A stretch of 64,000 nucleotides of DNA, taken from the IMG/VR virus record IMGVR_UViG_3300031111_000010, positions 1-64,000 of that record. One strand, 5' to 3'. The translations under genes were made by a program, and so were the position numbers. How positions within the stretch are numbered: the stretch's first letter is position 1; each line of letters opens with the position of its first letter. The DNA comes from a virus. Below, one piece after another: positions 1-64,000 of the stretch. The notes beneath the pieces were generated by a model. That model made no database searches. It was not told the DNA's origin and saw only the letters and a list, made by a program, of their open reading frames with translations.

Positions 1-10
1 TGATATCACT

Positions 11-214
11 ATGAAAGAAACTAAAGAACAATTATTAATTAGGAGAGTATTTAAACTTATATCTAACCATCATTTCGGTGATCATAAAATGTCTCCATCA
101 TATATCAATCATATACGTTTTGATAGACAATTGGGAGATGATATAAGTAATTATATACAATCAAAAAATCCTGAGTATTATAATAAGAAAAGGAAGGAAT
201 ATGAAAGAAATTAA
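11..214 (+). CDS. Hypothetical protein, 67 aa (5' end may lie outside window)
   Basis: Small basic protein with no family I recognise. The frame stays open to the window edge, so the ATG at 11 may not be the real start and only ten upstream bases are visible. It overlaps the next gene by 14 bases, as expected in a compact phage operon of small genes. Confidence 0.55.
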   Translation: MKETKEQLLIRRVFKLISNHHFGDHKMSPSYINHIRFDRQLGDDISNYIQSKNPEYYNKKRKEYERN

Positions 215-413
215 ATATATATGTGATAATTGTAAAGAACCAATAAAAAATGGTGGTATGATAAATGGTTATATCAATTTTAATGATGCTGGATTTAATC
301 ATCCACCTAAATTAATATACGTTTCACCTGATAATATGAGTAAAGATTTATGTGAAAAATGTATGTTAACTGAAATTGAAAGATATGTTAAGATAAAAAT
401 GGAGAGATTATAG
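201..413 (+). CDS. Small putative zinc-binding protein, 70 aa
   Basis: Two CxxC knuckles are visible: C-D-N-C near residue 8 and C-E-K-C near residue 51. This is the usual spacing of a small zinc ribbon. An AAGGA-type ribosome site precedes the ATG inside the upstream gene. Its stop codon TAG overlaps the GTG start of the next gene. Function unknown; nucleic-acid or protein binding is inference from the knuckles. Confidence 0.7.
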   Translation: MKEIKYICDNCKEPIKNGGMINGYINFNDAGFNHPPKLIYVSPDNMSKDLCEKCMLTEIERYVKIKMERL

Positions 414-760
414 TGGAAAAGAAACTAATATCATTTACAGATGAGCAGTTAGAGAAAATTAAAGAGCATTCTGATAAATATAAAAAGACATTTACAGAAT
501 CAGTAAGGATATTGATTGACATAGGATTAAGAGAAGCATTTGATGAATCAGATATTCCAGATGAAGTATCTGAACGTCTTAAAGCATTAGAAGAATCAGT
601 TGAGAAGTTATCATGGTGGACTTCTGACGATAATACATCCAGATTGGGTAATTTAGAATTTCAAGTTGGTGAAATGCAAAAATCAATAAATGTCTTGACA
701 GCAGCAATGAAATTGTTTAAGAAACATGTAAAAGATAGAAGTATTCACTTACAGGATTAA
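413..760 (+). CDS. Putative ribbon-helix-helix/coiled-coil protein, 115 aa
   Basis: GTG start overlapping the previous stop, with GGAGAG seven bases upstream. Residues 5-45 (strand I-S-F-T-D-E followed by two helices containing T-E-S-V-R-I-L-I-D) resemble a ribbon-helix-helix DNA-binding fold. Residues 55-105 look like a heptad-rich coiled coil. It could be a small transcriptional regulator, but no DNA target is evident, so this is a fold guess. Confidence 0.65.
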   Translation: MEKKLISFTDEQLEKIKEHSDKYKKTFTESVRILIDIGLREAFDESDIPDEVSERLKALEESVEKLSWWTSDDNTSRLGNLEFQVGEMQKSINVLTAAMKLFKKHVKDRSIHLQD

Positions 761-762
761 AT

Positions 763-1035
763 ATGACCGAAAGAATTGTATCACGTTTAATACTCAAAGA
801 AAATGATGTGTTGGTATTATATCTACCAACAGATTATTTTAGACATAGAGAAATCATAACATCTATCTATAGACAGATCAAAGAAAGATTGATTGAAGCA
901 GGTAAAAAAAATAAAATACTCATAGTGCCTAGTGATGTTCAATTGGGTGTAATAGGAGAAAAAGAAGTAAAAGAACATATATCCAATATGGATTTGTGGT
1001 ATTTATGGGATGATGAAGGAGAGAATCATGATTGA
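763..1035 (+). CDS. Hypothetical protein, 90 aa
   Basis: Predicted alpha/beta protein with hydrophobic strands (residues 6-24 and 50-56) and an acidic C-terminus. AGGA lies seven bases before the ATG. It starts two bases after the previous stop. The next gene begins inside its last codons. No recognised family. Confidence 0.65.
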   Translation: MTERIVSRLILKENDVLVLYLPTDYFRHREIITSIYRQIKERLIEAGKKNKILIVPSDVQLGVIGEKEVKEHISNMDLWYLWDDEGENHD

Positions 1036-1243
1036 GATATACCAAGACAAGATCGATCAGTGGAGATTCAGAATCAAAGCAGCAAACCATAAGATATTAG
1101 CACATTCGGAAGGATACAATCAAAAAGAATCATGTATCAATGGTATTAGATCATTGCTTGAAAATGTTTGTGTTGATAAAATAACAAGAGAACTTATCAT
1201 AAAATCTATTAAAGAGAGAAAGGAGAGAATTGACAATGTTTGA
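1028..1243 (+). CDS. DUF1508 (YegP-like) domain protein, 71 aa
   Basis: Contains the hallmark W-R-F-R-I-K-A-A-N then H-S-E-G-Y followed by C-x-N-G-I, matching the DUF1508/YegP repeat, a small beta-alpha domain found in bacteria and phages. YegP has two repeats; this has one. I chose the ATG at 1028 because AAGGAGAGAATC sits directly upstream. It overlaps the end of the 90-aa gene by eight bases. Biochemical role unknown. Confidence 0.8.
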   Translation: MIEIYQDKIDQWRFRIKAANHKILAHSEGYNQKESCINGIRSLLENVCVDKITRELIIKSIKERKERIDNV

Positions 1244-1547
1244 CGATATTTTGGGACCAAGACAAGAAAAGATAAGATATCATGGTGAAAAGAGAAAAGT
1301 AGACCCTATGGACAATCAGAAACCAATACCACCTTCAATTGGTGGTGTAAAAGGTAGACCAGTACCAATATCAACAGGAACACCATTAAACAGTAATAGA
1401 GCTAAAAAACAAACTGATCCTTGGGAAGAAGATATTGAACTTGAAGAAGAATGTGAAGAAGAATGTGAAGAAGAATGTTGTGAGGATTGCTCTGGTGATC
1501 CAATCGGTTGTTTTGATGAATGTAAAGATGATGAATGGTCAGTCTAA
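1236..1547 (+). CDS. Hypothetical acidic Cys/Glu-rich protein, 103 aa
   Basis: Start at 1236 follows AAGGAGAG. The first 70 residues are Pro/Lys-rich and probably disordered. The last 35 contain a repeat of E-E-C followed by E-C-C-E-D-C and further cysteines (eight in about 30 residues), suggesting a metal-binding acidic tail. It overlaps the DUF1508 gene by eight bases. No family recognised. Confidence 0.7.
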   Translation: MFDDILGPRQEKIRYHGEKRKVDPMDNQKPIPPSIGGVKGRPVPISTGTPLNSNRAKKQTDPWEEDIELEEECEEECEEECCEDCSGDPIGCFDECKDDEWSV

Positions 1548-1562
1548 AAGAAAGGAGAATGA

Positions 1563-1775
1563 ATGCAATTACCTGAAAGATGTCCTGAATGTGGTGGTAA
1601 ATTAGAATATATATCCGATGTCCATTTAATTGCTAATACCGATCCACAAGAAACTGGTATAGAAGGAAATTGTTTCAGGTGTGGTGCTATGGTATATTCT
1701 CAATTTAAAATGTATCAATCAGAAGTAACAATATTTGATGAATATGGTAATGAAAAAGAAACTAAAAAATTATAA
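1563..1775 (+). CDS. Zinc-ribbon protein, 70 aa
   Basis: C-P-E-C-G-G-K at residues 7-13 and C-F-R-C-G near residue 38 form a classic two-knuckle zinc ribbon. An AGGAGAATGA ribosome site precedes the ATG. It is the third small Cys-knuckle protein in the first 2 kb. Partner unknown. Confidence 0.75.
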   Translation: MQLPERCPECGGKLEYISDVHLIANTDPQETGIEGNCFRCGAMVYSQFKMYQSEVTIFDEYGNEKETKKL

Positions 1776-1791
1776 AATTATAAATAATAGT

Positions 1792-2220
1792 ATGAAGTAC
1801 ATAACCATATTGGTATTTCTAATCTTCTCATTAGCTACAAATGCTTTTGCAGAATGGGAGAAGAAAGATTATGTTACCTATTTCGGCACAACAGATCAAA
1901 CGATTACATGTGCTTGGGATGCAGTAGAAAATGCTGAAGGGTATCAAGTAGAATTATATCATGTTGAACGTGACTCAATAACAAGAGTTGCATCAGAAGG
2001 CTTGACAGATACCCAAATTGTATTATCTTTACCAAGAAGTGGTCATTTTGTACCAAGGATAAGAGCATGTGCTGATTATCCAGCATGTGAAACTTACAGT
2101 GAATGGTCAGAATCCACTAATTCAGAGGTTGCATCAGTAGATGGACAACCTAGAGCTTGGTGGATATATGGTTATGTTGCACCACCGGGACCAATAATTA
2201 TAGGAATAGGAGGAAATTAA
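1792..2220 (+). CDS. Secreted/periplasmic FN3-like protein, 142 aa
   Basis: The first 20 residues form a textbook Sec signal peptide (K then a hydrophobic stretch ending T-N-A-F-A before E-W). The rest reads as a single fibronectin-III-like beta sandwich (A-W-D-A-V-E-N-A-E-G-Y-Q-V-E then W-S-E-S-T near the end). A clear Shine-Dalgarno is missing at both plausible ATGs (1750 and 1792); I chose the one that gives a compact signal peptide. A phage-encoded exported protein may modify the host envelope; that is inference. Confidence 0.65.
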   Translation: MKYITILVFLIFSLATNAFAEWEKKDYVTYFGTTDQTITCAWDAVENAEGYQVELYHVERDSITRVASEGLTDTQIVLSLPRSGHFVPRIRACADYPACETYSEWSESTNSEVASVDGQPRAWWIYGYVAPPGPIIIGIGGN

Positions 2221-2223
2221 ATT

Positions 2224-2535
2224 ATGGCAAAAGTAAAATCAGTACAACTATCTTTTCCACCATCAGAATCGCCTGATGTAGTGGGATACAAACTTTACAT
2301 GGTAGAAGCACCAGCAGTAGTAGATTATGATTCACCATCATATGATTTAGGAGATAACACATCCATTGATTTAGCTACATTGGATGGTATGACTTCTCAG
2401 GATGGAGTGTATAATCTTGGTCTGACTGCTGTTGATGATGCAGGGAATGAAAGCTCAATGAGCTTACTGAATGATGTCCCTTTAGATTTCATGGCACCAA
2501 ACCCTCCGGGGGCAATGCTAATCACAAGAACATAG
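2224..2535 (+). CDS. FN3-like domain protein, 103 aa
   Basis: Sequence pattern S-x-P-D-V-V-G-Y-K-L-Y then G-V-Y-N-L-G-L-T-A-V-D-D-A-G-N-E-S is a fibronectin type III-like domain. It has no signal peptide, unlike the gene four bases upstream with which it shares fold class. AGGAGGAAATTAAATT precedes the ATG. It is the last gene before a strong terminator. It could be a decoration or fibre protein. Confidence 0.7.
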   Translation: MAKVKSVQLSFPPSESPDVVGYKLYMVEAPAVVDYDSPSYDLGDNTSIDLATLDGMTSQDGVYNLGLTAVDDAGNESSMSLLNDVPLDFMAPNPPGAMLITRT

Positions 2536-2591
2536 TAGAATTGTTCGTGTGGATAGTAGAAAAGTGCTATGAAAAATTAGTTAAATTAATT

Positions 2592-2623
2592 ACGGGTTAG
2601 CCTAACGGTTAACCCGTTTTTTT
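2592..2623 (+). terminator. Rho-independent terminator
   Basis: Perfect 8-bp stem ACGGGTTA/TAACCCGT with a 10-base loop, followed by a seven-T run. It closes the operon of small genes that ends at 2535. Confidence 0.85.
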
Positions 2624-2635
2624 ATAACAAAAAAA

Positions 2636-2643
2636 TATAAATA
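2636..2643 (+). promoter_or_regulatory. T4-type late promoter TATAAATA
   Basis: Exact T4 late -10 octamer between the terminator and the DUF1353 gene. Known from T4: this motif is read by gp55-directed RNA polymerase. It would start the packaged-protein operon from 2671 on. Confidence 0.75.
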
Positions 2644-2670
2644 AATGTAGACAGATAAAATGGAGGTTAC

Positions 2671-3093
2671 ATGTCTACATTTACTACACCGTTGAGAACT
2701 GAATTAGTTGGAAAGTATCAATTTAAATTAATTGAACCTTTCGAATACCATATCGGTGAGTATCCAGCACCAACACCTTTACATATAATCAAGGTGCCAG
2801 CAGGATATATCACCGATTTTGCGTCCATACCAAGAGTATTTTGGCCTATCGTTTCACCAGTTGATGAATATGCTAAAGCAGCAGTAATTCACGATTGGTT
2901 ACATGTCAGAGGATATTTCAGTAGAACTACAACAGATGATATATTCAATGAAGCTATGAAAGTACTCAACGTACCTGATTGGAAACGAAGAATTGTATAT
3001 AATGCCGTGAAGTATTTTAGTGGATATGCATGGAGAAGAAACAGAAAGAAATATGGTACTCATAAAATAGAGGTACATAACTATGAGATTTAA
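2671..3093 (+). CDS. DUF1353 family phage protein, 140 aa
   Basis: V-P-A-G-Y-I-T-D-F-A-S-I-P-R near residues 43-56 and A-A-V-I-H-D-W-L-H near 70-78 are the signature of the DUF1353 family of phage proteins, of uncertain role and often near structural genes. Late promoter 28 bases upstream and a GGAGG ribosome site. Its 3' end overlaps the next start by 11 bases. Confidence 0.85.
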   Translation: MSTFTTPLRTELVGKYQFKLIEPFEYHIGEYPAPTPLHIIKVPAGYITDFASIPRVFWPIVSPVDEYAKAAVIHDWLHVRGYFSRTTTDDIFNEAMKVLNVPDWKRRIVYNAVKYFSGYAWRRNRKKYGTHKIEVHNYEI

Positions 3094-3730
3094 AAATTAT
3101 TTGAAAGAAATAAATTATGTTGAGAGAGTAGATGAAATCGTATTACTACCAAAAGAGATTCATCCTAAAAAGACAGTAAAGGCATACAAACTATTCAGAA
3201 CAAAAGGAGGTAAAATCTATCCATTATATGTAAAGGCAAATGATGCGATACCAATTGGTAAATGGATTGAAGCTGAAATAGGAGAGATGTCACCAAGAGG
3301 AAAAGTCAAATCCAAATTAGGTGATTTAGCGTTTAGACCCGGATGGCATTCAGGTGATATGCCTATTGCTACTCATATTGGTGGTAAGAGTAAAGGAACA
3401 TCTCAAAAGAAACCTGATTATAGACCAGACAACCAAGTATGGGCTGAAGTGCTTGTACCTGCTGATGTTGATTGGCAAGAAGAAGCAAATCGTAGAGCTA
3501 AGAAAACCAAAGCAGGTAAGATCATTCCAAGAACAGCACATATCACAGATCAAATACCAAAAGGTGGATTCTATAAATATAAGACAAATGCTAATATGAC
3601 AGGATCATGGCTTATTAGTGGTGCTATTAAAGTAAAGAGAATTCTATCAGATGCCGAAGTTGAGAAATTAAATTTAGGTTTCGGTGTAGCTGATTTACCA
3701 AGACTGAGTAAACTACAAAAGGCAGCATAA
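3083..3730 (+). CDS. Probable head-packaged protein with N-terminal targeting leader, 215 aa
   Basis: Begins M-R-F-K-N-Y-L-K-E, the shared leader whose L-x-E end matches the T4 gp21 prohead-protease cleavage rule. The body contains W-H-S-G-D-M-P-I-A-T-H-I-G, a motif I associate with uncharacterised domains of phage polyvalent proteins, and several K-R-x-K clusters. Enzymatic role unknown. GAGGT ribosome site. It overlaps both neighbours. Inference: made late, packaged in the prohead, trimmed and possibly injected. Confidence 0.75.
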   Translation: MRFKNYLKEINYVERVDEIVLLPKEIHPKKTVKAYKLFRTKGGKIYPLYVKANDAIPIGKWIEAEIGEMSPRGKVKSKLGDLAFRPGWHSGDMPIATHIGGKSKGTSQKKPDYRPDNQVWAEVLVPADVDWQEEANRRAKKTKAGKIIPRTAHITDQIPKGGFYKYKTNANMTGSWLISGAIKVKRILSDAEVEKLNLGFGVADLPRLSKLQKAA

Positions 3731-4377
3731 TGAGATTTAAACAATATATACATGAAATGGCAATGCCTAGAGAACTTGATCTTAAAAAGACATATTATCA
3801 TGGTACGAGTAAAGACAAGTTTGGAGAGGGTATATTAAAGAAAGGTATAAATCCACCTGATCTTACAACCAAGAAGAAGAACAACCTAACACCAGTTGAA
3901 GGTATGGTATATATAACACCAAATTTAGAATATGCTTTGATCTATGCATTGGGTGCTAATATGATTGGATCGAAATCACTTCCTGATTTTATGACTAAGA
4001 AAGGTGAGGAAAATATGTATCTTTTCGTTATTGATGGAAAGCAATTAAAAGACATTCAGCCAGATGAAGATTCTATTGGTGAGATGATAATGAAGAAAAA
4101 GCCAAAATGGATATGGGAACTAGCAGATGCTGTATTGTCATATGATGTAATGGATAGAGTAATGGATGGTGAATATGAGTATTGGGCAAAAGCTGGTAAA
4201 ATATTATTGAAAAATATGACTGATGAAGAAAAATTAAAATTGATAGATGCTGGCGCACATATAGCTCATACAGGATCATTGAAACCAAAGGAAGCATGGA
4301 TATTACCAAAAGCAGAAAACCATAGATTGAATAAGAAAGGATCAAATTTCTTCAAAATAGCAAAGAGAATAAAATGA
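3730..4377 (+). CDS. ADP-ribosyltransferase-like protein with packaging leader, 215 aa
   Basis: After the leader M-R-F-K-Q-Y-I-H-E, residues 21-75 read Y-Y-H-G-T-S then G-I then V-Y-I-T-P-N-L-E-Y-A-L-I-Y-A. This is the pattern of ART/KptA-type NAD-using transferases (H at strand 1, Y-x-T/S strand, A-x-x-Y-A helix). T4 packages the ADP-ribosyltransferase Alt with its DNA, so a packaged ART-like effector fits the leader. Substrate unknown. I cannot place the catalytic Glu with confidence. The start overlaps the previous stop by one base. Confidence 0.65.
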   Translation: MRFKQYIHEMAMPRELDLKKTYYHGTSKDKFGEGILKKGINPPDLTTKKKNNLTPVEGMVYITPNLEYALIYALGANMIGSKSLPDFMTKKGEENMYLFVIDGKQLKDIQPDEDSIGEMIMKKKPKWIWELADAVLSYDVMDRVMDGEYEYWAKAGKILLKNMTDEEKLKLIDAGAHIAHTGSLKPKEAWILPKAENHRLNKKGSNFFKIAKRIK

Positions 4378-5033
4378 GATTACAAAAATATATAAATGAA
4401 GCATTAAAGGATACAGACGATTTTGGCGCAACAGGTAGGAAGTTTGAAGCTGCATTTATTAAAGCATTGAAGCAAATTGATGTAGAACATAAAGAGAATA
4501 GATATGCTGGTGCTGGATGGGATATTAAATCAGTTGGACCTAAATGGGTTCAACTGTTATTTGATAAGGAAATCAATATCAAGATATTCTCAGCTAAGTG
4601 GATGTTCGGCTCAACTGAATTAGCTACTATGCTTCCATGGTCAGAACCAGATGAGAAGTTCGATAAAGACAAAATGGAAATGAGAGTAAAACGATATCTC
4701 AATAAAAAGGGATTATCGGATATTACATTTCTCAAGCCAAGAACAGCAGAGATACAAAAAGAGATTATTCAAGCAGTAAAGAGTAAAGACATAGAATCAT
4801 TAGAGAAAGTAATGGTCAAGAAGAATTTTCAATTTGAGAAGTTGGGTAGAACATATGATGTGAGAATATTACAGAAGAAGGATGGCACCGTATCATCTAT
4901 TGCTATTGACAAGGGTGGTAAAGTTTTCATGCGTGGTGAGAAACCAAGAAAGATGGGTGGCTCAATGTTAGTAGCATTTAAAGCACCTACGAATAAACTA
5001 TCTAAAGTGAATAAGACGATAATCAAGAAATAG
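4374..5033 (+). CDS. Leader-bearing protein, possible nuclease fold, 219 aa
   Basis: Starts M-R-L-Q-K-Y-I-N-E-A. Residues 40-75 contain A-G-W-D-I-K-S and D-K-E-I-N-I-K-I, a D...(I)xIK arrangement that could be part of a PD-(D/E)XK nuclease core; this is a weak pattern call. Overlaps the upstream gene by four bases (ATGA). Its position in the packaged-protein operon suggests a virion-associated protein. Confidence 0.55.
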   Translation: MRLQKYINEALKDTDDFGATGRKFEAAFIKALKQIDVEHKENRYAGAGWDIKSVGPKWVQLLFDKEINIKIFSAKWMFGSTELATMLPWSEPDEKFDKDKMEMRVKRYLNKKGLSDITFLKPRTAEIQKEIIQAVKSKDIESLEKVMVKKNFQFEKLGRTYDVRILQKKDGTVSSIAIDKGGKVFMRGEKPRKMGGSMLVAFKAPTNKLSKVNKTIIKK

Positions 5034-5040
5034 AGGTAAT

Positions 5041-5241
5041 ATGAAATTTAAAAATTATTTAAACGAATCAATGAAAGTAAAAACTGAGAAGAACGAAACA
5101 GGACATGTTCATTATGCTGAAGTTGATGAAGATGGAAATGGTAATACTACATCCACATCCACAGGAGAAGACCATGTTCATAGAGTATTTGAATGGATAG
5201 TACAACCTGCCATGGGGCATTTACATAATTTGGAGTTATAA
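5041..5241 (+). CDS. Small His-rich leader-bearing protein, 66 aa
   Basis: Leader M-K-F-K-N-Y-L-N-E-S, then H-V-H-Y-A-E-V-D-E-D-G-N-G and later D-H-V-H-R and G-H-L-H. Three H-x-H pairs suggest metal binding. AGAGGTAAT ribosome site. No recognised family, though similar H-x-H small phage proteins exist. Confidence 0.7.
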   Translation: MKFKNYLNESMKVKTEKNETGHVHYAEVDEDGNGNTTSTSTGEDHVHRVFEWIVQPAMGHLHNLEL

Positions 5242-5242
5242 T

Positions 5243-5989
5243 ATGATTATAGAAGGAGTAGAAGGATCATTAAATTTAAGGGTATTATTTAAAGAATGTG
5301 ATAAAAAGTATTTCGGTGGTGCTATGCCTCCATGTAAGGTAAGATGGTCTGGTAAATTAAAACGTGCAATCGGTAGAGCACAAGTAAAGTGGAGAGGTCA
5401 ACCTGTTAGTAAAAGAGGAAATTTAAATAAACTATTACCAGAAATACCACAAGTAGATGTACAAATAGATATGAGTAGTCTTAATATTGCTTTGGCAACT
5501 GGTAATGATTTAACCAAAGAGGATGTAACTGCTATATTATTACATGAGATGGTTCATATTCTATTATTCTCACAACGTAAATTAGGTGGACATCATGGAA
5601 CACCAGAATTTGATGGATGGATTAAAAGACTGAGAAAAGAATCAGGATTGAATATACCATTTAAAGAATCCTCATTTAAGAAATCACCTAAGTTGAAAGC
5701 TAAAACAGCATATATCGCATTGATCTATCAAAGAGATGGTAAGATAGGTGCATGTACCTATACTCAAAAAGTGGTGTATAGTAGTGACTTTGAAATGCAA
5801 TTAGATAGAATGGCTAAACGATATTTCAGAAAGATTGAAGTCTATTATGCTTCACATGCAATAGTAAATACAATACCATCAAAACGTACATTCAGAAGTA
5901 TAACATGGCATAACTTAGACCCATCAGACGTAGATCAGGTAGTGAGAGAAATTAAAAAGAACGGTAAGAAGATATTCAGTTCAGAGTAA
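5243..5989 (+). CDS. SprT-like zinc metalloprotease, 248 aa
   Basis: H-E-M-V-H near residue 103 is the HExxH zinc-metalloprotease motif, preceded by an N-terminal region (L-F-K-E-C-D-K-K-Y-F-G-G-A-M-P) typical of SprT/Spartan-like domains and followed by H-H-G-T-P-E-F, a plausible third-ligand region. SprT-like proteins cleave DNA-bound or structural proteins. Unlike its neighbours it lacks the packaging leader. GGAG nine bases upstream of the ATG. Located among packaged-protein genes, so a role in virion maturation or in host attack are both possible. Confidence 0.8.
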   Translation: MIIEGVEGSLNLRVLFKECDKKYFGGAMPPCKVRWSGKLKRAIGRAQVKWRGQPVSKRGNLNKLLPEIPQVDVQIDMSSLNIALATGNDLTKEDVTAILLHEMVHILLFSQRKLGGHHGTPEFDGWIKRLRKESGLNIPFKESSFKKSPKLKAKTAYIALIYQRDGKIGACTYTQKVVYSSDFEMQLDRMAKRYFRKIEVYYASHAIVNTIPSKRTFRSITWHNLDPSDVDQVVREIKKNGKKIFSSE

Positions 5990-5998
5990 GGTGAGAAT

Positions 5999-6961
5999 AT
6001 GAGATTTAGAAGATATATAAATGAAATGTCCTATGAAGAAAAGGATATTCCAAGAACATTCAGAGTAGTATTTGAAATTGATCGATATGATGAGAATGAA
6101 ATGTTAAAAAATATCAAGCAATTAGCAAGTATGAAATTTGAAGGCATGACAGGTATATCAGATAAACATGATATTGGTTTTCATTGGTTGGGTGTAGCCA
6201 GAGATGCCATGCTCATTATGAAAGGAAAGGAAGTAGTAAAATTAAATAAACTCTCACGATTTCTCTATGGTAATCCTAATTATTTTTTAAGTAACAAAAT
6301 GGCAATGGCTAAGAGATTATTTAATAAGAGTGGTGGAACATTTGGTGATTCAAACATTATCCAAAACATATTAGAATATGTATTTAAAGAATTAGGAAAA
6401 TTAAATTCTACTCTAAAACATGATATTGAATATACTGCTGCCTATCAATCATACTCTCATTTCGCACATAAGAAACAAGTAAATATCAACAGTTCAAAAG
6501 ACCTTGTTAAGTGGATAAGGAAAACTGGTAAAGAAGTAAAAGAAGAAGAAGAAAAGAGAGAATGGAAAAGTAGTGAAAGAATTAGAGTTGTTGATATGAT
6601 AGCTGAATTATCTAATGGTCAAATCGAAAAAGCTATATATGATGCATTCGATCAAATAGGAAAAATATATGGGGATGAAGGTGAATGGGTAGTAAAGGAT
6701 TCAACATTCAAAGTACCAAAGGGATCACACCTTTATATATTAGTCAATCAAAAAGAATATAAGAAGATGAAAGATTTAGAATTAAATAATCCTGAACAAT
6801 GGAAGATCATGCAATTTATGAATAGAGATGAAGTAGTAAAGAAATATGATTTTCTAATGAAGTCACTTAAGAAATATGGAGTATTTAAAAAATACAAGGT
6901 GAAGTTTGTTGATGGTCAAGAGTGGAAGAAAATACAAAGTATGCATTTAAGCAGGAAATAA
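5999..6961 (+). CDS. Large leader-bearing protein of unknown function, 320 aa
   Basis: Leader M-R-F-R-R-Y-I-N-E-M. The body is helical and charged, with a K/E-rich linker near 180-190 and a C-terminal alpha/beta part containing F-K-V-P-K-G-S-H-L-Y-I-L-V. That strand resembles the S-F-x-V-P-x-G-x-x-L-x-I type of ART folds but is not diagnostic. AAGGTGAGAAT ribosome site. Candidate injected effector. Confidence 0.65.
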   Translation: MRFRRYINEMSYEEKDIPRTFRVVFEIDRYDENEMLKNIKQLASMKFEGMTGISDKHDIGFHWLGVARDAMLIMKGKEVVKLNKLSRFLYGNPNYFLSNKMAMAKRLFNKSGGTFGDSNIIQNILEYVFKELGKLNSTLKHDIEYTAAYQSYSHFAHKKQVNINSSKDLVKWIRKTGKEVKEEEEKREWKSSERIRVVDMIAELSNGQIEKAIYDAFDQIGKIYGDEGEWVVKDSTFKVPKGSHLYILVNQKEYKKMKDLELNNPEQWKIMQFMNRDEVVKKYDFLMKSLKKYGVFKKYKVKFVDGQEWKKIQSMHLSRK

Positions 6962-6967
6962 ATAACA

Positions 6968-7327
6968 ATGGAAAATAAATATAATATAGCAGTACAACTT
7001 TATACCTATAGAGCTAAAATAACAGAAGTATATGATGGTGATACATTTACTGCTGATATTAATTTAGGTATGGGTATACATATGCATGGTGTAAAGATTA
7101 GACTATTATATGTTGACACTCCTGAAATAAGGGGTGAGGAAAGATCAAGAGGTTTAGAGGTTAGGGATCATGTGAGAGAATTGATATTAGGCAAAGAAGT
7201 AGTAATTCAAACACAGCAAGATAAAACAGGTAAATATGGAAGGCTATTAGCCGAAGTATATATAAATAACGAAACACCATTATCAAGCTATTTAGTTGAG
7301 AACTTTATGGCTGAGTGGTACGAATAA
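6968..7327 (+). CDS. Staphylococcal-nuclease-like (SNase) protein, 119 aa
   Basis: V-Y-D-G-D-T-F (residues 21-27), K-I-R-L-L-Y-V-D-T-P-E (42-52) and the K-Y-G-R-L-L-A-E-V strand are the canonical thermonuclease motifs with the catalytic Arg/Asp/Glu set. It covers the whole OB-fold domain. It lacks a signal peptide and the packaging leader. It may degrade host DNA or RNA or process phage DNA. Confidence 0.88.
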   Translation: MENKYNIAVQLYTYRAKITEVYDGDTFTADINLGMGIHMHGVKIRLLYVDTPEIRGEERSRGLEVRDHVRELILGKEVVIQTQQDKTGKYGRLLAEVYINNETPLSSYLVENFMAEWYE

Positions 7328-7337
7328 GGAGAGAGAT

Positions 7338-7607
7338 ATGGATTTAATTGAAAAATATTTAGAAGAAGCAGAACCAATAATGCACTTTGGGAAATCTAAT
7401 TACACAACCAAAGGACAACAAACGAAAAACAGAAAAGATATAGATGTAAACATAATAGATACAGCTATAAGCGATCTTAAAAAAGCCAATAAGATATTGA
7501 AGTCTGCAAATTATGTTGATTTCAAGGTTCAATCTGAAGCAGGAAAACATTTAATTCAAGCGAAAAAAAAGATAGAATCACAAATAAAAGCTGCTAAGAT
7601 AAAATAA
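7338..7607 (+). CDS. Leader-bearing small protein, 89 aa
   Basis: ATG at 7338 follows AAGGAGAGAGAT. Begins M-D-L-I-E-K-Y-L-E-E-A, a variant of the packaging leader. The rest is lysine-rich and helical, ending in K-A-A-K-I-K. Possibly a small basic internal head protein that binds DNA; this is inference from charge and leader. Confidence 0.7.
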   Translation: MDLIEKYLEEAEPIMHFGKSNYTTKGQQTKNRKDIDVNIIDTAISDLKKANKILKSANYVDFKVQSEAGKHLIQAKKKIESQIKAAKIK

Positions 7608-7616
7608 GGAGAAGAC

Positions 7617-8057
7617 ATGGATACAGCAACATTTAAAGCATTACCAGTTACAACACATGCAGCAGCAGTTGCGGGTGGTGTAGCTATAGGTAGTAATTAT
7701 ATCACAAAAGATTTACAAGGACAAACAGGTAAAAGGGTATCTTATTTTACAAGAATTACTAAGATAAGAGAGAATGCAACTTACGTTAAAAACATGCCAA
7801 GAACTAGAAAACCAATTAGAGGATGGGAATTAGGTAGCAATCCAGCTTCAAGGACTGTATCGGGTTCTGATCCATTCACAGGAGCACCATATACTAAGGT
7901 AATAACTATAACAGCTAGTGGTAGTTGGCCTGATGGTGCAGTAAGTTATGAAACAAGTGCAGCTACTGTATCAGCATCAGTAATGCCTGACTTTTTACCG
8001 GGAACAAGCCAACAAACAGATGGATATGTAAGAATCTACGATGTACTGACAGATTAA
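7617..8057 (+). CDS. Hypothetical virion-type protein, 146 aa
   Basis: Strand-rich Thr/Ser/Gly protein with no leader. Starts M-D-T-A-T-F-K-A-L-P, resembling M-N-Y-A-T-F-A-A-L-S of the gene at 8557, so the two may be distant paralogs. AAGGAGAAGAC ribosome site. The composition suggests a small capsid or tail decoration protein. Confidence 0.65.
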   Translation: MDTATFKALPVTTHAAAVAGGVAIGSNYITKDLQGQTGKRVSYFTRITKIRENATYVKNMPRTRKPIRGWELGSNPASRTVSGSDPFTGAPYTKVITITASGSWPDGAVSYETSAATVSASVMPDFLPGTSQQTDGYVRIYDVLTD

Positions 8058-8066
8058 GGAGAAGAC

Positions 8067-8282
8067 ATGAATTTAATAGAGAAGTATTTAGGAGAAGCTA
8101 CACGATGTCCTGTTTGTGGACATCCATTAAATAGCAGATATCACAAAGAGAATTGTGAAGGTGGTGGTGAGAAGAAGCAAAAGAGAAAAGGCAAATATAA
8201 ACTACCTAAAATGCAGGGATATCAAGCAAGTAAATCTATGGGTGGACCCGGACACGGTATGTCACCAATGGGAAGAAGATAA
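8067..8282 (+). CDS. Leader-bearing zinc-finger protein, 71 aa
   Basis: M-N-L-I-E-K-Y-L-G-E-A leader, then C-P-V-C-G-H-P-L with a downstream H...C pair (residues 14-29), then a very basic K/R-rich stretch and a Gly/Met-rich tail. Looks like a small DNA-binding internal protein. AAGGAGAAGAC ribosome site, the same spacer as the previous gene. Confidence 0.7.
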   Translation: MNLIEKYLGEATRCPVCGHPLNSRYHKENCEGGGEKKQKRKGKYKLPKMQGYQASKSMGGPGHGMSPMGRR

Positions 8283-8293
8283 GGAGAAGTGAT

Positions 8294-8500
8294 ATGAGTG
8301 AATTAATAGATAAATATTTAGGAGAAGCATCTCTTGAAGAAATGAGCTATAAAAAGTTTGATAAAGAGATAAGTAGAGCAAAGAAAAACAAAACAAGATT
8401 GAAAAATTTAACATCTACTATTCATTCAATGGGTGATGGTGGAATGTTAAAACCTGATGAAGTAAAGAAACTTGTTGATAAAATCAAATCTTTAATGTGA
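8294..8500 (+). CDS. Leader-bearing small protein, 68 aa
   Basis: M-S-E-L-I-D-K-Y-L-G-E-A leader and an all-helical lysine-rich body. AAGGAGAAGTGAT precedes the ATG. Third gene in a row with the Y-L-x-E-A type leader. A late promoter follows immediately. Confidence 0.7.
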   Translation: MSELIDKYLGEASLEEMSYKKFDKEISRAKKNKTRLKNLTSTIHSMGDGGMLKPDEVKKLVDKIKSLM

Positions 8501-8516
8501 AAAAAAAATTAAAAAA

Positions 8517-8524
8517 TATAAATA
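8517..8524 (+). promoter_or_regulatory. T4-type late promoter TATAAATA
   Basis: Exact octamer in an A-rich context, 33 bases before the ATG of the 168-aa gene. The context AAAAAATATAAATATATATG is nearly identical to the one at 13371. Confidence 0.75.
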
Positions 8525-8556
8525 TATATGAGAAGTGAAAAAAGGAGGAATATATT

Positions 8557-9063
8557 ATGAATTATGCAACATTTGCAGCATTGAGTACTTATGGTTCCGT
8601 AGAAAAGGCATTAAAAGCAAAACCAACTGATGGTGATGCATGGCTATTGAACGAAACCTTAATATATCAAGATGGAAGTATGTCAAATCCCGCACCAAGT
8701 GGAGCAGCAATTAAGCAGTCAAATCAGACTCAAAAAGCAACAACAATTACTACTGGTGTACAAAGAAATAAAGGTAATGATAATGTAACATCTTCTAGTT
8801 TTGGAACTACACCGGGAGGTGAATCTATAACCCTAACCTATAATACTAAAGTAGGTGGATCAGCCCAAAGTAGTAAAGGTGGAGGAACTTTTGTTAATAG
8901 AGAAACAGTTCTCAACAGTAAAACACCAGCTATCAGACATAAAGTATCTTGGTATGTAACCGATAGTAATCAGGAAGATGGTTATCGTAGAGTATTTGGA
9001 TTGCTTGAAGACCCAACTAGTACTGCATTGGGTAGAGATGATGATCCTCAAGAGAGAATCTAA
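8557..9063 (+). CDS. Hypothetical virion-type protein, 168 aa
   Basis: Ser/Thr/Gly/Asn-rich beta protein with strong late-promoter and AAAGGAGG signals, implying high late expression. Resembles the 146-aa product at its N-terminus. Probably a minor structural or decoration protein; family not recognised. Confidence 0.65.
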   Translation: MNYATFAALSTYGSVEKALKAKPTDGDAWLLNETLIYQDGSMSNPAPSGAAIKQSNQTQKATTITTGVQRNKGNDNVTSSSFGTTPGGESITLTYNTKVGGSAQSSKGGGTFVNRETVLNSKTPAIRHKVSWYVTDSNQEDGYRRVFGLLEDPTSTALGRDDDPQERI

Positions 9064-9225
9064 ATGAAACAGCTATTAGAGGAAATATGGGAATTTCCCA
9101 TTACTCTTTTAGCATGGATCATATTTCATTTGGCATTAAGATTCGAAAATGCGAAGTGGCTTGACTATCTAACCGATTGGGTTGGATTGGACACAGAAGA
9201 AATTCTGAGAATATTAAATAAGTAG
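9064..9225 (+). CDS. Small single-span membrane protein, 53 aa
   Basis: ATG directly follows the previous stop (TAAATG). Residues 11-27 (P-I-T-L-L-A-W-I-I-F-H-L-A-L-R) form one membrane helix, flanked by acidic residues. A C-terminal amphipathic helix follows. Last gene before the convergent terminator. Function unknown; lysis or envelope roles are possible. Confidence 0.65.
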   Translation: MKQLLEEIWEFPITLLAWIIFHLALRFENAKWLDYLTDWVGLDTEEILRILNK

Positions 9226-9232
9226 TCAATAG

Positions 9233-9273
9233 TGGCGAATAAGAGAAGAAAATAGCTTTTATTCGCCATTTTT
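9233..9273 (+). terminator. Bidirectional terminator at convergent junction
   Basis: Perfect 10-bp stem TGGCGAATAA/TTATTCGCCA with T-rich tail on the + strand. It separates the + late operon from the - accessory block. Confidence 0.85.
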
Positions 9274-9295
9274 GTCTACTTAGAGCTTGCGACAT

Positions 9296-9640
9296 TTAGA
9301 GCTTGAAATCATCCTCTCCAAATTCATCATGAATCGAATGTTCCCGAATGAACTTATCAGCCCATATATTTTTTGCTTCATCACTATGACCATACCCAAC
9401 ACCAGTATATTCATCAATATATTGTTTTGCTTCTTTCAACCCCCATCCTGTTTGTGCTCTTACTTCTTTAATAGCAGCAATCTTTCTACCAGCACGAATC
9501 TCATTAGCAATAGCCATTACATCTGAGAATTTACCACCATATACTATTTTACCTTCACCAAATACAAAATCATTTGGATTGATATCTGATATAACAATAC
9601 AAATACCTCTACCGGGAATATTCATCAATTCACTTTTCAT
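9296..9640 (-). CDS. Ribosomal L7/L12 C-terminal-like domain protein, 114 aa
   Basis: Residues 55-75 (K-I-A-A-I-K-E-V-R-A-Q-T-G-W-G-L-K-E-A-K) match the helix-turn of the L7/L12 C-terminal domain (known pattern K-x-x-V-R-x-x-T-G-L-G-L-K-E-A-K), the part that recruits translation factors. It ends E-F-G-E-D-D-F-K-L, the C-terminal tag shared by many small genes here. It is last in its operon, so the tag is not needed for coupling. Such domains in phages may contact translation GTPases; inference. Confidence 0.75.
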   Translation of the reverse strand: MKSELMNIPGRGICIVISDINPNDFVFGEGKIVYGGKFSDVMAIANEIRAGRKIAAIKEVRAQTGWGLKEAKQYIDEYTGVGYGHSDEAKNIWADKFIREHSIHDEFGEDDFKL

Positions 9641-10117
9641 TTAAAATCTCCATGCAATCATTGTACTGATACACCCACCATCAATAGGCACTATCAGAGT
9701 TTTAAAACTTAATCGATCATATCCAATCTCTACTACAGGAGAGATACCAATAGAAAATCCTTCTACATTAGGAAACTTCTCCTTATATCCATACATCAAA
9801 CCAATCGGTAATGTACCCCTAATAAAAAAAGGATTATTAAAAGGTTTCCATTTAGGTGTCATGAATTCATATCCAGCAGAATATGTTTGATCATAGTGAG
9901 AATTCTTAAATGTCAAACCAAACCATTGATTATATGAAACCATAATTGCATTATTATTTTCGTTATATGGTCTTTTATCAGGTTCATCACGTTCACTCCA
10001 ATGATGTGCAGTTGGAGCATAACCAATGACCAAATCAGCAGCATTACATGATTTACATAAAAGAAATCCAATCAATACTCCAACCAACAAAATATATATT
10101 TTATATCCTTGAGTCAT
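9641..10117 (-). CDS. Signal-peptide outer-membrane beta-barrel, PagP-like candidate, 158 aa
   Basis: Residues 1-26 are a signal peptide (hydrophobic core, then C-N-A-A). The mature part has alternating strand pattern and ends in aromatic W-R-F, typical of outer-membrane barrels. Y-N-E-N, F-K-N-S and G-Y-E-F fall in the order seen in PagP (Y-N-E-R, F-K-D-S, G-Y-G-W), and an H-H-W lies near the position of the PagP catalytic His. The PagP Asp is replaced by Asn, so activity is doubtful. It may alter lipid A or block superinfection; inference. Confidence 0.6.
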   Translation of the reverse strand: MTQGYKIYILLVGVLIGFLLCKSCNAADLVIGYAPTAHHWSERDEPDKRPYNENNNAIMVSYNQWFGLTFKNSHYDQTYSAGYEFMTPKWKPFNNPFFIRGTLPIGLMYGYKEKFPNVEGFSIGISPVVEIGYDRLSFKTLIVPIDGGCISTMIAWRF

Positions 10118-10476
10118 TTTCTTTCTCTTTCGATCTTCAATAGTGGGTTACCATCAATTATATCATCAGCCATATCGACATCCCATAAACCAGTACGTTC
10201 AGCTAAATCATAAGCATCTATTTTCCATTTATCATGCTTATCAAGATAATCAAGACGTTCACTACTCATATCCCATTGACCAGTATCAAAATAGGCACGA
10301 TCTACCTCAGAAACCTCTCTCCTTGGCGTAAAACCACCCTTATGAGCTTTAATACCTTTCATATATCGTTTGAAAGTATGCTTTACACCACCAGTGATAT
10401 CCCAAGGCCAATATGGTAAATGATCCTTAATCCATTTCCAGACATCTTTCGGATATATTTTCTTATCCCAATTCAT
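10114..10476 (-). CDS. Hypothetical protein, 120 aa
   Basis: Trp-rich N-terminus (W-K-W-I-K-D-H-L-P-Y-W-P-W) and charged body rich in D/K. No family recognised. It overlaps the barrel gene by four bases (ATGA) and the SWIM-finger gene in the same way, so the three are translationally coupled. Confidence 0.65.
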   Translation of the reverse strand: MNWDKKIYPKDVWKWIKDHLPYWPWDITGGVKHTFKRYMKGIKAHKGGFTPRREVSEVDRAYFDTGQWDMSSERLDYLDKHDKWKIDAYDLAERTGLWDVDMADDIIDGNPLLKIERERK

Positions 10477-10682
10477 AGTGCAAACTCCATTTCAGTAAAG
10501 AAATCATCACTTCTCACATTGGCAGCTTCTGCTTTTACTTCCCGAATATGCTTGCATTCAGCCCTGCGAAACTTCCAATGTGGACATGAGCAACCCCATG
10601 TTTCACCATCATCAGCCAAACTAACAACATACTCACGGTCAGAACTGTGACTTTTGACATACCACCTTGATACCCATTTCAT
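10473..10682 (-). CDS. SWIM-type zinc-finger protein, 69 aa
   Basis: W-G-C-S-C-P-H-W-K-F-R-R-A-E-C-K-H-I (residues 29-46) is the CxC...CxH SWIM finger seen in DNA-associated proteins. Ends D-F-F-T-E-M-E-F-A-L, a variant of the shared C-terminal tag whose ATGGAG also serves as the ribosome site of the next gene. Confidence 0.75.
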   Translation of the reverse strand: MKWVSRWYVKSHSSDREYVVSLADDGETWGCSCPHWKFRRAECKHIREVKAEAANVRSDDFFTEMEFAL

Positions 10683-10885
10683 AATAAATCTCCTTTTTGA
10701 TTTACTTTTAATGCTCTTTTCTTATCAGCTTCATATATAAGAGAAGAAATCCAAACAGGTATAAATAAAAAAACATACCATGAAACAATAGCTTCAATTA
10801 TTTCATGTATCAACCAATTATTAAAAACTGCATATATAATAACAAAAAGATTGATAACAGTAACAAATATAAATGTCTGTTTCAT
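10679..10885 (-). CDS. Small two-span membrane protein, 68 aa
   Basis: Two hydrophobic segments (residues 4-22 and 33-50), then a basic cytoplasmic tail K-K-R-A-L-K. ATG at 10885 follows AAGGATTTGATC; the TTG six bases upstream is less likely. Unknown function. Confidence 0.65.
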   Translation of the reverse strand: MKQTFIFVTVINLFVIIYAVFNNWLIHEIIEAIVSWYVFLFIPVWISSLIYEADKKRALKVNQKGDLL

Positions 10886-10887
10886 GA

Positions 10888-11271
10888 TCAAATCCTTTTT
10901 TCAAGGTTATTACAACATTCTGGACATCTATCAATCAAATCCAATATCGAAATATTTACATCAACCACTTTATCATAGTGTTGTGGATATGTCAAGGCTA
11001 AATCCGGTACATCCACAAGCGGTGAATTGTGATTATATCCACGTTTCAGCATTTCAGCAGCAAGCACATCATGCCTTGACTGTAAAGCATTCAACTGAAT
11101 CTGTACAACAGGATCAAATCGACCATCGATCTTATGCCCCTTCCGAAATGACGGTATATGTTTGTGAATCTCACCATGCTCACCTAAGAGATGCTTACGA
11201 CATAATATAGCGGGGTCTACCATCCACATACGAATTTTAATCACCACCTTTCTATTGTGTACGTTCTCCAT
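10888..11271 (-). CDS. Pyrimidine-dimer DNA glycosylase family (Pyr_excise) protein, up to 127 aa
   Basis: R-M-W-M-V-D-P-A-I-L-C-R-K-H-L-L-G-E-H-G-E-I-H with later R-H-D-V-L-A-A-E-M-L-K-R-G-Y-N-H-x-S-P-L is the pattern of the T4 endonuclease V-like family (known DenV: E-M/C-L-K-R-G-F-N). These enzymes excise UV-damaged or modified bases. A GTG at 11244 after AGAAAGGTG is an alternative start giving a family-like N-terminus. C-x-x-C near the end is an addition. Confidence 0.7.
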   Translation of the reverse strand: MENVHNRKVVIKIRMWMVDPAILCRKHLLGEHGEIHKHIPSFRKGHKIDGRFDPVVQIQLNALQSRHDVLAAEMLKRGYNHNSPLVDVPDLALTYPQHYDKVVDVNISILDLIDRCPECCNNLEKRI

Positions 11272-11512
11272 TTACCGTAAAAGGAAGACAAAATAAATAG
11301 ACAAAAACACTTCCACGATGATCAGGATTATCATATTGAATTTGCTTATAGTCAATAAGTTTTTTCTTAACAACACCATGATATTTTTTTGTATTGATAT
11401 ATGTACCTACTTCTGCAACAAAACTCAATGGCATTTCAAAATTCTCAATAAGATTACTATAATCAGGTTTTAATGTTATACCATCAATAATGTTTACCAG
11501 ACATTTATTCAT
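11252..11512 (-). CDS. Hypothetical protein, 86 aa
   Basis: ATG at 11512 follows AGGTGCTACTA and overlaps the upstream stop (TAATG). Predicted alpha/beta, ends F-C-L-P-F-T-V-N-G-E-R-T-Q. No family recognised. Confidence 0.6.
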   Translation of the reverse strand: MNKCLVNIIDGITLKPDYSNLIENFEMPLSFVAEVGTYINTKKYHGVVKKKLIDYKQIQYDNPDHRGSVFVYLFCLPFTVNGERTQ

Positions 11513-11808
11513 TAGTAGCACCTGTTCTTTCCAAGGCTTTTCATTTTCAGAAAATCCTTTTTAGGGTAAAAGTAAAACCATACCGGATTCATCAATCCCT
11601 TTTCCTTATCAGCTTTTGCTCTTTCAACATATACTTCATGAAACTTATCAACAGAAACAGTATCACTTTCCATCAATGTTAGTATTTCATCAGGCCGAAG
11701 ATAACCAGACCATTCAGTACCCTGATTGCATCTACATTTCTGAGCAATCTCATATACCTTTTTCTTCAGAGCAACACGTTTTTTATATATATCCAATGCT
11801 TTTCCCAT
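11512..11808 (-). CDS. Hypothetical protein, 98 aa
   Basis: Start M-G-K-A-L-D-I-Y-K-K-R chosen because its ATG overlaps the upstream stop (TAATG) behind GGGGGG. Helical and basic N-terminus, C-x-C near residue 26, aromatic W-F-Y-F-Y near the end. A longer in-frame extension would overlap another gene and is rejected. Confidence 0.6.
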   Translation of the reverse strand: MGKALDIYKKRVALKKKVYEIAQKCRCNQGTEWSGYLRPDEILTLMESDTVSVDKFHEVYVERAKADKEKGLMNPVWFYFYPKKDFLKMKSLGKNRCY

Positions 11809-11939
11809 TATACCCCCCATATAGCCATTTTGATAATGTTCATAACTTGAATAAAAATATACAAGATAAGAAAACCAATTGCCCATTTCAAAACCGTACA
11901 AATAATAGCATCACGTTTATTTGTATTATACACTTTCAT
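11808..11939 (-). CDS. Small single-span membrane protein, 43 aa
   Basis: M-K-V-Y-N-T-N-K-R followed by a long hydrophobic helix (C-T-V-L-K-W-A-I-G-F-L-I-L-Y-I-F-I). AAGGAGAAGAAA lies just before the ATG. Positive-inside N-terminus predicts the C-terminus outside. Confidence 0.6.
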   Translation of the reverse strand: MKVYNTNKRDAIICTVLKWAIGFLILYIFIQVMNIIKMAIWGV

Positions 11940-11949
11940 TTTCTTCTCC

Positions 11950-12192
11950 TTATCTATTATATTGATCAGCAAACTTCTTAAGATCATCAGCATATTCCAG
12001 CTTGAATTCCCATGCTGTATATGGGTCTTCATTACCAAAAGTGCTATGGGTATCGTTATGCCAATCAGCACCACCCCATATGGACAAAGAATCCAAAAGC
12101 ATTGTAAGAGAAGGATTGTTCACCAGAATACCATTATAGATAAACAATCGGCAAGTATTATTAGGCGTTAAACTAAATTCAACTCTTTTCAT
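11950..12192 (-). CDS. Hypothetical protein, 80 aa
   Basis: ATG at 12192 follows AAGGAGAAGAAA, identical to the next gene's ribosome site. Beta-rich N-terminus, acidic W/Y-rich C-terminus. No family recognised. Confidence 0.6.
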   Translation of the reverse strand: MKRVEFSLTPNNTCRLFIYNGILVNNPSLTMLLDSLSIWGGADWHNDTHSTFGNEDPYTAWEFKLEYADDLKKFADQYNR

Positions 12193-12208
12193 TTTCTTCT
12201 CCTTATGA

Positions 12209-12409
12209 TCATTCATACCATTTTCCTTCCCTGCCACAAAGTTCATCAAAACAATCTTCCATCATTTCATTTTGAATTCCATTTCCAATCAATCGAATCA
12301 TACGAACATTGTAACAACCAGCAGCACCACCCAATTTAGGATGATTACATACAAGCACATTATATTCAGCTTTTCCACAATGAATACAGTTAACACATAT
12401 CTTTTTCAT
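12209..12409 (-). CDS. Cys-rich small protein, 66 aa
   Basis: Seven cysteines, including C-V-N-C-I-H-C at residues 5-11, C-N-H-P near 21 and C-x-x-x-x-C near the end. This resembles small phage metal-binding proteins with the C-x-x-C-x-x-C...C pattern. Start overlaps the preceding stop (TAATG). Confidence 0.65.
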   Translation of the reverse strand: MKKICVNCIHCGKAEYNVLVCNHPKLGGAAGCYNVRMIRLIGNGIQNEMMEDCFDELCGREGKWYE

Positions 12410-12549
12410 TATAGCACCATTGCAAGAATAATAACGATGTTAGCGATAACCAGACCAATCATAATCTGATTCCATGCCTTATGATCAAAACGATATTCAA
12501 TCTCATCCATCTCAATATACTCATGATTAAAAAGGTCTTTGTTTTCCAT
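12409..12549 (-). CDS. Tail-anchored membrane protein, 46 aa
   Basis: Acidic soluble N-terminus (M-E-N-K-D-L-F-N-H-E-Y-I-E) and a single C-terminal hydrophobic helix (I-M-I-G-L-V-I-A-N-I-V-I-I-L-A-M-V-L). AGGAGAATGGGC precedes the ATG. Stop overlaps the next start. First described here from the bases, as the frame is short. Confidence 0.6.
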   Translation of the reverse strand: MENKDLFNHEYIEMDEIEYRFDHKAWNQIMIGLVIANIVIILAMVL

Positions 12550-12584
12550 GCCCATTCTCCTGTTTGACTATATAGAGATGCACA

Positions 12585-12776
12585 TCATATGCCAAAATCA
12601 TCATCAAATTGTTTTTTATCGTAAATCATCATTAATCTACAACATACAGCAATAAAAAATACAAAAAATTCAAGAGGTTGAAATAGAATATTAAATAATA
12701 TATCAATAATGGCAATCCAGAACAGACTAAATGAAAATCCCATTATAACTATGAAAAGTAGGTAAAAAAATAACAT
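12585..12776 (-). CDS. Small membrane protein, 63 aa
   Basis: Two long hydrophobic stretches (residues 2-28 and 32-48). ATG at 12776 follows AAAGG. Ends K-Q-F-D-D-D-F-G-I, a weak match to the shared C-terminal tag. Transcribed from the divergent promoter at 12838-12866. A palindrome-like TGACAATTTTTGTAA lies in its leader. Confidence 0.55.
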   Translation of the reverse strand: MLFFYLLFIVIMGFSFSLFWIAIIDILFNILFQPLEFFVFFIAVCCRLMMIYDKKQFDDDFGI

Positions 12777-12790
12777 TTTTTGGCAACCTT

Positions 12791-12805
12791 TGACAATTTT
12801 TGTAA
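12791..12805. promoter_or_regulatory. Degenerate copy of the GACAA-N3-TTGTC palindrome
   Basis: TGACAATTTTTGTAA has one intact and one altered arm of the palindrome found as tandem pairs at 34180 and 62798. It lies in the leader of the 63-aa gene. A single, imperfect copy, so its relevance is uncertain. Confidence 0.35.
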
Positions 12806-12837
12806 CACACATGCTTACGTCATATTCAAATAAAGCA

Positions 12838-12904
12838 CCTATATCAAAATATAAAAAAAATGTCAACAAAAAACTTGACAATCAAGAATCGTGCCATATA
12901 TTAC
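12838..12904. promoter_or_regulatory. Back-to-back divergent sigma70-type promoters
   Basis: Minus strand: TTGACA (12866-12861), 17-bp spacer, TATAGG (12843-12838). Plus strand: TTGACA (12875-12880), about 18-bp spacer, TATTAC (12899-12904). The two -35 boxes are inverted, eight bases apart. They drive the 63-aa membrane gene and Hsp20 respectively. Confidence 0.75.
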
Positions 12905-12935
12905 ATTCAAATCAAGAAAAAAGGAGGAAATCATT

Positions 12936-13295
12936 ATGTTTTCAGAAAGTATTTTAGACAAATTATTTAATCCAACATTTAACACAGCGTTTGAAAGTGC
13001 ATATCAAAGAAACGATGATGGTAATATTGAAATGGAAATTGAAGTACCCGGATTTAATAAGGACACTCTAAATGTGGAAATATCCGAAGGTATTCTAACC
13101 GTTGAAGGTAAAACCCAAAAAAGACAAATCTATAAGCAATTCCAACTTGGTAATGTAGAAGATGTTCAAGCAATTGTTCAAGATGGTATTCTAACTCTAA
13201 CCCTGATGGAAACACAAAAACAGGTAAAAAGAATTGAATTGAATAAACCACAAATCGAAGATAAGAGAGATAATATAATCGACGCTGTTTCCTAA
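12936..13295 (+). CDS. Small heat-shock protein, Hsp20/alpha-crystallin family, 119 aa
   Basis: Residues 20-105 form the alpha-crystallin domain: M-E-I-E-V-P-G-F-N-K-D-T-L-N-V-E-I then G-I-L-T-V-E-G and the C-terminal D-G-I-L-T-L-T-L strand. ATP-independent chaperone; Hsp20 genes are common in T4-like phages, where they may protect phage proteins. AAAGGAGGAAATCATT ribosome site decides the ATG at 12936. Monocistronic with its own promoter and terminator. Confidence 0.92.
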   Translation: MFSESILDKLFNPTFNTAFESAYQRNDDGNIEMEIEVPGFNKDTLNVEISEGILTVEGKTQKRQIYKQFQLGNVEDVQAIVQDGILTLTLMETQKQVKRIELNKPQIEDKRDNIIDAVS

Positions 13296-13320
13296 TTCTA
13301 TTTTACAATCTTAATTATGA

Positions 13321-13352
13321 AATGCTCCTGAGAAATCGGGGGCATTTTTTTT
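13321..13352 (+). terminator. Terminator of Hsp20 gene
   Basis: Stem AATGCTCC/GGGGCATT (one G-U pair) with a nine- to ten-base loop, followed by eight Ts. Confidence 0.8.
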
Positions 13353-13370
13353 ACAAATTCACAATAAAAA

Positions 13371-13378
13371 TATAAATA
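13371..13378 (+). promoter_or_regulatory. T4-type late promoter TATAAATA
   Basis: Exact octamer between the Hsp20 terminator and the leader-bearing ParB-like gene. Ties that gene to late transcription. Confidence 0.75.
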
Positions 13379-13406
13379 TATATGAACAGATAAAATAGGA
13401 GATATT

Positions 13407-14120
13407 ATGCGATTTACAAAATACCTAAAAGAAGAAATTAAAATCAAAGGTGGACAATCAGCCGGGAAACTTGAATTAGACAAAACACCAGTAGAAAAGG
13501 CTAGAGCATTTGCAGAGAAAAAAGGTTTTGATTTAGATAAAGAAATACCAAACTTTGATGAGAACTATAAAAAAGCACAGCAACTAGCAAAATTGGGTAA
13601 GACCAAAAGAAAAGACATGCCTGTAATCAATGATGATGATGTTAAGAAATTCCAAAAGAGATTAGAAAACGGAACACTTGATATCAATAAGCCATTTGCT
13701 AAAGACCCTGATGTTGGTAGTAATCCATTTCCAGAAGGACTAAAAGGATTAGCAGCAAAGAAATGGTTAGAAAAAGGTTTGAAAGATGGATCAAAAACTG
13801 ATGATATAATAGACGTTGATATTACCAAAGTAGCAGTAAAAGATTTAAAGCCTATCCAAAGACAGATATATTATGATAAATCCATGGGAGCAACTATAGA
13901 AAATGGAGTAAAAACATCATTAAACTTTGTAACTAACAAATCATTTTTCATTATTAGTGGTGATAACTATATAATCGACGGTCACCACAGATATCTAACA
14001 GCACTAATACTTGATCCAAAAGCAAAAGTAAATGCACTTAAAATCAATCTACCAATTAAAAAACTATTACCAATGGCAACAGCCTATGGAGATGCTATCG
14101 GTAACAAGAGAAATGCATAA
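13407..14120 (+). CDS. Leader-bearing ParB-like domain protein, 237 aa
   Basis: Leader M-R-F-T-K-Y-L-K-E-E. Residues 140-230 contain V-K-D-L-K-P-I-Q-R and I-I-D-G-H-H-R-Y-L-T-A, the ParB/sulfiredoxin-like nuclease signature with the D-G-H-H-R motif. Family members are CTPase switches, nucleases or kinases, so the activity is unclear. The N-terminal 130 residues are lysine-rich and linker-like. It has a late promoter and packaging leader, hence probably a virion-delivered protein. It sits alone among accessory genes. Confidence 0.78.
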   Translation: MRFTKYLKEEIKIKGGQSAGKLELDKTPVEKARAFAEKKGFDLDKEIPNFDENYKKAQQLAKLGKTKRKDMPVINDDDVKKFQKRLENGTLDINKPFAKDPDVGSNPFPEGLKGLAAKKWLEKGLKDGSKTDDIIDVDITKVAVKDLKPIQRQIYYDKSMGATIENGVKTSLNFVTNKSFFIISGDNYIIDGHHRYLTALILDPKAKVNALKINLPIKKLLPMATAYGDAIGNKRNA

Positions 14121-14124
14121 TGAA

Positions 14125-14328
14125 ATGAGATATACAAGAGAACAACTCAAAGTAATCTTACAATACATCAAAGAAGAAGATGTTGGTGAAATTGAAACTA
14201 TGGCATATGGAACATACACTACATTAGAAACTGATTCAATCAATCGGCTTATGTTAAAATACAAAATAATATGGTTGCATGATGAACCATATGAAGTTCA
14301 ATTGATTCCAAAAGACATATTAATATAG
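14125..14328 (+). CDS. Hypothetical protein, 67 aa
   Basis: ATG at 14125 lies five bases after the previous stop; a weaker ATG three codons upstream runs straight into a stop. Helical N-terminus with K-V-I-L-Q-Y-I-K-E-E-D, basic/aromatic C-terminus. Ends one base before a convergent gene. Confidence 0.55.
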   Translation: MRYTREQLKVILQYIKEEDVGEIETMAYGTYTTLETDSINRLMLKYKIIWLHDEPYEVQLIPKDILI

Positions 14329-14329
14329 T

Positions 14330-14662
14330 TTACAGGAAATATAAATAAGCCATAATTAAAATTGTATAATGTATTGCCTGATCAAAACCAATCACAACGA
14401 AAAACCAATGATATTCCTTTTTTTCGTATAAAACATGTGTAGCTTTTGATGTAAAGAAGTCAACAATAAAATGAGCAACACCAGCATATACAGCATACCA
14501 AATTCCAAAATATAAAAATGGTAATGAATAAACAAAACAATGAGCACCTAATGCCTTTGCTGATTTCCATTTATTATGTGCCATCCATGTTGATTGAAGT
14601 ATAAAATCAGCTAAAAAATGTATCCAAATAATCATTAAAAGGTCATAAACAGGTAATTCCAT
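14330..14662 (-). CDS. DUF3307 family membrane protein, 110 aa
   Basis: H-F-L-A-D-F-I-L-Q (residues 15-23) and H-F-I-V-D-F near residue 64 are the D-containing helices typical of DUF3307, a small family of multi-span membrane proteins in bacteria and phages. Three to four predicted membrane helices. GGGGGAAAG ribosome site. Function unknown in the family. Confidence 0.75.
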   Translation of the reverse strand: MELPVYDLLMIIWIHFLADFILQSTWMAHNKWKSAKALGAHCFVYSLPFLYFGIWYAVYAGVAHFIVDFFTSKATHVLYEKKEYHWFFVVIGFDQAIHYTILIMAYLYFL

Positions 14663-14777
14663 CTTTCCCCCTATTTTATACTAATATAATATAGAATATT
14701 TCTCATTTATCGTGAGCATATGCTAACGTATTATCTATCTTGAATCACGCCAAAATATCCTCATAAATACCACACAC

Positions 14778-14909
14778 TTACATGATCAAATATCCAGCAA
14801 GCAATACAAACCAAGCAGCATACCATGTGTTCCTGCCATCCTGATCAATGATAATAGCCATTGCCATTGTAAAGCCAAGATACGTTCCAAAAAATAAACT
14901 CTTAAACAT
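14778..14909 (-). CDS. Small membrane protein, 43 aa
   Basis: M-F-K-S-L-F-F-G-T-Y-L then two short hydrophobic segments around D-Q-D-G-R-N. AAAGGGGAATAAG precedes the ATG. Small and unrecognised, but the ribosome site and operon position support it. Confidence 0.55.
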   Translation of the reverse strand: MFKSLFFGTYLGFTMAMAIIIDQDGRNTWYAAWFVLLAGYLIM

Positions 14910-14910
14910 C

Positions 14911-15162
14911 TTATTCCCCTTTCTTTTTTATTACAAATATACGTTCAAACCATGACCAATCCAAACTACCAAAAAATCTACTCACTAAAACACATATCTT
15001 AATCAGCCACCAAAAAGGACCATGAACCAATATCGTATACCAATGAACACCATCTAAATCAGGATCAACCCCTCTATCGTTTTCATCTCTCCATTCTATA
15101 TATCGATACAAACCAATAATAGCCCATATCCCTAATACGATTGATTTAAAAAGTAAACTCAT
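14911..15162 (-). CDS. Membrane protein, 83 aa
   Basis: Hydrophobic segments at residues 3-18 and 48-66 around an acidic loop (D-E-N-D-R-G-V-D-P-D-L-D). Overlaps the upstream gene by four bases. Unknown. Confidence 0.6.
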   Translation of the reverse strand: MSLLFKSIVLGIWAIIGLYRYIEWRDENDRGVDPDLDGVHWYTILVHGPFWWLIKICVLVSRFFGSLDWSWFERIFVIKKKGE

Positions 15163-15491
15163 ATCTCAAAATCCTTTAAATCAAACATAGCAAAAGGACA
15201 ATACACAACACCATTTTCATTTATTATATATTGTTTACCTGTATCCATATCCTCTATACCATATAACATAATACGGCTACCACCATCATAATCTTTATTC
15301 TCATCACCATGCCTTGCCTTTGCTACAATTCGATATGTCTTATTTTCTTTAGGTAAATATTTCTCATGATTATATCCACGACCATTACAATCATTAACCC
15401 ATTTAGTCAATCTCATATATTCAGCCATATTCCTATAGCTAGTATATGTACATCCATTTTTAATCACTATGAGAAAATCACCAATTTCCAT
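15159..15491 (-). CDS. Hypothetical protein with tag-like C-terminus, 110 aa
   Basis: Beta-rich, with G-R-G-Y-N-H-E-K-Y-L-P then a barrel-like second half. Ends F-A-M-F-D-L-K-D-F-E-I, a diverged form of the shared C-terminal tag. ATGA overlap with the next gene. Confidence 0.65.
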   Translation of the reverse strand: MEIGDFLIVIKNGCTYTSYRNMAEYMRLTKWVNDCNGRGYNHEKYLPKENKTYRIVAKARHGDENKDYDGGSRIMLYGIEDMDTGKQYIINENGVVYCPFAMFDLKDFEI

Positions 15492-15495
15492 ATTC

Positions 15496-15696
15496 CTAAT
15501 CTTCCTTCAAATGATTTCCGATATCCTTTACTAATTTCTCTATACTTTCATTGGATATCTTCACCGCTTTCTGAACAAATGCATCGATATCATCACCATC
15601 ATATTTCATATATAAATCAGCCAGCAATGATCCAATAAATATATCACGATTGCCAATACCCTTTGTATTTTCTAAAACTCTACTAATCACATCCAT
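15496..15696 (-). CDS. Hypothetical acidic protein, 66 aa
   Basis: Predicted helical; G-D-D-I-D-A-F-V-Q-K-A in the middle. AAGAAGAAA precedes the ATG. Overlaps the upstream Cys-rich gene. No family recognised. Confidence 0.6.
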   Translation of the reverse strand: MDVISRVLENTKGIGNRDIFIGSLLADLYMKYDGDDIDAFVQKAVKISNESIEKLVKDIGNHLKED

Positions 15697-15844
15697 TTTC
15701 TTCTTCTCTTTCTATACAATATTGACATTTATCTTCTTCTCCAACCTGTAACAGTTTTCCACAATCACGACAAGTGCAATACTCACAACCCTCACCATCA
15801 CAATCACAATCATCAATTTTTAATGCTTCATCATTTCCTGCCAT
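15683..15844 (-). CDS. Cys-rich small protein, 53 aa
   Basis: Ten cysteines in 53 residues: C-D-C, C-E-Y-C-T-C-R-D-C and C-Q-Y-C are visible, suggesting two zinc sites. GGAGG lies seven bases before the ATG at 15844, encoded within the tag of the upstream gene. Too short for a standard ORF cut-off. Confidence 0.65.
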   Translation of the reverse strand: MAGNDEALKIDDCDCDGEGCEYCTCRDCGKLLQVGEEDKCQYCIEREEENGCD

Positions 15845-15846
15845 TT

Positions 15847-16074
15847 TCATACCTCCATTTCTTTCTCATTTAAAAATTCATCTTTTTCTATTGATAAAAA
15901 GAACATATTAAAAAAAGGCCAATCCATCTGATGATCTTTAGTAGCTATATCACTAACTGAAATAGGATACTTCTGATATCCTTCTTTAACCCTATATCGA
16001 TATATCTCACCTTCTCTACAAAATATATCACCATCATTCAAATATCCATCCTCTATGCATTTACAATATTTCAT
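15847..16074 (-). CDS. C-terminally tagged small protein, 75 aa
   Basis: Start M-K-Y-C-K-C-I overlaps the upstream stop. Ends D-E-F-L-N-E-K-E-M-E-V, a clear copy of the shared tag; its ATGGAGGTATG also encodes the next ribosome site. The N-terminal half resembles a small beta protein with C-x-C. Confidence 0.65.
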   Translation of the reverse strand: MKYCKCIEDGYLNDGDIFCREGEIYRYRVKEGYQKYPISVSDIATKDHQMDWPFFNMFFLSIEKDEFLNEKEMEV

Positions 16075-16283
16075 AACACTATCATCCCAAATATCCCAAA
16101 GAACACACATTTTCCAATAATAACCCAATCCTGCATCTTAGCATTCTTAATAGCTTTATCAATATATTCAGGATAAATATACTTTTCTACTTTCTTTTTA
16201 TAATCATTTCTATACAAACGAATAAAAGGTTGAATACTTCCAATAGCATAAAGAACCAATGTAGTAATAATATACCATTTCAT
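16071..16283 (-). CDS. Two-span membrane protein, 70 aa
   Basis: Hydrophobic segments at residues 4-20 and 52-70 around a basic loop (K-K-K-V-E-K-Y). AAAGGGATTAAATT ribosome site. Overlaps the next start by four bases. Unknown. Confidence 0.6.
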   Translation of the reverse strand: MKWYIITTLVLYAIGSIQPFIRLYRNDYKKKVEKYIYPEYIDKAIKNAKMQDWVIIGKCVFFGIFGMIVL

Positions 16284-16320
16284 AATTTAATCCCTTTCCT
16301 TTATAGTTCTGGCAAATCTA

Positions 16321-16449
16321 TCATTCATCTTCAAATATCCTGTTTATCTTCTCCAATAACTTTCTACTATTATCTATTCCAAAGATAGAAGTAAAAGCAT
16401 ATGTAAAAAGACATAAAATCAAAAAAGGAATATATCTCAAATAATACAT
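16321..16449 (-). CDS. Small membrane protein, 42 aa
   Basis: M-Y-Y-L-R-Y-I-P followed by one hydrophobic helix and a charged C-terminus ending F-E-D-E. TGATG overlap with the upstream gene; AAGGAAAT ribosome site. Confidence 0.5.
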   Translation of the reverse strand: MYYLRYIPFLILCLFTYAFTSIFGIDNSRKLLEKINRIFEDE

Positions 16450-16607
16450 CAATAATATTTCCTTATGTTATGATATGCAATCAAAGCCTTTTCTCTATCC
16501 CTATCTCTACCTTCATGTTCCTGCATAGCCATAATACAAGAAACAATCAAATCTTCTCTCTTAATAGGATCATTCAATATCTCTTTTATATCTATTCTCT
16601 TATTCAT
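16449..16607 (-). CDS. Hypothetical protein, 52 aa
   Basis: Helical, charged (E-H-E-G-R-D-R-D-R-E-K). AAAGGAAATAA ribosome site and four-base overlap with the nucleotidyltransferase gene upstream. Unknown. Confidence 0.55.
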   Translation of the reverse strand: MNKRIDIKEILNDPIKREDLIVSCIMAMQEHEGRDRDREKALIAYHNIRKYY

Positions 16608-17029
16608 TTATTTCCTTTAAATATGTATTCTGAACCATCATATATCAGCTTATGTTCTCCTATATAATCCTTTTCATCTATTCTATGTAAACTCAATGTT
16701 CTGCTTCTATTCTTTAATCTTCTAATCACTCTCTCAAAAGGATAATATATATGATCTATAAAAGAACCTCTATTACATAACTTTCTTTCAGCTTCTACCC
16801 TTTCGTTAAATATAGGGTCTTTTATATCATCTTTCCAATAAGTATCAACCAATATATCTAAATCACCAATCATAGGCTTGTCTGTAGTAAGGTAAGAACC
16901 AAATACATATAATGCTTTGACTCCATAAGTATAGCTATCATCGTTATTGATTTCTTTAGCTCTTTCAATAATCTCTTTTATTACTCTATCAGCAGTAGTA
17001 CGTTTAATTAAGCTCTTATTATGTCCCAT
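16604..17029 (-). CDS. Minimal nucleotidyltransferase-fold protein, 141 aa
   Basis: V-F-G-S-Y-L (residues 42-47) followed by G-D-L-D-I-L-V-D (55-62) is the G-S...D-x-D active-site signature of the DNA polymerase beta-type nucleotidyltransferase family. MNT proteins of this size modify proteins or RNA, for example as antitoxins. No HEPN partner is seen next to it. It may adenylylate a host target or repair tRNA ends; inference. Confidence 0.75.
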   Translation of the reverse strand: MGHNKSLIKRTTADRVIKEIIERAKEINNDDSYTYGVKALYVFGSYLTTDKPMIGDLDILVDTYWKDDIKDPIFNERVEAERKLCNRGSFIDHIYYPFERVIRRLKNRSRTLSLHRIDEKDYIGEHKLIYDGSEYIFKGNK

Positions 17030-17068
17030 TATCCTATCCTATCCAATCTTAAATCCTTTCATATCTCC

Positions 17069-17548
17069 TTATATATCTATCTTAGGTAATATAGGAAGTA
17101 CAGTAAGTTTAACAGTTCTTTTCCTAACAGCCAATTGTCTTTCCAATCTATTAATGCTTCTTTCGCTAATATATATTTTGTTTTTATATTCTATGATACT
17201 ATTAACAGCTTTCATAAAACATTCATCACTTTTAATCTCAGGATAATCAACAGCAAGAAAATCAACTGTATTCTTTGTAATCTTATCAAATATCTTTAAC
17301 TCATGTTCTGGAAACTTGTCTATCAAAAACAACTTGATTTCAACAAGCAAATCATCTGCCTGTTTCCTATAGCTTTCAATATCCTTCTTTTTCTCTTTAA
17401 TCTTTTCTATCTCAACAGTATGATTATAATAGGTACACAACTGAGCAATAATACCTATAATAAATATAACAACACCAATTGTAATAAGTTCAATAGGTCC
17501 AATGAACCATGTTACGCAAGCCCAAAGCAAAGCAATAAGATAAATCAT
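17069..17548 (-). CDS. Membrane-anchored coiled-coil protein, 159 aa
   Basis: Two adjacent membrane helices (residues 2-15 and 19-38), then a long charged coiled coil with K-I-K-E-K-K-K-D-I-E-S-Y-R-K-Q-A-D. Probably inner-membrane with a cytoplasmic domain. No known family; not a spanin, since it lacks a lipobox or periplasmic partner. Own promoter at 17573-17601. Confidence 0.65.
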   Translation of the reverse strand: MIYLIALLWACVTWFIGPIELITIGVVIFIIGIIAQLCTYYNHTVEIEKIKEKKKDIESYRKQADDLLVEIKLFLIDKFPEHELKIFDKITKNTVDFLAVDYPEIKSDECFMKAVNSIIEYKNKIYISERSINRLERQLAVRKRTVKLTVLPILPKIDI

Positions 17549-17572
17549 TAAAATCTCCTTTCATATGAAGCG

Positions 17573-17601
17573 ACCATACATCTTTTGATATGATCTGTCA
17601 A
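17573..17601 (-). promoter_or_regulatory. Sigma70-type promoter
   Basis: TTGACA (17601-17596), 17-bp spacer, TATGGT (17578-17573), located 25 bases upstream of the membrane coiled-coil gene. Confidence 0.75.
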
Positions 17602-17624
17602 TAGAAAAATATAAAAGCTAAGTA

Positions 17625-18053
17625 TTAAACCTCAACCAATATACCCTGTTTATGAATCAACTTCTTATCTCTAATAACAGTCATAGGTAATAGCATAGCC
17701 GTACCCTTTTGTTTTCTATCCTGTTTCAATACAAAAACAAATTTAATCATATTCGTTTTATACCATAGTGTAAATTCTAATTCATTATAATTCAATTCCT
17801 TCTTATATAATCCTCTTGGCTTACAGGTATGATTCTTAATACATTCAATATCATCTTTCAAAGTATCTGTATTATTAATAAACTCAGTAAGCATATGATC
17901 TAGTTCTTCAATCTTAATACATGGTTTATTTCTTGAGTGATTTAATCTTTCTAATCCAAAATGTATGGATTCTTCTATATGAGTGATACCATAATTACCA
18001 AGAACCATCTTCCATTTATTTAAAAACTCAGTTCTTTCAGATGCAGTAATCAT
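17625..18053 (-). CDS. Leaderless paralog of the leader-bearing 55.9-kb protein, 142 aa
   Basis: Aligns along its length with the 172-aa product at 55931: K-P-C-I-K-I-E-E-L-D versus K-P-P-I-T-A-D-E-L-D, L-K-D-D-I-E-C-I versus L-K-K-D-I-Q-A-V, and K-G-T-A-M-L-L-P-M-T-V-I-R versus K-G-T-A-V-I-V-P-I-T-I-L-R. It lacks the packaging leader, so one copy appears to be a host-cell form. AAGGGAGATTTT ribosome site. Function unknown. Confidence 0.7.
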   Translation of the reverse strand: MITASERTEFLNKWKMVLGNYGITHIEESIHFGLERLNHSRNKPCIKIEELDHMLTEFINNTDTLKDDIECIKNHTCKPRGLYKKELNYNELEFTLWYKTNMIKFVFVLKQDRKQKGTAMLLPMTVIRDKKLIHKQGILVEV

Positions 18054-18217
18054 AAAATCTCCCTTTTCAATCGTTTCTCTTGCTCATCTAATTTATCTCT
18101 CAACTCAAAAGGATTCTCATGAACATAGGACCATGCATTAATCCCAAACATATCCTGCATTAGACGCTGTTGAGTAATATTCACAATAGCACCATTAGTC
18201 AGTTCATCTCTAAGCAT
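18050..18217 (-). CDS. Hypothetical protein, 55 aa
   Basis: Helical; ends D-E-Q-E-K-R-L-K-R-E-I-L. ATGA overlap with the following gene and AAAAGGAAATTGATC ribosome site. Unknown. Confidence 0.6.
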   Translation of the reverse strand: MLRDELTNGAIVNITQQRLMQDMFGINAWSYVHENPFELRDKLDEQEKRLKREIL

Positions 18218-18386
18218 GATCAATTTCCTTTTCTTTTTCTAACTGTTCACAATATTCTTCCCATTTCTTTTCATTAGGATCATTTTCATTAGGATCATAA
18301 TCATAATCAACATAATCAGGATCATCATAGTGTTCATCAAACCCATTGCCGTATGCTTCCCTTGCTGCTCTTTCAAGTTCATTCAT
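18210..18386 (-). CDS. Acidic hypothetical protein, 58 aa
   Basis: Very acidic and Tyr-rich centre (Y-D-D-P-D-Y-V-D-Y-D-Y-D-P) with a duplicated N-E-x-D-P-N-E motif. GGGAGAATTTAA precedes the ATG. Its negative surface could mimic nucleic acid; inference only. Confidence 0.6.
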   Translation of the reverse strand: MNELERAAREAYGNGFDEHYDDPDYVDYDYDPNENDPNEKKWEEYCEQLEKEKEIDHA

Positions 18387-18397
18387 TTAAATTCTCC

Positions 18398-18520
18398 CTA
18401 TAATGTCTTAATGATTCCGATCAAGCAATAAGCACAAACACAATAGCAAGTAAGTTTAGCAAAAAGCAAAAACCACACTTCCCCATGACTCAATTTCTTA
18501 ATTGCTTCTTTCTTATTCAA
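18398..18520 (-). CDS. Small membrane protein with TTG start, 40 aa
   Basis: AAGGAGGT, the strongest ribosome site in this block, sits five bases before TTG; no ATG is available. One hydrophobic helix rich in Cys (C-Y-C-V-C-A-Y-C). First gene of the block, below the promoter at 18583. Confidence 0.55.
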   Translation of the reverse strand: MNKKEAIKKLSHGEVWFLLFAKLTCYCVCAYCLIGIIKTL

Positions 18521-18555
18521 AAGACCTCCTTGGTTAATGTTAATCATATGCGTAT

Positions 18556-18583
18556 CTTATATCTTTATATATTGGTCTGTCAA
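18556..18583 (-). promoter_or_regulatory. Sigma70-type promoter of the 9-18 kb block
   Basis: TTGACA (18583-18578), 16-bp spacer, TATAAG (18561-18556), about 35 bases upstream of the TTG-start gene. Confidence 0.7.
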
Positions 18584-18813
18584 GAGAAATCTTTAGTGTA
18601 TATAAAAAATATATAAAATGGTCAAATAATATATATTTTTAGCAAGAAATTATGCATATTTCATACCAAAAACACCTGAAAACCCGCATGAATAGGGCTT
18701 ATATATAAAATATGTAATAAAAACAGCTATATAGGGGTGATATATGGGGGGGAATATATGCCGTACCCACCAAGACACGAAAAAAATTGAAAAAGTGCTG
18801 TGAGAATGATATC

Positions 18814-18830
18814 TGGCATAGGTCTTGCAT
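18814..18830 (+). promoter_or_regulatory. Sigma54-type promoter motif
   Basis: TGGCATAGGTCTTGCAT: GG and GC dinucleotides exactly 12 apart, as in the -24/-12 consensus TGGCAC-N5-TTGCW. No gene follows on the + strand, so any transcript would be non-coding or antisense. Confidence 0.45.
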
Positions 18831-18928
18831 CGAATCGCATTCAGAATATATATTTTTTATATACTCTTGATGCTCATGTGAATATATAATTTTTATATAT
18901 CTCATTTTTTTTTATTTTTTTTTTGGTA

Positions 18929-18945
18929 AGCAAGAGTGATGCCAA
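18929..18945 (-). promoter_or_regulatory. Sigma54-type promoter motif
   Basis: On the minus strand TTGGCATCACTCTTGCT, GG to GC distance 12. Points toward the 9-18 kb gene block. Confidence 0.5.
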
Positions 18946-19146
18946 CTTTCCATTTTGCGTTGCGATGCACAATCATGAATTTCCGAAAAAAATCTTTTTA
19001 TTTTTCCTTTATATATCAGGGTCTTATATATAACGTCTGATAAGATATAATATGTAAAATCGTGAGCTAAGTGCTTGATATATAAACGAATATAGGTTTT
19101 TTGAGGTTTTTTAATGGTAGGCATAATCTACCATAAATAGTGTGTA

Positions 19147-19163
19147 AGCAACTATCGTGCCAA
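19147..19163 (-). promoter_or_regulatory. Sigma54-type promoter motif, best consensus match
   Basis: On the minus strand TTGGCACGATAGTTGCT, identical to the textbook TTGGCACG-N4-TTGCT. Only 17 bases separate it from an opposite-facing copy at 19180. Confidence 0.55.
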
Positions 19164-19179
19164 CCCTGTATATCGGATA

Positions 19180-19196
19180 TTGGCACATGTATTGCA
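19180..19196 (+). promoter_or_regulatory. Sigma54-type promoter motif
   Basis: TTGGCACATGTATTGCA, GG to GC distance 12; divergent from the 19147 motif. Confidence 0.5.
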
Positions 19197-19218
19197 TATA
19201 TCGCTGAAATTGGCGAAA

Positions 19219-19235
19219 TTGGCATATTCCTTGCA
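19219..19235 (+). promoter_or_regulatory. Sigma54-type promoter motif
   Basis: TTGGCATATTCCTTGCA, GG to GC distance 12, followed by the GC-richer stretch to 19400 that could be a non-coding RNA. Confidence 0.5.
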
Positions 19236-19438
19236 TATAGCCGCATCCATAGGGGTCCACATGGTCCACCAGCGAAATCCATAGAACCCATAAGAGCCAT
19301 AAGCAGAAAGGCACATGCAGATTTTACTGAGTTAATTTTACTTGCAGGGGTGTCTGAGCTTGTGATAGACCGCACTATTCGCACACTTTCACTAACTCAT
19401 TGTCAGATTTTTTTCCAGATTCGCTATATATGAAAATT

Positions 19439-19475
19439 TTTTGGGAAAATTTTTGAAGAAAGTGCCTCAGAATGA
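19439..19475 (+). repeat. Imperfect direct repeat, copy 1
   Basis: Shares TTTTGGG(G)AAAA and AAAGTGCCTCAGAATSA with the copy at 19580. Role unknown. Confidence 0.6.
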
Positions 19476-19579
19476 TGTCCAGAGTGACTTTTCTGGTAAC
19501 TATCTGACTTTTTTAGACATATTTTCAAAGAATCGACCTGAAAACGGATTTTTGACCGTTTTATGACGGTTTAAAAAAA

Positions 19580-19615
19580 TTTTGGGGAAAAAATCGCAAA
19601 AAGTGCCTCAGAATC
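19580..19615 (+). repeat. Imperfect direct repeat, copy 2
   Basis: Second copy of the 36-bp element; a third partial copy (AAAAGTGCTGTGAGAATGAT) begins at 18791. Confidence 0.6.
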
Positions 19616-19719
19616 ACTATAATTATAAATATCTGATATCTAAGGAAATATCAAAATATATACAGAAATATATAAAAAAGTATATAAATTGATATCTTGT
19701 TGATTTCATTAATAAAAGT

Positions 19720-20037
19720 CTATGTTGGTGGGGGGTCAAGTATAGAAAATTCCTCAAAGGTAATAAAGTCTTTTTCTGCAAACCATTTTTCATGCCAACC
19801 AAAAGGATAGCCTTTCATTTTATGAGTATAGTTATGGAAATCATATTCTTTAAAGAAATGTGTTTCTCCCATCATCTCAATCATAGTGTTAGTTAATACC
19901 CAATCCAATTTTATTCTATTCAAGGTGATACTCATTCTTATTACACTACCGTCTTTATTCCATTTATCAGCTATAGGTTTAAAACGATTTTGGAATTGAT
20001 CTACTGTTATTAAGGTATATTTTATATATTCATTCAT
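19720..20037 (-). CDS. Small protein with extended C-terminal tag, 105 aa
   Basis: Near the end it reads E-K-D-F-I-T-F-E-E-F-S-I-L and then continues D-P-P-P-T, so the shared tag is followed by five extra residues. It is the last gene of the 19.7-33 kb block. The extra residues may come from loss of a stop codon. Otherwise unrecognised. Confidence 0.65.
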   Translation of the reverse strand: MNEYIKYTLITVDQFQNRFKPIADKWNKDGSVIRMSITLNRIKLDWVLTNTMIEMMGETHFFKEYDFHNYTHKMKGYPFGWHEKWFAEKDFITFEEFSILDPPPT

Positions 20038-20321
20038 AGCGTAAATTCATCCTTATCAATAAAGTTATCTACAGGTTCTTCTTTAATCCAATCGTCATGA
20101 TAAACCCAATGATCATCAGTAAGTTCTTGTACCCATCTATAGCCATTATTGTAATCATGTCTATGCCTACCACCTTCTATTAATGGTTGTACTTCTATGA
20201 TGGTTCCAAAGTATCGTATCATGTCTTTATTAATAAAGAAGTTGCCTTTATAATGATAACCATCAGATTCACTTCCATCTAAATAATCCAGTTCTGATAT
20301 ATTTTTTAATAATATTTTCAT
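20034..20321 (-). CDS. C-terminally tagged small protein, 95 aa
   Basis: Ends V-D-N-F-I-D-K-D-E-F-T-L (shared tag). The body has beta character with a G-G-R-H-R-H-D-Y-N-N-G-Y-R-W-V loop. ATGA overlaps both neighbours. Function unknown. Confidence 0.65.
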   Translation of the reverse strand: MKILLKNISELDYLDGSESDGYHYKGNFFINKDMIRYFGTIIEVQPLIEGGRHRHDYNNGYRWVQELTDDHWVYHDDWIKEEPVDNFIDKDEFTL

Positions 20322-20698
20322 ACGCTAAACTCACATTGTTTGATGAATCCTATATCTCTATTATGGTACATCGACTTCCATATATTTCTAAAGTAATTTC
20401 TATCCACATCTTTAGTCCATATGCTGTTATGTTGTTTTAAATATCTACCATGGATATCTGTAGCATAATTGGATATAAAGAAGATAGCATTAGTATCACC
20501 TGTACGTTGCCAGTATTCCCTTATTACATCACGGTACATAAAATCATCCTTGGCATCTATATTAGTCATGAAGGATAGACCCTTGTTTTTTATAAAGTCA
20601 GTATCAGGACCGGCTGAATGATTTTTATATGGTGGTACATTTAATCTATCATAGTGACCATGGATAAAATCTGAGGATTTTTCATTCCAATAACTCAT
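20318..20698 (-). CDS. C-terminally tagged small protein, 126 aa
   Basis: Ends D-I-G-F-I-K-Q-C-E-F-S-V, a diverged copy of the shared tag. Aromatic and His-rich body. The four-base overlap architecture continues. No family recognised. Confidence 0.65.
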   Translation of the reverse strand: MSYWNEKSSDFIHGHYDRLNVPPYKNHSAGPDTDFIKNKGLSFMTNIDAKDDFMYRDVIREYWQRTGDTNAIFFISNYATDIHGRYLKQHNSIWTKDVDRNYFRNIWKSMYHNRDIGFIKQCEFSV

Positions 20699-20976
20699 AA
20701 TACAAACTCACTTTCTTCTATGAACTCTTGATCTTTTGCATATATTATTCCTGTCCTATGTTCATATCCATAACAAGTAGATTTATCATTATCGATACTT
20801 ATTAAACCGGGACATGAATAACAGTCATTACATTTACCGGGACAGAAACGATCTATTTTGGTTATTATTCCTTTTTTTCTTTTTTCATTTTCAGTTTCAG
20901 GATAACCTACATAAACCTTTATTTCCATACCTATCTTTAGATGTTCATATGCATCATGTTTGTAGTAGATACTCAT
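20695..20976 (-). CDS. C-terminally tagged Cys-cluster protein, 93 aa
   Basis: Small beta domain (K-I-G-M-E-I-K-V-Y-V-G-Y) with C-P-G-K-C-N-D-C-Y-S-C-P, a likely metal site, and the tag D-Q-E-F-I-E-E-S-E-F-V-L, identical in its last eight residues to the next gene's product. Confidence 0.7.
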   Translation of the reverse strand: MSIYYKHDAYEHLKIGMEIKVYVGYPETENEKRKKGIITKIDRFCPGKCNDCYSCPGLISIDNDKSTCYGYEHRTGIIYAKDQEFIEESEFVL

Positions 20977-21488
20977 AATACAAACTCACTTTCTTCTATA
21001 AATAATTTTCTTGGTCTTTCTTTCTTTAATGGTTCTAATTCTTTCTTTATTGCTATATATTCATTTAAAGATGTTATTGCTGGTCTTTGAATACCGAAAA
21101 AATTCTCTTGACTTTCTATCCTTCTTACTATGCTTTTTATCTGTGAATGTTTTGCTTCTAGATGTCTTAGATGTTCCAGTTTCTTTCTGTAATAGGAATA
21201 AAGAGCATCTTGTTTTGATCTATAGGCAAATAGCTTTCTTGGTGTAATATTATGTTCCAATTGCTTTTTTATCCATTTCTTGTATCGTGTATTAACTTCA
21301 TTTGTATGGTAATGATAGTCTGGTACGATCCAATAGCCTTCAGGGGTTTCTCTGTATGCTCTATATCTGTTTTCTATTGGTTCTGCATTATAGCTTCCAG
21401 AACATGGGTCTTGATATCGATAGAAATAGATTTCTTCTCTTATCTCTATTGGTGCCATCTCATCAAATCGTAGTGGGAATATGTTCAT
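20973..21488 (-). CDS. C-terminally tagged protein, 171 aa
   Basis: Tyr/Arg-rich N-terminal half, coiled-coil middle (Y-Y-R-K-K-L-E-H-L-R-H-L-E-A-K-H), and tag K-L-F-I-E-E-S-E-F-V-L. Longest of the early tagged set. Unknown. Confidence 0.65.
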   Translation of the reverse strand: MNIFPLRFDEMAPIEIREEIYFYRYQDPCSGSYNAEPIENRYRAYRETPEGYWIVPDYHYHTNEVNTRYKKWIKKQLEHNITPRKLFAYRSKQDALYSYYRKKLEHLRHLEAKHSQIKSIVRRIESQENFFGIQRPAITSLNEYIAIKKELEPLKKERPRKLFIEESEFVL

Positions 21489-21676
21489 AGTTCCATATCG
21501 CTTTCTGTTATGAAATTATTATTTGTACATAATTTTTCCATATCATCTATTTGAACATAGTGAGCAGCACAATAAAATGGTAGAGTATCTACATCTAGAG
21601 TTGTAATTTTGTTTACTCTCAGATTACAGCAATAGTCAGTGTATCGTTTTCTACCTGTTACCGGACAAGTTATCAT
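21485..21676 (-). CDS. C-terminally tagged small protein, 63 aa
   Basis: C-P-V-T-G-R-K-R-Y-T-D-Y-C-C near the start and C-A-A-H at residue 38 suggest a zinc site. Ends N-N-F-I-T-E-S-D-M-E-L (tag). Confidence 0.65.
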   Translation of the reverse strand: MITCPVTGRKRYTDYCCNLRVNKITTLDVDTLPFYCAAHYVQIDDMEKLCTNNNFITESDMEL

Positions 21677-22176
21677 AGTTGCATATCGCTTTCTGAAAGG
21701 AAGTCACCTAACTTCTCTCTTTCTTCTTTGCATAGTGGGCATTCTTTATGGAATCTGGTATCATAGAATACTGTATTATCACCATGCTTAGTACATTGAG
21801 TAAATATATTATATATTCCCGGTTCACCTTCTCTAAGTTCTTGGAGTCTTTTGATTGCTTTATCTATTTCTTTTATATCATCTATATCTATTTCTGCTGA
21901 TGATTGATTGGAATAGGTAGAAGCAGAAGAAGAACCAAAAGATATAGGAGATAATCGATCAGATATAGGAGATAATCGATCAACCCTTTTGGGAATATCG
22001 ATATCACCGTATTCATCTGTCATTATTGAATGATGTATAGGCCATTTGAATTCAGGTTCTTCTGTAGGTTTTCTTGAAATGAAATTAAGTTCTCTTTCCT
22101 TCCAGTAGTTAACAGGATCAGTTTTTTCTTTGATTGCCTTATATACATTCTCATATAAGTCTTTGAATTTCCACAT
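21673..22176 (-). CDS. C-terminally tagged protein, 167 aa
   Basis: Ser-rich middle with a duplicated R-L-S-P-I-S-D/F segment (residues 66-79). C-T-K-H-G and C-P-L-C near the end form a small zinc knuckle. Ends G-D-F-L-S-E-S-D-M-Q-L (tag). AAGGATATAAAT ribosome site. Confidence 0.65.
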   Translation of the reverse strand: MWKFKDLYENVYKAIKEKTDPVNYWKERELNFISRKPTEEPEFKWPIHHSIMTDEYGDIDIPKRVDRLSPISDRLSPISFGSSSASTYSNQSSAEIDIDDIKEIDKAIKRLQELREGEPGIYNIFTQCTKHGDNTVFYDTRFHKECPLCKEEREKLGDFLSESDMQL

Positions 22177-22233
22177 ATTTATATCCTTATATATACCTTT
22201 TTATATACTTTTTTATTTTTCAGAAAGTGAGTA

Positions 22234-22407
22234 TTATTTTATATATCTCTTAGCAGTAAAAGCAATGAACGGATAAAATAATACGATTGTAAAAAACTGC
22301 TTTACATATTCCCATAGAGTAGTATTCGATCTTTGCTCTTGGGTAATTACTATTAGCCATATGATTAATCCACATACAAAATATATTCCAAGTAAAAATG
22401 ATATCAT
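22234..22407 (-). CDS. Small two-span membrane protein, 57 aa
   Basis: Hydrophobic segments at residues 3-21 and 38-52. ATG overlaps the stop of the upstream tagged gene (ATATGATA). Recovered from the bases, as the frame is short. Confidence 0.6.
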   Translation of the reverse strand: MISFLLGIYFVCGLIIWLIVITQEQRSNTTLWEYVKQFFTIVLFYPFIAFTAKRYIK

Positions 22408-22718
22408 ATTTCCATTTCCTTTTCGTTTATAAAGTCTTCTGGTTCTGGTTCTGCTACTTGAATATTAGAAACTTTACAATAATGTCCTTTTGATTTCTCC
22501 CACCATTGTAAACATTTTGAACACAGGTAATATTGTTTTTTGCCTCTATCACCTTGACCCCAATATATCTGTATTGGAATTTCTACTTTCTTCTCATGAT
22601 ACATACAGGAAGATAGACTATAAGTTTCATCCTTGCTTGAAATATAATGTCCAAGTTTATGACAATGTTCAGTTGAAAAATTATAATGAACACATGATAA
22701 ACAAATTAAATCACTCAT
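22404..22718 (-). CDS. C-terminally tagged zinc-knuckle protein, 104 aa
   Basis: C-L-S-C near residue 6, H-C and C-M-Y-H downstream, and C-S-K-C near residue 66: two metal sites likely. Ends E-D-F-I-N-E-K-E-M-E-I (tag). Confidence 0.65.
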   Translation of the reverse strand: MSDLICLSCVHYNFSTEHCHKLGHYISSKDETYSLSSCMYHEKKVEIPIQIYWGQGDRGKKQYYLCSKCLQWWEKSKGHYCKVSNIQVAEPEPEDFINEKEMEI

Positions 22719-23125
22719 AGTTCCATATCTTTCTCAGTGAGAAATTCCTCTCTTGGTTCTGTTTTTAATTGTATCTCCCATCTTCCATTTAAAAATATGT
22801 ATTTTATTTGACCTAATTGTGGCTTATTGGGAATTACGTTTCGTATCTTTATATCACCTTCTCTTGGTTCCCTTCTATGTCTATTATCACCAAGAGGACC
22901 ATATGTTGCCCATCCATCAGAGTTAAGTACTGATATATTTTCACCCCATCGTTCTCTAAATTCCTGTTCTCTCCTTGCAAGATGCTCTCTCATTCTTCCT
23001 TGAACATTGGCATGTGTTCTAAGCCTATCCAGATGTTCATTGTATTTTTTATTTTCTTTGTATTTAATAAAGAAAATAACAACCCATGCAAGAACTATTA
23101 TACCCATAAGAATAAATCGTATCAT
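22715..23125 (-). CDS. C-terminally tagged membrane-anchored protein, 136 aa
   Basis: One N-terminal membrane helix (residues 2-20), an Arg-rich cytoplasmic region, and tag R-E-E-F-L-T-E-K-D-M-E-L. It shows that the tag also occurs on membrane proteins, presumably on the cytoplasmic side. Confidence 0.65.
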   Translation of the reverse strand: MIRFILMGIIVLAWVVIFFIKYKENKKYNEHLDRLRTHANVQGRMREHLARREQEFRERWGENISVLNSDGWATYGPLGDNRHRREPREGDIKIRNVIPNKPQLGQIKYIFLNGRWEIQLKTEPREEFLTEKDMEL

Positions 23126-23217
23126 TAAAATACTCCTTTAAAACAGAAATCAATAATAGAATATCCCACAATGAAAAATACTAATATCATAAACAATAAA
23201 ACAAGTTGTGCTCTCAT
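23125..23217 (-). CDS. Tiny membrane protein, 30 aa
   Basis: M-R-A-Q-L-V-L-L-F-M-I-L-V-F-F-I-V-G-Y: a single hydrophobic helix. GAGGTAATGAC ribosome site and TAATG overlap with the next gene. Confidence 0.5.
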   Translation of the reverse strand: MRAQLVLLFMILVFFIVGYSIIDFCFKGVF

Positions 23218-23330
23218 GTCATTACCTCACTTATAAAATATAATAGTTTATTGATATAAGGAAAAATCATTTCCAATCCACCAAAGAAAATAAACATCAA
23301 CGCAAACCATATTATAAGTCCTGCTATCAA
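23214..23330 (-). CDS. Possible tiny membrane protein, non-ATG start, about 38 aa
   Basis: Open frame with two hydrophobic stretches ending F-I-S-E-V-M-T. The first usable codon is TTG at 23330, or ATT at 23363 behind AGGAGATTTAAA. Start uncertain; the four-base overlap with the next gene supports translation. Confidence 0.35.
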   Translation of the reverse strand: MIAGLIIWFALMFIFFGGLEMIFPYINKLLYFISEVMT

Positions 23331-23353
23331 ACCACAACTATCTTTCGCTATTC

Positions 23354-23740
23354 TTATAATAATTTTAAATCTCCTGTGATTAAATCGATTTCATCAGACC
23401 ACCAAGGACCAATAGCACAACAGGTATAAGTAGGTTCCTTAAATTCAGTCCTACCGGCATCCTTGATCAATGCACAAGGTATCTTTCTGAACTTGGCATG
23501 ATCATGTACAAAAATCAATACATCTTCATTAGGAACACCAACACATATCTTTACAAATGATTCTTCAAGCCATTGTTGAGCAGGATCATTCTTAGGAATA
23601 AAGATTCTATATTCCTTACTGCCTGAAGCATAGCAATTCAACAAAACAGCTAATGATGCATGAGCACCTTGAGCAACCATTTTACCTTTTCTCATATTAA
23701 GGTCTTTTCTCATTACGATAACTTGTTTAACTTCTCTCAT
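23354..23740 (-). CDS. Peptidyl-tRNA hydrolase, Pth2 family, 128 aa
   Basis: K-Q-V-I-V-M-R-K-D-L-N-M-R-K-G-K-M-V-A-Q-G-A-H-A-S (residues 4-28) is the Pth2 signature (K...R.DL.M.KGK..AQ..HA). The C-terminal D-A-G-R-T-E-F and C-A-I-G-P strands complete the fold. Pth2 releases peptides from stalled peptidyl-tRNA and is the archaeal/eukaryal type, sporadic in phages. ATG at 23740 follows AAAGG. Part of the tRNA-maintenance genes here. Confidence 0.9.
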   Translation of the reverse strand: MREVKQVIVMRKDLNMRKGKMVAQGAHASLAVLLNCYASGSKEYRIFIPKNDPAQQWLEESFVKICVGVPNEDVLIFVHDHAKFRKIPCALIKDAGRTEFKEPTYTCCAIGPWWSDEIDLITGDLKLL

Positions 23741-23904
23741 ATTTCGTTTACCTTTAACCATTCTTTATATGCATGTGTATACTTTCTTGGATTCAGTTGG
23801 GTATAAAATACAAGTGTATCTCTATCGATTTCATATCCATCAGCATTAATAATATCAGTTTTAACTGAATCTTCTCCCATATAATATATTTTAAATTCTC
23901 TCAT
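23737..23904 (-). CDS. Hypothetical protein, 55 aa
   Basis: Start M-R-E-F-K-I-Y-Y-M follows AAAAGGAAAT inside the tag codons of the upstream gene. Small beta protein. Overlaps the Pth2 gene by four bases. Confidence 0.6.
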   Translation of the reverse strand: MREFKIYYMGEDSVKTDIINADGYEIDRDTLVFYTQLNPRKYTHAYKEWLKVNEI

Positions 23905-24092
23905 ATTTCCATTTCCTTTTCTTCTATGAACTCTATTGCTTCCCAATAAAGATATTCCCTATCAATACAATGAAGTGTACCTGAGAAATAAACATCATTG
24001 GGTATGCCCTCATATTTCTCTCTATCGATACACCATCCTACTGAACATCCACCCCTTTGACCATGCTTACATGTACTACAACTTATTTCCAT
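23901..24092 (-). CDS. C-terminally tagged Cys-rich protein, 63 aa
   Basis: C-S-T-C-K-H, C-S-V-G-W-C and another Cys suggest a metal site. Ends A-I-E-F-I-E-E-K-E-M-E-I (tag). Confidence 0.65.
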   Translation of the reverse strand: MEISCSTCKHGQRGGCSVGWCIDREKYEGIPNDVYFSGTLHCIDREYLYWEAIEFIEEKEMEI

Positions 24093-24475
24093 TATAACAT
24101 CATTTCACTTTCAGATATAAAAGCCTTTGCTGGTTTGACATACATTCTTTTTGTAACAAACTTCTTTTTTTCGTATTCAGCTTCCCATTTAATATCAGCC
24201 AGTGTAATGTTATGTGGTATCTCTTTTACTATCCTATATATACCCCTGTCAATAATTTTTAAATAACCAGCACCTGTCAGATAGCTTCGATATGTATCTA
24301 CAGTTCTCTCTTTATAACCATTTCCAACACATTCCATCATTAAATTATATCTAAATATTATATTGTGATCAAATCTTTCATTGATATAATTTCGCATAAA
24401 ATCCAGAAGTGGTACTCTACCTCTTGGTCTATATCTTGGTAAATCTTCAGGCATCTCTATTCTAAATCCCGGCAT
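24092..24475 (-). CDS. C-terminally tagged protein, winged-helix-like, 127 aa
   Basis: K-E-R-T-V-D-T-Y-R-S-Y-L-T-G-A-G-Y-L-K-I-I-D-R-G-I-Y-R resembles a winged-helix (helix-wing) element, so DNA binding is possible. Ends A-K-A-F-I-S-E-S-E-M-M-L (tag). ATG at 24475 follows AAGG with 8-base spacing. Confidence 0.6.
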   Translation of the reverse strand: MPGFRIEMPEDLPRYRPRGRVPLLDFMRNYINERFDHNIIFRYNLMMECVGNGYKERTVDTYRSYLTGAGYLKIIDRGIYRIVKEIPHNITLADIKWEAEYEKKKFVTKRMYVKPAKAFISESEMML

Positions 24476-24644
24476 GTGTATCACCTTGTTGTACTTCTAA
24501 TAATCTTTCAAGTTCAGTTACTTGTCTGACCAAATCCTGAATCATCTTCTCTTTTTGTTCTACATTATATCGTAGTGACTCTATAAGAGAATCTTTATCT
24601 TCTTCTATTTCTTCTGGTTCATTTCCAAGTATATCATTGAACAT
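24462..24644 (-). CDS. Coiled-coil small protein, 60 aa
   Basis: Acidic N-terminus (G-N-E-P-E-E-I-E-E-D-K-D-S) and a heptad coiled coil to residue 52. AAAGGAAGATTTTT precedes the ATG, encoded within the tag of the upstream gene. Confidence 0.6.
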   Translation of the reverse strand: MFNDILGNEPEEIEEDKDSLIESLRYNVEQKEKMIQDLVRQVTELERLLEVQQGDTHAGI

Positions 24645-24909
24645 AAAAATCTTCCTTTGTTAAAAAATTGGCTTGTGGTCCTGTACATTCATATGGTAAT
24701 CTTTCTTCTGATAATACTTCTCCTTCCTGATTAAAGTATATAAGGTTATGCCATCTCATATGACCACTACCGCTTTTCTGTACGCCTTTCATCAAACCAC
24801 AATACCTACATACCTTTACTTCATCCACCATGATAATTTTGGTTCCTATCCTATGTTGTTTTCTGACTTTACATCGATCCTTCTTCTCTTTTTTCCAACT
24901 ATGTCTCAT
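24634..24909 (-). CDS. C-terminally tagged zinc-knuckle protein, 91 aa
   Basis: Basic N-terminus and C-R-Y-C-G-L near residue 34, with a downstream H-M-R-W-H. Ends A-N-F-L-T-K-E-D-F-Y-V-Q, a tag with a one-residue variation at the end. It overlaps the coiled-coil gene by 11 bases. Confidence 0.65.
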   Translation of the reverse strand: MRHSWKKEKKDRCKVRKQHRIGTKIIMVDEVKVCRYCGLMKGVQKSGSGHMRWHNLIYFNQEGEVLSEERLPYECTGPQANFLTKEDFYVQ

Positions 24910-25175
24910 ATCAAATACATTCCTATCACACCACTAATATATACCATAAAATATGCAAAGAAAACATACATAGAAACTTTATCTTTTATATTAACCAAAA
25001 AAAGCAATGGAAGACAATATAAAATTCTCATCAGCATTGCTTTATTTAATGTCCATCCAAAATAATTCATACACCACAAAATAAAACTATTACTTTCTTC
25101 TCCAATAAAAATCGTGAAGACTGAATCTAATATAATTAATAAAAACAATGCTATTGTCCATTTTCTAATTCTCAC
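24906..25175 (-). CDS. Multi-span membrane protein, 89 aa
   Basis: Three hydrophobic helices. L-D-S-V-F-T in the first helix recalls small DUF5658-type membrane proteins, but this is not certain. Overlaps both neighbours by four bases. Confidence 0.6.
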   Translation of the reverse strand: MRIRKWTIALFLLIILDSVFTIFIGEESNSFILWCMNYFGWTLNKAMLMRILYCLPLLFLVNIKDKVSMYVFFAYFMVYISGVIGMYLI

Positions 25176-25555
25176 AGTTTCATATCACTTTCTTCTATAA
25201 ATTCTTTATCTTCTTTATCTAACCTGAAAGGGAATTTTAAAGGTTTCCATTCGTTTCTCATTTTCGTTGATTGATATTCTATTACTAATTTTTCCAGTTC
25301 CCTTCTTTTCCATTCTATATTATAATCATTTAATGCAGGTTCAACACAATATTGAAGTTCTCTTACTATGATATCAAATGCTCTTTGAGATATCCTTCTG
25401 CCTCTAAACATCTGTATGACACGTTCAATCAATCTATCTTCAGTTCGATGTACTTCCCTTTGATATAATTCTCTTTCTCTTTCTCTCTCCAATCTTTCAT
25501 ACTGTCCATTGAGAATTCTTCTTTGAACTTCATTCCAATCATTATTAGGTGCCAT
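25172..25555 (-). CDS. C-terminally tagged Arg/Glu-rich protein, 127 aa
   Basis: Highly charged helical protein (Y-E-R-L-E-R-E-R-E-R-E-L-Y) ending D-K-E-F-I-E-E-S-D-M-K-L (tag). Unknown. The start abuts the upstream stop. Confidence 0.65.
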   Translation of the reverse strand: MAPNNDWNEVQRRILNGQYERLERERERELYQREVHRTEDRLIERVIQMFRGRRISQRAFDIIVRELQYCVEPALNDYNIEWKRRELEKLVIEYQSTKMRNEWKPLKFPFRLDKEDKEFIEESDMKL

Positions 25556-26268
25556 TATATCTCATCCATTGAAAAGATAATTGAATTGCTTTTCAGTTCC
25601 ATTATCTCTTTTCTTAATGATCTTACTTTATTTTCCAACTTACCAATCATGTTATTTCTCTTTAATACCCTATCCTTATAATCTGAAATTATTTCTTCTT
25701 TTCTTTCAAGCGAATCATATAAATTCTCTAATTCCATTTTTACATCACATTCATCACAATCAACACGATTACTGAAATGACCAGTTTCAATAAAATCATC
25801 CATCATACGTTGCATCATAAAAGCACTATTACCAGCTACTTCAAATAGTCTGTTCAGGAACATAATCATAGAATCTTTATTCACATGATCTTTCCAACCT
25901 CTGATTTGTGTATGCATATCATCCTTTGTTTCGAAAACCGCTTTTGTTTCTTCTTGGATTTGTGCTTGAACTCTGGCATGTAATTCTTCTCTTACATCCC
26001 AAACAGAAGACTCTTGAGAATCTTCTGTTTCTCTTTCCATCATTATTCTTCTTATTAATTCACTACGGTTCTGTCTTTCCGTAGTATTACTTTCTGCTGC
26101 TCTACGTTCTAGATTAGCTGCCATTTCCATGACTTCAAAAGGTCTTAATGATTTACTAAAATTATTAAGTTTTATCCATCCATTATTAGAACGAATATTA
26201 GGAAAACGCCCATGAAGATTATGATAAGCTGTTGTATAACGTCTTATTGCTGACACAGTTTCATTCAT
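25555..26268 (-). CDS. Coiled-coil protein, 237 aa
   Basis: N-terminal helical domain and long C-terminal coiled coil (residues 175-230). C-D-E-C near residue 172 may bind metal. Ends N-S-I-I-F-S-M-D-E-I, perhaps a decayed tag. AAGGTAGAATAAA ribosome site. No family recognised. Confidence 0.6.
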   Translation of the reverse strand: MNETVSAIRRYTTAYHNLHGRFPNIRSNNGWIKLNNFSKSLRPFEVMEMAANLERRAAESNTTERQNRSELIRRIMMERETEDSQESSVWDVREELHARVQAQIQEETKAVFETKDDMHTQIRGWKDHVNKDSMIMFLNRLFEVAGNSAFMMQRMMDDFIETGHFSNRVDCDECDVKMELENLYDSLERKEEIISDYKDRVLKRNNMIGKLENKVRSLRKEIMELKSNSIIFSMDEI

Positions 26269-26333
26269 TTTATTCTACCTTTATATTTTCTTGAAATTCT
26301 CCATCCTCTACTGCCAGTTCCATACGATTGTTC

Positions 26334-26681
26334 TCATATTTCACCTATATCATCAAATAAATTTTCTTCTTCTTTTTCTGGTGGTAAATCAATCCAACTA
26401 CCATCATCTGTATTCCAACCATCACTACCTGCATTCCAAGAATCACCTGTATCCCAAAGGGTATCTTTATTTTCAGCAACCATATATAATGATTTCAATT
26501 CATTATCCCATTCATACATATTTCCAGTTTTTATAAAGATTTCTTCCAATAGCTCATTAGAATAATAGCTACTTGGAAAATTCTCTGATTCTGTTACTCT
26601 AATCCATACCCCTCTTTTCTCTAATTCTCTATCAGGAAATACACTTTTGTATAGCTTCATTACAGATTCTATTTTATTCAT
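26334..26681 (-). CDS. Hypothetical acidic protein, 115 aa
   Basis: Second half is Asp/Trp/Gly-rich (D-T-G-D-S-W-N-A-G-S-D-G-W-N) and the end is acidic (E-N-L-F-D-D-I-G-E-I). ATGA overlap with the DUF4326 gene. Unknown. Confidence 0.6.
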   Translation of the reverse strand: MNKIESVMKLYKSVFPDRELEKRGVWIRVTESENFPSSYYSNELLEEIFIKTGNMYEWDNELKSLYMVAENKDTLWDTGDSWNAGSDGWNTDDGSWIDLPPEKEEENLFDDIGEI

Positions 26682-27055
26682 AATCCATATACTCCTATCT
26701 TAGCTTCACCATGACCACAAGTAGGACATTTTTCTTCGACCAACCAATAGTTAACATGGAATTTGTTAAGTAATACTTGTTTGATTATATCGGCATGGCA
26801 GGGTTTAGGTGAGCAGTAGCAAATGAGATTACACTTACCATGTTCAATTAGATATGCTTCGATAATCTGCAATGCTGAGATTATTGGTCTATCACGCTTT
26901 TGGATAGCGTTCTTAAGCATTGCTCCATATCGTTGAAGTACGATAGGTCTTAATTCTTCATCTGTTAACTTAAACGGATTGGCTAACGGTGAAGGTCTAC
27001 CTACATAAAATCCATCTCCTGTCCAATTTTTTTTGTTGCGTACAGTGATTTCCAT
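26678..27055 (-). CDS. DUF4326 family protein, 125 aa
   Basis: V-G-R-P-S-P-L-A-N-P-F near residue 18 and C-Y-C-S-P-K-P-C-H-A-D-I-I near residue 80 are the conserved pieces of DUF4326, a small family frequent in phages and mobile elements with unknown chemistry. A C-terminal C-P-T-C-G zinc knuckle is added. GGAGAAGAA ribosome site. Confidence 0.8.
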   Translation of the reverse strand: MEITVRNKKNWTGDGFYVGRPSPLANPFKLTDEELRPIVLQRYGAMLKNAIQKRDRPIISALQIIEAYLIEHGKCNLICYCSPKPCHADIIKQVLLNKFHVNYWLVEEKCPTCGHGEAKIGVYGL

Positions 27056-27067
27056 TTCTTCTCCATA

Positions 27068-27376
27068 TCATAACCTCATTTCTCCATCGGTTAAGAATTT
27101 TTCTATTATTTTTTCATATACATGCAAAACATATCTTGGACTACATATCACAGTTTTGATGAATTGTAAATGATTATCATCAAAAACACTACCAGTATGC
27201 ATTGTATAGAATTCTCTTACTTCTGTATTATCTCTGTTTCTTTTATCTATCTCAAACCAGATATTTAAATCTCTATTAATCATAGCGATATTTAATACTT
27301 TTGATTTTACAGGAACAAGTAATCTTGTTGATGTTTCATGTCCATATTGTAATGAATATTTCCATATTATCTTCAT
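27068..27376 (-). CDS. C-terminally tagged protein, 102 aa
   Basis: Beta-rich body ending I-E-K-F-L-T-D-G-E-M-R-L (tag). The next gene starts 13 bases later with its own GGAGAAG, so here the tag is not used as an overlapping start. First protein gene downstream of the tRNA pair. Confidence 0.65.
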   Translation of the reverse strand: MKIIWKYSLQYGHETSTRLLVPVKSKVLNIAMINRDLNIWFEIDKRNRDNTEVREFYTMHTGSVFDDNHLQFIKTVICSPRYVLHVYEKIIEKFLTDGEMRL

Positions 27377-27399
27377 AACATATTTATTTCCTTATAAAA

Positions 27400-27489
27400 T
27401 GGAGGAAAGGACAGGATTCGAACCTGCATTAGTGTTACCTAAATAGAGTTTTCAAGACTCATCGACTATTCCCCACTGTCAACCTTTCC
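27400..27489 (-). tRNA. tRNA-Ser (anticodon UGA)
   Basis: Acceptor stem GGAAAGG/CCTTTCC, anticodon loop CTTGAAA identical to the E. coli tRNA-Ser(UGA) loop, long variable arm with TTAG/CTAA stem as in class II tRNAs, T-loop GGTTCGAATCC, and an encoded CCA. The discriminator is U, where serine tRNAs normally have G. Reads UCA (and other UCN by wobble). Confidence 0.92.
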
Positions 27490-27537
27490 TTATATGTCAC
27501 CGATTTGTTTAGTATTCATCTTCTTACCTTTTAATAC

Positions 27538-27624
27538 CGGAGAGTACTGGATTTGAACCAGTGCGAGTGTTACCCCGACCTAGGATTAGCAATCCTGTGC
27601 ATTACCATACTCTGCCAACTCTCC
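27538..27624 (-). tRNA. tRNA-Ser (anticodon GCU)
   Basis: Acceptor stem GGAGAGT/ACTCTCC, loop TTGCTAA with anticodon GCU, long variable arm (CGGG/CTCG), T-loop GGTTCAAATCC and discriminator G; CCA is not encoded. Reads AGC and AGU. It lies 48 bases upstream of the other serine tRNA. Confidence 0.92.
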
Positions 27625-27651
27625 CGGCACCTTTCTACTTGATCAGAATTG

Positions 27652-27864
27652 TCATGTTACAACATCATCCTTTCCATCAGGAATTTTAATTTTACTTATA
27701 TATACTTCCATACCACAAGCATCACAATGAAGTACATGTCTATGAGTAGTCCATACTTCATCAAATAAATGAATACCCTGTATGCAATTAGAGAACTTCC
27801 ATGCTTCAAGGATTATACCGTATTCTTTCTCACTCAATCCTTCATCTAATTTAGGATGAGTCAT
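27652..27864 (-). CDS. Hypothetical Cys-knuckle protein, 70 aa
   Basis: H-C-D-A-C-G near residue 50 is a zinc-type knuckle. Start uncertain: ATG at 27864 overlaps the VWA gene's stop; a GTG at 27906 is possible. Neither has a strong ribosome site. Confidence 0.55.
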   Translation of the reverse strand: MTHPKLDEGLSEKEYGIILEAWKFSNCIQGIHLFDEVWTTHRHVLHCDACGMEVYISKIKIPDGKDDVVT

Positions 27865-27874
27865 GCCGATATAT

Positions 27875-28537
27875 TTATTTATTATCGTTGTCACCAGAAT
27901 CACCACCTTGACTATACCAATTCATTACTTGTGTTTTTCCAGCTTTCCTTGTTCCCATATAATTCTTCAGTCCATCAGTAGTTACACTATATGCATATTT
28001 GGTTTTATCTTTGTCATGACTCATCACATTATCAAATGAAAATCCCATATTGACAGCTACTTCCTTATCGATGTTCTCACCCAAAAATACAAATGTCCAC
28101 TTTCCTGTAGCTTCCAGTTCTTTAATCAGATTTTTTATTCTCTGTCTGCCTTCTTCACCAGCATAATCGCTTGAAGTATTCTCTTGACCATCTGTTTGAA
28201 TGATCACCAATGCTGCCTTATCTATTCTCTTTTCAGCATCCATCTTCAATCTAATATTATTTATACAATTCCCAATGGCATCATACAAGGCAGTCATACC
28301 ACCTGTCCACCAATGATTCATTTGTTTTACTTCCGATATTGGCATGTTCTCCACGTTACAATGAATTTGATCATCAAACTCAATGATGGTCACTATATTA
28401 TCCATTGTTTCATCATCTTCTTTAAGTAGGGTTGCTCGTTGTTCATTGAAATTTGATATAGCAAGATCAACATTACTACCCATTGAACCTGAATGATCTT
28501 GAACAAAACCAATATATGTTACTGCATTTGCTTTCAT
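27875..28537 (-). CDS. von Willebrand factor A (VWA) domain protein, 220 aa
   Basis: The MIDAS metal site is complete: D-H-S-G-S near residue 14, T-G-G-M-T-A-L-Y-D near 79 and I-I-Q-T-D-G near 113. The VWA domain spans almost the whole protein. Cytoplasmic (no signal). VWA proteins bind partners, often MoxR-type AAA ATPases, but none is seen here. Ends in a Gly/Asp-rich tail. Overlaps the upstream membrane gene by four bases. Confidence 0.85.
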   Translation of the reverse strand: MKANAVTYIGFVQDHSGSMGSNVDLAISNFNEQRATLLKEDDETMDNIVTIIEFDDQIHCNVENMPISEVKQMNHWWTGGMTALYDAIGNCINNIRLKMDAEKRIDKAALVIIQTDGQENTSSDYAGEEGRQRIKNLIKELEATGKWTFVFLGENIDKEVAVNMGFSFDNVMSHDKDKTKYAYSVTTDGLKNYMGTRKAGKTQVMNWYSQGGDSGDNDNK

Positions 28538-28680
28538 AAATTAATTACCCCCATTTTTTGTAAAATTCCTACAATTAGTGATAGTATACCTACTATAATT
28601 ACAAAAATAATAAGCCAAGCAAATCCACCTATTGCTAATTTTGCAGTTAAACTTATTGCACTTAATAGCCATTCAATCAT
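28534..28680 (-). CDS. Small two-span membrane protein, 48 aa
   Basis: Two hydrophobic segments (residues 5-15 and 20-41). AGGAGAAGAT ribosome site and ATGA overlap with the VWA gene, suggesting coupled expression. Confidence 0.6.
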   Translation of the reverse strand: MIEWLLSAISLTAKLAIGGFAWLIIFVIIVGILSLIVGILQKMGVINL

Positions 28681-28689
28681 ATCTTCTCC

Positions 28690-28929
28690 TTAATATGCCC
28701 AATCAGGATCAGGCATGTAAACTTTTTTCTTCGGTTTCTTGCGTTGAGCTTTATTCTCTTTTGGAAGAAAAAGATCATCTATTTCTTTTTGAGCTTCAAG
28801 ATATCGTTTTGATGTTCTTGGTCTGATATCATGATTCTTCTCATATTCCAAAGCAAAATCCCTTTGCTTCCATAACCTTGCAAGTGTTTCTGATACACCA
28901 TTTAAAATATCCGATTCTTGTCTACTCAT
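28690..28929 (-). CDS. Hypothetical basic protein, 79 aa
   Basis: Start M-S-R-Q-E-S-D-I overlaps the upstream stop by eight bases. Helical; basic C-terminal stretch (A-Q-R-K-K-P-K-K-K-V). Unknown. Confidence 0.6.
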   Translation of the reverse strand: MSRQESDILNGVSETLARLWKQRDFALEYEKNHDIRPRTSKRYLEAQKEIDDLFLPKENKAQRKKPKKKVYMPDPDWAY

Positions 28930-29446
28930 CAAATTCAATCTCCAATGTATAGTTAATATAATCAACGATTTCTTCAGGATCATTACTTTCAATCTTCTCA
29001 ATCCATACAGGAAAATCTTTATCCTGATAGTATCGTTTACATCGTTGGAGGAATTTTTTCAATGGTCCGATAATAGAAGGTGGCACTTCCACAACTGTCT
29101 TGGTATCAGGATTAATGAAACCAATCAAATCTTCTTCTTCTATTTCATTCTCAGTCCATGAATTCTGAACAAAGTAACCAGTGAACTCAGACCATTTTTC
29201 TGCTCTTTGTTTTGCAAGATCAAGACCGAATCCCGGTTCATGTTGACCATTTACATAATCAAATTCATCCAGCTTGTTACACATAGAAAAACCAATCATA
29301 ACAGCATCGGGATTTTCAGGATTGATACCACAATACAGAACACCTTTTTTCTGCCGACCTACACCATTACCTTTTACGATGATCTTTCCATCATCATCAC
29401 GTTTCGGTTTCCTACCACTTTTTCTAATGTATTCAATAATTTCCAT
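28922..29446 (-). CDS. Hypothetical protein, 174 aa
   Basis: ATG at 29446 follows AAAGGAGATTCGT. Contains G-V-L-Y-C-G-I-N-P-E-N-P-D-A-V-M-I-G-F and a second half rich in D/E. No family recognised. First gene under the promoter at 29472-29500. Confidence 0.65.
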   Translation of the reverse strand: MEIIEYIRKSGRKPKRDDDGKIIVKGNGVGRQKKGVLYCGINPENPDAVMIGFSMCNKLDEFDYVNGQHEPGFGLDLAKQRAEKWSEFTGYFVQNSWTENEIEEEDLIGFINPDTKTVVEVPPSIIGPLKKFLQRCKRYYQDKDFPVWIEKIESNDPEEIVDYINYTLEIEFDE

Positions 29447-29471
29447 ACGAATCTCCTTTCGATTTTCTGAC

Positions 29472-29500
29472 ACCCTATCAGAATATAAGATAGATGTCAA
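29472..29500 (-). promoter_or_regulatory. Sigma70-type promoter
   Basis: TTGACA (29500-29495), 17-bp spacer, TAGGGT (29477-29472), 26 bases upstream of the 174-aa gene. The -10 is weak. Confidence 0.65.
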
Positions 29501-29509
29501 GACATTTTT

Positions 29510-29749
29510 TTATAACTTCCTTTTACAACATGGGCATTTATCAGTTTCAGTAGTAATCTTTTTAACACCAGCACCAAGATTGTAAACTTTAAAAGGGATG
29601 TTTTCTTCTGATAATCGTATAATCATATACTGAGCCGCTTTATTAAATGATGTTGTATGTGAGATTACAGTAAGTTCAGGAGTTACATGATCATACATTT
29701 TAATCTCATCATTTAATTTATTCATCCATTTTTTACTTACAACCTTCAT
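29510..29749 (-). CDS. Hypothetical protein, 79 aa
   Basis: Ends C-P-C-C-K-R-K-L, a Cys cluster. N-terminal K-V-V-S-K-K-W-M. GGAAGGTAAT ribosome site. No family recognised. Confidence 0.6.
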   Translation of the reverse strand: MKVVSKKWMNKLNDEIKMYDHVTPELTVISHTTSFNKAAQYMIIRLSEENIPFKVYNLGAGVKKITTETDKCPCCKRKL

Positions 29750-29763
29750 ATTACCTTCCTTTC

Positions 29764-30612
29764 TTAATAATCACTTGTAATCGTTAAATGAAAAGGCATG
29801 TCAGTCAGTTTCCTACGGGTCCATAGATAAGTATCCACATCACCAATATGCCATCCTAATTCTTCTCTCATCTTCTCACATACTCTAATTGTTGCTGCTC
29901 TAATCTGGATTTCCTCAAGCGAATTTTTGGGTATCAGTTTCCCTTCATATATATCTTCTTCTAATGAAGGTGAATATTGAAGGCACCCAAAATGCCTGAG
30001 AATTTTTGGTACTTGATAATCTGCTGGTACAGGTAATACTATATCTTTATACCATTCAAACTTACGGTAAATCTGAATAAAGAATAACGATGCTCTTTTT
30101 AAAAAGATATCAGATGCAAATCCTTGAAAGTATCTACACATCATATCAATATCAGCATTTTTATTAACTACTTCTCTGGCAAAGTTCTCACCCTTTTGAT
30201 CTTCCAGTAATTCCAATAGATGTCTTTTTCGTTCTTCAAGCATGGGAAATCTATTAACTGAAAGCAATTCAATCAAAGTATATATAACCTTAGAAAATCT
30301 TGTATCATAAGACTTGGATAGTTTAAATGCATACTCAAGGCATTCATACATTGCTGTAGAGGATACATTGTTAGGTCTGATATCAGATACACCATACCAG
30401 TAACAATAGTTGATTGAGCTTGCTACCAGTTCCTTTAATACTTCATTATATATACCTATCTGATACTTCTCATTATCATCAAAGAATTTCGGTGGTCCAT
30501 CTTTTCTCATTCTCTCAATTACTCTATCTACAGTAGACCAAGCTATTTTTACATATTCAGGTTTTGTAGCTAACGCCTGATCTGCAACTTCAAATACATT
30601 TTTTATAATCAT
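29764..30612 (-). CDS. Queuosine-salvage (Qng1/DUF2419) family protein, 282 aa
   Basis: Strong motif agreement with the queuosine 5'-phosphate N-glycosylase family: P-M-L-E-E-R-K-R-H-L, F-L-K-R-A, A-D-Y-Q-V-P-K-I-L-R-H-F-G-C-L-Q-Y-S, E-I-Q-I-R-A-A and M-P-F-H-L-T. Family members release the base queuine from Q nucleotides for reuse in tRNA. Length is close to the family's usual 300-340. Lies between tRNA-repair genes, so it probably serves tRNA wobble modification. A DNA-modification role is less likely without other deazaguanine genes here. Confidence 0.82.
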   Translation of the reverse strand: MIIKNVFEVADQALATKPEYVKIAWSTVDRVIERMRKDGPPKFFDDNEKYQIGIYNEVLKELVASSINYCYWYGVSDIRPNNVSSTAMYECLEYAFKLSKSYDTRFSKVIYTLIELLSVNRFPMLEERKRHLLELLEDQKGENFAREVVNKNADIDMMCRYFQGFASDIFLKRASLFFIQIYRKFEWYKDIVLPVPADYQVPKILRHFGCLQYSPSLEEDIYEGKLIPKNSLEEIQIRAATIRVCEKMREELGWHIGDVDTYLWTRRKLTDMPFHLTITSDY

Positions 30613-30624
30613 ATATTCTCCTTT

Positions 30625-30855
30625 CTATATTACCTTTCCATTGATTTCTTTTATAGGTCTTAAATGTCTTTTGGAAGATGTTACGCATATAGGATCAGGT
30701 GTTATCCATTTCAATCCACATGGACAAGTATAAACACACGCTTGATTCTGTATTAACATAGAATCACATTGTGGACAAAAATAAGCTACTGTATCTAATG
30801 CATGTTCATCTTCTTCTTGGGTTGTATCTGTTACATTTATTACATCATTTATCAT
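30625..30855 (-). CDS. Zinc-ribbon protein, 76 aa
   Basis: C-P-Q-C-D near residue 27 and C-P-C-G near 45 form a zinc ribbon; acidic N-terminus. ATGA overlap with the SLOG gene upstream. Unknown partner. Confidence 0.65.
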   Translation of the reverse strand: MINDVINVTDTTQEEDEHALDTVAYFCPQCDSMLIQNQACVYTCPCGLKWITPDPICVTSSKRHLRPIKEINGKVI

Positions 30856-31235
30856 ACTATTATAATTTCTCCTTCTGGATAAAATTTTCTGAACTTTTTG
30901 AGTGTGTCTTCGCTACCACCAAATTCTCTTTGGAGAACTTCTTTTAATGGTTCATGTGGTCTGACAAGACAAGCTATGATAATATCAGAAGTCTTAGCCA
31001 CTGATGTATTCCTTGCAAAGAATTCTTTTCTGGTTTTTTTCTTAGGTGGAAATAAAAGAATGGGAATGCCATAACCGAAAGCTATCTTTTCAGCAAAGGC
31101 ATCCCCACCTTGTGGACATCCACCACTGACTATCCAATCACCTTCTTGATAGATTTCAAAGAAGGCATCATGTACAAGTTGATAGTCAGTTCTGATATTT
31201 CGTTTTCTTGTTCCAATAATTCCTATTTTTTTCAT
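30852..31235 (-). CDS. SLOG/DUF2493-type Rossmann protein, 127 aa
   Basis: G-I-I-G-T-R at residues 4-9, then V-S-G-G-C-P-Q-G-G-D-A-F-A near 37-49, is the signature of the YspA/DprA-like SLOG fold that binds nucleotides or nucleotide signals. Members include LOG and TIR-partner proteins. Single domain; ligand unknown. One base separates it from RtcB, so they are co-expressed. Confidence 0.8.
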   Translation of the reverse strand: MKKIGIIGTRKRNIRTDYQLVHDAFFEIYQEGDWIVSGGCPQGGDAFAEKIAFGYGIPILLFPPKKKTRKEFFARNTSVAKTSDIIIACLVRPHEPLKEVLQREFGGSEDTLKKFRKFYPEGEIIIV

Positions 31236-31236
31236 A

Positions 31237-32448
31237 TCATCCTTTCACAACTGCTAACGGCTTAAGCTCCACGGCTATATCTACAAGGTCTTTTTGATTA
31301 TCCATGACGGTAGAAATATCCTTGTATGCTCCACTTGCCTCATCAAGATCAGATACGTTTCGAATACCATGGACAATACCCTGTTCATCCAGCTTCTTAA
31401 TCTCATCCTTCAGGTTCAACTTCTCCTTGGCCTTTGATCTACTCATCAATCGACCAGAACCATGAGAACAAGACTTGAAACTTTCAGAATTACCCTTACC
31501 AACTACAATGTAGCTCTTGGTTCCCTGACTACCCGGAATGATACCATACTCATCTTCATATGCTCTGGTAGCACCCTTACGATGCACCAGCACATTCTTA
31601 CCAAAATGATTCTCCAATGCAGCATAGTTATGATGAATGTTGATATTGGTATTCTTAGCAGCAGTATCAAACTGAACATCTACATGGTTTGATATAGCTT
31701 CCATTACTCTCTGCATCATCAACTGACGATTAGCCAATGCAAAGTTACAGCAATAGTTCATTTCCTGAAAATACATCTTTCCTTCTTTGCTATCGAAAGG
31801 AAGAAAAGCTAACTGCCAACTTTTAGGAACATTAGACTGCCATTTTTCATTCAATTCAATAGCAATCTTATTATAGTGAGTAGCAACCTTATTACCCAAG
31901 TTTCTACTACCAGAATGAATCATGATCCAAATGTAGCCATCACTACCCTGCTGGATTTCAATGAAATGATTTCCACCACCCAAAGTACCAATCTGCTTCT
32001 TAGCACTATCCCATTCATCATAGATAACAGTATTATTGAAGTCAAAAAAATCAACAGGTAAATTGGGAATATTATGATCATCTTTATTATGCTTGAAACC
32101 AACAGGCACCAGCTTACGGATATCACCCATGATCTTTTTCAAGATGGTCTTATCTAAGCTACCAGCAAACAGGGAAGTTCTTAAAGCTATCATACCGCAA
32201 CCGATATCAACACCCACGGCATTAGGCACGATGTAACCCTGAGTAGCCATAACACCACCAATAGGCATACCATAACCCTGATGCATATCGGGCATACCAG
32301 CAACATGATGGAAAACAAAAGGCAACATAGATAAATGCTCCATCTGTTCAAGAGCACCAGCTTCCACTTCACCTAACCATAATTTGATAGGCACTCGATA
32401 TTCACCATGCTTATATATAACATTGAAATTATTTTTTAACTGTATCAT
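31237..32448 (-). CDS. rtcB: RNA-splicing ligase RtcB, 403 aa
   Basis: G-V-D-I-G-C-G-M (Mn site), G-G-G-N-H-F-I-E, H-S-G-S-R-N-L-G, D-I-H/N-I-H-H-N-Y-A, R-K-G-A-T-R-A and S-C-S-H-G-S-G-R (the guanylylated His) are all present. Full-length for the shorter RtcB class. Joins 2',3'-cyclic phosphate to 5'-OH RNA ends, as produced by anticodon nucleases; a phage copy can restore cleaved tRNAs. GAGGAA ribosome site overlaps the upstream small gene. Confidence 0.95.
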   Translation of the reverse strand: MIQLKNNFNVIYKHGEYRVPIKLWLGEVEAGALEQMEHLSMLPFVFHHVAGMPDMHQGYGMPIGGVMATQGYIVPNAVGVDIGCGMIALRTSLFAGSLDKTILKKIMGDIRKLVPVGFKHNKDDHNIPNLPVDFFDFNNTVIYDEWDSAKKQIGTLGGGNHFIEIQQGSDGYIWIMIHSGSRNLGNKVATHYNKIAIELNEKWQSNVPKSWQLAFLPFDSKEGKMYFQEMNYCCNFALANRQLMMQRVMEAISNHVDVQFDTAAKNTNINIHHNYAALENHFGKNVLVHRKGATRAYEDEYGIIPGSQGTKSYIVVGKGNSESFKSCSHGSGRLMSRSKAKEKLNLKDEIKKLDEQGIVHGIRNVSDLDEASGAYKDISTVMDNQKDLVDIAVELKPLAVVKG

Positions 32449-32593
32449 TTTTCATTTCCTCAATAGTTTTTTCTATTGCTTCTCTGGTATTATCCTTTCC
32501 ATCCGAATTTTTATGATGGAGCATTCTCTCTCCTACACAAATAGGACAAAAAGGAGTCCCATATTTTTGATTGTGTTTTTTACAATAGTTCAC
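32429..32593 (-). CDS. Small zinc-knuckle protein with GTG start, 54 aa
   Basis: Reading from GTG at 32593 behind AGGAGTG: C-K-K-H near the start and C-P-I-C-V near residue 16, then a helix. Its end overlaps the RtcB start by 20 bases. Confidence 0.6.
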   Translation of the reverse strand: MNYCKKHNQKYGTPFCPICVGERMLHHKNSDGKDNTREAIEKTIEEMKNDTVKK

Positions 32594-32629
32594 TATAACA
32601 CACTCCTATAAAAAAAGAAACCTATTTTT

Positions 32630-32845
32630 TTAAATAGAATCCCAAGGTGTTTCACAGTTCCAGCATCGATTATTATTGCAGAATAGTTCCTGCTCAGTCA
32701 CAGAAGCACCACAAGCAGTACATTCCATTTCCTCATCAATCTCATCCAGAAAATCCTTGAGATCATCAGCAGTATCAAAGGCATAGAAGTTACCATTGGG
32801 ATTCTCTACCAGTTTATCATTGATAATAAAACCTTTGCGTACCAT
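32630..32845 (-). CDS. Zinc-ribbon protein, 71 aa
   Basis: C-T-A-C-G (residue 45) and C-N-N-N-R-C-W-N-C (58-66) give a clear zinc ribbon. The ATG at 32845 overlaps the preceding stop (TAATG) behind AAAGGA; longer in-frame starts overlap the upstream gene. Confidence 0.65.
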   Translation of the reverse strand: MVRKGFIINDKLVENPNGNFYAFDTADDLKDFLDEIDEEMECTACGASVTEQELFCNNNRCWNCETPWDSI

Positions 32846-32958
32846 TATTTCCATCCTTTCTTTCTGGCTATTTCCAGAAACCATTCACCAGCAACAGCAG
32901 CAAGATATCCAATAAAACACATTACAAACATGAAACCCAAAACCTTTAACAATGCCAT
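32845..32958 (-). CDS. Tiny membrane protein, 37 aa
   Basis: M-A-L-L-K-V-L-G-F-M-F-V-M-C-F-I-G-Y-L: one hydrophobic helix and a basic C-terminus. AAAGGAGTTATC ribosome site. Confidence 0.55.
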   Translation of the reverse strand: MALLKVLGFMFVMCFIGYLAAVAGEWFLEIARKKGWK

Positions 32959-32968
32959 GATAACTCCT

Positions 32969-33169
32969 TTAGATATAGGGTTTAATACTCCAAAGAAATT
33001 TTTTAGCAATCTCAATCATTTCTTCTCGCAGTTCAGGATGATCCTTGAATGCTTTGATTGCAGCTTTCTGATATTTATAACCAAGCTGATATTCAGTACC
33101 ATGATCACAGGCAAAATGATAGGATGCTTGGTAACCGTCTTTTGCAAATTGTTCTAAAATCTCGTTCAT
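32969..33169 (-). CDS. Hypothetical protein, 66 aa
   Basis: Helical protein containing H-F-A-C-D-H-G-T-E-Y. AAAAGGATTAGAA ribosome site. Preceded by a G-rich hairpin. Unknown. Confidence 0.6.
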   Translation of the reverse strand: MNEILEQFAKDGYQASYHFACDHGTEYQLGYKYQKAAIKAFKDHPELREEMIEIAKKFLWSIKPYI

Positions 33170-33198
33170 TTCTAATCCTTTTAGTTAGTTATTATCGC

Positions 33199-33218
33199 CA
33201 AGGGGGTTTACCCCCTTG
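33199..33218. terminator. Perfect hairpin without T-run
   Basis: CAAGGGGG/CCCCCTTG with a four-base loop between two minus-strand genes. It may attenuate transcription or stabilise a processed mRNA end. Similar G/C hairpins occur at 33794, 40552 and 62059. Confidence 0.55.
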
Positions 33219-33220
33219 AG

Positions 33221-33721
33221 TTAATCCCAATGGTTTTCGTAGTATTCACCACCATGAGAGAAGGTGAAATAACCCTTGCGATAGCTGCACTGTTCTTTTT
33301 TATTACCCTGCACGATGAAAGGATAAGAACCAATAAATGAAGTACCACTACCGAAATTTCTTACATGTAACCGGAACTCAGGACCAACAACCCTATTACC
33401 AGCTTTGGCTTTACCATTTCCACCAAATTCTTGACCATTGGTGATCGTTTCAACCATCCGACACTTGACGGTTTTACCAGTAGGAGAAACATCAATGATC
33501 TTGGCAAAATTATTAATGGTCATATTATAACCATATGAAGCATGAAGTTTTTTGCCTACCCATTCATGTTTCTTAACAGATTTCTTGACAGCTTTCTTGA
33601 TCTTACGGGTTTTCTTTTCTACCTTTTGAAATTCAGGCACTTCATCATCTCTCAAAGTAGTCAGACTGTTGATTCCTCTTGCCCTCAGAATTGCCATGTC
33701 TTTTTCGGTCAATCGGCTCAT
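33221..33721 (-). CDS. Hypothetical basic protein, 166 aa
   Basis: Lysine-rich linker (K-K-T-R-K-I-K-K-A-V-K-K-S-V-K-K) at residues 35-50, then a beta domain. C-S-Y-R-K-G-Y-F near the end. GAAAGGAC ribosome site. Own promoter 30 bases upstream. Possibly nucleic-acid binding. Confidence 0.65.
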   Translation of the reverse strand: MSRLTEKDMAILRARGINSLTTLRDDEVPEFQKVEKKTRKIKKAVKKSVKKHEWVGKKLHASYGYNMTINNFAKIIDVSPTGKTVKCRMVETITNGQEFGGNGKAKAGNRVVGPEFRLHVRNFGSGTSFIGSYPFIVQGNKKEQCSYRKGYFTFSHGGEYYENHWD

Positions 33722-33750
33722 TTTAAGTCCTTTCGTTGAGTGTTTCTTTT

Positions 33751-33779
33751 ATATTATATGATGTGATTTACCCTGTCAA
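33751..33779 (-). promoter_or_regulatory. Sigma70-type promoter
   Basis: TTGACA (33779-33774), 17-bp spacer, TAATAT (33756-33751). Confidence 0.75.
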
Positions 33780-33793
33780 GTCTTTTTTTCGCC

Positions 33794-33810
33794 ATGGGGC
33801 AAAGCCCCAT
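33794..33810. terminator. Hairpin between two minus-strand units
   Basis: ATGGGGC/GCCCCAT with a three-base loop just after the 78-aa gene. T-rich on the + strand side only. Confidence 0.5.
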
Positions 33811-33813
33811 ATT

Positions 33814-34050
33814 TTATTTTTTGAGATACCGTTTCATAGCTGCCATGGCCTTTGCCTTTGTATCATAACCATGCATATTGTTCAATCTGCTGTTGAATCC
33901 TGCGTGACCAAAAGTAATAAACCATCTTTTGGTTTCAGGAAGCATGGCAACCGCATTTTCACAGTTAGCATCCCGGCAAAAACCAGTTTCGTAACAAGAT
34001 TTGGCAGAAAAAAGAATGTTGTTAAGGGATTCTTGAATCGGAATGCTCAT
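33814..34050 (-). CDS. Hypothetical protein under a sigma54-type promoter, 78 aa
   Basis: Start M-S-I-P-I-Q-E-S-L follows GAAAGGAC; the longer frame is rejected because it begins at the predicted transcription start. C-Y-E-T-G-F-C-R-D-A-N-C-E cluster near residue 20, basic end. Unknown. Its promoter faces away from the 34.3-kb operon. Confidence 0.6.
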   Translation of the reverse strand: MSIPIQESLNNILFSAKSCYETGFCRDANCENAVAMLPETKRWFITFGHAGFNSRLNNMHGYDTKAKAMAAMKRYLKK

Positions 34051-34091
34051 TGTTTTGTCCTTTCGGTTTGGTTTGAAGTTACTCATATATA

Positions 34092-34109
34092 TTGCAGTTG
34101 CTGTGCCAA
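34092..34109 (-). promoter_or_regulatory. Sigma54-type promoter
   Basis: On the minus strand TTGGCACAGCAACTGCAA, GG to GC distance 12. Predicted start about 34082 gives a 32-base leader with GAAAGGAC before the 78-aa gene. Confidence 0.6.
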
Positions 34110-34179
34110 GATTGTAATTTTTTTTATATAGTTATTTCAGTCACTTGAAAAATTAGTATTTTTGATTGGGTAAAAAACA

Positions 34180-34214
34180 TGACAAAAATTGTCAAACTTA
34201 TGACAAAAATTGTC
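34180..34214. promoter_or_regulatory. Tandem palindromes, candidate activator (enhancer) site
   Basis: TGACAAAAATTGTCA at 34180-34194 and TGACAAAAATTGTC at 34201-34214, 21 bp (two helical turns) apart. Sits midway between two divergent sigma54-type promoters, about 90-100 bp from each, where bacterial enhancer-binding proteins bind. Same arrangement at 62798. Confidence 0.65.
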
Positions 34215-34277
34215 CAGATAGTTATATACTTTACTCCGGTAAATTTGTAAGTACTTGATATTATTACAAGTGAAAAG

Positions 34278-34294
34278 TTGGCACAGGGTCTGCA
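34278..34294 (+). promoter_or_regulatory. Sigma54-type promoter
   Basis: TTGGCACAGGGTCTGCA, GG to GC distance 12. The predicted start is about 34305, next to the ATG at 34307, so the mRNA would be nearly leaderless. A poor sigma70 reading (TTGGCA-N17-TATGGC) cannot be excluded. Confidence 0.5.
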
Positions 34295-34306
34295 TATAAG
34301 TATGGC

Positions 34307-34540
34307 ATGAAAACACAAGATATAGAAAAGCTGACTATTCCTAAACAGTATGCTCAAATTGAAGATAAGACTTTTGAGATGCTTGAAGATGAATTGATGG
34401 ATGTATATAATAGGTATCCAGATTATAATGATCCTGAATATGGTGGCAAGGGTTTCAATGCAATGGTTGATCTTTTTGCTTCTGATGATTTTTACCATGA
34501 ACATTATGTAGCTAAAGAATATCTTAAACTGAAAGGATAA
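34307..34540 (+). CDS. Hypothetical acidic protein, 77 aa
   Basis: M-K-T-Q-D-I-E-K-L start has no ribosome site, consistent with a leaderless transcript. Acidic, Tyr-rich (Y-N-R-Y-P-D-Y-N-D-P-E-Y-G-G-K-G). Unknown. First gene of the only plus-strand accessory operon here. Confidence 0.6.
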   Translation: MKTQDIEKLTIPKQYAQIEDKTFEMLEDELMDVYNRYPDYNDPEYGGKGFNAMVDLFASDDFYHEHYVAKEYLKLKG

Positions 34541-34543
34541 AAA

Positions 34544-34771
34544 ATGGATATCATCGAAAAGATCATGAAAGAGCAGATGGGTTTTATTGTAGATGATAAT
34601 CAGCTTCTTCAGATTATCGCCATTGACCCTAATTATGAAATTCTGATTCGGGCAAATCTTTATCGTATAGTTGTACCTGCTTATAAAGTGGTGGAGAAGA
34701 TAAAGAAAATCAATGATGAAAAAAATAATCATGTTCGTGATATTTCTATTGGTTTTACCCGTATCGGTTAA
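34544..34771 (+). CDS. Hypothetical protein, 75 aa
   Basis: Helical, M-D-I-I-E-K-I-M-K-E-Q-M start resembling a coiled-coil dimer. GAAAGGATAAAAA ribosome site. Unknown. Confidence 0.6.
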   Translation: MDIIEKIMKEQMGFIVDDNQLLQIIAIDPNYEILIRANLYRIVVPAYKVVEKIKKINDEKNNHVRDISIGFTRIG

Positions 34772-34779
34772 AAAAGTTC

Positions 34780-34811
34780 TTGACAGGGAACATATTGTTT
34801 GATATGTTCCC
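34780..34811 (+). promoter_or_regulatory. Sigma70-type promoter with built-in operator palindrome
   Basis: TTGACA (34780-34785), 17-bp spacer, TATGTT (34803-34808). A perfect inverted repeat GGGAACATAT/ATATGTTCCC (34786-34811) fills the space from the -35 box through the -10 box, so a bound repressor would block polymerase. Confidence 0.7.
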
Positions 34812-34840
34812 TTCATAACCTCAAAAAAGGAGTGTGTAAC

Positions 34841-35758
34841 ATGACGTTTTTTCAAGCAATCGAAACTAAAGATGTAAACGTGGCTATGGAAGCAGGTAAC
34901 CATAACTTTGAAGCTATCAAAGAAGATTTGTTTACTGCTGATGGTCTTCGTATTCCCGATCATGTTGCTGTTCTCAATCAAAACACTGGTGATTATTTGG
35001 GTACAGTTGGCAGGGGTTACGAACCAGTTCAACCGGAAACATTCTATGAGTTAGCTGATGAGTTCATCGAATCAACTGATGCAATGATTGATGGTGTTCT
35101 CAATTTCAGGAATGGATCAACTATGGGTCTGTCCTTTCATATCGCAGATCGTGAGTATATCGCTGGTGATCCGATTTCACTCCGGTTCATGATGGTCAAT
35201 GGTTTTGATGGTTGGCAGGGTCTGAATGGTTTTGCTCCTACCAATCGGATAGCTTGTCTGAATGTATGTAATTCATCCAATCGTGTCTATAACCTGAAGC
35301 ATACCAAAAATGTTCTCAATCGTGTTCAGGTTGTCAAGAACATGCTCAAGTATTATCAGAATGAGATTGCATCATTTGATGATAAGATGAATTATCTTGT
35401 TGGACATCGTATGAATGAAGCAGAGGCTGTCAAGTGGTTTCGTTCTCTGTTTCCGAAACCTACTTCCCGTAGGTCTGAAACCATACTGGATAACAAGGTT
35501 GCGGTTTTTGTTGATTGTCTATTGCATGGTAGGGGTTCTGAAATTGCTGGTGTTCGTGGAACGTCTTACGGTGCTTTTCAGGCACTTACTGAGTATATCA
35601 ACCACCACCGTTCAGTTCGGGTAACAGAAGGTAGAGAAGAAGATGAAGTCCGTTTTGAAGCTATCCATTTTGGTACTGGTAACTCTCTTACTCAGCGTGG
35701 ATTGACTTCTCTTACCACTGGTTTCGGTTTTACTGCTGACGAATTTCGTATCGATTAA
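34841..35758 (+). CDS. DUF932 phage/plasmid-like protein, 305 aa
   Basis: L-G-T-V-G-R-G-Y-E-P-V-Q near residue 50, F-M-M-V-N-G-F-D-G and R-I-A-C-L-N are characteristic of the DUF932 (TIGR03299) family, widespread in phages and plasmids without known activity. ATG at 34841 follows AAAGGAGTGTGTAAC. Strong regulated promoter suggests abundant early product. Confidence 0.82.
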   Translation: MTFFQAIETKDVNVAMEAGNHNFEAIKEDLFTADGLRIPDHVAVLNQNTGDYLGTVGRGYEPVQPETFYELADEFIESTDAMIDGVLNFRNGSTMGLSFHIADREYIAGDPISLRFMMVNGFDGWQGLNGFAPTNRIACLNVCNSSNRVYNLKHTKNVLNRVQVVKNMLKYYQNEIASFDDKMNYLVGHRMNEAEAVKWFRSLFPKPTSRRSETILDNKVAVFVDCLLHGRGSEIAGVRGTSYGAFQALTEYINHHRSVRVTEGREEDEVRFEAIHFGTGNSLTQRGLTSLTTGFGFTADEFRID

Positions 35759-35762
35759 AAAT

Positions 35763-35823
35763 ACTGTCAAGGGGAATTTTTTCTAAAGTTTCCCTTGACA
35801 GTGGCGATAAGATATAGTAAGAA
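35763..35823 (+). promoter_or_regulatory. Inverted repeat overlapping a TTGACA promoter
   Basis: ACTGTCAAGGG (35763-35773) and CCCTTGACAGT (35792-35802) form an 11-bp stem whose second arm contains a -35 box (35795-35800). A weak -10 TAAGAA lies 17 bp on. It may terminate the DUF932 transcript and start the next. Confidence 0.55.
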
Positions 35824-35862
35824 CATAATCATTAATTGAAACTTTAATTGAAAGGATATAAG

Positions 35863-36012
35863 ATGAATTCATTTCTTGAAGGACCGCATTCTGATGAATT
35901 GGAGAATCTTAAAGAAGATGTTGATTTTGAGATTTTTGATCTTGAAGAATTCGATACTTGCATGAAAGAAGGAGTTGAGGATCGTGGTATGGAGGATGAT
36001 GTACCATTTTAA
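35863..36012 (+). CDS. 49-aa acidic protein with SSB-like C-terminal tip
   Basis: M-N-S-F-L-E-G-P-H-S then an acidic chain ending M-E-D-D-V-P-F. The D-D-[IV]-P-F tip with acidic lead is the known C-terminal docking peptide of bacterial SSB, bound by RecQ, RecO, ExoI, PriA, DNA polymerase chi and others. There is no OB fold, so it looks like a free docking peptide or mimic. GAAAGGATATAAG ribosome site. Own promoter and terminator. Too short for a standard ORF cut-off. Confidence 0.75.
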   Translation: MNSFLEGPHSDELENLKEDVDFEIFDLEEFDTCMKEGVEDRGMEDDVPF

Positions 36013-36030
36013 ATGGGTGTGCTCTGTTAA

Positions 36031-36066
36031 GAAGGGATGGTAGTTTTCTACCATCCCTTCTTTTAT
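36031..36066. terminator. Strong bidirectional terminator
   Basis: 13-bp perfect stem GAAGGGATGGTAG/CTACCATCCCTTC with a TTTT loop and T-run. Separates the 49-aa gene from the convergent tail operon. Confidence 0.88.
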
Positions 36067-37112
36067 TGGGTATATTGAGTAACCGTATCAGCAACTTTAT
36101 TGGATACTTTACTGCTTATTCTTTTCACTGTCGGTATAACTTCACGAACTTCTTTTTCCCTTGCATTATCTCTTGCTTTGGCATTTGCAACACTATTAGT
36201 ATCGACGTTGATAATAGTACCATACTGAATGGTTCCTGCATATAATGGACTTAAATCTTGGAATGTCAATTGTAAATTACAGCTACTTGGATATCCTTTT
36301 ATATAAGGAGAATTCCATGTTGGTTGAACAGCTATAAGAGCACATGTTCGATAGTCTATAAATGGCACTGGAAATGTTGATACTTCAAACATATAAGGAA
36401 AATCAATAGTAACACCACCTTCATTAATTAAATCAGGAGATGAGTATTTCATTAATGCTTGGATAGGTTCAATCAATTGTTTTTCTGGATGATTATCATT
36501 ATTTCTCATTTCATTAAACAATACAAATTCAAGAATCAATTGTCTTCTATCTGAATTAGCATAATACATTGGTGTATCTATTTTCCATTTTTGTATACTA
36601 TGTCCCGGCATAGCTGCAAGTGCCTTCTGTGCCAAACCTTCTACTGTAATAGACTCTTTTGCTCTTTTAGGAGAAGATGTTGATTTATCTTTAGCACTAT
36701 CTGAAAGATATTGTTGTTCAACTTCTTTTAGTTTAGCACCAATATAATTTCCTATTGCATTTGATCCTGATTTTAATTCATTGGTTAATTTGACAAGTGA
36801 TCTTGCTTTCTGAGCTAATCTTGATGCTACTGATTCATATGCTTCCCAATGATGAACAACATTCTCATTTAAAGATAATGGTGCGAGAAATTCAAATGTA
36901 ACATTAGTATCAGCCGTTGAGATTGGAGCATCAGCACCTTTACTATATTGATCAAGTATTTTCTTAGGTCGCATTCTAATCCATACAGAACCACTTCTGC
37001 TTTCTTCTCCTTTTGACCATGGAGAAATACCAAAAGGTCTTCTATATAGTTTTACGTCCTGTGATTCTTTATCTCTTGTTGATCTTGGTCCTTTTCTATG
37101 TGTTGTTGCCAT
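36063..37112 (-). CDS. Baseplate tail-tube cap, T4 gp48-like, 349 aa
   Basis: Contains N-S-D-R-R-Q-L-I-L-E-F-V-L-F, followed by F-P-Y-M-F-E-V-S-T-F and W-N-S-P-Y-I-K-G-Y-P-S-x-C-N-L-Q-L-T-F-Q-D-L, consistent with the gp48/gp54 tube-initiator proteins. Length near T4 gp48 (364). It would cap the baseplate hub and nucleate the tube. Starts directly on the stop of the tape-measure gene. Confidence 0.72.
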   Translation of the reverse strand: MATTHRKGPRSTRDKESQDVKLYRRPFGISPWSKGEESRSGSVWIRMRPKKILDQYSKGADAPISTADTNVTFEFLAPLSLNENVVHHWEAYESVASRLAQKARSLVKLTNELKSGSNAIGNYIGAKLKEVEQQYLSDSAKDKSTSSPKRAKESITVEGLAQKALAAMPGHSIQKWKIDTPMYYANSDRRQLILEFVLFNEMRNNDNHPEKQLIEPIQALMKYSSPDLINEGGVTIDFPYMFEVSTFPVPFIDYRTCALIAVQPTWNSPYIKGYPSSCNLQLTFQDLSPLYAGTIQYGTIINVDTNSVANAKARDNAREKEVREVIPTVKRISSKVSNKVADTVTQYTQ

Positions 37113-38704
37113 TAGAATCCTTGTGAGTTAAGTGTATTTATTGCTAAACCAAAATTATCTATTTCATCAGGAACTTGTTTAACATCTCCTTGTCCACCAT
37201 TACTTCTTAGTCCTGAGAACCAGTTACCAACTCCCCTTCTTAATTGTGCTGCATATGTTCCTTCTTGTATTCTTTTCATTGCTTCTTGGTTTTCTTTATG
37301 CCATTGTTCTTCTCTTTTTGCTTCTTCTTCTTTCTCTTTTACTCTTGATTCAACACCAGCTACATCAACCCCTCTTGCTATCTCTGCTGCTTTTAATGAT
37401 CTTGCATTTTCTAATGTTGATTTTTTTGTTGGATGATTTGTAAGCATCATATCCATTTTCATACCACGAATATTATTAGCCAATTCTTTACCTACCATTG
37501 GAATAGAACTAGCAGCATTAGCAGCATTTTCAATCATACCATTTATTAGACCCGTAAAAAAATTACTCAATTTTATTCCAAAATTTACGATATCATTTAT
37601 AAACTGACCAGTAAGAAAGTAATCCCATCCTGCTTTCATTGCTTTCATCCACTCATCCAGTTTGGCTTGTACATCCATTTCCTCACCAAACATTTTCATA
37701 GCAAGATTCATTGTATTTAAGAATAATGAAAGTGGAAGTTCAATCCAATCATCTAAAGCTGCCCAAAGACCTTCTCTTACCTTATCCCATTTAGTACCTA
37801 CTGTTTTCTCATATGCTTCCATAAAATCCAATACATCTAATAAAATAGCTATTGGAAGAAGTAATCTTTTTATTCCTAATTTTAACAATCCCATTGATTT
37901 TTTTAAATAAGGAATATCATCTATCCACTTTAGCCACTTTGATTTTCTCAACATTGCTAATCCTTCACCAAGTTTCTTAAATTTAGGACTCATAGAAATC
38001 AATCCACCAAGACCCATTAAAGTAGCAAGTCTATCACCCAAGTATCCCGCCAATCCTTTTATTATACCTGCTAATATCAGACCCAATAAAGTAGCCATAC
38101 CTATATCTTTAGCTGTAACTTTCTTATTGAGAAAATCCATCTTGAATCGTTTCATTTGTAAAGCAAGCATTTTTCTTAAAAGTTTTACTTGAGTACCCGC
38201 CCATTTAGGTGTTTTTTGAAACAGGAATTCCCATGCTCCTTTGGTTGCTGATACAATAGAATCTTTCATAGAACCTAACAAAGCAAACCATTCTGATTCC
38301 TCACCGAATAAACTGAGAAAATGAGATTTTAATTCTTGGAAGAATCGAGTAAAGTGTTGAGCGACATTCATTACCATGTTCTTTGTTTTACCAAGAACAC
38401 CAAAACTCATTTTGTTTGCCAATCTAAATGTTGCTTCGGTCATGTCTAATACTTTACCCCATGCACCTTCACGTTTCTTTATAAATCTACCATTTTCATC
38501 TCTGGCTCTTTCTGTAAATGCTCTTTGTCTTTTCTGTTGTTCTTCTTGTTCATCAGTAATTTTCAACCATTTGTCAAGCATCTCACGTTCTTTCTCGCTC
38601 ATTGCTTTGACTTGTGCTGAACTACCAACATACATTTTTAAAATGTTTACTGCTTCAGAAACAGTCTTATTAAGAGATTTTAATTCTTGATCTGTAGTTG
38701 CCAT
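37112..38704 (-). CDS. Tape-measure / hub protein, T4 gp29-like position, 530 aa
   Basis: Helical N-terminal third with A-R-D-E-N-G-R-F-I-K-K (a motif common in T4-type tape/hub proteins), hydrophobic segments near 205-225 and 280-295, and coiled-coil C-terminus. Immediately downstream of the frameshifting chaperone gene, the classic place for a tape measure. About the size of T4 gp29 (590). Confidence 0.7.
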   Translation of the reverse strand: MATTDQELKSLNKTVSEAVNILKMYVGSSAQVKAMSEKEREMLDKWLKITDEQEEQQKRQRAFTERARDENGRFIKKREGAWGKVLDMTEATFRLANKMSFGVLGKTKNMVMNVAQHFTRFFQELKSHFLSLFGEESEWFALLGSMKDSIVSATKGAWEFLFQKTPKWAGTQVKLLRKMLALQMKRFKMDFLNKKVTAKDIGMATLLGLILAGIIKGLAGYLGDRLATLMGLGGLISMSPKFKKLGEGLAMLRKSKWLKWIDDIPYLKKSMGLLKLGIKRLLLPIAILLDVLDFMEAYEKTVGTKWDKVREGLWAALDDWIELPLSLFLNTMNLAMKMFGEEMDVQAKLDEWMKAMKAGWDYFLTGQFINDIVNFGIKLSNFFTGLINGMIENAANAASSIPMVGKELANNIRGMKMDMMLTNHPTKKSTLENARSLKAAEIARGVDVAGVESRVKEKEEEAKREEQWHKENQEAMKRIQEGTYAAQLRRGVGNWFSGLRSNGGQGDVKQVPDEIDNFGLAINTLNSQGF

Positions 38705-38706
38705 TA

Positions 38707-39629
38707 TTATTTATCCATTGCTTTTTTCTCTGCTTCTAAATCCTTGATTAATATATTCACATAAATATCTTTTTCAAATTCTGCCATTCTGTTTGTTTCA
38801 GATACTGGCATATTACATTTTTTAGCAAGAATATATTGTTGTTCAATTATATCCTGAAAATTACCCCACAAATTAATTAACCAAAAAAATTTTGCTGAAT
38901 TGGTATATCACTTACTTCTTCATATTGACAATGTTGGCATTTTACCTTCTGTTCTAATTTCCATCCAAAAGTCATATTATCTACTTCTTTTCTTATAGCT
39001 TCCATTCCTGCCAGTGGAATGTTCTCTATGAAATACATTCTATCTTTGATATCAATATCACTATCCAATCCAGATGGTGTTTCGATTTTATCTATTGCAC
39101 ATGCATGAAACATAACCTGAAAGATATATGCTTTCTGAGTATCACTGAGACTTTTTGGGAAGTATTTTGGTTTCATATCTTCTTTCTGGTGTTTTCTTTT
39201 TATATGTCTCAGATGCACTTTTATCTGACCAAGTTCTACAATATGATTTTCTTCACTATCTAAATTTGTTAATTCCAATTCATCCAGATTTACTCTGTTC
39301 AATGATTGAGATTTACATTTAGGACAATCAAATTTAAACTCAAGTACTTCTCCTTTTGTCTTCTTACGAATTTCCATCAATAAGAACATTTTATCATATA
39401 GATAAAGATCATCCATATTGAACCCTTCAGATGAAACACTTGATGATATCAAATCATCAAGTGCCTGTTCTTGTACTACATAATTTGTTTCATTCTCATA
39501 AGTGAGAAGTCTTTTAATTTGACCCGTTGTTAATGGTTTGAATTTAACTACTTTTTTACTTCCCGGTAATTGACATTCAAACTCATATACATTTACATAA
39601 TCTAAAAAATTCGGTTTGTTATCTGACAT
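38707..39629 (-). CDS. Predicted -1 frameshift product of the gp26-type gene
   Basis: Near the stop of the 250-aa gene the sequence reads CAA AAT TTT TTT GGT TAA. A -1 slip on the seven-T run enters a frame open for about 60 more codons (F-F-W-L-I-N-L-W-G-N-F-Q-D-I-I-E to A-M-D-K), ending at 38707. That extension has no good start of its own. Long and short forms from a slippery site before the tape-measure gene are the known pattern of tail-assembly chaperones (lambda G/GT). Confidence 0.7.
38877..39629 (-). CDS. Baseplate hub/tail assembly chaperone, T4 gp26-like, 250 aa
   Basis: Matches the T4 base-plate family pattern: F-K-P-L-T-T-G-Q-I-K-R-L-L near residue 30, C-P-K-C near 106 and C-Q-H-C near 236 (zinc ribbons), F-G-W-K-L near the end. 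Late promoter at 39651. Zero-frame product of the frameshift pair. Confidence 0.75.
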   Translation of the reverse strand: MSDNKPNFLDYVNVYEFECQLPGSKKVVKFKPLTTGQIKRLLTYENETNYVVQEQALDDLISSSVSSEGFNMDDLYLYDKMFLLMEIRKKTKGEVLEFKFDCPKCKSQSLNRVNLDELELTNLDSEENHIVELGQIKVHLRHIKRKHQKEDMKPKYFPKSLSDTQKAYIFQVMFHACAIDKIETPSGLDSDIDIKDRMYFIENIPLAGMEAIRKEVDNMTFGWKLEQKVKCQHCQYEEVSDIPIQQNFFG

Positions 39630-39650
39630 ATTTTCTCCTTTTCTACAGTT

Positions 39651-39658
39651 TATTTATA
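39651..39658 (-). promoter_or_regulatory. T4-type late promoter TATAAATA
   Basis: Exact octamer on the minus strand, 22 bases upstream of the gp26-like gene. Confidence 0.75.
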
Positions 39659-39660
39659 TA

Positions 39661-40203
39661 TTAACCACCAGTTTCAGTGAAACTTGTTTCATGGTAGCTG
39701 TAAGTAAATGTTACATCAAACTGAGCGATTTCAGTGGTAGAGTAGTCCATTTGAATTTGTGCTACTTCTTTAGGCCATGCATCGTGAATTGTGAACTCAA
39801 GAATGACTTGACCTTCATAACCAATCATCTGTAATCTCTGGTCTGCCATAAACACATCATGAGTACTATAGAAGTTAGTCACTGGATCATGGCATAGATT
39901 TGACCATTCCTCAAATGTTTGTCTAATCTTAGCGTCTTTATCCACATTGAAAGTAATAACAACATCTGTATAGGTATGTTTACCCGGAAACTTCCAATCG
40001 AATCCTTGCCAGTTTAGAACCACTTCTTCAAGAGCAGTTGATGGCATCTGAGCAGTCTTTACTAAATAAATAGCATCCTCTTGACTAACACTCGCACCAA
40101 GACCTCCCGGCCATTGTGGTTGGTAGTAGAACAGGCTTGACTTTGCTCCATCTCCGAATCTTGCTTTAAATGCTTCTATATTAAATGATCTTACATCAGG
40201 CAT
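39661..40203 (-). CDS. Tail tube protein, T4 gp19-like, 180 aa
   Basis: Ends with the tube signature H-D-A-W-P-K-E-V-A-Q-I-Q-M-D-Y...Q-F-D-V-T-F-T-Y-S-Y, matching T4 gp19 (W-P-x-x-V-x-x-L/I-x-x-D...F-x-V-T-x-x-x-x-Y). Full-length. AAGGAGATAAGAAA ribosome site. Polymerises into the inner tail tube. Confidence 0.88.
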   Translation of the reverse strand: MPDVRSFNIEAFKARFGDGAKSSLFYYQPQWPGGLGASVSQEDAIYLVKTAQMPSTALEEVVLNWQGFDWKFPGKHTYTDVVITFNVDKDAKIRQTFEEWSNLCHDPVTNFYSTHDVFMADQRLQMIGYEGQVILEFTIHDAWPKEVAQIQMDYSTTEIAQFDVTFTYSYHETSFTETGG

Positions 40204-40215
40204 TTTCTTATCTCC

Positions 40216-40533
40216 TTATTTCTTCATTTTTAATTTTTTTAAGGCTTTTTCTAAATCAGGTATTACTTTGGTTTTGAAAGTTTTTAGACTTTGCAATGCA
40301 CCATCATAATTTTCATAACCAATCATTCTTTGAATATCTTTAGGCCAACCAACTAATACTTGAACAAGTCCAAATGCCTCTTTATCTTTTATACCTTTAC
40401 CAGCAGTATAATCTTCTTCCATAGGCATATCTTTTTTGCCTTTTCTTTTTTTCTTTTTCATTCCAGTACCATCTTTGCTTCCAGCACCAGAACCATCACA
40501 CTTCTCATCCATATATTGTAAAAATCTACTCAT
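40216..40533 (-). CDS. Leader-bearing small protein, 105 aa
   Basis: Second ATG chosen: M-S-R-F-L-Q-Y-M-D-E parallels the leader of the 58-kb ferritin-like gene. Gly/Lys-rich linker with K-K-K-K-R-K-G-K-K, then a helical domain. AGGAG six bases upstream. It sits between sheath and tube genes. May be packaged or a tail-associated factor. Confidence 0.65.
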   Translation of the reverse strand: MSRFLQYMDEKCDGSGAGSKDGTGMKKKKRKGKKDMPMEEDYTAGKGIKDKEAFGLVQVLVGWPKDIQRMIGYENYDGALQSLKTFKTKVIPDLEKALKKLKMKK

Positions 40534-40551
40534 CATTTTCTCCTGTTATAA

Positions 40552-40569
40552 GGGGGGTAAACCCCCCCC
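40552..40569. terminator. G/C hairpin between sheath gene and next gene
   Basis: GGGGGG/CCCCCC stem with TAAA loop and no T-run. Likely an attenuator or mRNA-stabilising element giving more sheath than downstream transcripts. Confidence 0.55.
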
Positions 40570-40575
40570 ATTATT

Positions 40576-42414
40576 TTATGGTGTTGATGCTGCAACCAGT
40601 TCGGTAAAACTTGCTCCTGTCTTAGTAGCAATCAAGTTCAGCACGATAAATTCTGCTGCTCTTGTAGGTTTGATATAAATATCACACCAAAGTTCATTTC
40701 GATCAATTCTCTCTGCTGAGTTGTTTCTCTCATCACAGACAATTAGGTAATCGAAAATTCCCCTTCTTGCTACGATATCTCTCAAGAAAGGATCGATCAT
40801 ATTAATGATAGCCAATCTTGTGAAGGTATCATTTGGTTCAAACAGGAAGTACTTCAATGCGGTACTTACCGCTTTACCGATTATGATAAATAGTCTTCTC
40901 ACATTAACTCTATTAAATGCTGAAGATTTATCAAGCATGTTTTTCTGACCCCATACAACCTTTCCTTGACCCGGAAAGCTCACGATAGGATTCAGACCAT
41001 TCTTATAAAGAATATCTCTTTCACCCTTTACAGGATTCCAACCAAGTTTCCTTACATTATTTATTTGACCTCTATTCAAACCTGCTGGTGCAAACCATGC
41101 TTCTGCTACATCGTCAGTATTTGCGTAAATACCAGCAACATGTCCTGAAGCTGGTATCCATCTATGTTTAGCATTCCACTTATCATAGACTTCTAACCAG
41201 TTTGCATAAGTAGCAACATAACTTGTGTTGATATTCAAATTATATGTATCATGATTTCCAAATCTATAATCTCTACAATCAGTAGCTTCACTACCTTTAT
41301 TATTTACTACTAATGATTTAGGTACATCCAAAACACCAACTGCATCTGCTCTTGCAATACAGGTAGTATTAATATATTCCTTAACAGTAGTAGATTTACC
41401 AGAATCTATAAAGATATTAACATCAATTGATTCTGGATCAGCGTATAAATCAATTGCCTCCATAATATCAGCATCTTGTACAACATCACCGTTACCTCTT
41501 GCTCCACCACCAAGTGATTGATAATCTGCCATTCCCAATGTAGAGAAGTCTTTATTCTTAAATAATGCTGTAGTTGCTACTCTAATATAACTTGAGTTAT
41601 TATTAATCCAATTCTCAACGTAGATATTAGCACCAGTATCATCAACTTCATCAGGATCAGAACTTACAAGATGAACTTCTACTATTTCATAGGGAACCGG
41701 ATTCTTATTAATATTTTCTTGTTTTGCTCTCTTTACTAGAACAAGAAATTGTTTATCATTATCAAAAGAAGCATCTACTTCTTGATCTAAATCATCATAT
41801 AATGTTGCTGATAATCCAAGACTTGCTGCTGCTGTTCCTTGTCTTACACCATTATAAGCATTTCTACCTACAATTGCTATTTTAACATAGTTACCCCATT
41901 CCCCTCTACTTGAAGCAATAAATGCCATATCCTGACCATTCTCTGGTCTACCTGTATCGAATGTGGTATCCTCATCACCAAAGTAATCAGGGTCTTTTGA
42001 ATCAAAATCACTTAACTGATATCCGTTTGCTGTTGTATATGCTGTAAACACATCCCCTCCTGCTGAAACTGCTGTTGCCATTGTTCCATAACTACCCGCA
42101 AAGGTAGCTGATGGAGCTAATACTCTTGTACAGTACAAATTTTGACCGAATTGAAGAAATCCTGCTGCTGCCATGATATCTTCATATGATTGACCTCTCT
42201 TTGAGAAACCACCTGCTGCTACTGATAATGCTTCCTCTGGTCTACCAAAGATATCAACTAATTCATCAATATCGTTTACCAATTGTGTCTTTAACTCTGG
42301 ACCTTTCCATGTATCTCTAAGGGTGATAACACCGATAGATGTTGCTACTGCTGGAATGGTAGTAGTTAAATCAATTTCGTTTACGTCCACCAAAGGACTT
42401 AGATACATTGCCAT
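40576..42414 (-). CDS. Tail sheath protein, T4 gp18-like, 612 aa
   Basis: N-terminal Y-L-S-P-L-V-D-V-N-E-I-D and S-x-G-V-I-T-L-R-D-T-W-K-G-P-E domain, variable middle, and conserved C-terminal region (W-N-P-V-K-G-E-R-D-I-L-Y, F-L-F-E-P-N-D-T-F-T-R, I-K-P-T-R-A-A-E-F-I-V-L). Contractile sheath of a myovirus tail. ATG at 42414 follows GGAGGAAAAT; the upstream ATG contains that ribosome site and is rejected. Its first 110 residues are duplicated in the next upstream gene. Confidence 0.93.
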   Translation of the reverse strand: MAMYLSPLVDVNEIDLTTTIPAVATSIGVITLRDTWKGPELKTQLVNDIDELVDIFGRPEEALSVAAGGFSKRGQSYEDIMAAAGFLQFGQNLYCTRVLAPSATFAGSYGTMATAVSAGGDVFTAYTTANGYQLSDFDSKDPDYFGDEDTTFDTGRPENGQDMAFIASSRGEWGNYVKIAIVGRNAYNGVRQGTAAASLGLSATLYDDLDQEVDASFDNDKQFLVLVKRAKQENINKNPVPYEIVEVHLVSSDPDEVDDTGANIYVENWINNNSSYIRVATTALFKNKDFSTLGMADYQSLGGGARGNGDVVQDADIMEAIDLYADPESIDVNIFIDSGKSTTVKEYINTTCIARADAVGVLDVPKSLVVNNKGSEATDCRDYRFGNHDTYNLNINTSYVATYANWLEVYDKWNAKHRWIPASGHVAGIYANTDDVAEAWFAPAGLNRGQINNVRKLGWNPVKGERDILYKNGLNPIVSFPGQGKVVWGQKNMLDKSSAFNRVNVRRLFIIIGKAVSTALKYFLFEPNDTFTRLAIINMIDPFLRDIVARRGIFDYLIVCDERNNSAERIDRNELWCDIYIKPTRAAEFIVLNLIATKTGASFTELVAASTP

Positions 42415-42464
42415 ATTTTCCTCCATTTTCAGATATTAATCTGAGCTTTTCTATCCTTCATATA

Positions 42465-42472
42465 TATTTATA
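42465..42472 (-). promoter_or_regulatory. T4-type late promoter TATAAATA
   Basis: Exact octamer on the minus strand, about 50 bases upstream of the sheath start. Confidence 0.75.
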
Positions 42473-42498
42473 TTTTTTAAACTTTTTTTTCAGTTATG

Positions 42499-43377
42499 TT
42501 ATGCTGGTAGTACTGACGATTCACTTGAACTTGAGCTTAATGAACTTGAACTTAAAGAACCACAAACCAAGAACTCAATATTTGTTACACTAAATGATGT
42601 ACTATCAGCATAATTAGTAAATGTTAATAGAGTTAAGTCATTTGAAGTCCATTCAATATCAAATGTTCCCATACCAGAAGGAGTAACAGTACCATATTCA
42701 CCAGCAGAAACATTAGTTGATAAAAGTTCATTAGTTGGAAAATCAAAAGAACGTAATTCCATTGTTAGTGGAATATCCGGTGTCCATGTAACTCTTATTT
42801 TACTAGGTCTAAATCCAGATGCCCATGGCGATGGCTCAGTCAATGGAGCTAAACCAACACCCGGATAAGCGAAAGTAACACTATCCCATTGTTCTAATTC
42901 AGAATTCCATGTTGCTCCCCCTTCAAGATCCTCCCATATTGTATTATCAAAATAGGTTTGCCAAGTAGGAGGACCAAATGGACAAGATGAACTACTGCTA
43001 TTACTAGTCGAACTACTGCTATTGCTTCCCCCTAATTCTTCTACTGTTCCATAACAACCTGCAAAGGTAGCACTTGGTGCGAGTACTCTTGTACAATATA
43101 AATTCTGTCCAAATTGTAAGAAACCAGCAGCAGATAGTAAATCTTCATATGATTGACCTCTCTTTGAAAATCCGTTTGCTGATACTGATAATGCTTCCTC
43201 TGGTCTACCAAAAGTATCTATCAATTCATCAATGGAATTTACTAATTGAACTTTTAATTCCGGTCCTTTCCATGTATCCCTTAATATAATAACTCCTATT
43301 GACGTAGCAACAGCAGGTATTGTTGTGCTTAAATCAATTTCATTTACATCTACAAGGGGTGATAAATACATTGTCAT
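42499..43377 (-). CDS. Sheath N-terminus fused to a lectin-like domain, 292 aa
   Basis: Residues 1-113 are nearly the same as the sheath N-terminus (M-x-M-Y-L-S-P-L-V-D-V-N-E-I-D-L through A-P-S-A-T-F-A-G), with high nucleotide similarity. A Ser/Asn linker (117-135), a jelly-roll-like domain (136-270) and a poly-Ser tail follow. The sheath middle and C-terminal domains are gone. Inference: it inserts into the sheath or collar lattice and displays the lectin. AGGAGAATAAT ribosome site. Confidence 0.85.
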   Translation of the reverse strand: MTMYLSPLVDVNEIDLSTTIPAVATSIGVIILRDTWKGPELKVQLVNSIDELIDTFGRPEEALSVSANGFSKRGQSYEDLLSAAGFLQFGQNLYCTRVLAPSATFAGCYGTVEELGGSNSSSSTSNSSSSSCPFGPPTWQTYFDNTIWEDLEGGATWNSELEQWDSVTFAYPGVGLAPLTEPSPWASGFRPSKIRVTWTPDIPLTMELRSFDFPTNELLSTNVSAGEYGTVTPSGMGTFDIEWTSNDLTLLTFTNYADSTSFSVTNIEFLVCGSLSSSSLSSSSSESSVLPA

Positions 43378-43380
43378 ATT
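43022..43380 (-). repeat. Duplicated sheath 5' end (partner at 42060-42420)
   Basis: About 360 bp shared with the sheath gene, including long identical runs such as TCATATGATTGACCTCTCTT. Indicates a fairly recent tandem duplication. Confidence 0.85.
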
Positions 43381-43407
43381 ATTCTCCTAAAAATATTCTT
43401 CTATTCT

Positions 43408-43415
43408 TATTTATA
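43408..43415 (-). promoter_or_regulatory. T4-type late promoter TATAAATA
   Basis: Exact octamer on the minus strand overlapping the stop of the upstream adhesin gene; drives the sheath-lectin fusion. Confidence 0.7.
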
Positions 43416-45867
43416 AAATAAAAGGTTCAGTTGGTACTGTGAAATCAGATTTATATAAACATTTATATTTAGTAACTCTCCATTCATCCCAATAACTTCT
43501 AAAATTCTCAGAACCAGCGTTATTTCCTCCAAAATGAAATCTAGTTTGTGTTAAATCATTTCCATTATCTCCATGAGTTTCTTCTGTTATTCTTATACCA
43601 TTTACAAAATATCTCCATATATAACCTTCTCTTGTTAAAGCTATATGACTCCATACATCATTAGCTATAACTGCTCCATTAGAAGGAGAAACTACATTTA
43701 CATAAACACCAGAACCATATGTTTGAACAAATAATACACAAGGACTTGATGTAGCTTCATGTATAATCCAAAGACCACCTGCTGTAGCATTATTTCCTAT
43801 TTGAAAAACTCTACCATATGCATCTCCCAATCCATTATTAGCTGGTCTTATCCATCCTTCAATAGTAAAGTCTTCTGTTCTTAATGCTTCTGGTGGGAGA
43901 GCAGTTCTAGAAAGTAAAGTATCCGTATCACCATCACATCCTAAAGAAGAAGACCCAAATTTGAATTGTGCTGTTCTCAATCCAGCATTATCATAATGAC
44001 CAAAAGCATCTAATCCACGAACATCATCATCTACTACTTGACTAAGGTTTGGTCCTTCAAAATGGACAAGAGATATAACTTTAGCACTTGTACTTGAAGA
44101 ACTACTCACTGAATTTGATGAACTACTAAATGAGCTTGAAGATTCAGAAGAACTTGAAGAACTCTCACTTGAAGAAGAAGAACTATATGATCCTTCTATA
44201 AGCATGTGATCATTAAAAATATACATTGTTGTTTTATTTTTATTTGTATCTAATAGGTCATCTAAAACTCTCCATTCAGCAACTATACCATCCCATCTTG
44301 AATTTGGATTATTAATTAATCCACCTAATCCAAAATTATAATCATCATAATCATCATTTCCTGAAGAACCAGTACCATCATCATAGAAAATCTCACCTAA
44401 ATATACTTTAGGATTAGTTACTGTCATAGTTTGAGAATAAGAATACCATACATCACCTGATGCTGTATCACTAAAACTAGTACTTCTACCACCAGTTACA
44501 TTACACCATGCTCTTGCAGGATTAGTTGTATCATACCACAAACATCTATCATTTTGACCCATAAAAGGACCACTAGCAGTAGTTTTTATTGCAGGATCAT
44601 TATCAGCTTTAAAGAACATTTCTATTTGAGCAGATGTATAAAATCTTGTTTTCTTAATATTAGTATCAAGATATTGATCAACACCATTGAAATGCCATCC
44701 ATAACCCATTGGTGTATCTTCTACCCATGCACTTGCTGGTAAAGTATTTGTTATATTAAAACTTCCATTTGCTGAATTATAAAAAGTAGATGCACTTGCT
44801 GGTTCATCAAAGTGTATTACTTGTCTATATTGTTGATTATTTCCAAGTACAGCTTCACTCCATACTGATTGTGCTGGTGTAGTTCCTTTTATACCAACAT
44901 TAGCTGAATTATCAACACCATCAATTCTCACTATTATGTTTCTATTTACACCTATATTTAAAGGCATAGCAAACCAAATTATAGGATTACCAGTATTCCA
45001 ATTTAATATCTCAGCAGGATATTCAGTACCATCTGATGCTAATTTTATATGTAAATTCTCTAATGGTTTTCCACTTTGAACTATTGGAGATGTTTCATCA
45101 AGTTTTAACATTACAGGATAAACATTATTTCTGAATATATTAGCACCACTTGTATGATAAAATAGTTCTATTGGTGTAAATGAGAAAGAGCTTGAGCTTG
45201 ACGATAAACTTGAGCTTGAGCTTGAGCTTGAAGAACTATAACTTGAGCTTGAGCTTGAGCTTGAAGAACTTAGGCTTGAAGATGAAGATGATCGTTCTGA
45301 TTCGCTACTTGATGATTTACTACTTGAACTAAACTCAATTGACCATGCTGTATCTCTTACATAGAAGTAATCATAATTGAAATTGACAGTACTTTCTAAT
45401 AACACATCTCCTTCATGTTGAGAAAAAGAAACTTCTCCCATTGTGCTAGGCCAGATACCTACAAAGATAACTTCTAATATTGCATATCCATAATTATTAG
45501 TGACAACAAGAGAACAATCAACTGAATACTCATCATGATATTCAGATATTTTATTGTTATTATTGTTAATATAACTCATCCAATCGAATAATAATTTCCA
45601 ATTATAAAGCAATGAATCGACAGTAAAGCTAACCATCCATGGATCATATTCCATTGGTATCATTCCACGCTTTGTTTTATTACCTTGCCATCTATGTTCT
45701 TCATTTGCTAAAGTAATTGATGGAAGCATTGTGGTATGGATATTCATAATAAATGGATTATTAGCACCGATAGAATTCTCACCGGGAATTAATGGAAACA
45801 CTAATTGATAATTCGTAGGTGTTCCCTTATCCATATTATTCAAATTTGATGTGTTACATACTATCAT
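43411..45867 (-). CDS. Tube-fold-anchored modular adhesin A, 818 aa
   Basis: Residues 1-180: tail-tube-like domain (F-V-G-I-W-P-S-T-M-G-E-V-S-F then F-N-Y-D-Y-F-Y-V, as in gp19). 181-232: poly-Ser. About 235-545: DUF2341-like plus LamG-like modules. About 549-590: poly-Ser. 595-818: C-terminal LamG (F-T-I-E-G-W-I-R-P, W-R-V-T-K). No ribosome site; the late promoter abuts the ATG. Likely tail-displayed receptor or glycan-binding protein. Confidence 0.8.
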   Translation of the reverse strand: MIVCNTSNLNNMDKGTPTNYQLVFPLIPGENSIGANNPFIMNIHTTMLPSITLANEEHRWQGNKTKRGMIPMEYDPWMVSFTVDSLLYNWKLLFDWMSYINNNNNKISEYHDEYSVDCSLVVTNNYGYAILEVIFVGIWPSTMGEVSFSQHEGDVLLESTVNFNYDYFYVRDTAWSIEFSSSSKSSSSESERSSSSSSLSSSSSSSSSSYSSSSSSSSSSLSSSSSSFSFTPIELFYHTSGANIFRNNVYPVMLKLDETSPIVQSGKPLENLHIKLASDGTEYPAEILNWNTGNPIIWFAMPLNIGVNRNIIVRIDGVDNSANVGIKGTTPAQSVWSEAVLGNNQQYRQVIHFDEPASASTFYNSANGSFNITNTLPASAWVEDTPMGYGWHFNGVDQYLDTNIKKTRFYTSAQIEMFFKADNDPAIKTTASGPFMGQNDRCLWYDTTNPARAWCNVTGGRSTSFSDTASGDVWYSYSQTMTVTNPKVYLGEIFYDDGTGSSGNDDYDDYNFGLGGLINNPNSRWDGIVAEWRVLDDLLDTNKNKTTMYIFNDHMLIEGSYSSSSSSESSSSSSESSSSFSSSSNSVSSSSSTSAKVISLVHFEGPNLSQVVDDDVRGLDAFGHYDNAGLRTAQFKFGSSSLGCDGDTDTLLSRTALPPEALRTEDFTIEGWIRPANNGLGDAYGRVFQIGNNATAGGLWIIHEATSSPCVLFVQTYGSGVYVNVVSPSNGAVIANDVWSHIALTREGYIWRYFVNGIRITEETHGDNGNDLTQTRFHFGGNNAGSENFRSYWDEWRVTKYKCLYKSDFTVPTEPFIL

Positions 45868-45872
45868 AATCT

Positions 45873-45880
45873 TATTTATA
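45873..45880 (-). promoter_or_regulatory. Late promoter TATAAATA abutting start codon
   Basis: Only five bases (AGATT) separate the octamer from the ATG at 45867, so T4-type initiation would give a leaderless mRNA. Confidence 0.7.
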
Positions 45881-45948
45881 TATACCGTAAAATATTAACT
45901 TGTGCTTAAATTACTTCCTTTATCAATAGAATACTAAACTGCTATATC

Positions 45949-48900
45949 TTAAAGTGTAAGAAGATCGCCCATAATATTATGTGATACCGCTTTAGCATAA
46001 GCATCTGAACGTCCAGCAAGAGACAGTCTGAATTCAGACATAAGCCACTCATGTTTGTCTCCATAGACAGGACGATACCCATACACTTGAAAAAGAACGG
46101 AATCGGTGTCAGTACTTGATTCTAATAATACTTCTCCATTATTATATATAGTTAGTGTACTTGATGTTCTCTTAACTATAAAATGAGTCCACTCACCAAC
46201 AACAATATCAGCATCCTCGTAATTTGTGCTGCTGCCCCCACTATCAAGATCAACATAAATCTTTACATTTGCGTGAAAGGCTATTCCTTGGTAAGAATTT
46301 CCAGAAGCATTTCTGCATATACTGGCAACAAACGTGGGAGGGAGTTCTTGTCTGTTATATAAAAAGTCTAAAGTAAAATCTCCTGATATAGAAAAGTCTT
46401 CTGATATATAATCATTAACTCCATCAAAGTGGATATGAGCATATCCATCTTCTCTTGAAAAAACTGGTGTTCCGTGAAGTGTTCCATCATGAGCATTTAC
46501 AGTAGAATCTGTGGCATCTTCTACTAAATGCCAAACCGCTTCATAGTCCTCATCCCATACACCTTGAGCAGCAATTTCTCCTGTCTCCCCTATATAACCT
46601 GTTATTCCGTCACATGAGTTAATTGTGAAGTTGTCAAGTGTTACATCAACAACCCCATTATTCTCTTGCTCAAAAAATAATTGAACAGTGAGATCATTTG
46701 AATTACTCGTTACCAAACTTATTCCATCTGTATTACCTGAACCCCATACCCACTCATCAGTCACCCCCCAATAATAGGCAGTTATCAATCCACTACTATT
46801 TCTAGTAAGTCTTAACTTACCAGTAGTATGAGCAGTCCACAAAGAGGTTTCAGTTCTATCTGTTCCATATACTCTATATTCTTGATCCCCATCAGAACTT
46901 TTCTGCATGTTAATCAAACCAATTTGGGAACCAGCATCCAATAATCTGAATATAGGTAAGTGATGAAAACCATCATCTGGAGTTGTGAGAGAAATAATAT
47001 CAAAATCAATTTGAATATCAAATGCTCCAGACAGAATAAAATTACTATCAATTTGAGTTTTGTGATTTGCATCATCTCCAAGAGAATTATATTCCAATTT
47101 ATTATTTTGAATACTCAGATAATCAGAACCAACAGAAACGGTTTTTGTCCATTTGGCAGAGTCAGGAGAGCTACCATCTTCTCCTGTGAAATCATCAAAT
47201 ACTTCAGGAGAAGTTATTACCCGTTCGTAATTATTTTCTTCACCAAAAACAACCTTGATGGTAGTGTCTTCACTACTGGAAGCTGACGGAATTCTCGCAT
47301 GAAGAATACCAAGATCATTTGTTGGGTTCCATTCTTCTACTTCTGTGTAACATTCAACATCATCTACAGTGATATGGAGATACTTCCAATCTGTAGTCTC
47401 TGTAGCAGATACAATAGTAGATGGAAGAACTATTCTTACCGGAAAGTTGGTAAGAGTGGCATCAATTTTACTACTATCTATTGTGTAATATAGTGGTGGT
47501 GTAGTAGAACTTGAGCTTGAACTTGATTGACTTGAACTACTTCCTTCTGTTAATAGTATATTTTTCAATACTGCATTTGTAGCTTTTAACCATGCAGCAG
47601 ATCGAGTAATAGAAGATATCCGAACTTCTCCAATTTGCCCATTAAACCAAATGGACGATGGATTATCCCTATTATCTTTTCCAATTTTTAGTGAATAATC
47701 ATTTTGCAGACTTCCTGATCCTAAAGTATCATCATTATTTTTTGTCACTGTATCTTCTATTCCAGAAACAAATAGCTTCAGAATTTCACTCGCACCCGAT
47801 CCATCGTAAGTATGAGCAAGATAATAAAATTCATCATCTTCTAAAATGATGTCTGCGGTATAATCTTTTACATCTGATGAACCTTCTCTTAAGTAAACCC
47901 TGAACTGCTGTGAGTCAGTGAATTCAAAATTTATTGCTCCGACTGAAGAATTGCGATAGTTGCCAATGATCACACCCCTGTCGTTATCTCTTTCACCAAG
48001 AACAAATGCTTCAAATGAATGTTTTTCATCTCCTTGTAAATCCAGAACATTCACATCAGTGTCGGTTCCCATATAATCGTTACTGCCATCAAAATCTATT
48101 GCTTTACCAAATACTCCATCTACTAAATCACCAGAAGTCATACTACCATAAGTAGTACAATGTCTCTCATGGGAAGTAGAATCAAGGACCACCTTTGAAG
48201 CATCCGTTGGGTCTTGATTCATATGGTAAACCATTTCAAAACCAGAATTCCATACATTCTGTGCAGCAGATGTTCCAGTAGAACCAATATAAGAATTATT
48301 ACTTCCATATTCTAATTTAAGATTGATATCATGTCCACTTGGAATAAATGGAACTTTAGTCCATATTGTTCCAGATGTTTCCCAACTTTCAACTTCAGTA
48401 AATAATTCAGTACCACCAGATGTTACATGTAAATTCTCATATGAATTAGCACTTGTAAAATCAGATGGAAGTATTATACCTACTGGAAAATCTATTAAGT
48501 TCTCATCTATATTATTACTATCAATGGTGTAATATAATGGTGGTGTAGTACTACTTGAACTTGAACTTGAAAGAGAACTACTACTACTTGAACTTGAACT
48601 TGAAAGAGAACTTGAAGAACTTGAACTTGAAAGAGAACTTGAAGAACTTGAGCTTGAAGAACTTACTGATGGACAAATAACAGTACCACTATTGACAATA
48701 AAATTATCAATATCACATCTATTATTATCACCTGCATTATAGTCATACATTAAGAATCTAACAAAACAATCATCTGTAGTCATTGTTTTACTACCAGCAG
48801 AAGACCAACTACCAGAATTAGCATTATCATAATATACTGATACTGTTGATCCACTTCTTGTTATTCTTAATCTACCATAATCATTTGTTCTTCCATAAGT

Positions 48901-50793
48901 ATCATCATCAGGCGAACCTGTACTAAATCTTCTCAAGTAATTATTTCCACCTTGATATTGTGGTTTTATAAAAACAAAATATCCATTATCAAAGTGAATT
49001 TCTATAGCCATTCCAGCAGCAAAATTATTATTAGTTACTAAATTTTTATAATCACATTGAATATCAAAATCACCACTTATCTTAAATTTTGAATCAATAT
49101 ATGCATTATCACCACCAGCATTATTTGAACCAGTTAAAGTAAATCTAGCAGCAGATGCACTTATTTTTACATCATAAGCTGTAGGTGAATAATCAGTAGT
49201 TATCGCTGTCCATCTATTAGGATTAAGATCATCACCATCTGCTCCTGAAAAATCATCACTTGCTGTTATGAAGCAAGAGCTTGAACTTGAGCTTGAAAGA
49301 GAACTACTACTACTTGAACTTGAGCTTGAAAGAGAACTACTAGAAGAATTACTTGAGCTTGAAAGAGAACTACTAGAAGAATTACTTGAGCTTGAAAGAG
49401 AACTACTACTCAAAGAAATACTTGAAGAACTGCTTGAATAACCATCACTTGGTGGTAAGAATCCTTCTGGTGGTGTATATTCTAATTGATATGTTCTTGA
49501 TCTAATTTTACATTTTTGTTTAATATCAGTATTAATAGCAAAAAATGCACTTGATCCTATAAATTCAGTTTCAGTATAAGATGGAGAACCAGAAACACCC
49601 GGAAGACCTGTATCCCATGTTCCATTTTTTCCAAACCAAATATCACCAGTACCCATATCCCATGCTATCATCATAACATCCGGTGCAGCCCAATTATGAT
49701 TATAGGTAAAATAAGTACCATCATGATATAATCTATTAAAATAATTTATAGTACCAACACCAACAGCACTTCCATCTTGTCCTATAAATCCATTATCTCT
49801 ATGATTACCATCCATTAAACCAAATCCCGGCCAATGAAATGAAGTAGAGCTTGCTTCTATCCATTCTAACTCTATATACCATTTACCAGTGGTAGTATAT
49901 CCAACAGTTCTCATTATATCATTATTTGATGTATTATTATGATGTATTTCTCTATCTTGATCAAAAAAATCATAATTTGATGCTGTTGTATATGTAGAAT
50001 CAAATCTGAATAAATCTAAAAATGTACTTGAAGATTCAGAACTTGAAGATTTAGAGCTTGAGCTTATCGATGAACTTGAAGAACTCAGGCTTGAGCTTGA
50101 GCTTGACATAGAACTTGAGCTTGAGCTTGAAGAAGAACTCAGGCTTGAGCTTGAGCTTGACAGAGAACTTGAGCTTGAGCTTGAAGAAGAACTCAGGCTT
50201 GAGCTTGATGATGATATCCAAGATCGACTACTAGATGATTGAGAACTTGAACTAAATTCAGCAGTCCATTCTGTATCCCTAATATAGAAGTAATCATAAT
50301 TAAAGTTTACAGTACTTTCTAATAGCATATCTCCTTCACGTTGAGAAAAGGATATCTCACCAATCTGCATAGGCCAAATATCTACAAAGATGATTTCTTT
50401 CACCATATTACCATAGTTATCAGTAATCACCATTGCAGCATCAACAGAATACTCACTATGATATTCAGCTATTTTATCATTGTTATTGTTGATAAACTGC
50501 ATCCATTTTCTCAGTAAATTCCAGTTAGCAAGATTTACATCTACAACAAAACTTACTAACCAAGGATCAAATTCCATAGGTGATAGAGCACGTTTAGATT
50601 TAGTTCCATGCCATCTAAGTTCTTCTACTGCTATTGAAACTGGTGGAACAATAGCTGAATGTATGTTCATAACAAAAGGATTATTAGCGGCTATAGTAGT
50701 CTCTGTGGGTATCTTAGGAAATATCAATTGATAATTCGTAGGAGTACTCTTATCTATGTTATTCAAATTTGATGTGCTACATACTATACTCAT
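45949..50793 (-). CDS. Tube-fold-anchored giant modular adhesin B, 1614 aa
   Basis: Residues 1-180: tail-tube-like domain. 181-256: poly-Ser. About 257-450: SPRY-like domain (G-K-W-Y-I-E-L, W-D-M-G-T-G-D-I-W-F-G-K-N-G-T-W). 451-512: poly-Ser. 513-705: ConA-like jelly roll. 706-755: poly-Ser. 757-850: DUF2341. 855-1055: LamG. Then a second DUF2341-ConA-LamG series to the end. Module borders repeat A-W-L-K-A-T-N-A-V-L-K-N-I. Carbohydrate binding is inferred from module types. Confidence 0.82.
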   Translation of the reverse strand: MSIVCSTSNLNNIDKSTPTNYQLIFPKIPTETTIAANNPFVMNIHSAIVPPVSIAVEELRWHGTKSKRALSPMEFDPWLVSFVVDVNLANWNLLRKWMQFINNNNDKIAEYHSEYSVDAAMVITDNYGNMVKEIIFVDIWPMQIGEISFSQREGDMLLESTVNFNYDYFYIRDTEWTAEFSSSSQSSSSRSWISSSSSSLSSSSSSSSSSLSSSSSSLSSSSSSSSSSMSSSSSSLSSSSSSISSSSKSSSSESSSTFLDLFRFDSTYTTASNYDFFDQDREIHHNNTSNNDIMRTVGYTTTGKWYIELEWIEASSTSFHWPGFGLMDGNHRDNGFIGQDGSAVGVGTINYFNRLYHDGTYFTYNHNWAAPDVMMIAWDMGTGDIWFGKNGTWDTGLPGVSGSPSYTETEFIGSSAFFAINTDIKQKCKIRSRTYQLEYTPPEGFLPPSDGYSSSSSSISLSSSSLSSSSNSSSSSLSSSSNSSSSSLSSSSSSSSSSLSSSSSSSCFITASDDFSGADGDDLNPNRWTAITTDYSPTAYDVKISASAARFTLTGSNNAGGDNAYIDSKFKISGDFDIQCDYKNLVTNNNFAAGMAIEIHFDNGYFVFIKPQYQGGNNYLRRFSTGSPDDDTYGRTNDYGRLRITRSGSTVSVYYDNANSGSWSSAGSKTMTTDDCFVRFLMYDYNAGDNNRCDIDNFIVNSGTVICPSVSSSSSSSSSSLSSSSSSSSLSSSSSSSSSSLSSSSSSSTTPPLYYTIDSNNIDENLIDFPVGIILPSDFTSANSYENLHVTSGGTELFTEVESWETSGTIWTKVPFIPSGHDINLKLEYGSNNSYIGSTGTSAAQNVWNSGFEMVYHMNQDPTDASKVVLDSTSHERHCTTYGSMTSGDLVDGVFGKAIDFDGSNDYMGTDTDVNVLDLQGDEKHSFEAFVLGERDNDRGVIIGNYRNSSVGAINFEFTDSQQFRVYLREGSSDVKDYTADIILEDDEFYYLAHTYDGSGASEILKLFVSGIEDTVTKNNDDTLGSGSLQNDYSLKIGKDNRDNPSSIWFNGQIGEVRISSITRSAAWLKATNAVLKNILLTEGSSSSQSSSSSSSTTPPLYYTIDSSKIDATLTNFPVRIVLPSTIVSATETTDWKYLHITVDDVECYTEVEEWNPTNDLGILHARIPSASSSEDTTIKVVFGEENNYERVITSPEVFDDFTGEDGSSPDSAKWTKTVSVGSDYLSIQNNKLEYNSLGDDANHKTQIDSNFILSGAFDIQIDFDIISLTTPDDGFHHLPIFRLLDAGSQIGLINMQKSSDGDQEYRVYGTDRTETSLWTAHTTGKLRLTRNSSGLITAYYWGVTDEWVWGSGNTDGISLVTSNSNDLTVQLFFEQENNGVVDVTLDNFTINSCDGITGYIGETGEIAAQGVWDEDYEAVWHLVEDATDSTVNAHDGTLHGTPVFSREDGYAHIHFDGVNDYISEDFSISGDFTLDFLYNRQELPPTFVASICRNASGNSYQGIAFHANVKIYVDLDSGGSSTNYEDADIVVGEWTHFIVKRTSSTLTIYNNGEVLLESSTDTDSVLFQVYGYRPVYGDKHEWLMSEFRLSLAGRSDAYAKAVSHNIMGDLLTL
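47541..47603 (-). repeat. Module-border repeat, copy 1
   Basis: Encodes A-W-L-K-A-T-N-A-V-L-K-N-I-L-L-T-E-G-S. Nearly identical DNA at about 50833 and 51836, in the neighbouring adhesin. Likely recombination points for domain shuffling. Confidence 0.8.
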
Positions 50794-50798
50794 AATCT

Positions 50799-50806
50799 TA
50801 TTTATC
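50799..50806 (-). promoter_or_regulatory. Variant late promoter GATAAATA abutting start codon
   Basis: Same A-A-A-T-A-A-G-A-T-T-A-T-G context as the adhesin A promoter, with G in place of the first T. Weaker or decayed. Confidence 0.5.
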
Positions 50807-53168
50807 CTGAACTTGAACTTGAACTTGAACTACTTCCTTCTGTTAATAGTATATTTTTCAATACTGCATTTGTAGCTTTTAACCATGCAGCAGATCGGGC
50901 AATATTAGAAATACGAACTTCCTCTACTTCTCCTGCTCTATATCCAATTGTTGAGTCTGGTGTTCCACCAATACCAATGGTATCAATACCTGTAGGCCAA
51001 GCATCTCCACCAGTATCCTCTTGCTCTGTTCCTCCATTAGTATATAATTTTCTACTCGTAGAAGTAACTAACGCTGAAGCTAAATAAGCAAATTCTCCTG
51101 CATCAAGACTTACTGTTCCATTTAAAAGAGTAGTACCAGTCGAGTAAAAATTTAATCTTCCAATGTTTCCATACATATTAAGTAATACCATTTGATCTGG
51201 TTCACTAACATCTCCAATTCCAACTGACGGATTGTTATTTGATGCTGCTGTAATAGTAGCACGACCAGCACATTCTAAGGTAGCAGGGTAATCTGTTAAA
51301 CCAGAAACACTTGCAGTAACAATATCGTTGTTACCATCAAAATCTATTGCTTTACCAAATACTCCATCTATCAAATCATCTGAAGTCATTGATCCATTAA
51401 ATGATCCATTATGTAAATTAGAAGTACTATCTAATAATGTTCCACCAGTTGGATTTTGACTCATATGATATACAGCTACAAAGTTCTCATCCCATACTGT
51501 CTGTGCAGCACTTGTACCCGTAGAACCAATATAAGAATTATTACTATTATATTCTAATGTCAGTACTGTATCTCTGTTTGCTGGTATCCAAGGAACTTTA
51601 GTCCATATTGTTCCAGATGTTTCCCATGTATCTACTTCAGTATAAAGTTCATTACCACCTGATACAGTAACATGTAAATTCTCATATGAATTAGCACTTG
51701 TAAAATCAGATGGAAGTATTATACCTACTGGAAAATCTATTAAGTTCTCATCAATCTTACTACTATCTATTGTGTAATATAGTGGTGGTGTAGTACTACT
51801 TGAACTTGAACTTGAAGTAGAAGAACTTGAACTACTTCCTTCTGTTAATAGTATATTTTTCAATACTGCATTTGTAGCTTTTAACCATGCTGATGATCTT
51901 TGTATATTAGAAACTCTTACTTCTCCTATTTGACAATTTAGATAATCAACAGAGAAATAATTATCTGGTACTTTCGCTAATAATGGAGGACTAAAATCAG
52001 CAGTTCCATTAGGAGCAGAGATAGAATCTGTGTCATCATTTTTGTATATATTAAAAGTACCATTTACTTCATATGATGCAGCAAAGTATTCAAATACATC
52101 AAGATTGACAGGACTAATAGTTAAAATTACTTCATTACCATCTACACCAAATCTATAATCCCATGAACTACCATTATTGAAATTATAAATTCTAAGTCTA
52201 TCTGAAAAATCTGATCTATCGGAAACAAAAATAGGAGCATAATTATTACTACCACCTAAAACATCTATTAAAGTAAATACTTCAACTGTTCCTATGGTAT
52301 TATCCATTACATCTGGCATACTTATATAATCATTACTACCATCAAAATCTATTGCTTTACCAAATACTCCATCTACTAAATCACCAGAAGTCATAGAACC
52401 ATGGGTATCACCATGATTTCCATTAACTGTGGAATCTAAAATTGTATCTGTTCCATCGGTTGGGTCTTGACTCATATGATATACAGCTACAAAGTTCTCA
52501 TTCCATACATTCTGTGCAGCAACTTCTCCTGTTTGACTTATATTCCAAGGAACAATAACATCACAAGAATTTATAGCAAAATTATCAAAGGTATAAACTA
52601 ATGGTGTTGCTGAAGTAGAATTACGATATGCCATAAATCCTACATAAACATCGTCTTCTATCCAAGTATGTGCTGAACCTATTTGTGACCATGAACCATC
52701 TTCTTCATTTTTATAATAAGCTGATACTTGATTTCCTACTCGTTTAATTCTAAATTTATTAGTATAAGGATTCGATTTGCTACTTATATTAACTTCATCC
52801 CAAGAATCATTACTACCAGCATCATCATATCTGAAATAAGCATAGGGGGTTCCCGATCTATTTATTAGTCCTACAAAACCCCATTCAGAAGTATTATTGT
52901 CTTTATTCGGAGAAATATAAACTCCACCTTGTTGAATACTTACTACTTGACCTGTAACAGTTACAAAGTCAAACTCTATTTCAAAATCACCTTTAATTAT
53001 TCTATTGAGAGTTTTATAATGATTTCCGCTATTACCTGATGAAATGGTCATTTGTGCTTCATTATCATCTATAACAGTAGAACCTGTTCCACTATTACCA
53101 GCAGCATCATACCACCATTCTTTTGAGAAATCATCTCCATTTGTTCCTGTAAAATCATCAATTATCAT
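50802..53168 (-). CDS. Adhesin C, unanchored second half, 788 aa
   Basis: Begins directly in a ConA-like domain (I-I-D-D-F-T-G-T-N-G-D-D-F) with no tube-like anchor. Order: ConA (1-205), LamG (215-420), short poly-Ser, DUF2341 (438-540), LamG (545-765), poly-Ser end. Its ATG overlaps the stop of the 624-aa gene (ATGA) behind AAAGGA. In adhesin B the same junction (Y-E-R-V-I-T-S-P-E-V-F-D-D-F-T-G) is continuous, so this looks like a gene split. Confidence 0.78.
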   Translation of the reverse strand: MIIDDFTGTNGDDFSKEWWYDAAGNSGTGSTVIDDNEAQMTISSGNSGNHYKTLNRIIKGDFEIEFDFVTVTGQVVSIQQGGVYISPNKDNNTSEWGFVGLINRSGTPYAYFRYDDAGSNDSWDEVNISSKSNPYTNKFRIKRVGNQVSAYYKNEEDGSWSQIGSAHTWIEDDVYVGFMAYRNSTSATPLVYTFDNFAINSCDVIVPWNISQTGEVAAQNVWNENFVAVYHMSQDPTDGTDTILDSTVNGNHGDTHGSMTSGDLVDGVFGKAIDFDGSNDYISMPDVMDNTIGTVEVFTLIDVLGGSNNYAPIFVSDRSDFSDRLRIYNFNNGSSWDYRFGVDGNEVILTISPVNLDVFEYFAASYEVNGTFNIYKNDDTDSISAPNGTADFSPPLLAKVPDNYFSVDYLNCQIGEVRVSNIQRSSAWLKATNAVLKNILLTEGSSSSSSTSSSSSSSTTPPLYYTIDSSKIDENLIDFPVGIILPSDFTSANSYENLHVTVSGGNELYTEVDTWETSGTIWTKVPWIPANRDTVLTLEYNSNNSYIGSTGTSAAQTVWDENFVAVYHMSQNPTGGTLLDSTSNLHNGSFNGSMTSDDLIDGVFGKAIDFDGNNDIVTASVSGLTDYPATLECAGRATITAASNNNPSVGIGDVSEPDQMVLLNMYGNIGRLNFYSTGTTLLNGTVSLDAGEFAYLASALVTSTSRKLYTNGGTEQEDTGGDAWPTGIDTIGIGGTPDSTIGYRAGEVEEVRISNIARSAAWLKATNAVLKNILLTEGSSSSSSSSSG
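50833..50890 (-). repeat. Module-border repeat, copy 2
   Basis: Same 50-60 bp border element as at 47541, at the 3' end of adhesin C. Confidence 0.75.
51836..51893 (-). repeat. Module-border repeat, copy 3
   Basis: Same border element inside adhesin C, between its two module series. Confidence 0.75.
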
Positions 53169-55039
53169 TCGGTTATTTCCTTTGAATAATTATTGCTACC
53201 ATATTCCAATTTCAATACTGTATCACTTGCAGATGGAATAAATGGTACTTTAGTCCAAATTACTGCTCTATCATTAGAAGGTTCCCATACATCTACTTCA
53301 GTATAAAGTTCTGTATTACCACCTGACACTGTAACATGTAGATTTTGCCATCCAGAAGTAGGTTGACTTGAAATAAATCCTGTACCTGAAACATTAATAC
53401 CTACTGGAAAATTTGTTAAGTTCTCATCAATTTTACTACTATCTATTGTATAGTAAAGTGTTGATATAGTAGAAGTAGAAGCAGAACTTACACTTGAACT
53501 TGAAGATTCTGAGCTTGAACTACTCACTGAACTTGAAGATTCTGAGCTTGAACTACTTACTGAACTTGAAGATTCTGAGCTTGAACTTGAATAACTTGAA
53601 CTTGAATAACTTGAACTTGAACTTGAGCTTGAAAGAGAACTTGAAGATTCACTTGAGCTTGAACTTGAGCTTGAACTTGAAAGAGAACTTGAAGATTCAC
53701 TTGAGCTTGAACTTGAAAGAGAACTTGAAGATTCACTTGAGCTTGAACTTGAAAGAGAACTTGAAGATTCACTTGAGCTTGATTGACTTGAGCTTGAAAT
53801 ATTATAATATTCTATTTCACAAGGATAAATTAAAACACCACCACCTTCTGTTGTTGATGTTGCTCCCCACTTATTATCACCACCATAATAACGACTTGTA
53901 TCATTTCTTAATTTAAACCATCTTGCAGTCTGTGGTGTATCGAAGTCTACTCTAAATGCAAATTCATATCCAGTTCCTAAAACTGAAGGTGAATGAATTG
54001 GTGGTTTAATCCATGTATCAATCCATTCCCATGTTATTCCATCATCTGATTTATATGCACCAACTACTCCACTATCATTATCAACCCATGCATCATAAAT
54101 ACGACTTGATGATGATGTTCTAAACCAGAAAATAATACCATTGATTGTCATTGGTTCTGTTGTAGCCACCCAAAATGACGTATTATAACCAACATAATCA
54201 TTATCTGCTACTGCATATATATTACCATCTATTAGTCCGGGATATGATGCTGAGTTTTCTGTTACAAGAGGATTAGGATTCCATCCACTCCATGCACCTA
54301 CAAGATACGTCGAAGAAGAACTTGATTTTGATGAACTTGATTTTGATGAACTTGAGCTTGAACTTGAAAGAGAACTTGAAGATTCACTTGAGCTTGAACT
54401 TGAGCTTGAAGAACTCAGGCTTGAACTTGAGCTTGAAGAACTCAGGCTTGAACTTGATGATGATGTCCAAGATTTAGAAGAAGAAGATCGAGAAGAAGAA
54501 CTAAATTCAGCAGTCCAAGCTGTACTTCTCACATAGAAATAATCATATTCAAAGGTGACCATACTTTCTAATACAATATCACCTTCTCTTTGTGACATTC
54601 CAATTTCTGCTAACTGAGTAGGCCAAATATCAACAAACACTATTTCCATAACAGGTTTTTTATAGTTGTTCGTAATTATCATTGATGCATCAACTGAATA
54701 TTCTTTATGATATTCAGCTATTTTATCACAATTATTATTGATATAACTCATCCACCTGAATAATAAACTCCAATTATCCAATCGTGAATCAACAACAAAG
54801 TTAACCATCCAACTTTCAAATTCTAATGGGTTTAAGTCATACTTGACTTTATTACCTTGCCAACTTATCTCATTAACCCCTATATTCAAGGATGGAATAA
54901 CAGCAGAGAAGATATTCATTACGAAAGGATTGTTAGACGCAATACTACTTTCAGTTGGTATCAGGGGAAATACCAACTGAAAATTTGTAGGTGTGGCCTT
55001 GTCTATATTATTAAGGTTGGATGTATTGCATACTATCAT
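53165..55039 (-). CDS. Tube-fold-anchored adhesin D (first half), 624 aa
   Basis: Residues 1-179: tail-tube-like domain (V-D-I-W-P-T-Q-L-A-E-I-G-M-S-Q, F-E-Y-D-Y-F-Y-V). 180-245: poly-Ser. About 246-425: discoidin-like (F5/8 C-type) domain with P-G-L-I-D-G-N and A-R-W-F-K-L-R. 430-525: long poly-Ser with E/Y/L interruptions. 530-624: DUF2341, cut short at the stop. Adhesin C continues the architecture. Start is leaderless-type. Confidence 0.8.
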   Translation of the reverse strand: MIVCNTSNLNNIDKATPTNFQLVFPLIPTESSIASNNPFVMNIFSAVIPSLNIGVNEISWQGNKVKYDLNPLEFESWMVNFVVDSRLDNWSLLFRWMSYINNNCDKIAEYHKEYSVDASMIITNNYKKPVMEIVFVDIWPTQLAEIGMSQREGDIVLESMVTFEYDYFYVRSTAWTAEFSSSSRSSSSKSWTSSSSSSLSSSSSSSSLSSSSSSSSSSESSSSLSSSSSSSSKSSSSKSSSSSTYLVGAWSGWNPNPLVTENSASYPGLIDGNIYAVADNDYVGYNTSFWVATTEPMTINGIIFWFRTSSSSRIYDAWVDNDSGVVGAYKSDDGITWEWIDTWIKPPIHSPSVLGTGYEFAFRVDFDTPQTARWFKLRNDTSRYYGGDNKWGATSTTEGGGVLIYPCEIEYYNISSSSQSSSSESSSSLSSSSSSESSSSLSSSSSSESSSSLSSSSSSSSSSESSSSLSSSSSSSSYSSSSYSSSSSESSSSVSSSSSESSSSVSSSSSESSSSSVSSASTSTISTLYYTIDSSKIDENLTNFPVGINVSGTGFISSQPTSGWQNLHVTVSGGNTELYTEVDVWEPSNDRAVIWTKVPFIPSASDTVLKLEYGSNNYSKEITE

Positions 55040-55044
55040 ACATT

Positions 55045-55052
55045 TATTTATA
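55045..55052 (-). promoter_or_regulatory. Late promoter TATAAATA abutting start codon
   Basis: Five bases before the ATG at 55039; third adhesin gene with this arrangement. Confidence 0.7.
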
Positions 55053-55076
55053 CATTTTTAGTTGGTTTGAGATTAT

Positions 55077-55934
55077 TTACGGTGTGATTTTTCTCACTCC
55101 ATTAGGAATATATGAACCACTTGTACTTCCATATGGTTCAAATAAATTATATTTTATCATCGCATCATCTACTGTACCACCTGATGGTATACTTCCTTTA
55201 ATTTCATATGTAATACCTCTTGATGCTGGTGTTCCTGATGCACCAGAAGTAAAGGTTGATCCAGTATCACCTTGATTAACATATGTTCTAAAGGATTGAG
55301 CATCAGTAAAATAACTACCATAAATTTTTTGAATCAAACCAACATCTGATGATGGTTTAAAGAACCAAGTCTGAACTTCAAAATCCAATGTATAGTTAAT
55401 TACTCTATACTCAAGGTCTGCCATTTCATGTGATATTTCTGGTGTAGCTGATCTAAAGATAATCTTAGTATCAAATGCTATATCAAGATCATCTATATAA
55501 ATTCTCACAAAGATATGTGGACAAAAGAATGGTAAGATTTGTTCCATTATCTGATCTATGTCAGTCATATGCAATGCCCATATATTCATTGTGAAGGTAA
55601 GGTTATATGGACATGGATGGAGAAATTGTGATACTGATCCTTGTACTATATTATCACAGTTAGCAGTAAAGGCATGAAAACTGTTTACCTTTCTATCAGC
55701 AGCATAATCGATAGCACTAATATATGCTGTGATCATAGGCAACATTTCATCATCTTTTCTCTCATCAAACCAGTAGTATACTTTTTCTTTCACAGAATGT
55801 TTGATAGGAACTTTTATCCATCTATCAATAGTTCTTCCATCATCTGAATATCTTGCAATTTTTATATCGTTAAAAGCGTCAAAAAATTGTATAATCGTTT
55901 TTCTGAACACATTAAAAAAGAAATATGTTTTCAT
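55077..55934 (-). CDS. Tail terminator/completion protein, T4 gp15-like, 285 aa
   Basis: I-K-V-P-I-K-H-S-V-K-E-K (residues 42-53), M-E-Q-I-L-P-F-F-C-P-H and Y-T-L-D-F-E-V-Q-T-W-F-F-K-P parallel T4 gp15 (I-R-V-P-I-T-Y-A-S-K-E, V-E-Q-I-L-P-Y-F-Q-P-H, W-S-L-T-F-E-V-N-G-W-M-Y-P). Caps the tail for joining to the neck. Gly/Ser-rich C-terminal extension. ATGA overlap upstream. Confidence 0.88.
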   Translation of the reverse strand: MKTYFFFNVFRKTIIQFFDAFNDIKIARYSDDGRTIDRWIKVPIKHSVKEKVYYWFDERKDDEMLPMITAYISAIDYAADRKVNSFHAFTANCDNIVQGSVSQFLHPCPYNLTFTMNIWALHMTDIDQIMEQILPFFCPHIFVRIYIDDLDIAFDTKIIFRSATPEISHEMADLEYRVINYTLDFEVQTWFFKPSSDVGLIQKIYGSYFTDAQSFRTYVNQGDTGSTFTSGASGTPASRGITYEIKGSIPSGGTVDDAMIKYNLFEPYGSTSGSYIPNGVRKITP

Positions 55935-56446
55935 CTAACTGTTCTCTCCACTATGACTTCAACGCCACGTTTAGTTTTAAATCCTTTTTTTCTCAAGATT
56001 GTTATAGGAACAATAACAGCAGTTCCTTTTAAATTTTTATTAGAAACACTTCCTATTGTTCCACCTTGTTTATAATCTTGATGTAAAGCTATTGCTAAAT
56101 TTATATTTGTACTTTTACTTTTTATTGTATATTCGATATTATTAGGTGGTATATTATTTTTATCTACACCTTTCTTCTTGGCAGTATTATTAGCAACAGC
56201 CTGAATGTCTTTCTTTAATGTACTTCCCATTTTACTCACAAAAGCATTCATTACAAAATCTAATTCATCTGCCGTAATAGGTGGTTTATTTTCTGATCTG
56301 TTTACTCTAAAGTCTCTCTTTCCCATATGACTTGAGAATTCAAATGCAGTCAATCCCATTGGTTTCAGTTTAGCAAACCATTTATTCTCAAATGCTTTTA
56401 TTTCTCCCATTGAAACGTCTTCTTTTAAATAATTTTTAAATCTCAT
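55931..56446 (-). CDS. Leader-bearing paralog of the 17.6-kb protein, 171 aa
   Basis: M-R-F-K-N-Y-L-K-E-D leader, chosen as start because GGGAGAATAT precedes it (56446). The body matches the 17625-18053 product. Basic C-terminus. Encoded between gp14- and gp15-like genes, so likely a virion form of a protein also made inside the cell. Confidence 0.75.
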   Translation of the reverse strand: MRFKNYLKEDVSMGEIKAFENKWFAKLKPMGLTAFEFSSHMGKRDFRVNRSENKPPITADELDFVMNAFVSKMGSTLKKDIQAVANNTAKKKGVDKNNIPPNNIEYTIKSKSTNINLAIALHQDYKQGGTIGSVSNKNLKGTAVIVPITILRKKGFKTKRGVEVIVERTVR

Positions 56447-56521
56447 ATATTCTCCCAAAGGATAGAGGCGAATGCAGTTCGATATGTTCTCACATATCAT
56501 AGACAATTACTAATGTCCCTT

Positions 56522-56529
56522 CATTTATA
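56522..56529 (-). promoter_or_regulatory. Variant late promoter TATAAATG
   Basis: One mismatch to the octamer, 75 bases upstream of the leader-bearing paralog and just after the gp14-like stop. Confidence 0.45.
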
Positions 56530-56540
56530 CTATTTCTTTA

Positions 56541-57188
56541 CTAAAATCCATAAACACTACTATCATAACTATCTCCATAATCAAATATATCATCACTTTC
56601 ATCCTCTATCTCATCGTTATCACCAAATGCTGTCAGTGGTTCAGAAGTAGTATCCAAAATTCTATTTGGATCAGTCGGTTCTCTGGTGAATCTTGAAATT
56701 TCTCTTGCAGAGTCAGACTCATCTGAATATCTGTAAGGTTTAAGAACAAAACCCCATATCATCTTTTTTAGCTGGAATATCTTTTCTTCCTCATGAACAT
56801 CAGCTATTTCATATGCTCTATCATTCCATACCGTAATAATAGCATCTCCGGGTTTAGGATGATAACCTGCTGATACATCTCTTGAGAATGTAAATTTAGG
56901 TAGACTTGTAAAAGATATTTCTTCTTCTGAATTGATACCAAATCCAGTAGTCAATGTAGGTTCTTCTGTAGGTTCATATATAAGTTTAGTTTCAAATGGT
57001 CCTTCATATTTAGACTGAACACTTTCACCATATAGATAATCCCTATGAATTTCTTTTCTTATATAATACTTACAATAGATACCTGATATATCGGTAAATT
57101 CAGATATTACTGATTGGAATAGTTCATGCTCTACATTGTCTTGTAGATGATGCATATCCCATAAAGGTTTTGTTGTATTGATACCCAT
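56541..57188 (-). CDS. Neck protein, T4 gp14-like, 215 aa
   Basis: G-I-Y-C-K-Y-Y-I-R-K-E with D-Y-L-Y-G-E (residues 36-55) and the strand run K-P-G-D-A-I-I-T-V-W-N-D-R-A-Y-E-I follow T4 gp14 (Y-Y-V-P-R-E, D-L-I-F-G-E, K-E-G-D-L-I-Y). Acidic C-terminus. Head-completion ring joining head and tail. Confidence 0.82.
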   Translation of the reverse strand: MGINTTKPLWDMHHLQDNVEHELFQSVISEFTDISGIYCKYYIRKEIHRDYLYGESVQSKYEGPFETKLIYEPTEEPTLTTGFGINSEEEISFTSLPKFTFSRDVSAGYHPKPGDAIITVWNDRAYEIADVHEEEKIFQLKKMIWGFVLKPYRYSDESDSAREISRFTREPTDPNRILDTTSEPLTAFGDNDEIEDESDDIFDYGDSYDSSVYGF

Positions 57189-57473
57189 TTATTTTCCTCT
57201 TTTTTCTATTGGTAACCATACATAATTAACTGAAGATTTATAATTTTTATGGTTTTCATCTATTATGTTAAATGTTAAATATACATGGTTTTCAAGTATT
57301 TCCCATATAAATTCAAACTTCATATACTTCTCTTGAACTTTGTGCTTCTTAGCGAGAACCTTTCTCGCTAAAGCAATATCATTTTCTTTTATATTGTATT
57401 TTTTAGATAGCTTTTTATTCAGGTTATCATTATACTGATTTATACTTTCTTTTATATATTGTTTTAATCTCAT
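57189..57473 (-). CDS. Leader-bearing small protein, 94 aa
   Basis: M-R-L-K-Q-Y-I-K-E-S leader; lysine-rich helical middle, beta end. Four-base overlap with its upstream neighbour and directly adjacent to the gp14-like gene. Probable internal head protein. Confidence 0.7.
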   Translation of the reverse strand: MRLKQYIKESINQYNDNLNKKLSKKYNIKENDIALARKVLAKKHKVQEKYMKFEFIWEILENHVYLTFNIIDENHKNYKSSVNYVWLPIEKRGK

Positions 57474-57853
57474 CCTATTAATTTTTCTTGTGTTTCCATT
57501 ATTATAATTAATGCTTCTTCAAGTCTTTTTACTCTTGCTTTCAGTTTAGTGATTTCCTGTGATTCATTAAGCGGTTCTTTTATACTTGTACTACCACCTC
57601 TTGCTTTTTCTTTTAATGCATTCATTCTCTTTTCCATTGCAGCATCAATAGCACTCCAATCTGTATGATCTTCTTCTAATCCATCATGTGAAGTTTCGTT
57701 TACAGGATCACCTAATGGTGCTTCTGGTTTTGAACCACCATCAACACCACCTTCTGCTTGAGCATACATCTTGTTTGTAATCTGTTGCATATCAATCTTT
57801 TTAAATGCACTTCCATCTTTTAACATTTTCTCATACGCTGTTATTTCTGACAT
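57470..57853 (-). CDS. Acidic coiled-coil protein, 127 aa
   Basis: Disordered Gly/Glu-rich centre (G-G-V-D-G-G-S-K-P-E) and C-terminal coiled coil (L-K-A-R-V-K-R-L-E-E-A-L-I-I-I-M). Could be a neck or scaffold accessory. No family recognised. Confidence 0.6.
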   Translation of the reverse strand: MSEITAYEKMLKDGSAFKKIDMQQITNKMYAQAEGGVDGGSKPEAPLGDPVNETSHDGLEEDHTDWSAIDAAMEKRMNALKEKARGGSTSIKEPLNESQEITKLKARVKRLEEALIIIMETQEKLIG

Positions 57854-57862
57854 ATTATCTCC

Positions 57863-58201
57863 TTATTTTGTTTTATCCTCTGCTTCTTCTTCTCCTTCAT
57901 CTTCATATTCATCCCATTGAGGATCAACCTTTTCAAGTATGTATTCAAACTCACCTACATGAACTTTTTCCTCATTAGCAATATCTTGAAGGATTTCTTT
58001 TAAATCTTTGTCAGTTGCTTGTGGTATCATCTGTTCATAAAGATTAGCTGCATCCAGTTCAGCTACCATAGCCAATCTTGCAATAGCAGCATCCAATAAT
58101 TTTCCTTTTTTACTCGCTACTAATTCATTAAATTGAACAAACAATTCATTCAACGCTTTTGGTTTTTTACTTTCTGTTAAATAATTACTTAGTCTACTCA
58201 T
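57863..58201 (-). CDS. Ferritin-like (encapsulin-cargo type) protein with packaging leader, 112 aa
   Basis: Leader M-S-R-L-S-N-Y-L-T-E-S. Residues 45-92 (A-E-L-D-A-A-N-L-Y-E-Q-M then I-A-N-E-E-K-V-H-V-G-E-F) carry the E...E-E-x-x-H metal ligands of rubrerythrin/encapsulated-ferritin-like proteins, which dimerise to form a di-iron site. Acidic tail like encapsulated ferritins. Inference: packaged in the head, perhaps to protect DNA from oxidation. Confidence 0.8.
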   Translation of the reverse strand: MSRLSNYLTESKKPKALNELFVQFNELVASKKGKLLDAAIARLAMVAELDAANLYEQMIPQATDKDLKEILQDIANEEKVHVGEFEYILEKVDPQWDEYEDEGEEEAEDKTK

Positions 58202-58209
58202 ATTTTCAC

Positions 58210-59091
58210 CTATCCTAATAAAATACCATAACCTTCATGGCTTTCTTCTAATCTTAATCTCTCATCTAATGTTTCTTTTTCTTGTATACCTTCTTGTATT
58301 AGCTGATCACCATCTAAGGCAATACCAATATTACCAATGGAATTAAATTGAGCGAATTTACTTCTTATTCTACCCAACATAATCTTACACTCTGCCAATG
58401 CATAATCGAATATCCAATCAGAAGTATAAAAATTAGTATCGGAACTTCCTGCTCTTAGACCAGTTCTTTTCCATGTAGACTGAGAATTATTAGATTCCAT
58501 ATTAGCATAATGACTTCCTTCCATCATATACGATCTGACTAATAAAAATCCGGGCGAGTCATATGTTACTACTTGACCATTCTCATCTGTTACTTCTAAT
58601 GTGTTTCCTGATGGTGGTGCTGGTTGTACTTCTAATTGATTTGTGTATCGATGATATTTATAATTGTAGATTGAAGGTGTATATCGATCTAATGTCTTTA
58701 GCCAATCAATAGCAATATGATAACTTATAATAGAACTACCATATCCTCTATTAGCCCACAACAGACCATCGTATGCTCCCCTTGAATACATAAAATTCTC
58801 AACAGTAAACAAGGTGTTAATTCCATATCCTCTACCATTATCGTCATAATCTACAATTTCAGTAACACCAACAGGAAGATCATAAAAATTTTGATTAGCT
58901 AAAAGTAATACAGTAAAATAGGTATCTACAGTAGCATTACCTGCACCCCATTTTACCCATTTGTCTTTAGCATAATCTATTGCATCATAAATCTGTATAT
59001 CTTCCAGTTCGACTTTGACAACAGGCGCACCTAATCTTCTCTTTATTTTCTCAGAAAGTTCTGCCTTACTGAGTCTGATATCTAATGCCAT
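58210..59091 (-). CDS. Neck/head-completion protein, T4 gp13-like, 293 aa
   Basis: K-R-R-L-G-A-P-V-V-K-V-E-L-E-D-I-Q-I-Y-D-A-I-D-Y-A-K (residues 16-41) and Q-N-F-Y-D-L-P-V-G-V-T-E-I are typical of T4-type gp13 neck proteins. Length close to T4 gp13 (309). Placed between terminase and gp14/15 genes as in T4-like clusters. Confidence 0.78.
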   Translation of the reverse strand: MALDIRLSKAELSEKIKRRLGAPVVKVELEDIQIYDAIDYAKDKWVKWGAGNATVDTYFTVLLLANQNFYDLPVGVTEIVDYDDNGRGYGINTLFTVENFMYSRGAYDGLLWANRGYGSSIISYHIAIDWLKTLDRYTPSIYNYKYHRYTNQLEVQPAPPSGNTLEVTDENGQVVTYDSPGFLLVRSYMMEGSHYANMESNNSQSTWKRTGLRAGSSDTNFYTSDWIFDYALAECKIMLGRIRSKFAQFNSIGNIGIALDGDQLIQEGIQEKETLDERLRLEESHEGYGILLG

Positions 59092-59369
59092 TATTGATCT
59101 CCTATTTGCATTTCACGCTTTTTCATTGATCTAGCTCTTTTTTTCATGGCCTTTTTTTGAATACCAACATTAGCCTTAATTTTTCTACCTCTCAAAAGAG
59201 CCGCTTTAAACAGATTTTTTTTCTCAGCCGGTTTCATTATTATACATTTATTGTCCTTAACTTTCATACCATCAGGACATATTCTTTTTCTTTTTACCTT
59301 TCCTTTCCTAATTACTTTTTTGAAACTCTCATCAAGTGAGAATAAATTTATTTTATCAATTATATCCAT
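59091..59369 (-). CDS. Small very basic protein, possible packaged head protein, 92 aa
   Basis: ATG at 59369 follows GAGGAATTGACT. S-L-D-E-S near residue 14 fits the L-x-E cleavage rule, though the leader differs from the common form. Many K/R (K-V-K-R-K-R, K-K-A-M-K-K-R-A-R) and C-P-D-G-M-K-V-x-D-N-K-C. DNA binding in the head is inferred. Confidence 0.65.
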   Translation of the reverse strand: MDIIDKINLFSLDESFKKVIRKGKVKRKRICPDGMKVKDNKCIIMKPAEKKNLFKAALLRGRKIKANVGIQKKAMKKRARSMKKREMQIGDQ

Positions 59370-59388
59370 AGTCAATTCCTCATAACTA

Positions 59389-59396
59389 TATTTATA
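59389..59396 (-). promoter_or_regulatory. T4-type late promoter TATAAATA
   Basis: Exact octamer on the minus strand, 20 bases upstream of the basic protein gene; drives the neck cluster. Confidence 0.75.
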
Positions 59397-59401
59397 TTTT
59401 T

Positions 59402-60964
59402 TTAGTAATCAAAAACATTTGAATCTGTTAACCATGACCAATCATCTACATCATCTTCAATATCAGATAAGATACCCCAAGCATCATTTTCTTTTTCATC
59501 CTTTTTAAACTCCCAATCTTCTGACATTACGTTCATTTCAAAGATAAACAATCCCCAAAACATAGCATCAACAAGATCATCAGGTTTATCTTTACCATAG
59601 AATTTAGATTCATCTTCAATATAGGAACTTAACTGTTCGATAGTTTCTTTATCATTTATTTTAACAGAACCATCTTCTATGAGTTTTTTCATAAGAAGAA
59701 CAGCTTTAGGTTTATTATTTCTATTTGATCTGATACCAAGATTTATTGCTTTCGCACCAGTGTTGACCAATCCTTCATTCTCATATGTCCACCATAACTG
59801 ACCAATAACAGCAGACCCCTCACCATTATTCTCACACATAACATAAGCACTATTATAATAAATACTAAGTCTATGAATGATTTGTGAAAATTGATAAACA
59901 TCTGTCATATTATCTTGAAATACTGCTACTTGTTCCATGTTGATTGGCATTCTTGAATTTATTTTGAAAATTTGAATACAAGAATCATGCTCACCAGTAC
60001 CCTTGGCAGGATCAACACCCATAACATATACAGCACCTTCTTTCGGTTTCTCCCAAACTCTTAATCTATCTTTAAGATCATAGAATTCAGGTTCAACATG
60101 AGTATTTAATAAAGTTCTCAATACTTCTGGACTGATAACGGTATTTGTAGAACCAAGAAACTTACAACCAAACTCTTGATTAAATCCATGGATACCAAGA
60201 TTTTTAATTTGTTCTCTTGCCCATGCATTATCTCTCCCCGGTACTCTATCCCAAAGTACTTTTTGAGCTACAAATGAATTAGCATCTTCTTTATTAGGAT
60301 TAACAGCACCCATCCAAATTCTATGAAAGATATTGAACATACCATTTGGTGTTGAAATAATAATAATCTTTGATTCTGTTGATGATGAAATGGTAGGATA
60401 GTTTGAAGACCAGAAATCTTCTGCGTTGTTTTTAGGTACGAATGCAAACTCATCACAGATAACGATGTTCATAGGCCAACCTCTAAAGGCATCCTGAGTG
60501 GTAGCTGAGATGATTAGCTTAGTGCCATTATCGAAAGTGATAGACGTTTTAGCGTACTCTGTGACCCCCGGCTTGAGCCAAGGTGGTAGACCTTCATACA
60601 TACGCTTCATGCCATCTAGAATACGTTTAGCAGATGATTCCTTATTGGATACCATACCAATGTTCTTATCTGCATTAAAGATAGCATACCAAAGAGCATA
60701 GGCAGCAACGATTGTTGTTTTACCACTCTGTCTTGCCCATAATCCTACAAAAAATCTGTTATTAGCTAGTAGTTCAAGAGTCTCATTCTGATAATCTCTT
60801 GGTTCAAATAATACTTCTCCATGATCTAATGTTACAATTTTCACATAGTTTTGTACGAAATAATGAATATCATCACGACATTTCACTATTTCCTCAACCA
60901 TATCTTGAGTATATTCCATCTCCTGATTTGGTCTTTTTACATAATCATCATAACGTATTGCCAT
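59402..60964 (-). CDS. Terminase large subunit, T4 gp17-like, 520 aa
   Basis: ATPase: Walker A W-A-R-Q-S-G-K-T-T (residues 76-84), Walker B I-V-I-C-D-E-F-A, and I-S-T-P-N-G (motif III). RNase H-fold nuclease: G-V-D-P-A-K-G-T-G-E-H-D, C-E-N-N-G and D-D-L-V-D-A. Powers DNA packaging and cuts concatemers. No intein or interruption. No small-terminase gene seen nearby. Own late promoter. Confidence 0.95.
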   Translation of the reverse strand: MAIRYDDYVKRPNQEMEYTQDMVEEIVKCRDDIHYFVQNYVKIVTLDHGEVLFEPRDYQNETLELLANNRFFVGLWARQSGKTTIVAAYALWYAIFNADKNIGMVSNKESSAKRILDGMKRMYEGLPPWLKPGVTEYAKTSITFDNGTKLIISATTQDAFRGWPMNIVICDEFAFVPKNNAEDFWSSNYPTISSSTESKIIIISTPNGMFNIFHRIWMGAVNPNKEDANSFVAQKVLWDRVPGRDNAWAREQIKNLGIHGFNQEFGCKFLGSTNTVISPEVLRTLLNTHVEPEFYDLKDRLRVWEKPKEGAVYVMGVDPAKGTGEHDSCIQIFKINSRMPINMEQVAVFQDNMTDVYQFSQIIHRLSIYYNSAYVMCENNGEGSAVIGQLWWTYENEGLVNTGAKAINLGIRSNRNNKPKAVLLMKKLIEDGSVKINDKETIEQLSSYIEDESKFYGKDKPDDLVDAMFWGLFIFEMNVMSEDWEFKKDEKENDAWGILSDIEDDVDDWSWLTDSNVFDY

Positions 60965-60992
60965 ATTATCTCCCTTTTATTCTATTCATATT

Positions 60993-61000
60993 TATTTATA
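60993..61000 (-). promoter_or_regulatory. T4-type late promoter TATAAATA
   Basis: Exact octamer on the minus strand, 29 bases upstream of the terminase ATG. Confidence 0.75.
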
Positions 61001-61020
61001 TTTTCTTAGCTTATGAATAG

Positions 61021-61051
61021 AAAAAGGGAAGATGATTTCTCATCTTCCCTT
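61021..61051 (-). terminator. Terminator upstream of terminase
   Basis: 12-bp perfect stem AAGGGAAGATGA/TCATCTTCCCTT with a TTTC (GAAA on the minus strand) loop and a T-run on the minus strand. Ends the DnaJ-like transcript before the late promoter. Confidence 0.85.
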
Positions 61052-61097
61052 GGGGCATAACTGGCAGTCACGCTTTTATTTTAAAGTATTTTATTTG

Positions 61098-61457
61098 TCA
61101 AGCATAAGCATTGATTTGTTTAATATATTTATAATCCCAAATAAACCACATCCCATGCTTCTTATATCTTTGCCATCTGTTCTTTTCGATGTCAAAGATA
61201 CTTCCATCACCATAATGATAAAACTTTTTATCCTCAGTTACAGTATATCGAATGCCTTGATTTTTCTTACCTACTTTTTGACGTTCAGCCAGAAGATATT
61301 CATATGCTTCATTAACATATAGGAATTGTTCTGGTCTACCACCATGATCAGGATGGAATTTAAGGCATAAGAGGCGATATTTTCGCTTCAAAGCATCTTC
61401 TGTGACCTTGGATATATCTTCTACCTTAAATAGCCTTAAATAGCCTCTAACGTCCAT
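61098..61457 (-). CDS. J-domain (DnaJ-like) protein, 119 aa
   Basis: Residues 15-60 form a J domain with K-R-K-Y-R-L-L-C-L-K-F-H-P-D-H-G-G: the HPD tripeptide needed to stimulate Hsp70 (DnaK) is intact. The rest has no zinc or C-terminal DnaJ domains. May redirect host DnaK to phage proteins. AAAGGTTTCGTAA ribosome site. Confidence 0.88.
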   Translation of the reverse strand: MDVRGYLRLFKVEDISKVTEDALKRKYRLLCLKFHPDHGGRPEQFLYVNEAYEYLLAERQKVGKKNQGIRYTVTEDKKFYHYGDGSIFDIEKNRWQRYKKHGMWFIWDYKYIKQINAYA

Positions 61458-61637
61458 TTACGAAACCTTTTGCGGAATGATGTTTACTGTCCACTCAGGA
61501 TGCTTGCAGTATGCTCTGATTTGATCATCAATCAAATACTCATTGATCTTGAATCTGATCGAATTGACAACCTTCTTGACTTTGAATCCCATTTCACAAT
61601 CCCGTAAATCCTCTACTACCAATGTTTTCTTTTTCAT
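61458..61637 (-). CDS. Hypothetical protein, 59 aa
   Basis: M-K-K-K-T-L-V-V-E-D-L-R start after GGAGAAAAGAA. Mixed alpha/beta, no family recognised. Its stop overlaps the DnaJ start region. Recovered from the bases. Confidence 0.6.
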   Translation of the reverse strand: MKKKTLVVEDLRDCEMGFKVKKVVNSIRFKINEYLIDDQIRAYCKHPEWTVNIIPQKVS

Positions 61638-61818
61638 TTCTTTTCTCCTTTTTTTACGAACTTACCTGTTAGTAGGTATACAATGTGATCCTTGCCAACA
61701 TCCCACTTCCCGTATAACTAACCCTCAGTTCGTATCGCCAAGGGAATATATCAGGACTTAACCACATGGGATAGGTTTGACCCTATATTTTTCTCAGCCC
61801 TGATATACCCCCATGTTC
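61638..61818. other. Structured intergenic segment
   Basis: Contains nested inverted repeats: ATATATCAGG (61746-61755) with CCTGATATA (61799-61807), ATAGG/CCTAT between them, and ACGAAC with GTTCGT near 61657 and 61730. On the minus strand this would be a folded leader ahead of the 59-aa and DnaJ genes. No tRNA fits. Confidence 0.45.
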
Positions 61819-61998
61819 TTAGATCAGACCGAAATGCTCATCGATTTTGGCTTGATATGCTGCTTTGCGTTTTTGATTTGCCTTGGTTCGCAATCCCTGC
61901 AAACGTGCCAGTTCGACAGCAGAGGCAGCAGTTTCGGCTTTGATGTTGACGTTAACAGCGGTGATTTCCACAGTTTCTTTTTCCTGATAATGCAACAT
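61819..61998 (-). CDS. Hypothetical protein, 59 aa
   Basis: Start after AAAGGAGATTTATC. Ala-rich helix (A-E-T-A-A-S-A-V-E-L-A-R-L-Q-G-L-R-T-K) suggests a coiled coil. A longer frame on the same strand in another phase is a shadow. Own promoter at 62035. Confidence 0.6.
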   Translation of the reverse strand: MLHYQEKETVEITAVNVNIKAETAASAVELARLQGLRTKANQKRKAAYQAKIDEHFGLI

Positions 61999-62034
61999 GA
62001 TAAATCTCCTTTGTTAATGATTAGTGTTTCGTTA

Positions 62035-62063
62035 TTCCTATCAGATCGTTTCGCCATTGTCAA
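62035..62063 (-). promoter_or_regulatory. Sigma70-type promoter overlapping a hairpin arm
   Basis: TTGACA (62063-62058), 17-bp spacer, TAGGAA (62040-62035). The -35 lies in one arm of the hairpin at 62059-62084. Confidence 0.65.
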
Positions 62064-62092
62064 GGGGTTTTTACACCCCCTGACATTTTTTT
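62059..62092. terminator. Imperfect hairpin with T-run on the + strand
   Basis: GTCAAGGGG/CCCCCTGAC stem with one mismatch; eight Ts follow on the + strand. Separates the 176-aa and 59-aa genes. Confidence 0.5.
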
Positions 62093-62622
62093 TACTGGTT
62101 GATTACTTCGGACTCAACCTTACCTTTCGGACCAAGAACAAAGCTCATGTAAGCATCGTTCATATATCCACGAACAAAGATTTTCTTTCCAAGTTTGCTA
62201 ACAGAATCAATATTTTCTGTAACTGCCAGCAGATGATTGTATGCTTTCCACTGTGAAGGAGTGAACTCACTTTTGGACATCTTGTAGTCACCATACCGAT
62301 CTTTAACTACGATAAACTCATCATTTTCATCCCACTCGACTTCATCAAAACCGATACCAGCTACCATGATCAGCGTACCATCTTCCATCTCCATCAGGTC
62401 ACCAACACTGGTAGACCGACTTTCCTCTACCTTATAGACACCATCATTTTCCCACCATGCGGTATCGATGTGATTGGTTTTCTGAAAGGCAACACCAAGA
62501 TCGTTTCCAACGACTTCAGCTACCAGTTTATAATTGGATTTAACAGGCTTGTAAGTACCCTTTTCGGCAAAGTGAAGATTGCTGTTAATAGCCCAATTGG
62601 TAGTGTGATAAACTTTGATCAT
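62092..62622 (-). CDS. Hypothetical protein under a sigma54-type promoter, 176 aa
   Basis: ATG at 62622 follows AAGGAGAAACCAAA; the upstream frame start lies in the leader. M-I-K-V-Y-H-T-T-N start, beta-rich middle, G-F-D-E-V-E-W-D-E-N-D-E acid stretch. No family recognised. Monocistronic and regulated like the 34-kb genes. Confidence 0.65.
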   Translation of the reverse strand: MIKVYHTTNWAINSNLHFAEKGTYKPVKSNYKLVAEVVGNDLGVAFQKTNHIDTAWWENDGVYKVEESRSTSVGDLMEMEDGTLIMVAGIGFDEVEWDENDEFIVVKDRYGDYKMSKSEFTPSQWKAYNHLLAVTENIDSVSKLGKKIFVRGYMNDAYMSFVLGPKGKVESEVINQ

Positions 62623-62674
62623 TTTGGTTTCTCCTTGGTTTATGGTCGCTTTCGTTTTCATTTGCCTATATATA

Positions 62675-62692
62675 ATGCAGACCGTGTGCCAA
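62675..62692 (-). promoter_or_regulatory. Sigma54-type promoter
   Basis: On the minus strand TTGGCACACGGTCTGCAT, GG to GC distance 12. Predicted start near 62665 gives a 43-base leader with a good ribosome site. Confidence 0.6.
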
Positions 62693-62797
62693 GATTGAAA
62701 AAAATCATAAAAAAATATAAGTAGTTGGATTATAAAGAAAAAAACCCAATAGGGATCAAATGACCCCCATTAGGCTTTTCGTATTTTAGGGAATTTG

Positions 62798-62833
62798 TGA
62801 CAATTTTTGTCAAACATATGACAATTTTTGTCA
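62798..62833. promoter_or_regulatory. Tandem palindromes, candidate activator site
   Basis: TGACAATTTTTGTCA at 62798-62812 and again at 62819-62833, again 21 bp apart and about 130 bp upstream of the sigma54-type promoter. The second overlaps the SpoVR stop codon. Confidence 0.65.
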
Positions 62834-64000
62834 TAAGTCTATTTCAATATTCGAATCAATCTCTTTAGACTTATTTGCTACATACTTAAATTTCATCTTG
62901 TTTTTAATGGTTTCCAGATTACATTTTTCACCCCACAAAAACTGAATATGTTCAAGGGTTTTTTGTGCATACTCAGGATCAAGATCAGCACCAATATGTT
63001 CATGTTTGAGTAACAATTCACCCTGTTTGTGATAATTACCATCCATAACGAACACTTTTGGAATACCACTATGTGCAAAACTTCTAATAATAATTTGGCA
63101 GATTTCTTTTGCTGTATTATCTGTGATTACTACTTCTTCCATAAAAACATTGGATTGAATTGCATACATATATAAATCCAATTTTCTAACCAGTTTTGGA
63201 GTTAAGAAGTTATGCATAAACATCCAATCATTACTTGTACGGAGAACTTTAAACATCTTCTCCATACCCTTCATAGATTTATCATCGTAGTTCATCTTTA
63301 AATCATGGTCGGTAGTTTCATCATAATCTTTACCATGTTGACCTTTATTCCAACGATCTACAATATCTTCCCACATTTCACATCCTATCAAATAGGGATT
63401 CATGCTGAAAGGATTTTTTGATTTAACAAGAGAATTGCTATAGTTACATTCAGCATGTTCAGTAGCTGTAAGCAATCCTTCCCGAAATAACTGCCTGAGA
63501 ATTCTTTCATGCCAGAAGGTAGCAAATCCTTCATTCATATATTTGGTTTTGATATTCGGCCAAACATACTGACCCCATGCTCTGATAATTTCAAGAATAT
63601 CTTTTTGCCATGTTGAAAGGTTTCGGGAATGATCAATAACATACCTGATTAAATCTTCAGTAGGTTCAACAGGAGTTTTATTCTTCAAAGCAACATACAG
63701 AGCATTGTTGTATCTTTCCCTTTCCATATCGGCCTGAGAATCATCTTCAAATAAATCCATGAATTCAGTAACAGATTTATCATGTTTCTTCTGTTTCTTC
63801 TGTTCAAATATACGTTCTATTTTTTCATCTTCAGTTTCTTGACTTAACCAAGGATTTGAATGAAGCATAATTGAATGACCAGCATCAATAGTAGATTCAA
63901 CCAAATCGATACCATACTTATTAATATAATCCTCAATTCGATTGGATGCATTGCTTAATCTACTAGCAATGTTCTCATCATTCTCAACATGATACTGATT
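62831..64000 (-). CDS. SpoVR-family protein, 5' end outside window
   Basis: M-N-E-G-F-A-T-F-W-H-E-R-I and N-P-Y-L-I-G-C-E-M-W-E-D-I are the defining SpoVR motifs. The frame is open through the window edge, so the visible 389 codons lack the N-terminus. Bacterial SpoVR/YcgB is linked to stress and sporulation; its biochemical role is unresolved. A phage copy is unusual. Stop codon TGA lies in a regulatory palindrome. Confidence 0.85.
   Translation of the reverse strand, partial: NQYHVENDENIASRLSNASNRIEDYINKYGIDLVESTIDAGHSIMLHSNPWLSQETEDEKIERIFEQKKQKKHDKSVTEFMDLFEDDSQADMERERYNNALYVALKNKTPVEPTEDLIRYVIDHSRNLSTWQKDILEIIRAWGQYVWPNIKTKYMNEGFATFWHERILRQLFREGLLTATEHAECNYSNSLVKSKNPFSMNPYLIGCEMWEDIVDRWNKGQHGKDYDETTDHDLKMNYDDKSMKGMEKMFKVLRTSNDWMFMHNFLTPKLVRKLDLYMYAIQSNVFMEEVVITDNTAKEICQIIIRSFAHSGIPKVFVMDGNYHKQGELLLKHEHIGADLDPEYAQKTLEHIQFLWGEKCNLETIKNKMKFKYVANKSKEIDSNIEIDL

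Follow-up and report, generated by a model that had tools for sequence, protein, structure and literature searches.

A truncated sheath protein with a carbohydrate-binding-like domain in a T4-like phage: a candidate half of a split contractile tail sheath

Binding-domain display on phage tails is known. To our knowledge, no natural split contractile sheath has been described; a contractile sheath functions only as long as its lattice stays tightly interlocked. Among papers on sheath fusions, sheath paralogues or internal starts in a limited open-access literature, no title or abstract was found to describe a split sheath protomer. Outer domains of sheath proteins, often Ig-like, are known as insertions located away from the tube (PMC9230969). 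In T4 gp18, domain I comprises residues 98-188, domain II residues 88-97 and 189-345, and domain III residues 24-87 and 346-510; domain I juts out and makes no inter-subunit contacts (PMC3004832). The tail and neck of the lactococcal 936 phages bear CBMs (TpeX, NPS), and SPP1 has a tail-tube extension; these arise through a programmed frameshift in the tube-protein gene of a siphophage, or take the form of a neck fibre (PMC6669499). Two-polypeptide phage endolysins are made using in-frame internal starts, and the C-terminal isoform assembles with another chain (PMC9430671).

The DNA analyzed here, termed the window, is a 64-kb stretch of an 81,176-base virus record from a T4-like phage with a contractile tail. 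On the minus strand, its tail block runs from neck proteins through gp15, three gp3-like carriers, a sheath fusion, the sheath and the tube to a baseplate protein (Table 1). The 113 sheath residues of the fusion and its full-length neighbour belong to the family of T4 gp18 and T4-like sheaths (PMC9230969, PMC3004832). In contrast to the outer-domain insertions of those sheaths, the fusion chain ends after its domain, and the remaining sheath is a separate polypeptide in relatives. As in the 936 phages and SPP1, a structural tail protein would bear a CBM or Ig-like domain on some copies, aiding binding (PMC6669499); unlike them, the window features a separate gene, a truncated sheath N-terminus and a contractile tail. 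A programmed frameshift extension of the SPP1/936 type was not found, as the fusion is encoded by an intact ORF of its own that has a start codon, a Shine-Dalgarno (SD) sequence and a promoter box. The resemblance to the endolysins (PMC9430671) lies in one gene with an internal SD and an in-frame start, as proposed below for the window sheath; however, the protein class is different, and the partner of the proposed isoform would be encoded by a different gene.

Table 1. Positions of the features discussed (window coordinates unless a contig is named)
Feature	Position	Strand	Remarks
Tail tube (gp19)	39661..40203	-	PF06841, E 2.5e-7; phrog_45
Full-length tail sheath gene	40576..42414	-	612 aa from second Met; ORF opens at 42426
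Proposed C-only sheath chain	40576..42051	-	491 aa from internal GTG (42049-42051)
Internal AGGAGG in sheath gene	42056..42061	-	Shine-Dalgarno
Sheath-leader hairpin	42429..42444	-	Common to other full-length sheath genes and the L021 N-piece
Sheath-gene TATAAATA box	42465..42472	-
Fusion gene	42499..43377	-	Sheath N-terminus, Ser linker, CBM-like domain, Ser tail
Fusion residues 132-275, CBM-like domain	42553..42984	-	Putative beta-sandwich; AF2 model, Foldseek
Fusion residues 114-131, Ser-rich linker	42985..43038	-	From sequence
Fusion residues 1-113, sheath N-terminal copy	43039..43377	-	phrog_23, E 4.8e-9
Fusion-gene TATAAATA box	43408..43415	-	T4-late-type promoter box, exact match
gp3-like carrier, 818 aa	43411..45867	-	Ser linkers, LamG-like domain
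gp3-like carrier, 1614 aa	45949..50793	-	Ser linkers, LamG-like and DUF2341 domains
LamG/DUF2341 protein, 788 aa	50802..53168	-	Out-of-frame continuation of 53165-55039
gp3-like carrier, 624 aa	53165..55039	-	Very Ser-rich
gp15 sheath terminator/stabiliser	55077..55934	-	PF16724, E 3.4e-43
L004 C-only sheath gene	566-2047 (L004)		493 aa, own ATG; lacks first ~117 sheath residues

The fusion gene and the full-length sheath gene

The full-length sheath gene was identified by the Pfam families Phage_sheath_1 and Phage_sheath_1C, by phrog_23 (E 1.2e-97) and by superposition of its model on T4 gp18M (3foa; Z 29.6, 2.8 Å over 351 residues). The nearest sheaths of isolate phages were less than 60% identical to it; identities were about 29-43% among the best matches listed, which include Stenotrophomonas phage DLP_6, Pelagibacter HTVC008M and Methylophilales Melnitz. 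In a scan of genome contigs, the one relative obtained was a contig assigned to a Candidatus Izimaplasma MAG (L195, JRFF01000034.1), in which a related sheath N-terminus with 53% identity lies at 178-456; it is a weak hint as to the hosts of the wider phage group.

Alignment of the two window copies bore out the initial annotation in its description of a 292-aa protein with 113 sheath residues (98 of them identical), followed by a linker and a further domain. The linker is Ser-rich, the domain is beta-rich, and a short Ser tail forms the C-terminal end. The range first assigned, 42060-43380, begins within the sheath gene and also covers its initial ~120 codons; the fusion ORF itself spans 42499-43377. 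The sheath share of the fusion is the first fifth of the tail-sheath protein. No Pfam match to the fusion was obtained, so the conserved Phage_sheath_1 and Phage_sheath_1C regions are missing, and sheath homology stops at residue ~113; judged by these searches, the fusion is an incomplete sheath protein. Its matches in the isolate phage collection were sheath proteins only (eleven, all under 60% identity, two of them from the same phage and one in an unannotated record), with no fusion among them.

The DNA copy had been described as very similar and the event, consequently, as recent. This dating has to be reversed. Nucleotide identity between fusion and sheath is 76%, falling to 52% at third codon positions, and the NG86 method gave dN of about 0.118 (0.115-0.118), dS of about 1.7 (1.65-1.71) and dN/dS of about 0.07. 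Because synonymous sites are near saturation, the duplication is not recent. On these distances, the fusion N-terminus is an old duplicate whose protein similarity has been maintained by purifying selection. A late promoter belonging to the fusion itself, also proposed at the outset, is plausible: an exact TATAAATA box is found 38 nt upstream. Of the 10 boxes of this kind counted at 29000-62000 on the same strand, 6 are located no more than 100 nt upstream of a gene start, compared with the 6.7% of the region that such positions cover (p = 1.5e-5).

A small hairpin is conserved between the promoter box and the SD in the sheath leaders of the window and of the related contigs L004, L005, L008, L009, L010, L011 and L021. 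Paired changes were observed in it (GAT/ATC, GGT/ACC, TTTAGG/CCTAAA), and the predicted fold of L008 differs. It may have a role in regulating the sheath gene.

The displayed domain and the neighbouring carriers

An AF2 model of the fusion alone was based on six sequences only and had a mean pLDDT of 45 (26-49 in the sheath part, about 42-71 in the binding-like domain); for both reasons it furnishes no evidence on folding. When residues 132-275 of this model (pLDDT 42-71) were compared using Foldseek, the best matches were CBM86, CBM29, CBM65 and other CBMs, with E-values of 1.7e-3 or weaker. The displayed domain was assigned to no Pfam family, and a search of IMG/VR for relatives of this putative lectin gave no confirmed match. 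A carbohydrate-binding role of the domain is likely.

T4 gp3 has 176 aa and no cargo, whereas in the three gp3-like paralogues of the window, Ser linkers and LamG-like domains add as much as ~1440 aa. A profile of the N-terminal ~170 aa (A4, with the three window copies included) matched PDB 9mkb_AC (gp3) with an E-value of 6e-20, and matched gp54 and gp19 far more weakly (4e-5 and 5.6e-4, respectively). The N-terminus of the 1614-aa protein was also used in tblastn, and it matched isolates annotated as tail tube terminator or tail completion. An assignment of these carriers as gp19 tube paralogues (PHROG “tail tube”) was ruled out by the profile search, which favoured gp3. By homology, each of the three large genes upstream encodes a paralogue of the tail-tube terminator gp3 to which LamG-like domains are attached. 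Most relatives have a bare gp3 here, between gp15 and the sheath; extended gp3 is found in L008, L021 and L023. In two contigs, gp15 has a C-terminal extension in place of an extended gp3 (L107 4056-5642, 297 aa; L111 6303-8561, 519 aa), and gp15 is, as judged from these reading frames, a third proximal-tail protein used as a carrier.

All three gp3 carriers start without an evident SD, a few bases after TATAAATA-like boxes, which suggests that their mRNAs are late and near-leaderless. At 53165-53168, the end of the 624-aa carrier overlaps the start of the 788-aa ORF (ATGA) in a different frame; when the pair is compared with the 1614-aa protein next to it, a single gene with a frameshift break, stop-start reinitiation or an assembly error seems indicated.

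The surroundings of the fusion bear on whether its domain acts on the particle at all. It could act off it, the protein being a free decoy (secreted or on the host surface) or a regulator of sheath assembly, with the N-terminal piece competing for sheath contacts or being released at lysis. Such a fragment of an assembling protein could be a negative effector. However, the fusion has a late-promoter box and is located among tail genes, and Ser-linked binding domains also occur on the gp3 and gp15 paralogues of this gene block, which argues for display on the particle; an off-particle role is thus improbable.

Break point and sheath genes in relatives

The sheath profile was aligned with T4 gp18, placing sheath position ~105 at gp18 ~99, and superposition of the sheath model on gp18PR, the protease-resistant fragment, starts at model residue 101, equivalent to gp18 87. 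The break in the fusion falls at gp18 ~95-100, i.e. at the start of domain I, and residues 1-113 cover the arm, the initial stretch of domain III and the opening strand of domain II. Since the chain is replaced near the entry to the outermost domain, the Ser linker and binding domain would face outward.

Scans of viral contigs yielded 127 non-redundant full-length sheath genes, the window's included. Fusions of the same design were present in five related contig groups (the window; L008; L004; L011/L012/L086; L021). The copies in relatives, found in L004 (two), L008, L011/L012 and L021 (with a Ser tail only), depart from the sheath at the same place as the window fusion, and break point and gene order are the same across contigs from different samples. 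Because the groups are related, they do not represent five independent events.

In three of the groups (L004, L011/L012/L086 and L021), the fusions are accompanied by C-only sheath genes having their own ATG and a ribosome-binding-type leader. Only L004 shows such a gene whole, as the L021, L086 and L011 contigs cut it; L086 is identical to the C-only end of L011 where they overlap. None of the 75 fusion-free contigs with a complete gp3-to-sheath interval contained a C-only gene. In the 81-kb window record, neither a C-only gene nor a second full sheath was found; as the record is a fragment, a C-only gene may be located outside it. In L021, the N-piece is preceded by the usual sheath leader (promoter box, hairpin and GGAGG), and the C-only gene follows 33 nt after it with its own AGGAG. 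No full-length sheath is in view on this contig, whose end falls inside the C-only gene; if none lies beyond that end, the main sheath of L021 may be wholly two-chain.

Two further contigs were considered and rejected: L106, a C-only candidate, has a full sheath with a TTG start, and L061, a split-sheath candidate, has 14 stops in 600 codons of the sheath region that are cut to 2 when TGA is read as Trp, which suggests a TGA-recoded phage. The sheath frame of L245 is broken up much like that of L061.

Comparison of the L004 and L086 C-only chains gave dN of 0.043, dS of 0.44 and dN/dS of ~0.10; for N and C halves, dN/dS was about 0.07-0.16. On these ratios, the C-only sheath chains are under purifying selection. 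Synonymous distances of the N and C pieces to their own full-length sheath were 0.66 and 0.78 in L004, and 0.92 and 0.89 in L011. Being comparable within each pair, they fit a single duplicated sheath gene cut in two. The same pieces might instead be a sequence reservoir or decaying copies, i.e. recombination donors, leftovers with no protein role or assembly errors at Ser-rich repeats. The contigs are metagenomic, such repeats can cause misassembly, and one gp3 carrier of the window is split over two frames. However, the constancy of break point and gene order between samples, the intact ORFs with ribosome-binding-type leaders and the selection on both halves render this explanation highly improbable.

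Three observations back the initial idea of a sheath fragment turned into a carrier: the genes of relatives, a break located where gp18 domain I starts, and the CBM-like Foldseek matches. A function of the fusion as a tail-display carrier is, from the sequences, very probable.

A candidate internal start and a two-chain protomer

Neither the window nor L008 has a separate C-only gene in view. In both sheath genes, an in-frame AGGAGG-N4-GTG is found at the position of the C-only start (sheath residue ~122), and the GTG aligns with the starts of the C-only genes of L004, L086 and L021. Past the start region, only these 2 of the 127 sheath genes have a GGAGG that is followed after 3-9 nt by a start codon in frame; the other 125 have no such internal SD-start. 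AGGAGG has two occurrences on the minus strand of the window, and GTG accounts for 7.7% of Val codons in structural genes. The window and L008 sheaths are related (86% aa identity), and their two internal starts are therefore not independent cases. Between them, neighbouring codons differ and an indel is present, and the AGGAGG-N4-GTG motif is retained. The sister contig L010 has a similarly long loop, no fusion and no internal SD-GTG. The idea of an internal start arose from these same data and was not predicted in advance. The site combines a strong SD with a suitably spaced start in frame and is a candidate translation start; that the codon is a GTG and the spacing 4 nt is a point against it. 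All five fusion groups have a possible source of a C-only chain, be it a separate gene or an internal start.

The reading we favour, with a probability of about 0.58, is a sheath protomer of two chains, the fusion and a C-only sheath, with the domain displayed outside the tail. Residues 1-113 of the fusion would supply the N-terminal arm, the first domain III segment and the first domain II strand. Where the chain would enter the outward-facing domain I, the Ser linker and the carbohydrate-binding-like beta-sandwich would stand instead, and the remainder of the protomer, from residue ~122, would be a separate C-only chain, produced from its own gene in relatives and putatively from the internal SD and GTG here. 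The two halves would associate non-covalently and join the sheath lattice beside full-length sheath, placing the domain on the tail exterior. Two-chain protomers would probably be present at low copy number, and the displayed domains would afford weak multivalent binding to a surface glycan.

Alternatively, the fusion could be a stand-alone plug, its N-terminal arm binding the end of the sheath lattice with no C-only partner, for example in the last ring beneath gp15/gp3 with the domain at the neck; the internal SD would then be a coincidence or a minor translation signal. Consistent with this, the genes for the adjoining carriers encode gp3 paralogues, and gp15 is extended in some relatives; in T4, both proteins form neck-proximal rings (PMC3004832). 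The window record also shows no C-only gene. However, C-only genes sit alongside fusions in 3 of the 5 groups and were seen in 0 of the 75 fusion-free contigs, and the copied segment, extending into domain III and a strand of domain II, is more than an arm needs. We consider a plug rather unlikely.

The two-chain protomer would represent a natural split contractile sheath, in which the N half is equipped with a binding domain or a Ser tail, while the C half comes from a separate gene or internal initiation; to this proposition we give about an even chance. Were it true, a contractile sheath would tolerate two-chain protomers whose chains are divided between domains II and I, and the second chain would be supplied in two genetic forms (separate gene and internal start) among related phages. 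How partial sheath decoration arises would become directly testable. Such a sheath would also offer a natural blueprint for cargo display on contractile tails at controlled stoichiometry, i.e. a means of decorating a contractile tail without changing every subunit. Together, gp3, gp15 and the sheath appear as proximal-tail carriers of adhesin-like domains in this environmental phage group.

Follow-up and report, generated by a model that had tools for sequence, protein, structure and literature searches.

An uncultured T4-like virus of bacteria probably carries a ferritin inside its capsid, as judged by analogy with phage T4. The gene lies in a 64,000-nucleotide stretch (the window) of an 81-kb virus record, whose 17 kb beyond the window were analysed as L009, and it encodes a half-ferritin that opens with ten residues in the register of the T4 capsid targeting sequence. 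Taken as a whole, we consider it likely that the leader loads the protein, that it is cut after Glu10, and that the ferritin is retained in the head with a di-iron site, probably oxidising and holding Fe(II). With the ferritin, a known packaging system would gain a new type of cargo, within a wider pattern across phages. Searches of open-access literature on phage ferritin and capsid targeting turned up nothing relevant, and no published or cultured example was found. If a phage packs ferritin in its head, the partnership of shell and ferritin would be seen on the virus side, the joint inheritance of shell and cargo would become testable, iron chemistry would join the known contents of virions, and the idea of iron in phage particles would have a concrete gene behind it.

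The ferritin gene and its predicted metal site

The gene and its principal residues are located as follows.

57863..58201, minus strand: EncFtn-like half-ferritin, 112 aa (profile, PDB, homologue and model evidence)
58172..58201, minus strand: leader MSRLSNYLTE, predicted gp21-type capsid targeting sequence, predicted cut after E10 (T4 IPII/IPIII register)
58058..58060, minus strand: codon of ligand E48 (EncFtn E32; invariant in 40 homologues, residue from the literature)
58037..58039, minus strand: codon of Y55 (EncFtn Y39; invariant)
57968..57970, minus strand: codon of ligand E78 (EncFtn E62; invariant)
57959..57961, minus strand: codon of ligand H81 (EncFtn H65; invariant)

A real EncFtn-like ferritin is encoded here. 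Its ATG is preceded by the ribosome-binding-like sequence AGGATAGGTG, 8 nt separate the ORF from the upstream neck gene, and the codon differences from the closest relative are 26 synonymous and 3 non-synonymous; purifying selection acts on the gene. The product scores 29.7 bits against PF22277 EncFtn-like (curated Pfam cut-off 27) and 27.6 against PF02915 Rubrerythrin (cut-off 22.8), although the full four-helix bundle of the latter, with two ExxH halves in one chain, is absent, the 112 residues amounting to one half. Among solved structures the closest is the ferritin domain that Pyrococcus furiosus fuses to its encapsulin (5n5e, E 9.7e-15), followed by 2e0z (1e-13), and EncC, EncB and Rhodospirillum rubrum EncFtn are also matched. 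The coding motif EEKVHVGEFEY occurs once within the window, with 0 occurrences expected. No homologue was detected by tblastn against 50,697 GenBank phages, and a PHROG search returned weak matches only, no PHROG naming the protein. A ferritin-like protein with an E...E-E-x-x-H di-metal pattern had been proposed at this ORF from the letters alone, and both ORF and family are borne out.

The iron ligands of R. rubrum EncFtn are E32, E62 and H65, together with Tyr39 (PMC5012862), and the spacing of E48, Y55, E78 and H81 in the phage protein is exactly the same. It thus carries the pattern E-x6-Y ... E-x2-H with an E-to-E spacing of 30. Lack of conservation at the ligands, which that reading had named as evidence against itself, is not what the homologues display: E48, Y55, E78 and H81 are all conserved, and E48, A51, Y55, E77, E78 and H81 are invariant across 40 homologues, the other 39 of which share 28-97% identity with the window ferritin. 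The entry-site acids E31 and E34 of R. rubrum EncFtn are replaced by A47 and D50. An AlphaFold monomer model built with the 40 sequences (pLDDT 89, core about 98) is a two-helix half-ferritin hairpin with a disordered leader; it takes the place of an earlier 8-sequence model of low quality (pLDDT 75). Against 5n5e the model gives Z 11.2 and 2.2 A over 88 residues, with a TM of 0.79 to the target, and structure-based alignments give 42-49% identity to the P. furiosus ferritin domain. The sequence match outweighs the Z score as evidence, because helical bundles reach middling Z by chance.

Ferritins are among the best-known encapsulin cargo. The encapsulated ferritins (P. furiosus 5n5e/2e0z, R. 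rubrum 5da5, Myxococcus EncB/EncC) share the half-ferritin fold and ligand set with the phage protein and are associated with an HK97-fold shell, as the phage ferritin would also be. In contrast, the latter is phage-encoded, has a predicted cleavable N-terminal T4-type tag, would sit in a DNA-filled capsid, and has no encapsulin on its contig: PF04454 was not found on the 81-kb record, which is possibly a fragment, and the C-terminus EEEAEDKTK contains no encapsulin targeting peptide by eye. The nearest cellular relatives, mostly at 40-55% identity, are mostly stand-alone EncFtn-like proteins of about 94 aa from archaea, CPR and Nitrospirota. These have the acidic C-terminal tail pattern of the phage ferritin, but they are non-phage, lack such a leader and mostly do not lie beside a shell-sized gene; among the cellular loci, 1 of 80 resembles an encapsulin-length fusion (L103, 350 aa). 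The parallel with encapsulin cargo drawn by the sequence-only reading is weaker than it was put: the sequence family is common to both, but the closest cellular kin mostly stand alone, the contig has no encapsulin gene and the tag is a T4-type propeptide.

A probable T4-type leader on many proteins

T4 IPII and IPIII both start with MKTYQEFIAE (T4 record), and MSRLSNYLTE aligns with it without gaps in the same register. In the T4 leader residues 4 and 7 serve targeting, residues 8 and 10 serve processing, with cleavage by the protease on the far side of a Glu (PMC9026906). The ferritin has hydrophobic or aromatic residues at 4 and 7, an aliphatic residue at 8 and Glu at 10, and when the whole protein was shuffled, 0.13% of trials matched this pattern. 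The pattern M..[FL]..Y[LIM].E is kept in every homologue situated between gp13-like and gp14-like genes, though the residues vary. The same contig encodes a gp21-family prohead protease (PF03420 Peptidase_S77, 1.1e-30), a Gp23 capsid protein (PF07068, 8.7e-92) whose propeptide terminates at a conserved LENQHNFLME (LME) site, a T4_CASP scaffold and a Portal_T4 protein. On this sequence pattern the leader is very probably a T4-type head tag, and the head-packaging role first proposed for Y-L-T-E gains a known counterpart and a gp21-type protease on the contig. T4 and this phage have in common the gp21-family protease, the gp23 capsid and one leader on unrelated small proteins, the ferritin sharing with IPII and IPIII a like-patterned N-terminal leader of ten residues; T4, in contrast, has no ferritin among its internal head proteins (IPI, IPII, IPIII, Alt).

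From the family, the ligands, the leader match, the protease and capsid genes and the recurrence of the gene, all read from sequence, we infer packaging, cleavage, an oligomer and ferroxidase activity, and for packaging the support by analogy and pattern is good. The leader would attach the ferritin to the prohead core, and the gp21-type S77 protease would cut it after Glu10. The mature head would retain the protein alongside the DNA, with which it may be ejected. Paired subunits, in head or host, would each contribute E48, E78 and H81 to a di-iron ferroxidase site, and would most likely oxidise and hold Fe(II) and so curb damage by iron to DNA, both in the virion and during entry. This protective role is the weakest step and a guess.

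The neighbours of the ferritin and the other leader-tagged genes in the window, the latter recognised by the leader pattern, are as follows.

59402..60964, minus strand: large terminase gp17 (PF03237, E 1.6e-21)
58210..59091, minus strand: gp13-like neck/head-tail adaptor, upstream neighbour, without leader (phrog_211, E 2.7e-21)
57470..57853, minus strand: small coiled-coil protein, second-type N-terminus ITAYEKML (from sequence)
57189..57473, minus strand: leader-tagged small protein, MRLKQYIKE
56541..57188, minus strand: gp14-like neck/head closure, without leader (phrog_679, E 2.5e-14; PF11649 just below cut-off)
55931..56446, minus strand: leader-tagged protein, MRFKNYLKE
55077..55934, minus strand: gp15-like tail sheath stabiliser (PF16724, E 3.4e-43)
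3083..3730, plus strand: leader-tagged protein, MRFKNYLKE
3730..4377, plus strand: leader-tagged protein, MRFKQYIHE
4374..5033, plus strand: leader-tagged protein, MRLQKYINE
5041..5241, plus strand: leader-tagged protein, MKFKNYLNE
5999..6961, plus strand: leader-tagged protein, MRFRRYINE
7338..7607, plus strand: leader-tagged protein, MDLIEKYLEE
8067..8282, plus strand: leader-tagged protein, MNLIEKYLGE
8294..8500, plus strand: leader-tagged protein, MSELIDKYLGE
13407..14120, plus strand: leader-tagged protein, MRFTKYLKE

The leader stands on 15 ORFs of the contig (0.57 expected), one or two of which look spurious, and even on this 81-kb fragment the tagged repertoire is far larger than that of T4. 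In the wider T4-like set 105 distinct leader proteins were counted against about 3 expected, on 64 unrelated body families that include a DnaJ, a zeta/AAA kinase, a nucleotidase and an ATP-grasp enzyme. The tag also reveals a large predicted set of head-packed proteins in uncultured T4-like phages. The product of 3730..4377 has no Pfam match, and its YHGTSKDKF motif suggests, by eye, an ADP-ribosyltransferase-like fold. Within the T4-like set no member of the large capsid, scaffold, protease, portal, terminase, neck and tail clusters has the leader, and 41 kb of a cyanophage did not show the pattern. Most T4-like loci gave no significant result in a per-locus test of the leader, the null pool having contained those leaders.

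A second leader type, IQEAYxxML, occurs on genes between portal and protease (the gp21 core region). Several bodies have the first type in one phage and the second in another, and the ferritin is one of them, with type 2 in L022-L025; in L038 its N-terminus is MRLQLFLEN and it is fused to another tagged body. These phages may have a third leader type too: at L013:5374-6244 three adjacent small ORFs have a common N-terminus, MPTMNEFLDKAL.

In their mature form the tagged proteins are basic, with a median pI of 9.4 versus 5.2 in other conserved proteins (p 2e-22, a value that is too strong, as related proteins were counted though not independent), and T4 IPII/IPIII are alike at 9.6. The ferritin itself is acidic (pI about 4.4), whereas T4-like internal proteins are mostly basic, and therefore metal storage fits it better than DNA binding. 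The leader might instead direct proteins to some phage structure other than the head interior, since the tagged proteins are such diverse enzymes and large phages possess other sorting systems. We give this little probability: the register is that of a proven T4 head signal, an S77 protease is present, the mature tagged proteins are basic, and leaders are exchanged with genes at the portal/protease/scaffold locus.

Distribution among T4-like loci and attachment in unrelated phages

Eleven contigs (the window, L010-L017, L019 and L020) have the ferritin with a leader at one neck position, 0-2 small genes downstream of the gp13-like neck gene, and in L022-L025 and L038 it immediately precedes the gp15-like gene, so the search of T4-like neck clusters that had been suggested does find it there. 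It is an accessory, cargo-type gene, because the neck locus of L057, with a neck protein of 88% identity, lacks it, as do the other neck loci examined, some of which are incomplete. Both Gp23 and S77 are present in only 4 of the 20 ferritin-bearing records other than the window, records that may be fragments. In a tree of 72 columns, 23 phage ferritin sequences fall in one group (support 83/86), a grouping that an alignment so short makes suggestive only.

The position between gp13-like and gp14-like neck genes, and the fusion of the domain to portals in other phages, would also suit a structural head or neck component in which metal merely holds an oligomer together. That is a distinctly improbable account given the accessory presence of the gene, the invariance of the ferroxidase ligands in all 40 homologues, and the placement elsewhere in the cluster in L022-L025 and L038.

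In a related clade (L018, L026, L028, L030) the ferritin lies outside the head module, beside an RNR-like gene, and lacks a recognised leader. This clade, the acidity, the accessory status and the A47/D50 change all count against the reading of a packaged ferroxidase, and the clade in particular favours a late cytosolic ferritin, an auxiliary gene handling iron or peroxide, whose leader-like N-terminus would be no packaging signal. Such a ferritin seems unlikely to us, in that the leader pattern is kept despite residue change in all T4-like homologues flanked by gp13-like and gp14-like genes, 64 unrelated bodies share it, and the ferritin has exchanged it for another leader of the core region. 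Packaging in the head remains the preferred reading.

Three unrelated large phages have a ferritin whose N-terminal tag recurs on unrelated neighbouring proteins: MNPRKAFEQALAK in L032, MDNKKIASELLRIAK in L036, where it is found on 12 ORFs in 78 kb, and MKNWYKTAQ in L055. These three alone stood out clearly among non-T4 phages in the per-locus test; the shared leader of L050 reached p 0.001, but the matched proteins appear unrelated by eye and it was rejected. Elsewhere attachment is by fusion, in contrast to the leader of the window ferritin: an EncFtn-like domain with intact ligands is joined to the portal protein in L040 and L044 and to a DUF2213 head-maturation protease in L043. Encapsulins are regarded as domesticated phage capsids (PMC8346489). 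That EncFtn-type ferritins are recurrent capsid-internal cargo of unrelated tailed phages, by their own tag or by portal or protease fusion, and that the encapsulin partnership of shell and ferritin descends from such heads, is a long shot at present.

Some further proteins of these phages can be listed. The N-terminus MDNKKVASELLKIAKSL stands on twelve ORFs of L036/G004 (L247-L250), an apparent tag in a non-T4 phage, and M..WYKxA on five ORFs of L055/G006 (L251-L252), where it likewise looks like a tag peculiar to the phage. A single ORF at L040:5980-8637 comprises a phage portal (PF06381), an EncFtn-like domain and a topoisomerase IB, and the long phage proteins at L035:6855-9632 and L042:6180-8249 combine NUDIX with a rubrerythrin/EncFtn-like domain.

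Other repeated peptides in the window

Ten small unrelated ORFs on the minus strand at 20695-27376 have a common C-terminal tail, F[IL]xE[SKG][DE][MF]x[LI], in which the codons differ and the peptide is constant. In most cases the stop codon overlaps the start that follows (ATGA), and the tail may serve as a common peptide tag or simply result from translational coupling. Large proteins at 43411-55039 (minus strand) contain long serine-rich repeats, copies of a similar N-terminal domain and lectin-like stretches, and by eye are probably tail or host-binding proteins. At 42499-43377 (minus strand), adjoining the full tail sheath gene at 40576-42426, a shortened second tail sheath N-terminus is followed by serine-rich sequence.

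Follow-up and report, generated by a model that had tools for sequence, protein, structure and literature searches.

The locus raises the question of what a pair of identical palindromes does upstream of the sigma54-type promoter at 62.68 kb of a viral DNA, and which regulator reads it. The window, i.e. the whole 64,000-nucleotide stretch of DNA analysed, is part of an 81,176-bp virus record (G000). At 62.8 kb, TGACAATTTTTGTCA occurs twice without mismatch, 21 bp from start to start and with a gap of 6 bp, and the TGGCA of the minus-strand promoter lies 106 bp from the end of the nearer box and 127 bp from that of the farther one (Table 1). The first-pass annotation had described two palindrome copies again 21 bp apart, about 130 bp upstream of the promoter; both copies were exact (starts at 62798 and 62819), and the distance given was a fair approximation. 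The promoter motif that it had written as TGGCA-N6-TGC takes the form TGGCA-N7-TGC (TGGCAC-N5-YTGC), and the copy at 12791 that it had considered single has a partner with 3 mismatches at 12771, 20 bp away.

Table 1. Boxes, promoters and adjoining features of the window; functional names are predictions.
Feature	Coordinates	Strand	Remarks
Distal enhancer box TGACAAAAATTGTCA	62819..62833	-	exact match
Proximal enhancer box	62798..62812	-	exact; 21 bp from distal box, 106 bp from promoter
Terminator hairpin and U run, end of spoVR transcript, between boxes and promoter	62739..62780	-	by folding
sigma54 promoter TGGCACACGGTCTGCA	62676..62691	-	0 mismatches to TGGCACNNNNNYTGCW
176-aa ORF driven by 62.68-kb promoter	62092..62622	-	homologues under same promoter in G009 and L183
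Phage SpoVR gene	62831..64000, on to record position 64345	-	Pfam SpoVR, 6e-99
Box of second pair	34180..34194	.	exact
Box of second pair	34201..34215	.	one end mismatch; 21 bp away
sigma54 promoter TGGCACAGCAACTGCA, leftward	34093..34108	-	0 mismatches; boxes 71 and 92 bp upstream
sigma54 promoter TGGCACAGGGTCTGCA, rightward	34279..34294	+	0 mismatches; boxes 63 and 84 bp upstream
Leftward unit, first ORF (78-90 aa, no family)	33814..34086	-	followed by 166-aa ORF 33221-33721
Rightward unit	34307..35758	+	ORFs of 77 and 75 aa (no family), then DUF932 protein
Degenerate box	12771..12785	.	3 mismatches
Near-exact box	12791..12805	.	1 mismatch; 20 bp from 12771 box
Weak sigma54-like site TGGCATATGATGTGCA	12579..12594	-	2 mismatches, GTGC replaces YTGC; 176 bp from degenerate pair

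Single boxes with up to 3 mismatches were near chance (13 vs. 8.1 expected). In the whole record of 81,176 bp, 5 boxes had one mismatch or none, against a mean of 0.5 in dinucleotide shuffles, and strict TGGCAY-N5-YTGC sites numbered 8 (0.3 in shuffles). Strong pairs spaced 19-23 bp occurred twice in the record and in none of 200 dinucleotide shuffles, and 40 Markov resamples yielded no pair in which one box had 1 mismatch or none and its partner 3 or fewer. The sequence TGGCAC-N5-YTGCW, with GG and GC in fixed register, was found at the three promoters listed without mismatches in Table 1. All strong pairs of the record (2/2; 3/3 including the degenerate one) were upstream of sigma54-type promoters. 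The view of the first-pass annotation that the recurrence of spacing, sequence and position reflects a real regulon was supported by the wider search for 21-bp pairs and sigma54 motifs (see below), which placed the pairs non-randomly relative to promoters.

The second pair, at 34.2 kb, is located between divergent sigma54 promoters that both face outward. The DUF932 protein of the rightward unit (34841-35758) matched its family at 3.9e-23. The element at 34.17-34.31 kb gave weak short matches only (E of 0.4 or worse) in a DNA search against named phages, and 62000-63904 gave none.

At 62.8 kb, the first 3 bases of the distal box are, on the minus strand, the TGA that ends the phage spoVR. The stretch 62735-62790 folded at -26.5 kcal/mol, and hairpins were also present in two relatives (L111 and L183). 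That the palindromes themselves act as a terminator or hairpin was rejected, as a separate hairpin terminator is located at 62.74-62.78 kb and the spacing and the sigma54 link point to protein binding. Pfam and PHROG searches with the 176-aa ORF downstream of the promoter gave no match, and its predicted structure had a mean pLDDT of 36.7, a model of no use. Upstream of spoVR are a DUF444 (YeaH-type) gene (Pfam, 4e-95) and a PrkA (YeaG-type) gene (7e-109). The SpoVR/DUF444/PrkA trio occupies 62831-67784 of this T4-like phage record and is kept in the relative G009 at 69-77% identity; in Escherichia coli the yeaGH operon is sigma54-dependent.

The large terminase of the record is of T4 type (Terminase_6N, 1.6e-21; Terminase_6C, 1.2e-11), by which the record is classed as a T4-like phage. 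It was matched by 2,523 INPHARED records, all at <60% identity, cyanophages being the best among the matches listed (~36%). The record is probably incomplete, since it has 81 kb and the T4-type records listed have 167-229 kb.

The order of spoVR stop codon, box pair (20-21 bp) and sigma54 promoter was common to the window and three relatives. In L111, whose terminase is 78% identical, the pair is at 383/404 and the promoter at 504; in G009 (a contig of L031 and L118; SpoVR 69% identical), the boxes are 119 and 140 bp from the promoter; in L183, the boxes are at 417 and 437 (20 bp apart) and the promoter at 558. By coordinates, the distal box started at the spoVR stop codon (TGA or TAA) in all four phages. 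A further relative, L110, ends before the region and is uninformative. Alignment of the four had 27 of 30 columns invariant in the boxes and 8 of 10 in the specified promoter positions, compared with 26/106 between proximal box and promoter and 23/77 downstream. Homologues of the 176-aa ORF were found in G009 and L183, and none was found in L111. The 34.2-kb layout is repeated in a further contig (G016), where the two boxes are 20 bp apart, sigma54 promoters lie on either side and face both ways at distances of 96 and 92 bp, and a DUF932 homologue (59% identical) is near the divergent promoters.

Scanning IMG/VR for box pairs separated by no more than 28 bp returned 52 stretches from 47 distinct places. 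Pair spacings were 16, 19-23, 32-35, 37-38 and 40-43 bp, with none at 17-18 or 24-31 bp, classes that argue for enhancer behaviour. A strict sigma54 motif pointed away from the pair at 21/47 viral places and toward it at 0/47 (random control 0.24%), the other 26 places having no strict motif within 200 bp. One box with a sigma54 site at 38-68 bp was found in 46 viral stretches, and in 4 with a scrambled box. An exact box with a strict sigma54 site occurred at 56 viral loci, which fell into 34 clusters when grouped by DNA and into 22 when grouped by protein content, these 22 having no detectable proteins in common within the stretches examined.

Among ten proteins from ten box contigs, 7 matched PHROG families with a named function and 3 had no match. 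The matches included a head-tail adaptor (L042), a large terminase (L148), a head protein (L015), small terminases (L012 and L046), an anti-restriction protein (L125) and a CobT-like protein (L130; best family of unknown function). A strict sigma54 site accompanied the box in L012, L042 and L148, and a pair without one was present in L015 and L046. Against named phages, a protein of L144 had no match, and the relatives of the L042 portal and the L125 anti-restriction protein were <60% identical. Related viral contigs with box and sigma54 promoter (L125, L126, L132-L134, L137, L146, L147 and L153) have an anti-restriction (ArdC-type) gene after it wherever the stretch is long enough. Bacterial contamination of IMG/VR was rejected as the source of the viral pairs, with a pilin near only 1/47 of them and phage proteins in L012, L015, L042, L046 and L148.

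In one 30-kb contig (G027), all six sigma54 sites were preceded by a box having 2 mismatches or fewer, mostly at 55 bp (random positions 14%). In another (G032), such a box was present at only 2/10 sigma54 sites (random positions 11%), so the box is not used by every sigma54-rich phage. This 70-kb contig (L159, L160) has ten perfect sigma54 promoters, whereas the reversed control gave none, and most of the ten lack a good PilR-type box; this phage relies on sigma54 by way of degenerate sites or sites of another kind.

The box was also found in bacteria. Scanning 84,980 species genomes for a pair spaced 19-23 bp returned 51 stretches from 50 distinct places, by their titles mostly Desulfobacterota and Acidobacteriota, with Moraxella and others too. 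A type IV pilin gene within 500 bp, reading away from the pair, was present at 28/50 places and at 0.8% of random positions in the same loci (~68-fold enrichment), and 22/50 places had no pilin within that distance. A strict sigma54 motif pointed away from the pair at 21/50 places and toward it at 1/50 (random control 0.4%), and 29/50 had no strict motif within 200 bp. The symmetric consensus was similar in both sets (viral agTGACAAt.aTTGTCAct; bacterial a.TGACAAtttTTGTCA.t). An activator gene was detected by motif search in only 8/51 genomic loci. In four loci (L060, L068, L095 and L107), an NtrC-type activator gene had its 3' end within 90 bp of the pair or in contact with it; three of these (L068, L095 and L107) have activator, pair and pilin in a row. 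These activators matched NtrC-family models generally, none of the models shown scoring above cut-off and no PilR model being among them.

In the sections of the literature cited here, Geobacter pilA, which is under PilR control and has a promoter for RpoN, directly follows pilR (PMC2725144), Xylella fastidiosa pilA1 is sigma54-dependent, probably with PilR/PilS (PMC3224663), pilin genes are targets of the sigma54-dependent regulator DVU2114 of Desulfovibrio (PMC3333781), and Neisseria pilE uses Npa and an upstream activator sequence (PMC6528607). Given its pilR-pilA arrangement, a PilR-type enhancer is the best reading of the box. Two features expected of such an enhancer were observed: the putative dimer sites are in helical phase, at a distance of 21 bp from each other and 63-127 bp upstream of the promoter, and the same site stands before a pilin gene beside an NtrC-type activator gene. 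The PilR-type name is weakened by the Pseudomonas PilR site hallmarks quoted in PMC6058289 (TGT-N11-AGA and GTCT elements), which, compared by eye, are not the same string as TGACAA-N3-TTGTCA. The exact box form is also not universal for PilR, as an exact box with a sigma54 site was found in 1/369 Gammaproteobacteria genomes, compared with 7/38 box-pair genomes (8 matches). As a separate observation, L109 (Lachnospiraceae) has four tandem TGACAAAAATTGTCA boxes at 1654-1731, in 21-bp steps, near phage-type genes; a strict sigma54 site is lacking there, and the same palindrome may serve another regulator.

Taken together, the box pairs are probably enhancers for a host NtrC-type activator, likeliest PilR of the PilS-PilR system, that would drive sigma54 promoters of a T4-like phage (probability about 0.72, judged from sequence comparisons). 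A paired switch like that before a bacterial pilin gene suggests that the phage reads the host's pilus control for some of its own genes. We infer PilR binding to the phage boxes, a piliated host and an effect of the driven genes.

Assignment to the host depends on the source of the activator. The sigma54 activator domain (PF00158) was not detected in the 81-kb record, which is incomplete, nor in any of 50 other viral records (1.46 Mb, many of them fragments), and all 14 control genomes matched; the activator is thus probably the host's, and an activator encoded by the phage was rejected as a candidate on this result. Such an activator would have to sit in the part missing from the record, and phages often carry regulators of their own. 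The same box before bacterial pilin genes also speaks against this reading, and its probability is very low. A host activator other than PilR, with a shared or similar site, would leave the promoters under host sigma54 control all the same. The generic NtrC-family scores of the box-adjacent activators and the genomic places with no pilin nearby (22/50) would fit this, but the enrichment of pilin near the pair and the three loci with activator, pair and pilin adjacent favour PilR, and another host activator is considered unlikely. RtcR, considered since the phage encodes RtcB, was dropped because the box precedes pilin genes.

A different kind of explanation would take the palindromes for operators of a repressor or other DNA-binding protein and the sigma54-like motifs as incidental. 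Pairs without a strict sigma54 site, missing at 26/47 viral places and exemplified by the fourfold L109 array near phage-type genes, are in agreement with it. However, the orientation of the sigma54 motifs relative to the viral pairs (away at 21/47 compared with 0.24% at random, never toward), the distance of at least 63 bp between boxes and promoter in the record, too far for simple occlusion, and the joint conservation of box and sigma54 motif in four phages make operators highly improbable.

With PilR as the activator, the sequence of events would begin as the phage enters a host making type IV pili. PilR phosphorylated by PilS would bind as dimers to the two boxes, two helical turns apart, loop over the 60-130 bp spacer, including the spoVR terminator at 62.74-62.78 kb, and remodel sigma54-RNA polymerase waiting at TGGCAC-N5-YTGC. 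The 176-aa ORF (62.1-62.6 kb) and the divergent units (33.2-34.1 and 34.3-35.8 kb) would then be switched on, and perhaps the unit at 12.4-12.6 kb. The phage may benefit because entry through the pilus would favour hosts in which PilR is active; alternatively, the pilus may be a target of the small proteins that are driven. A broader proposition, that PilR tapping would be a recurrent strategy of many unrelated phages, some with regulons of their own (G027), that time early, anti-restriction or packaging genes by pilus building, is tentative and falls slightly short of an even chance.

Bacterial pilA promoters under PilS-PilR and sigma54 (Geobacter, Pseudomonas and Xylella; Npa for Neisseria pilE) have enhancer boxes upstream of TGGCAY-N5-YTGC as here, and the box consensus of the examined genome contigs is similar to that of the phage; they differ in driving pilin, whereas here phage genes would be driven, with no gene for the regulator next to them. 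In cyanophages, genes under the host PhoR-PhoB system likewise have phage promoters with host response-regulator sites, several genes being affected, and binding of PhoB to promoters of cyanophage S-PM2d was shown (PMC10976474). The same paper cites the earlier case of P-SSM2 pstS and cautions that boxes predicted in phages do not always hold up. That system responds to phosphate, with no sigma54 described in the sections of PMC10976474 used here, whereas the present enhancer is NtrC-type, sigma54-dependent and matches a pilin enhancer. The Gifsy-1 prophage and the RtcR-sigma54 regulon of Salmonella also link a phage to a host sigma54 activator, but in the part of that work cited here prophage genes affect a host operon (PMC9879122), and the present proposal is that the host controls promoters of the phage. 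A literature search, with subscription papers largely outside its reach, found no report of PilR boxes or PilR-driven promoters in phages. Exploitation of a host two-component system by phages is already known from PhoBR in cyanophages.

Phages commonly use type IV pili as receptors. By reading PilR, a phage would tie the expression of its genes to the condition of its own receptor system as well as to surface contact and biofilm growth, and the box would give a sequence-based handle to predict a host with PilR and sigma54 for an uncultured phage. Phage use of host two-component systems would be extended from nutrient stress (PhoBR) to motility and surface sensing, and sigma54, rarely discussed for phages in the literature found, would be brought into phage gene control.

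Elsewhere in the window, an Rfam search returned tRNA only. The ~1.1 kb at 18560-19720 have little convincing coding sequence, repeated AAAGTGCCTCAGAAT elements and five strict sigma54 sites (18814+, 18929-, 19147-, 19181+ and 19220+); no PilR-type box was found in this cluster at 18.6-19.7 kb, which perhaps serves small RNAs or another activator. At 29764-32448, within the leftward gene block, the phage encodes an RtcB RNA ligase and a protein of queuosine salvage. At 40576-43377, neighbouring ORFs of 612 and 292 aa have near-identical starts and both match one 608-aa protein of G016, which suggests a partial duplication.
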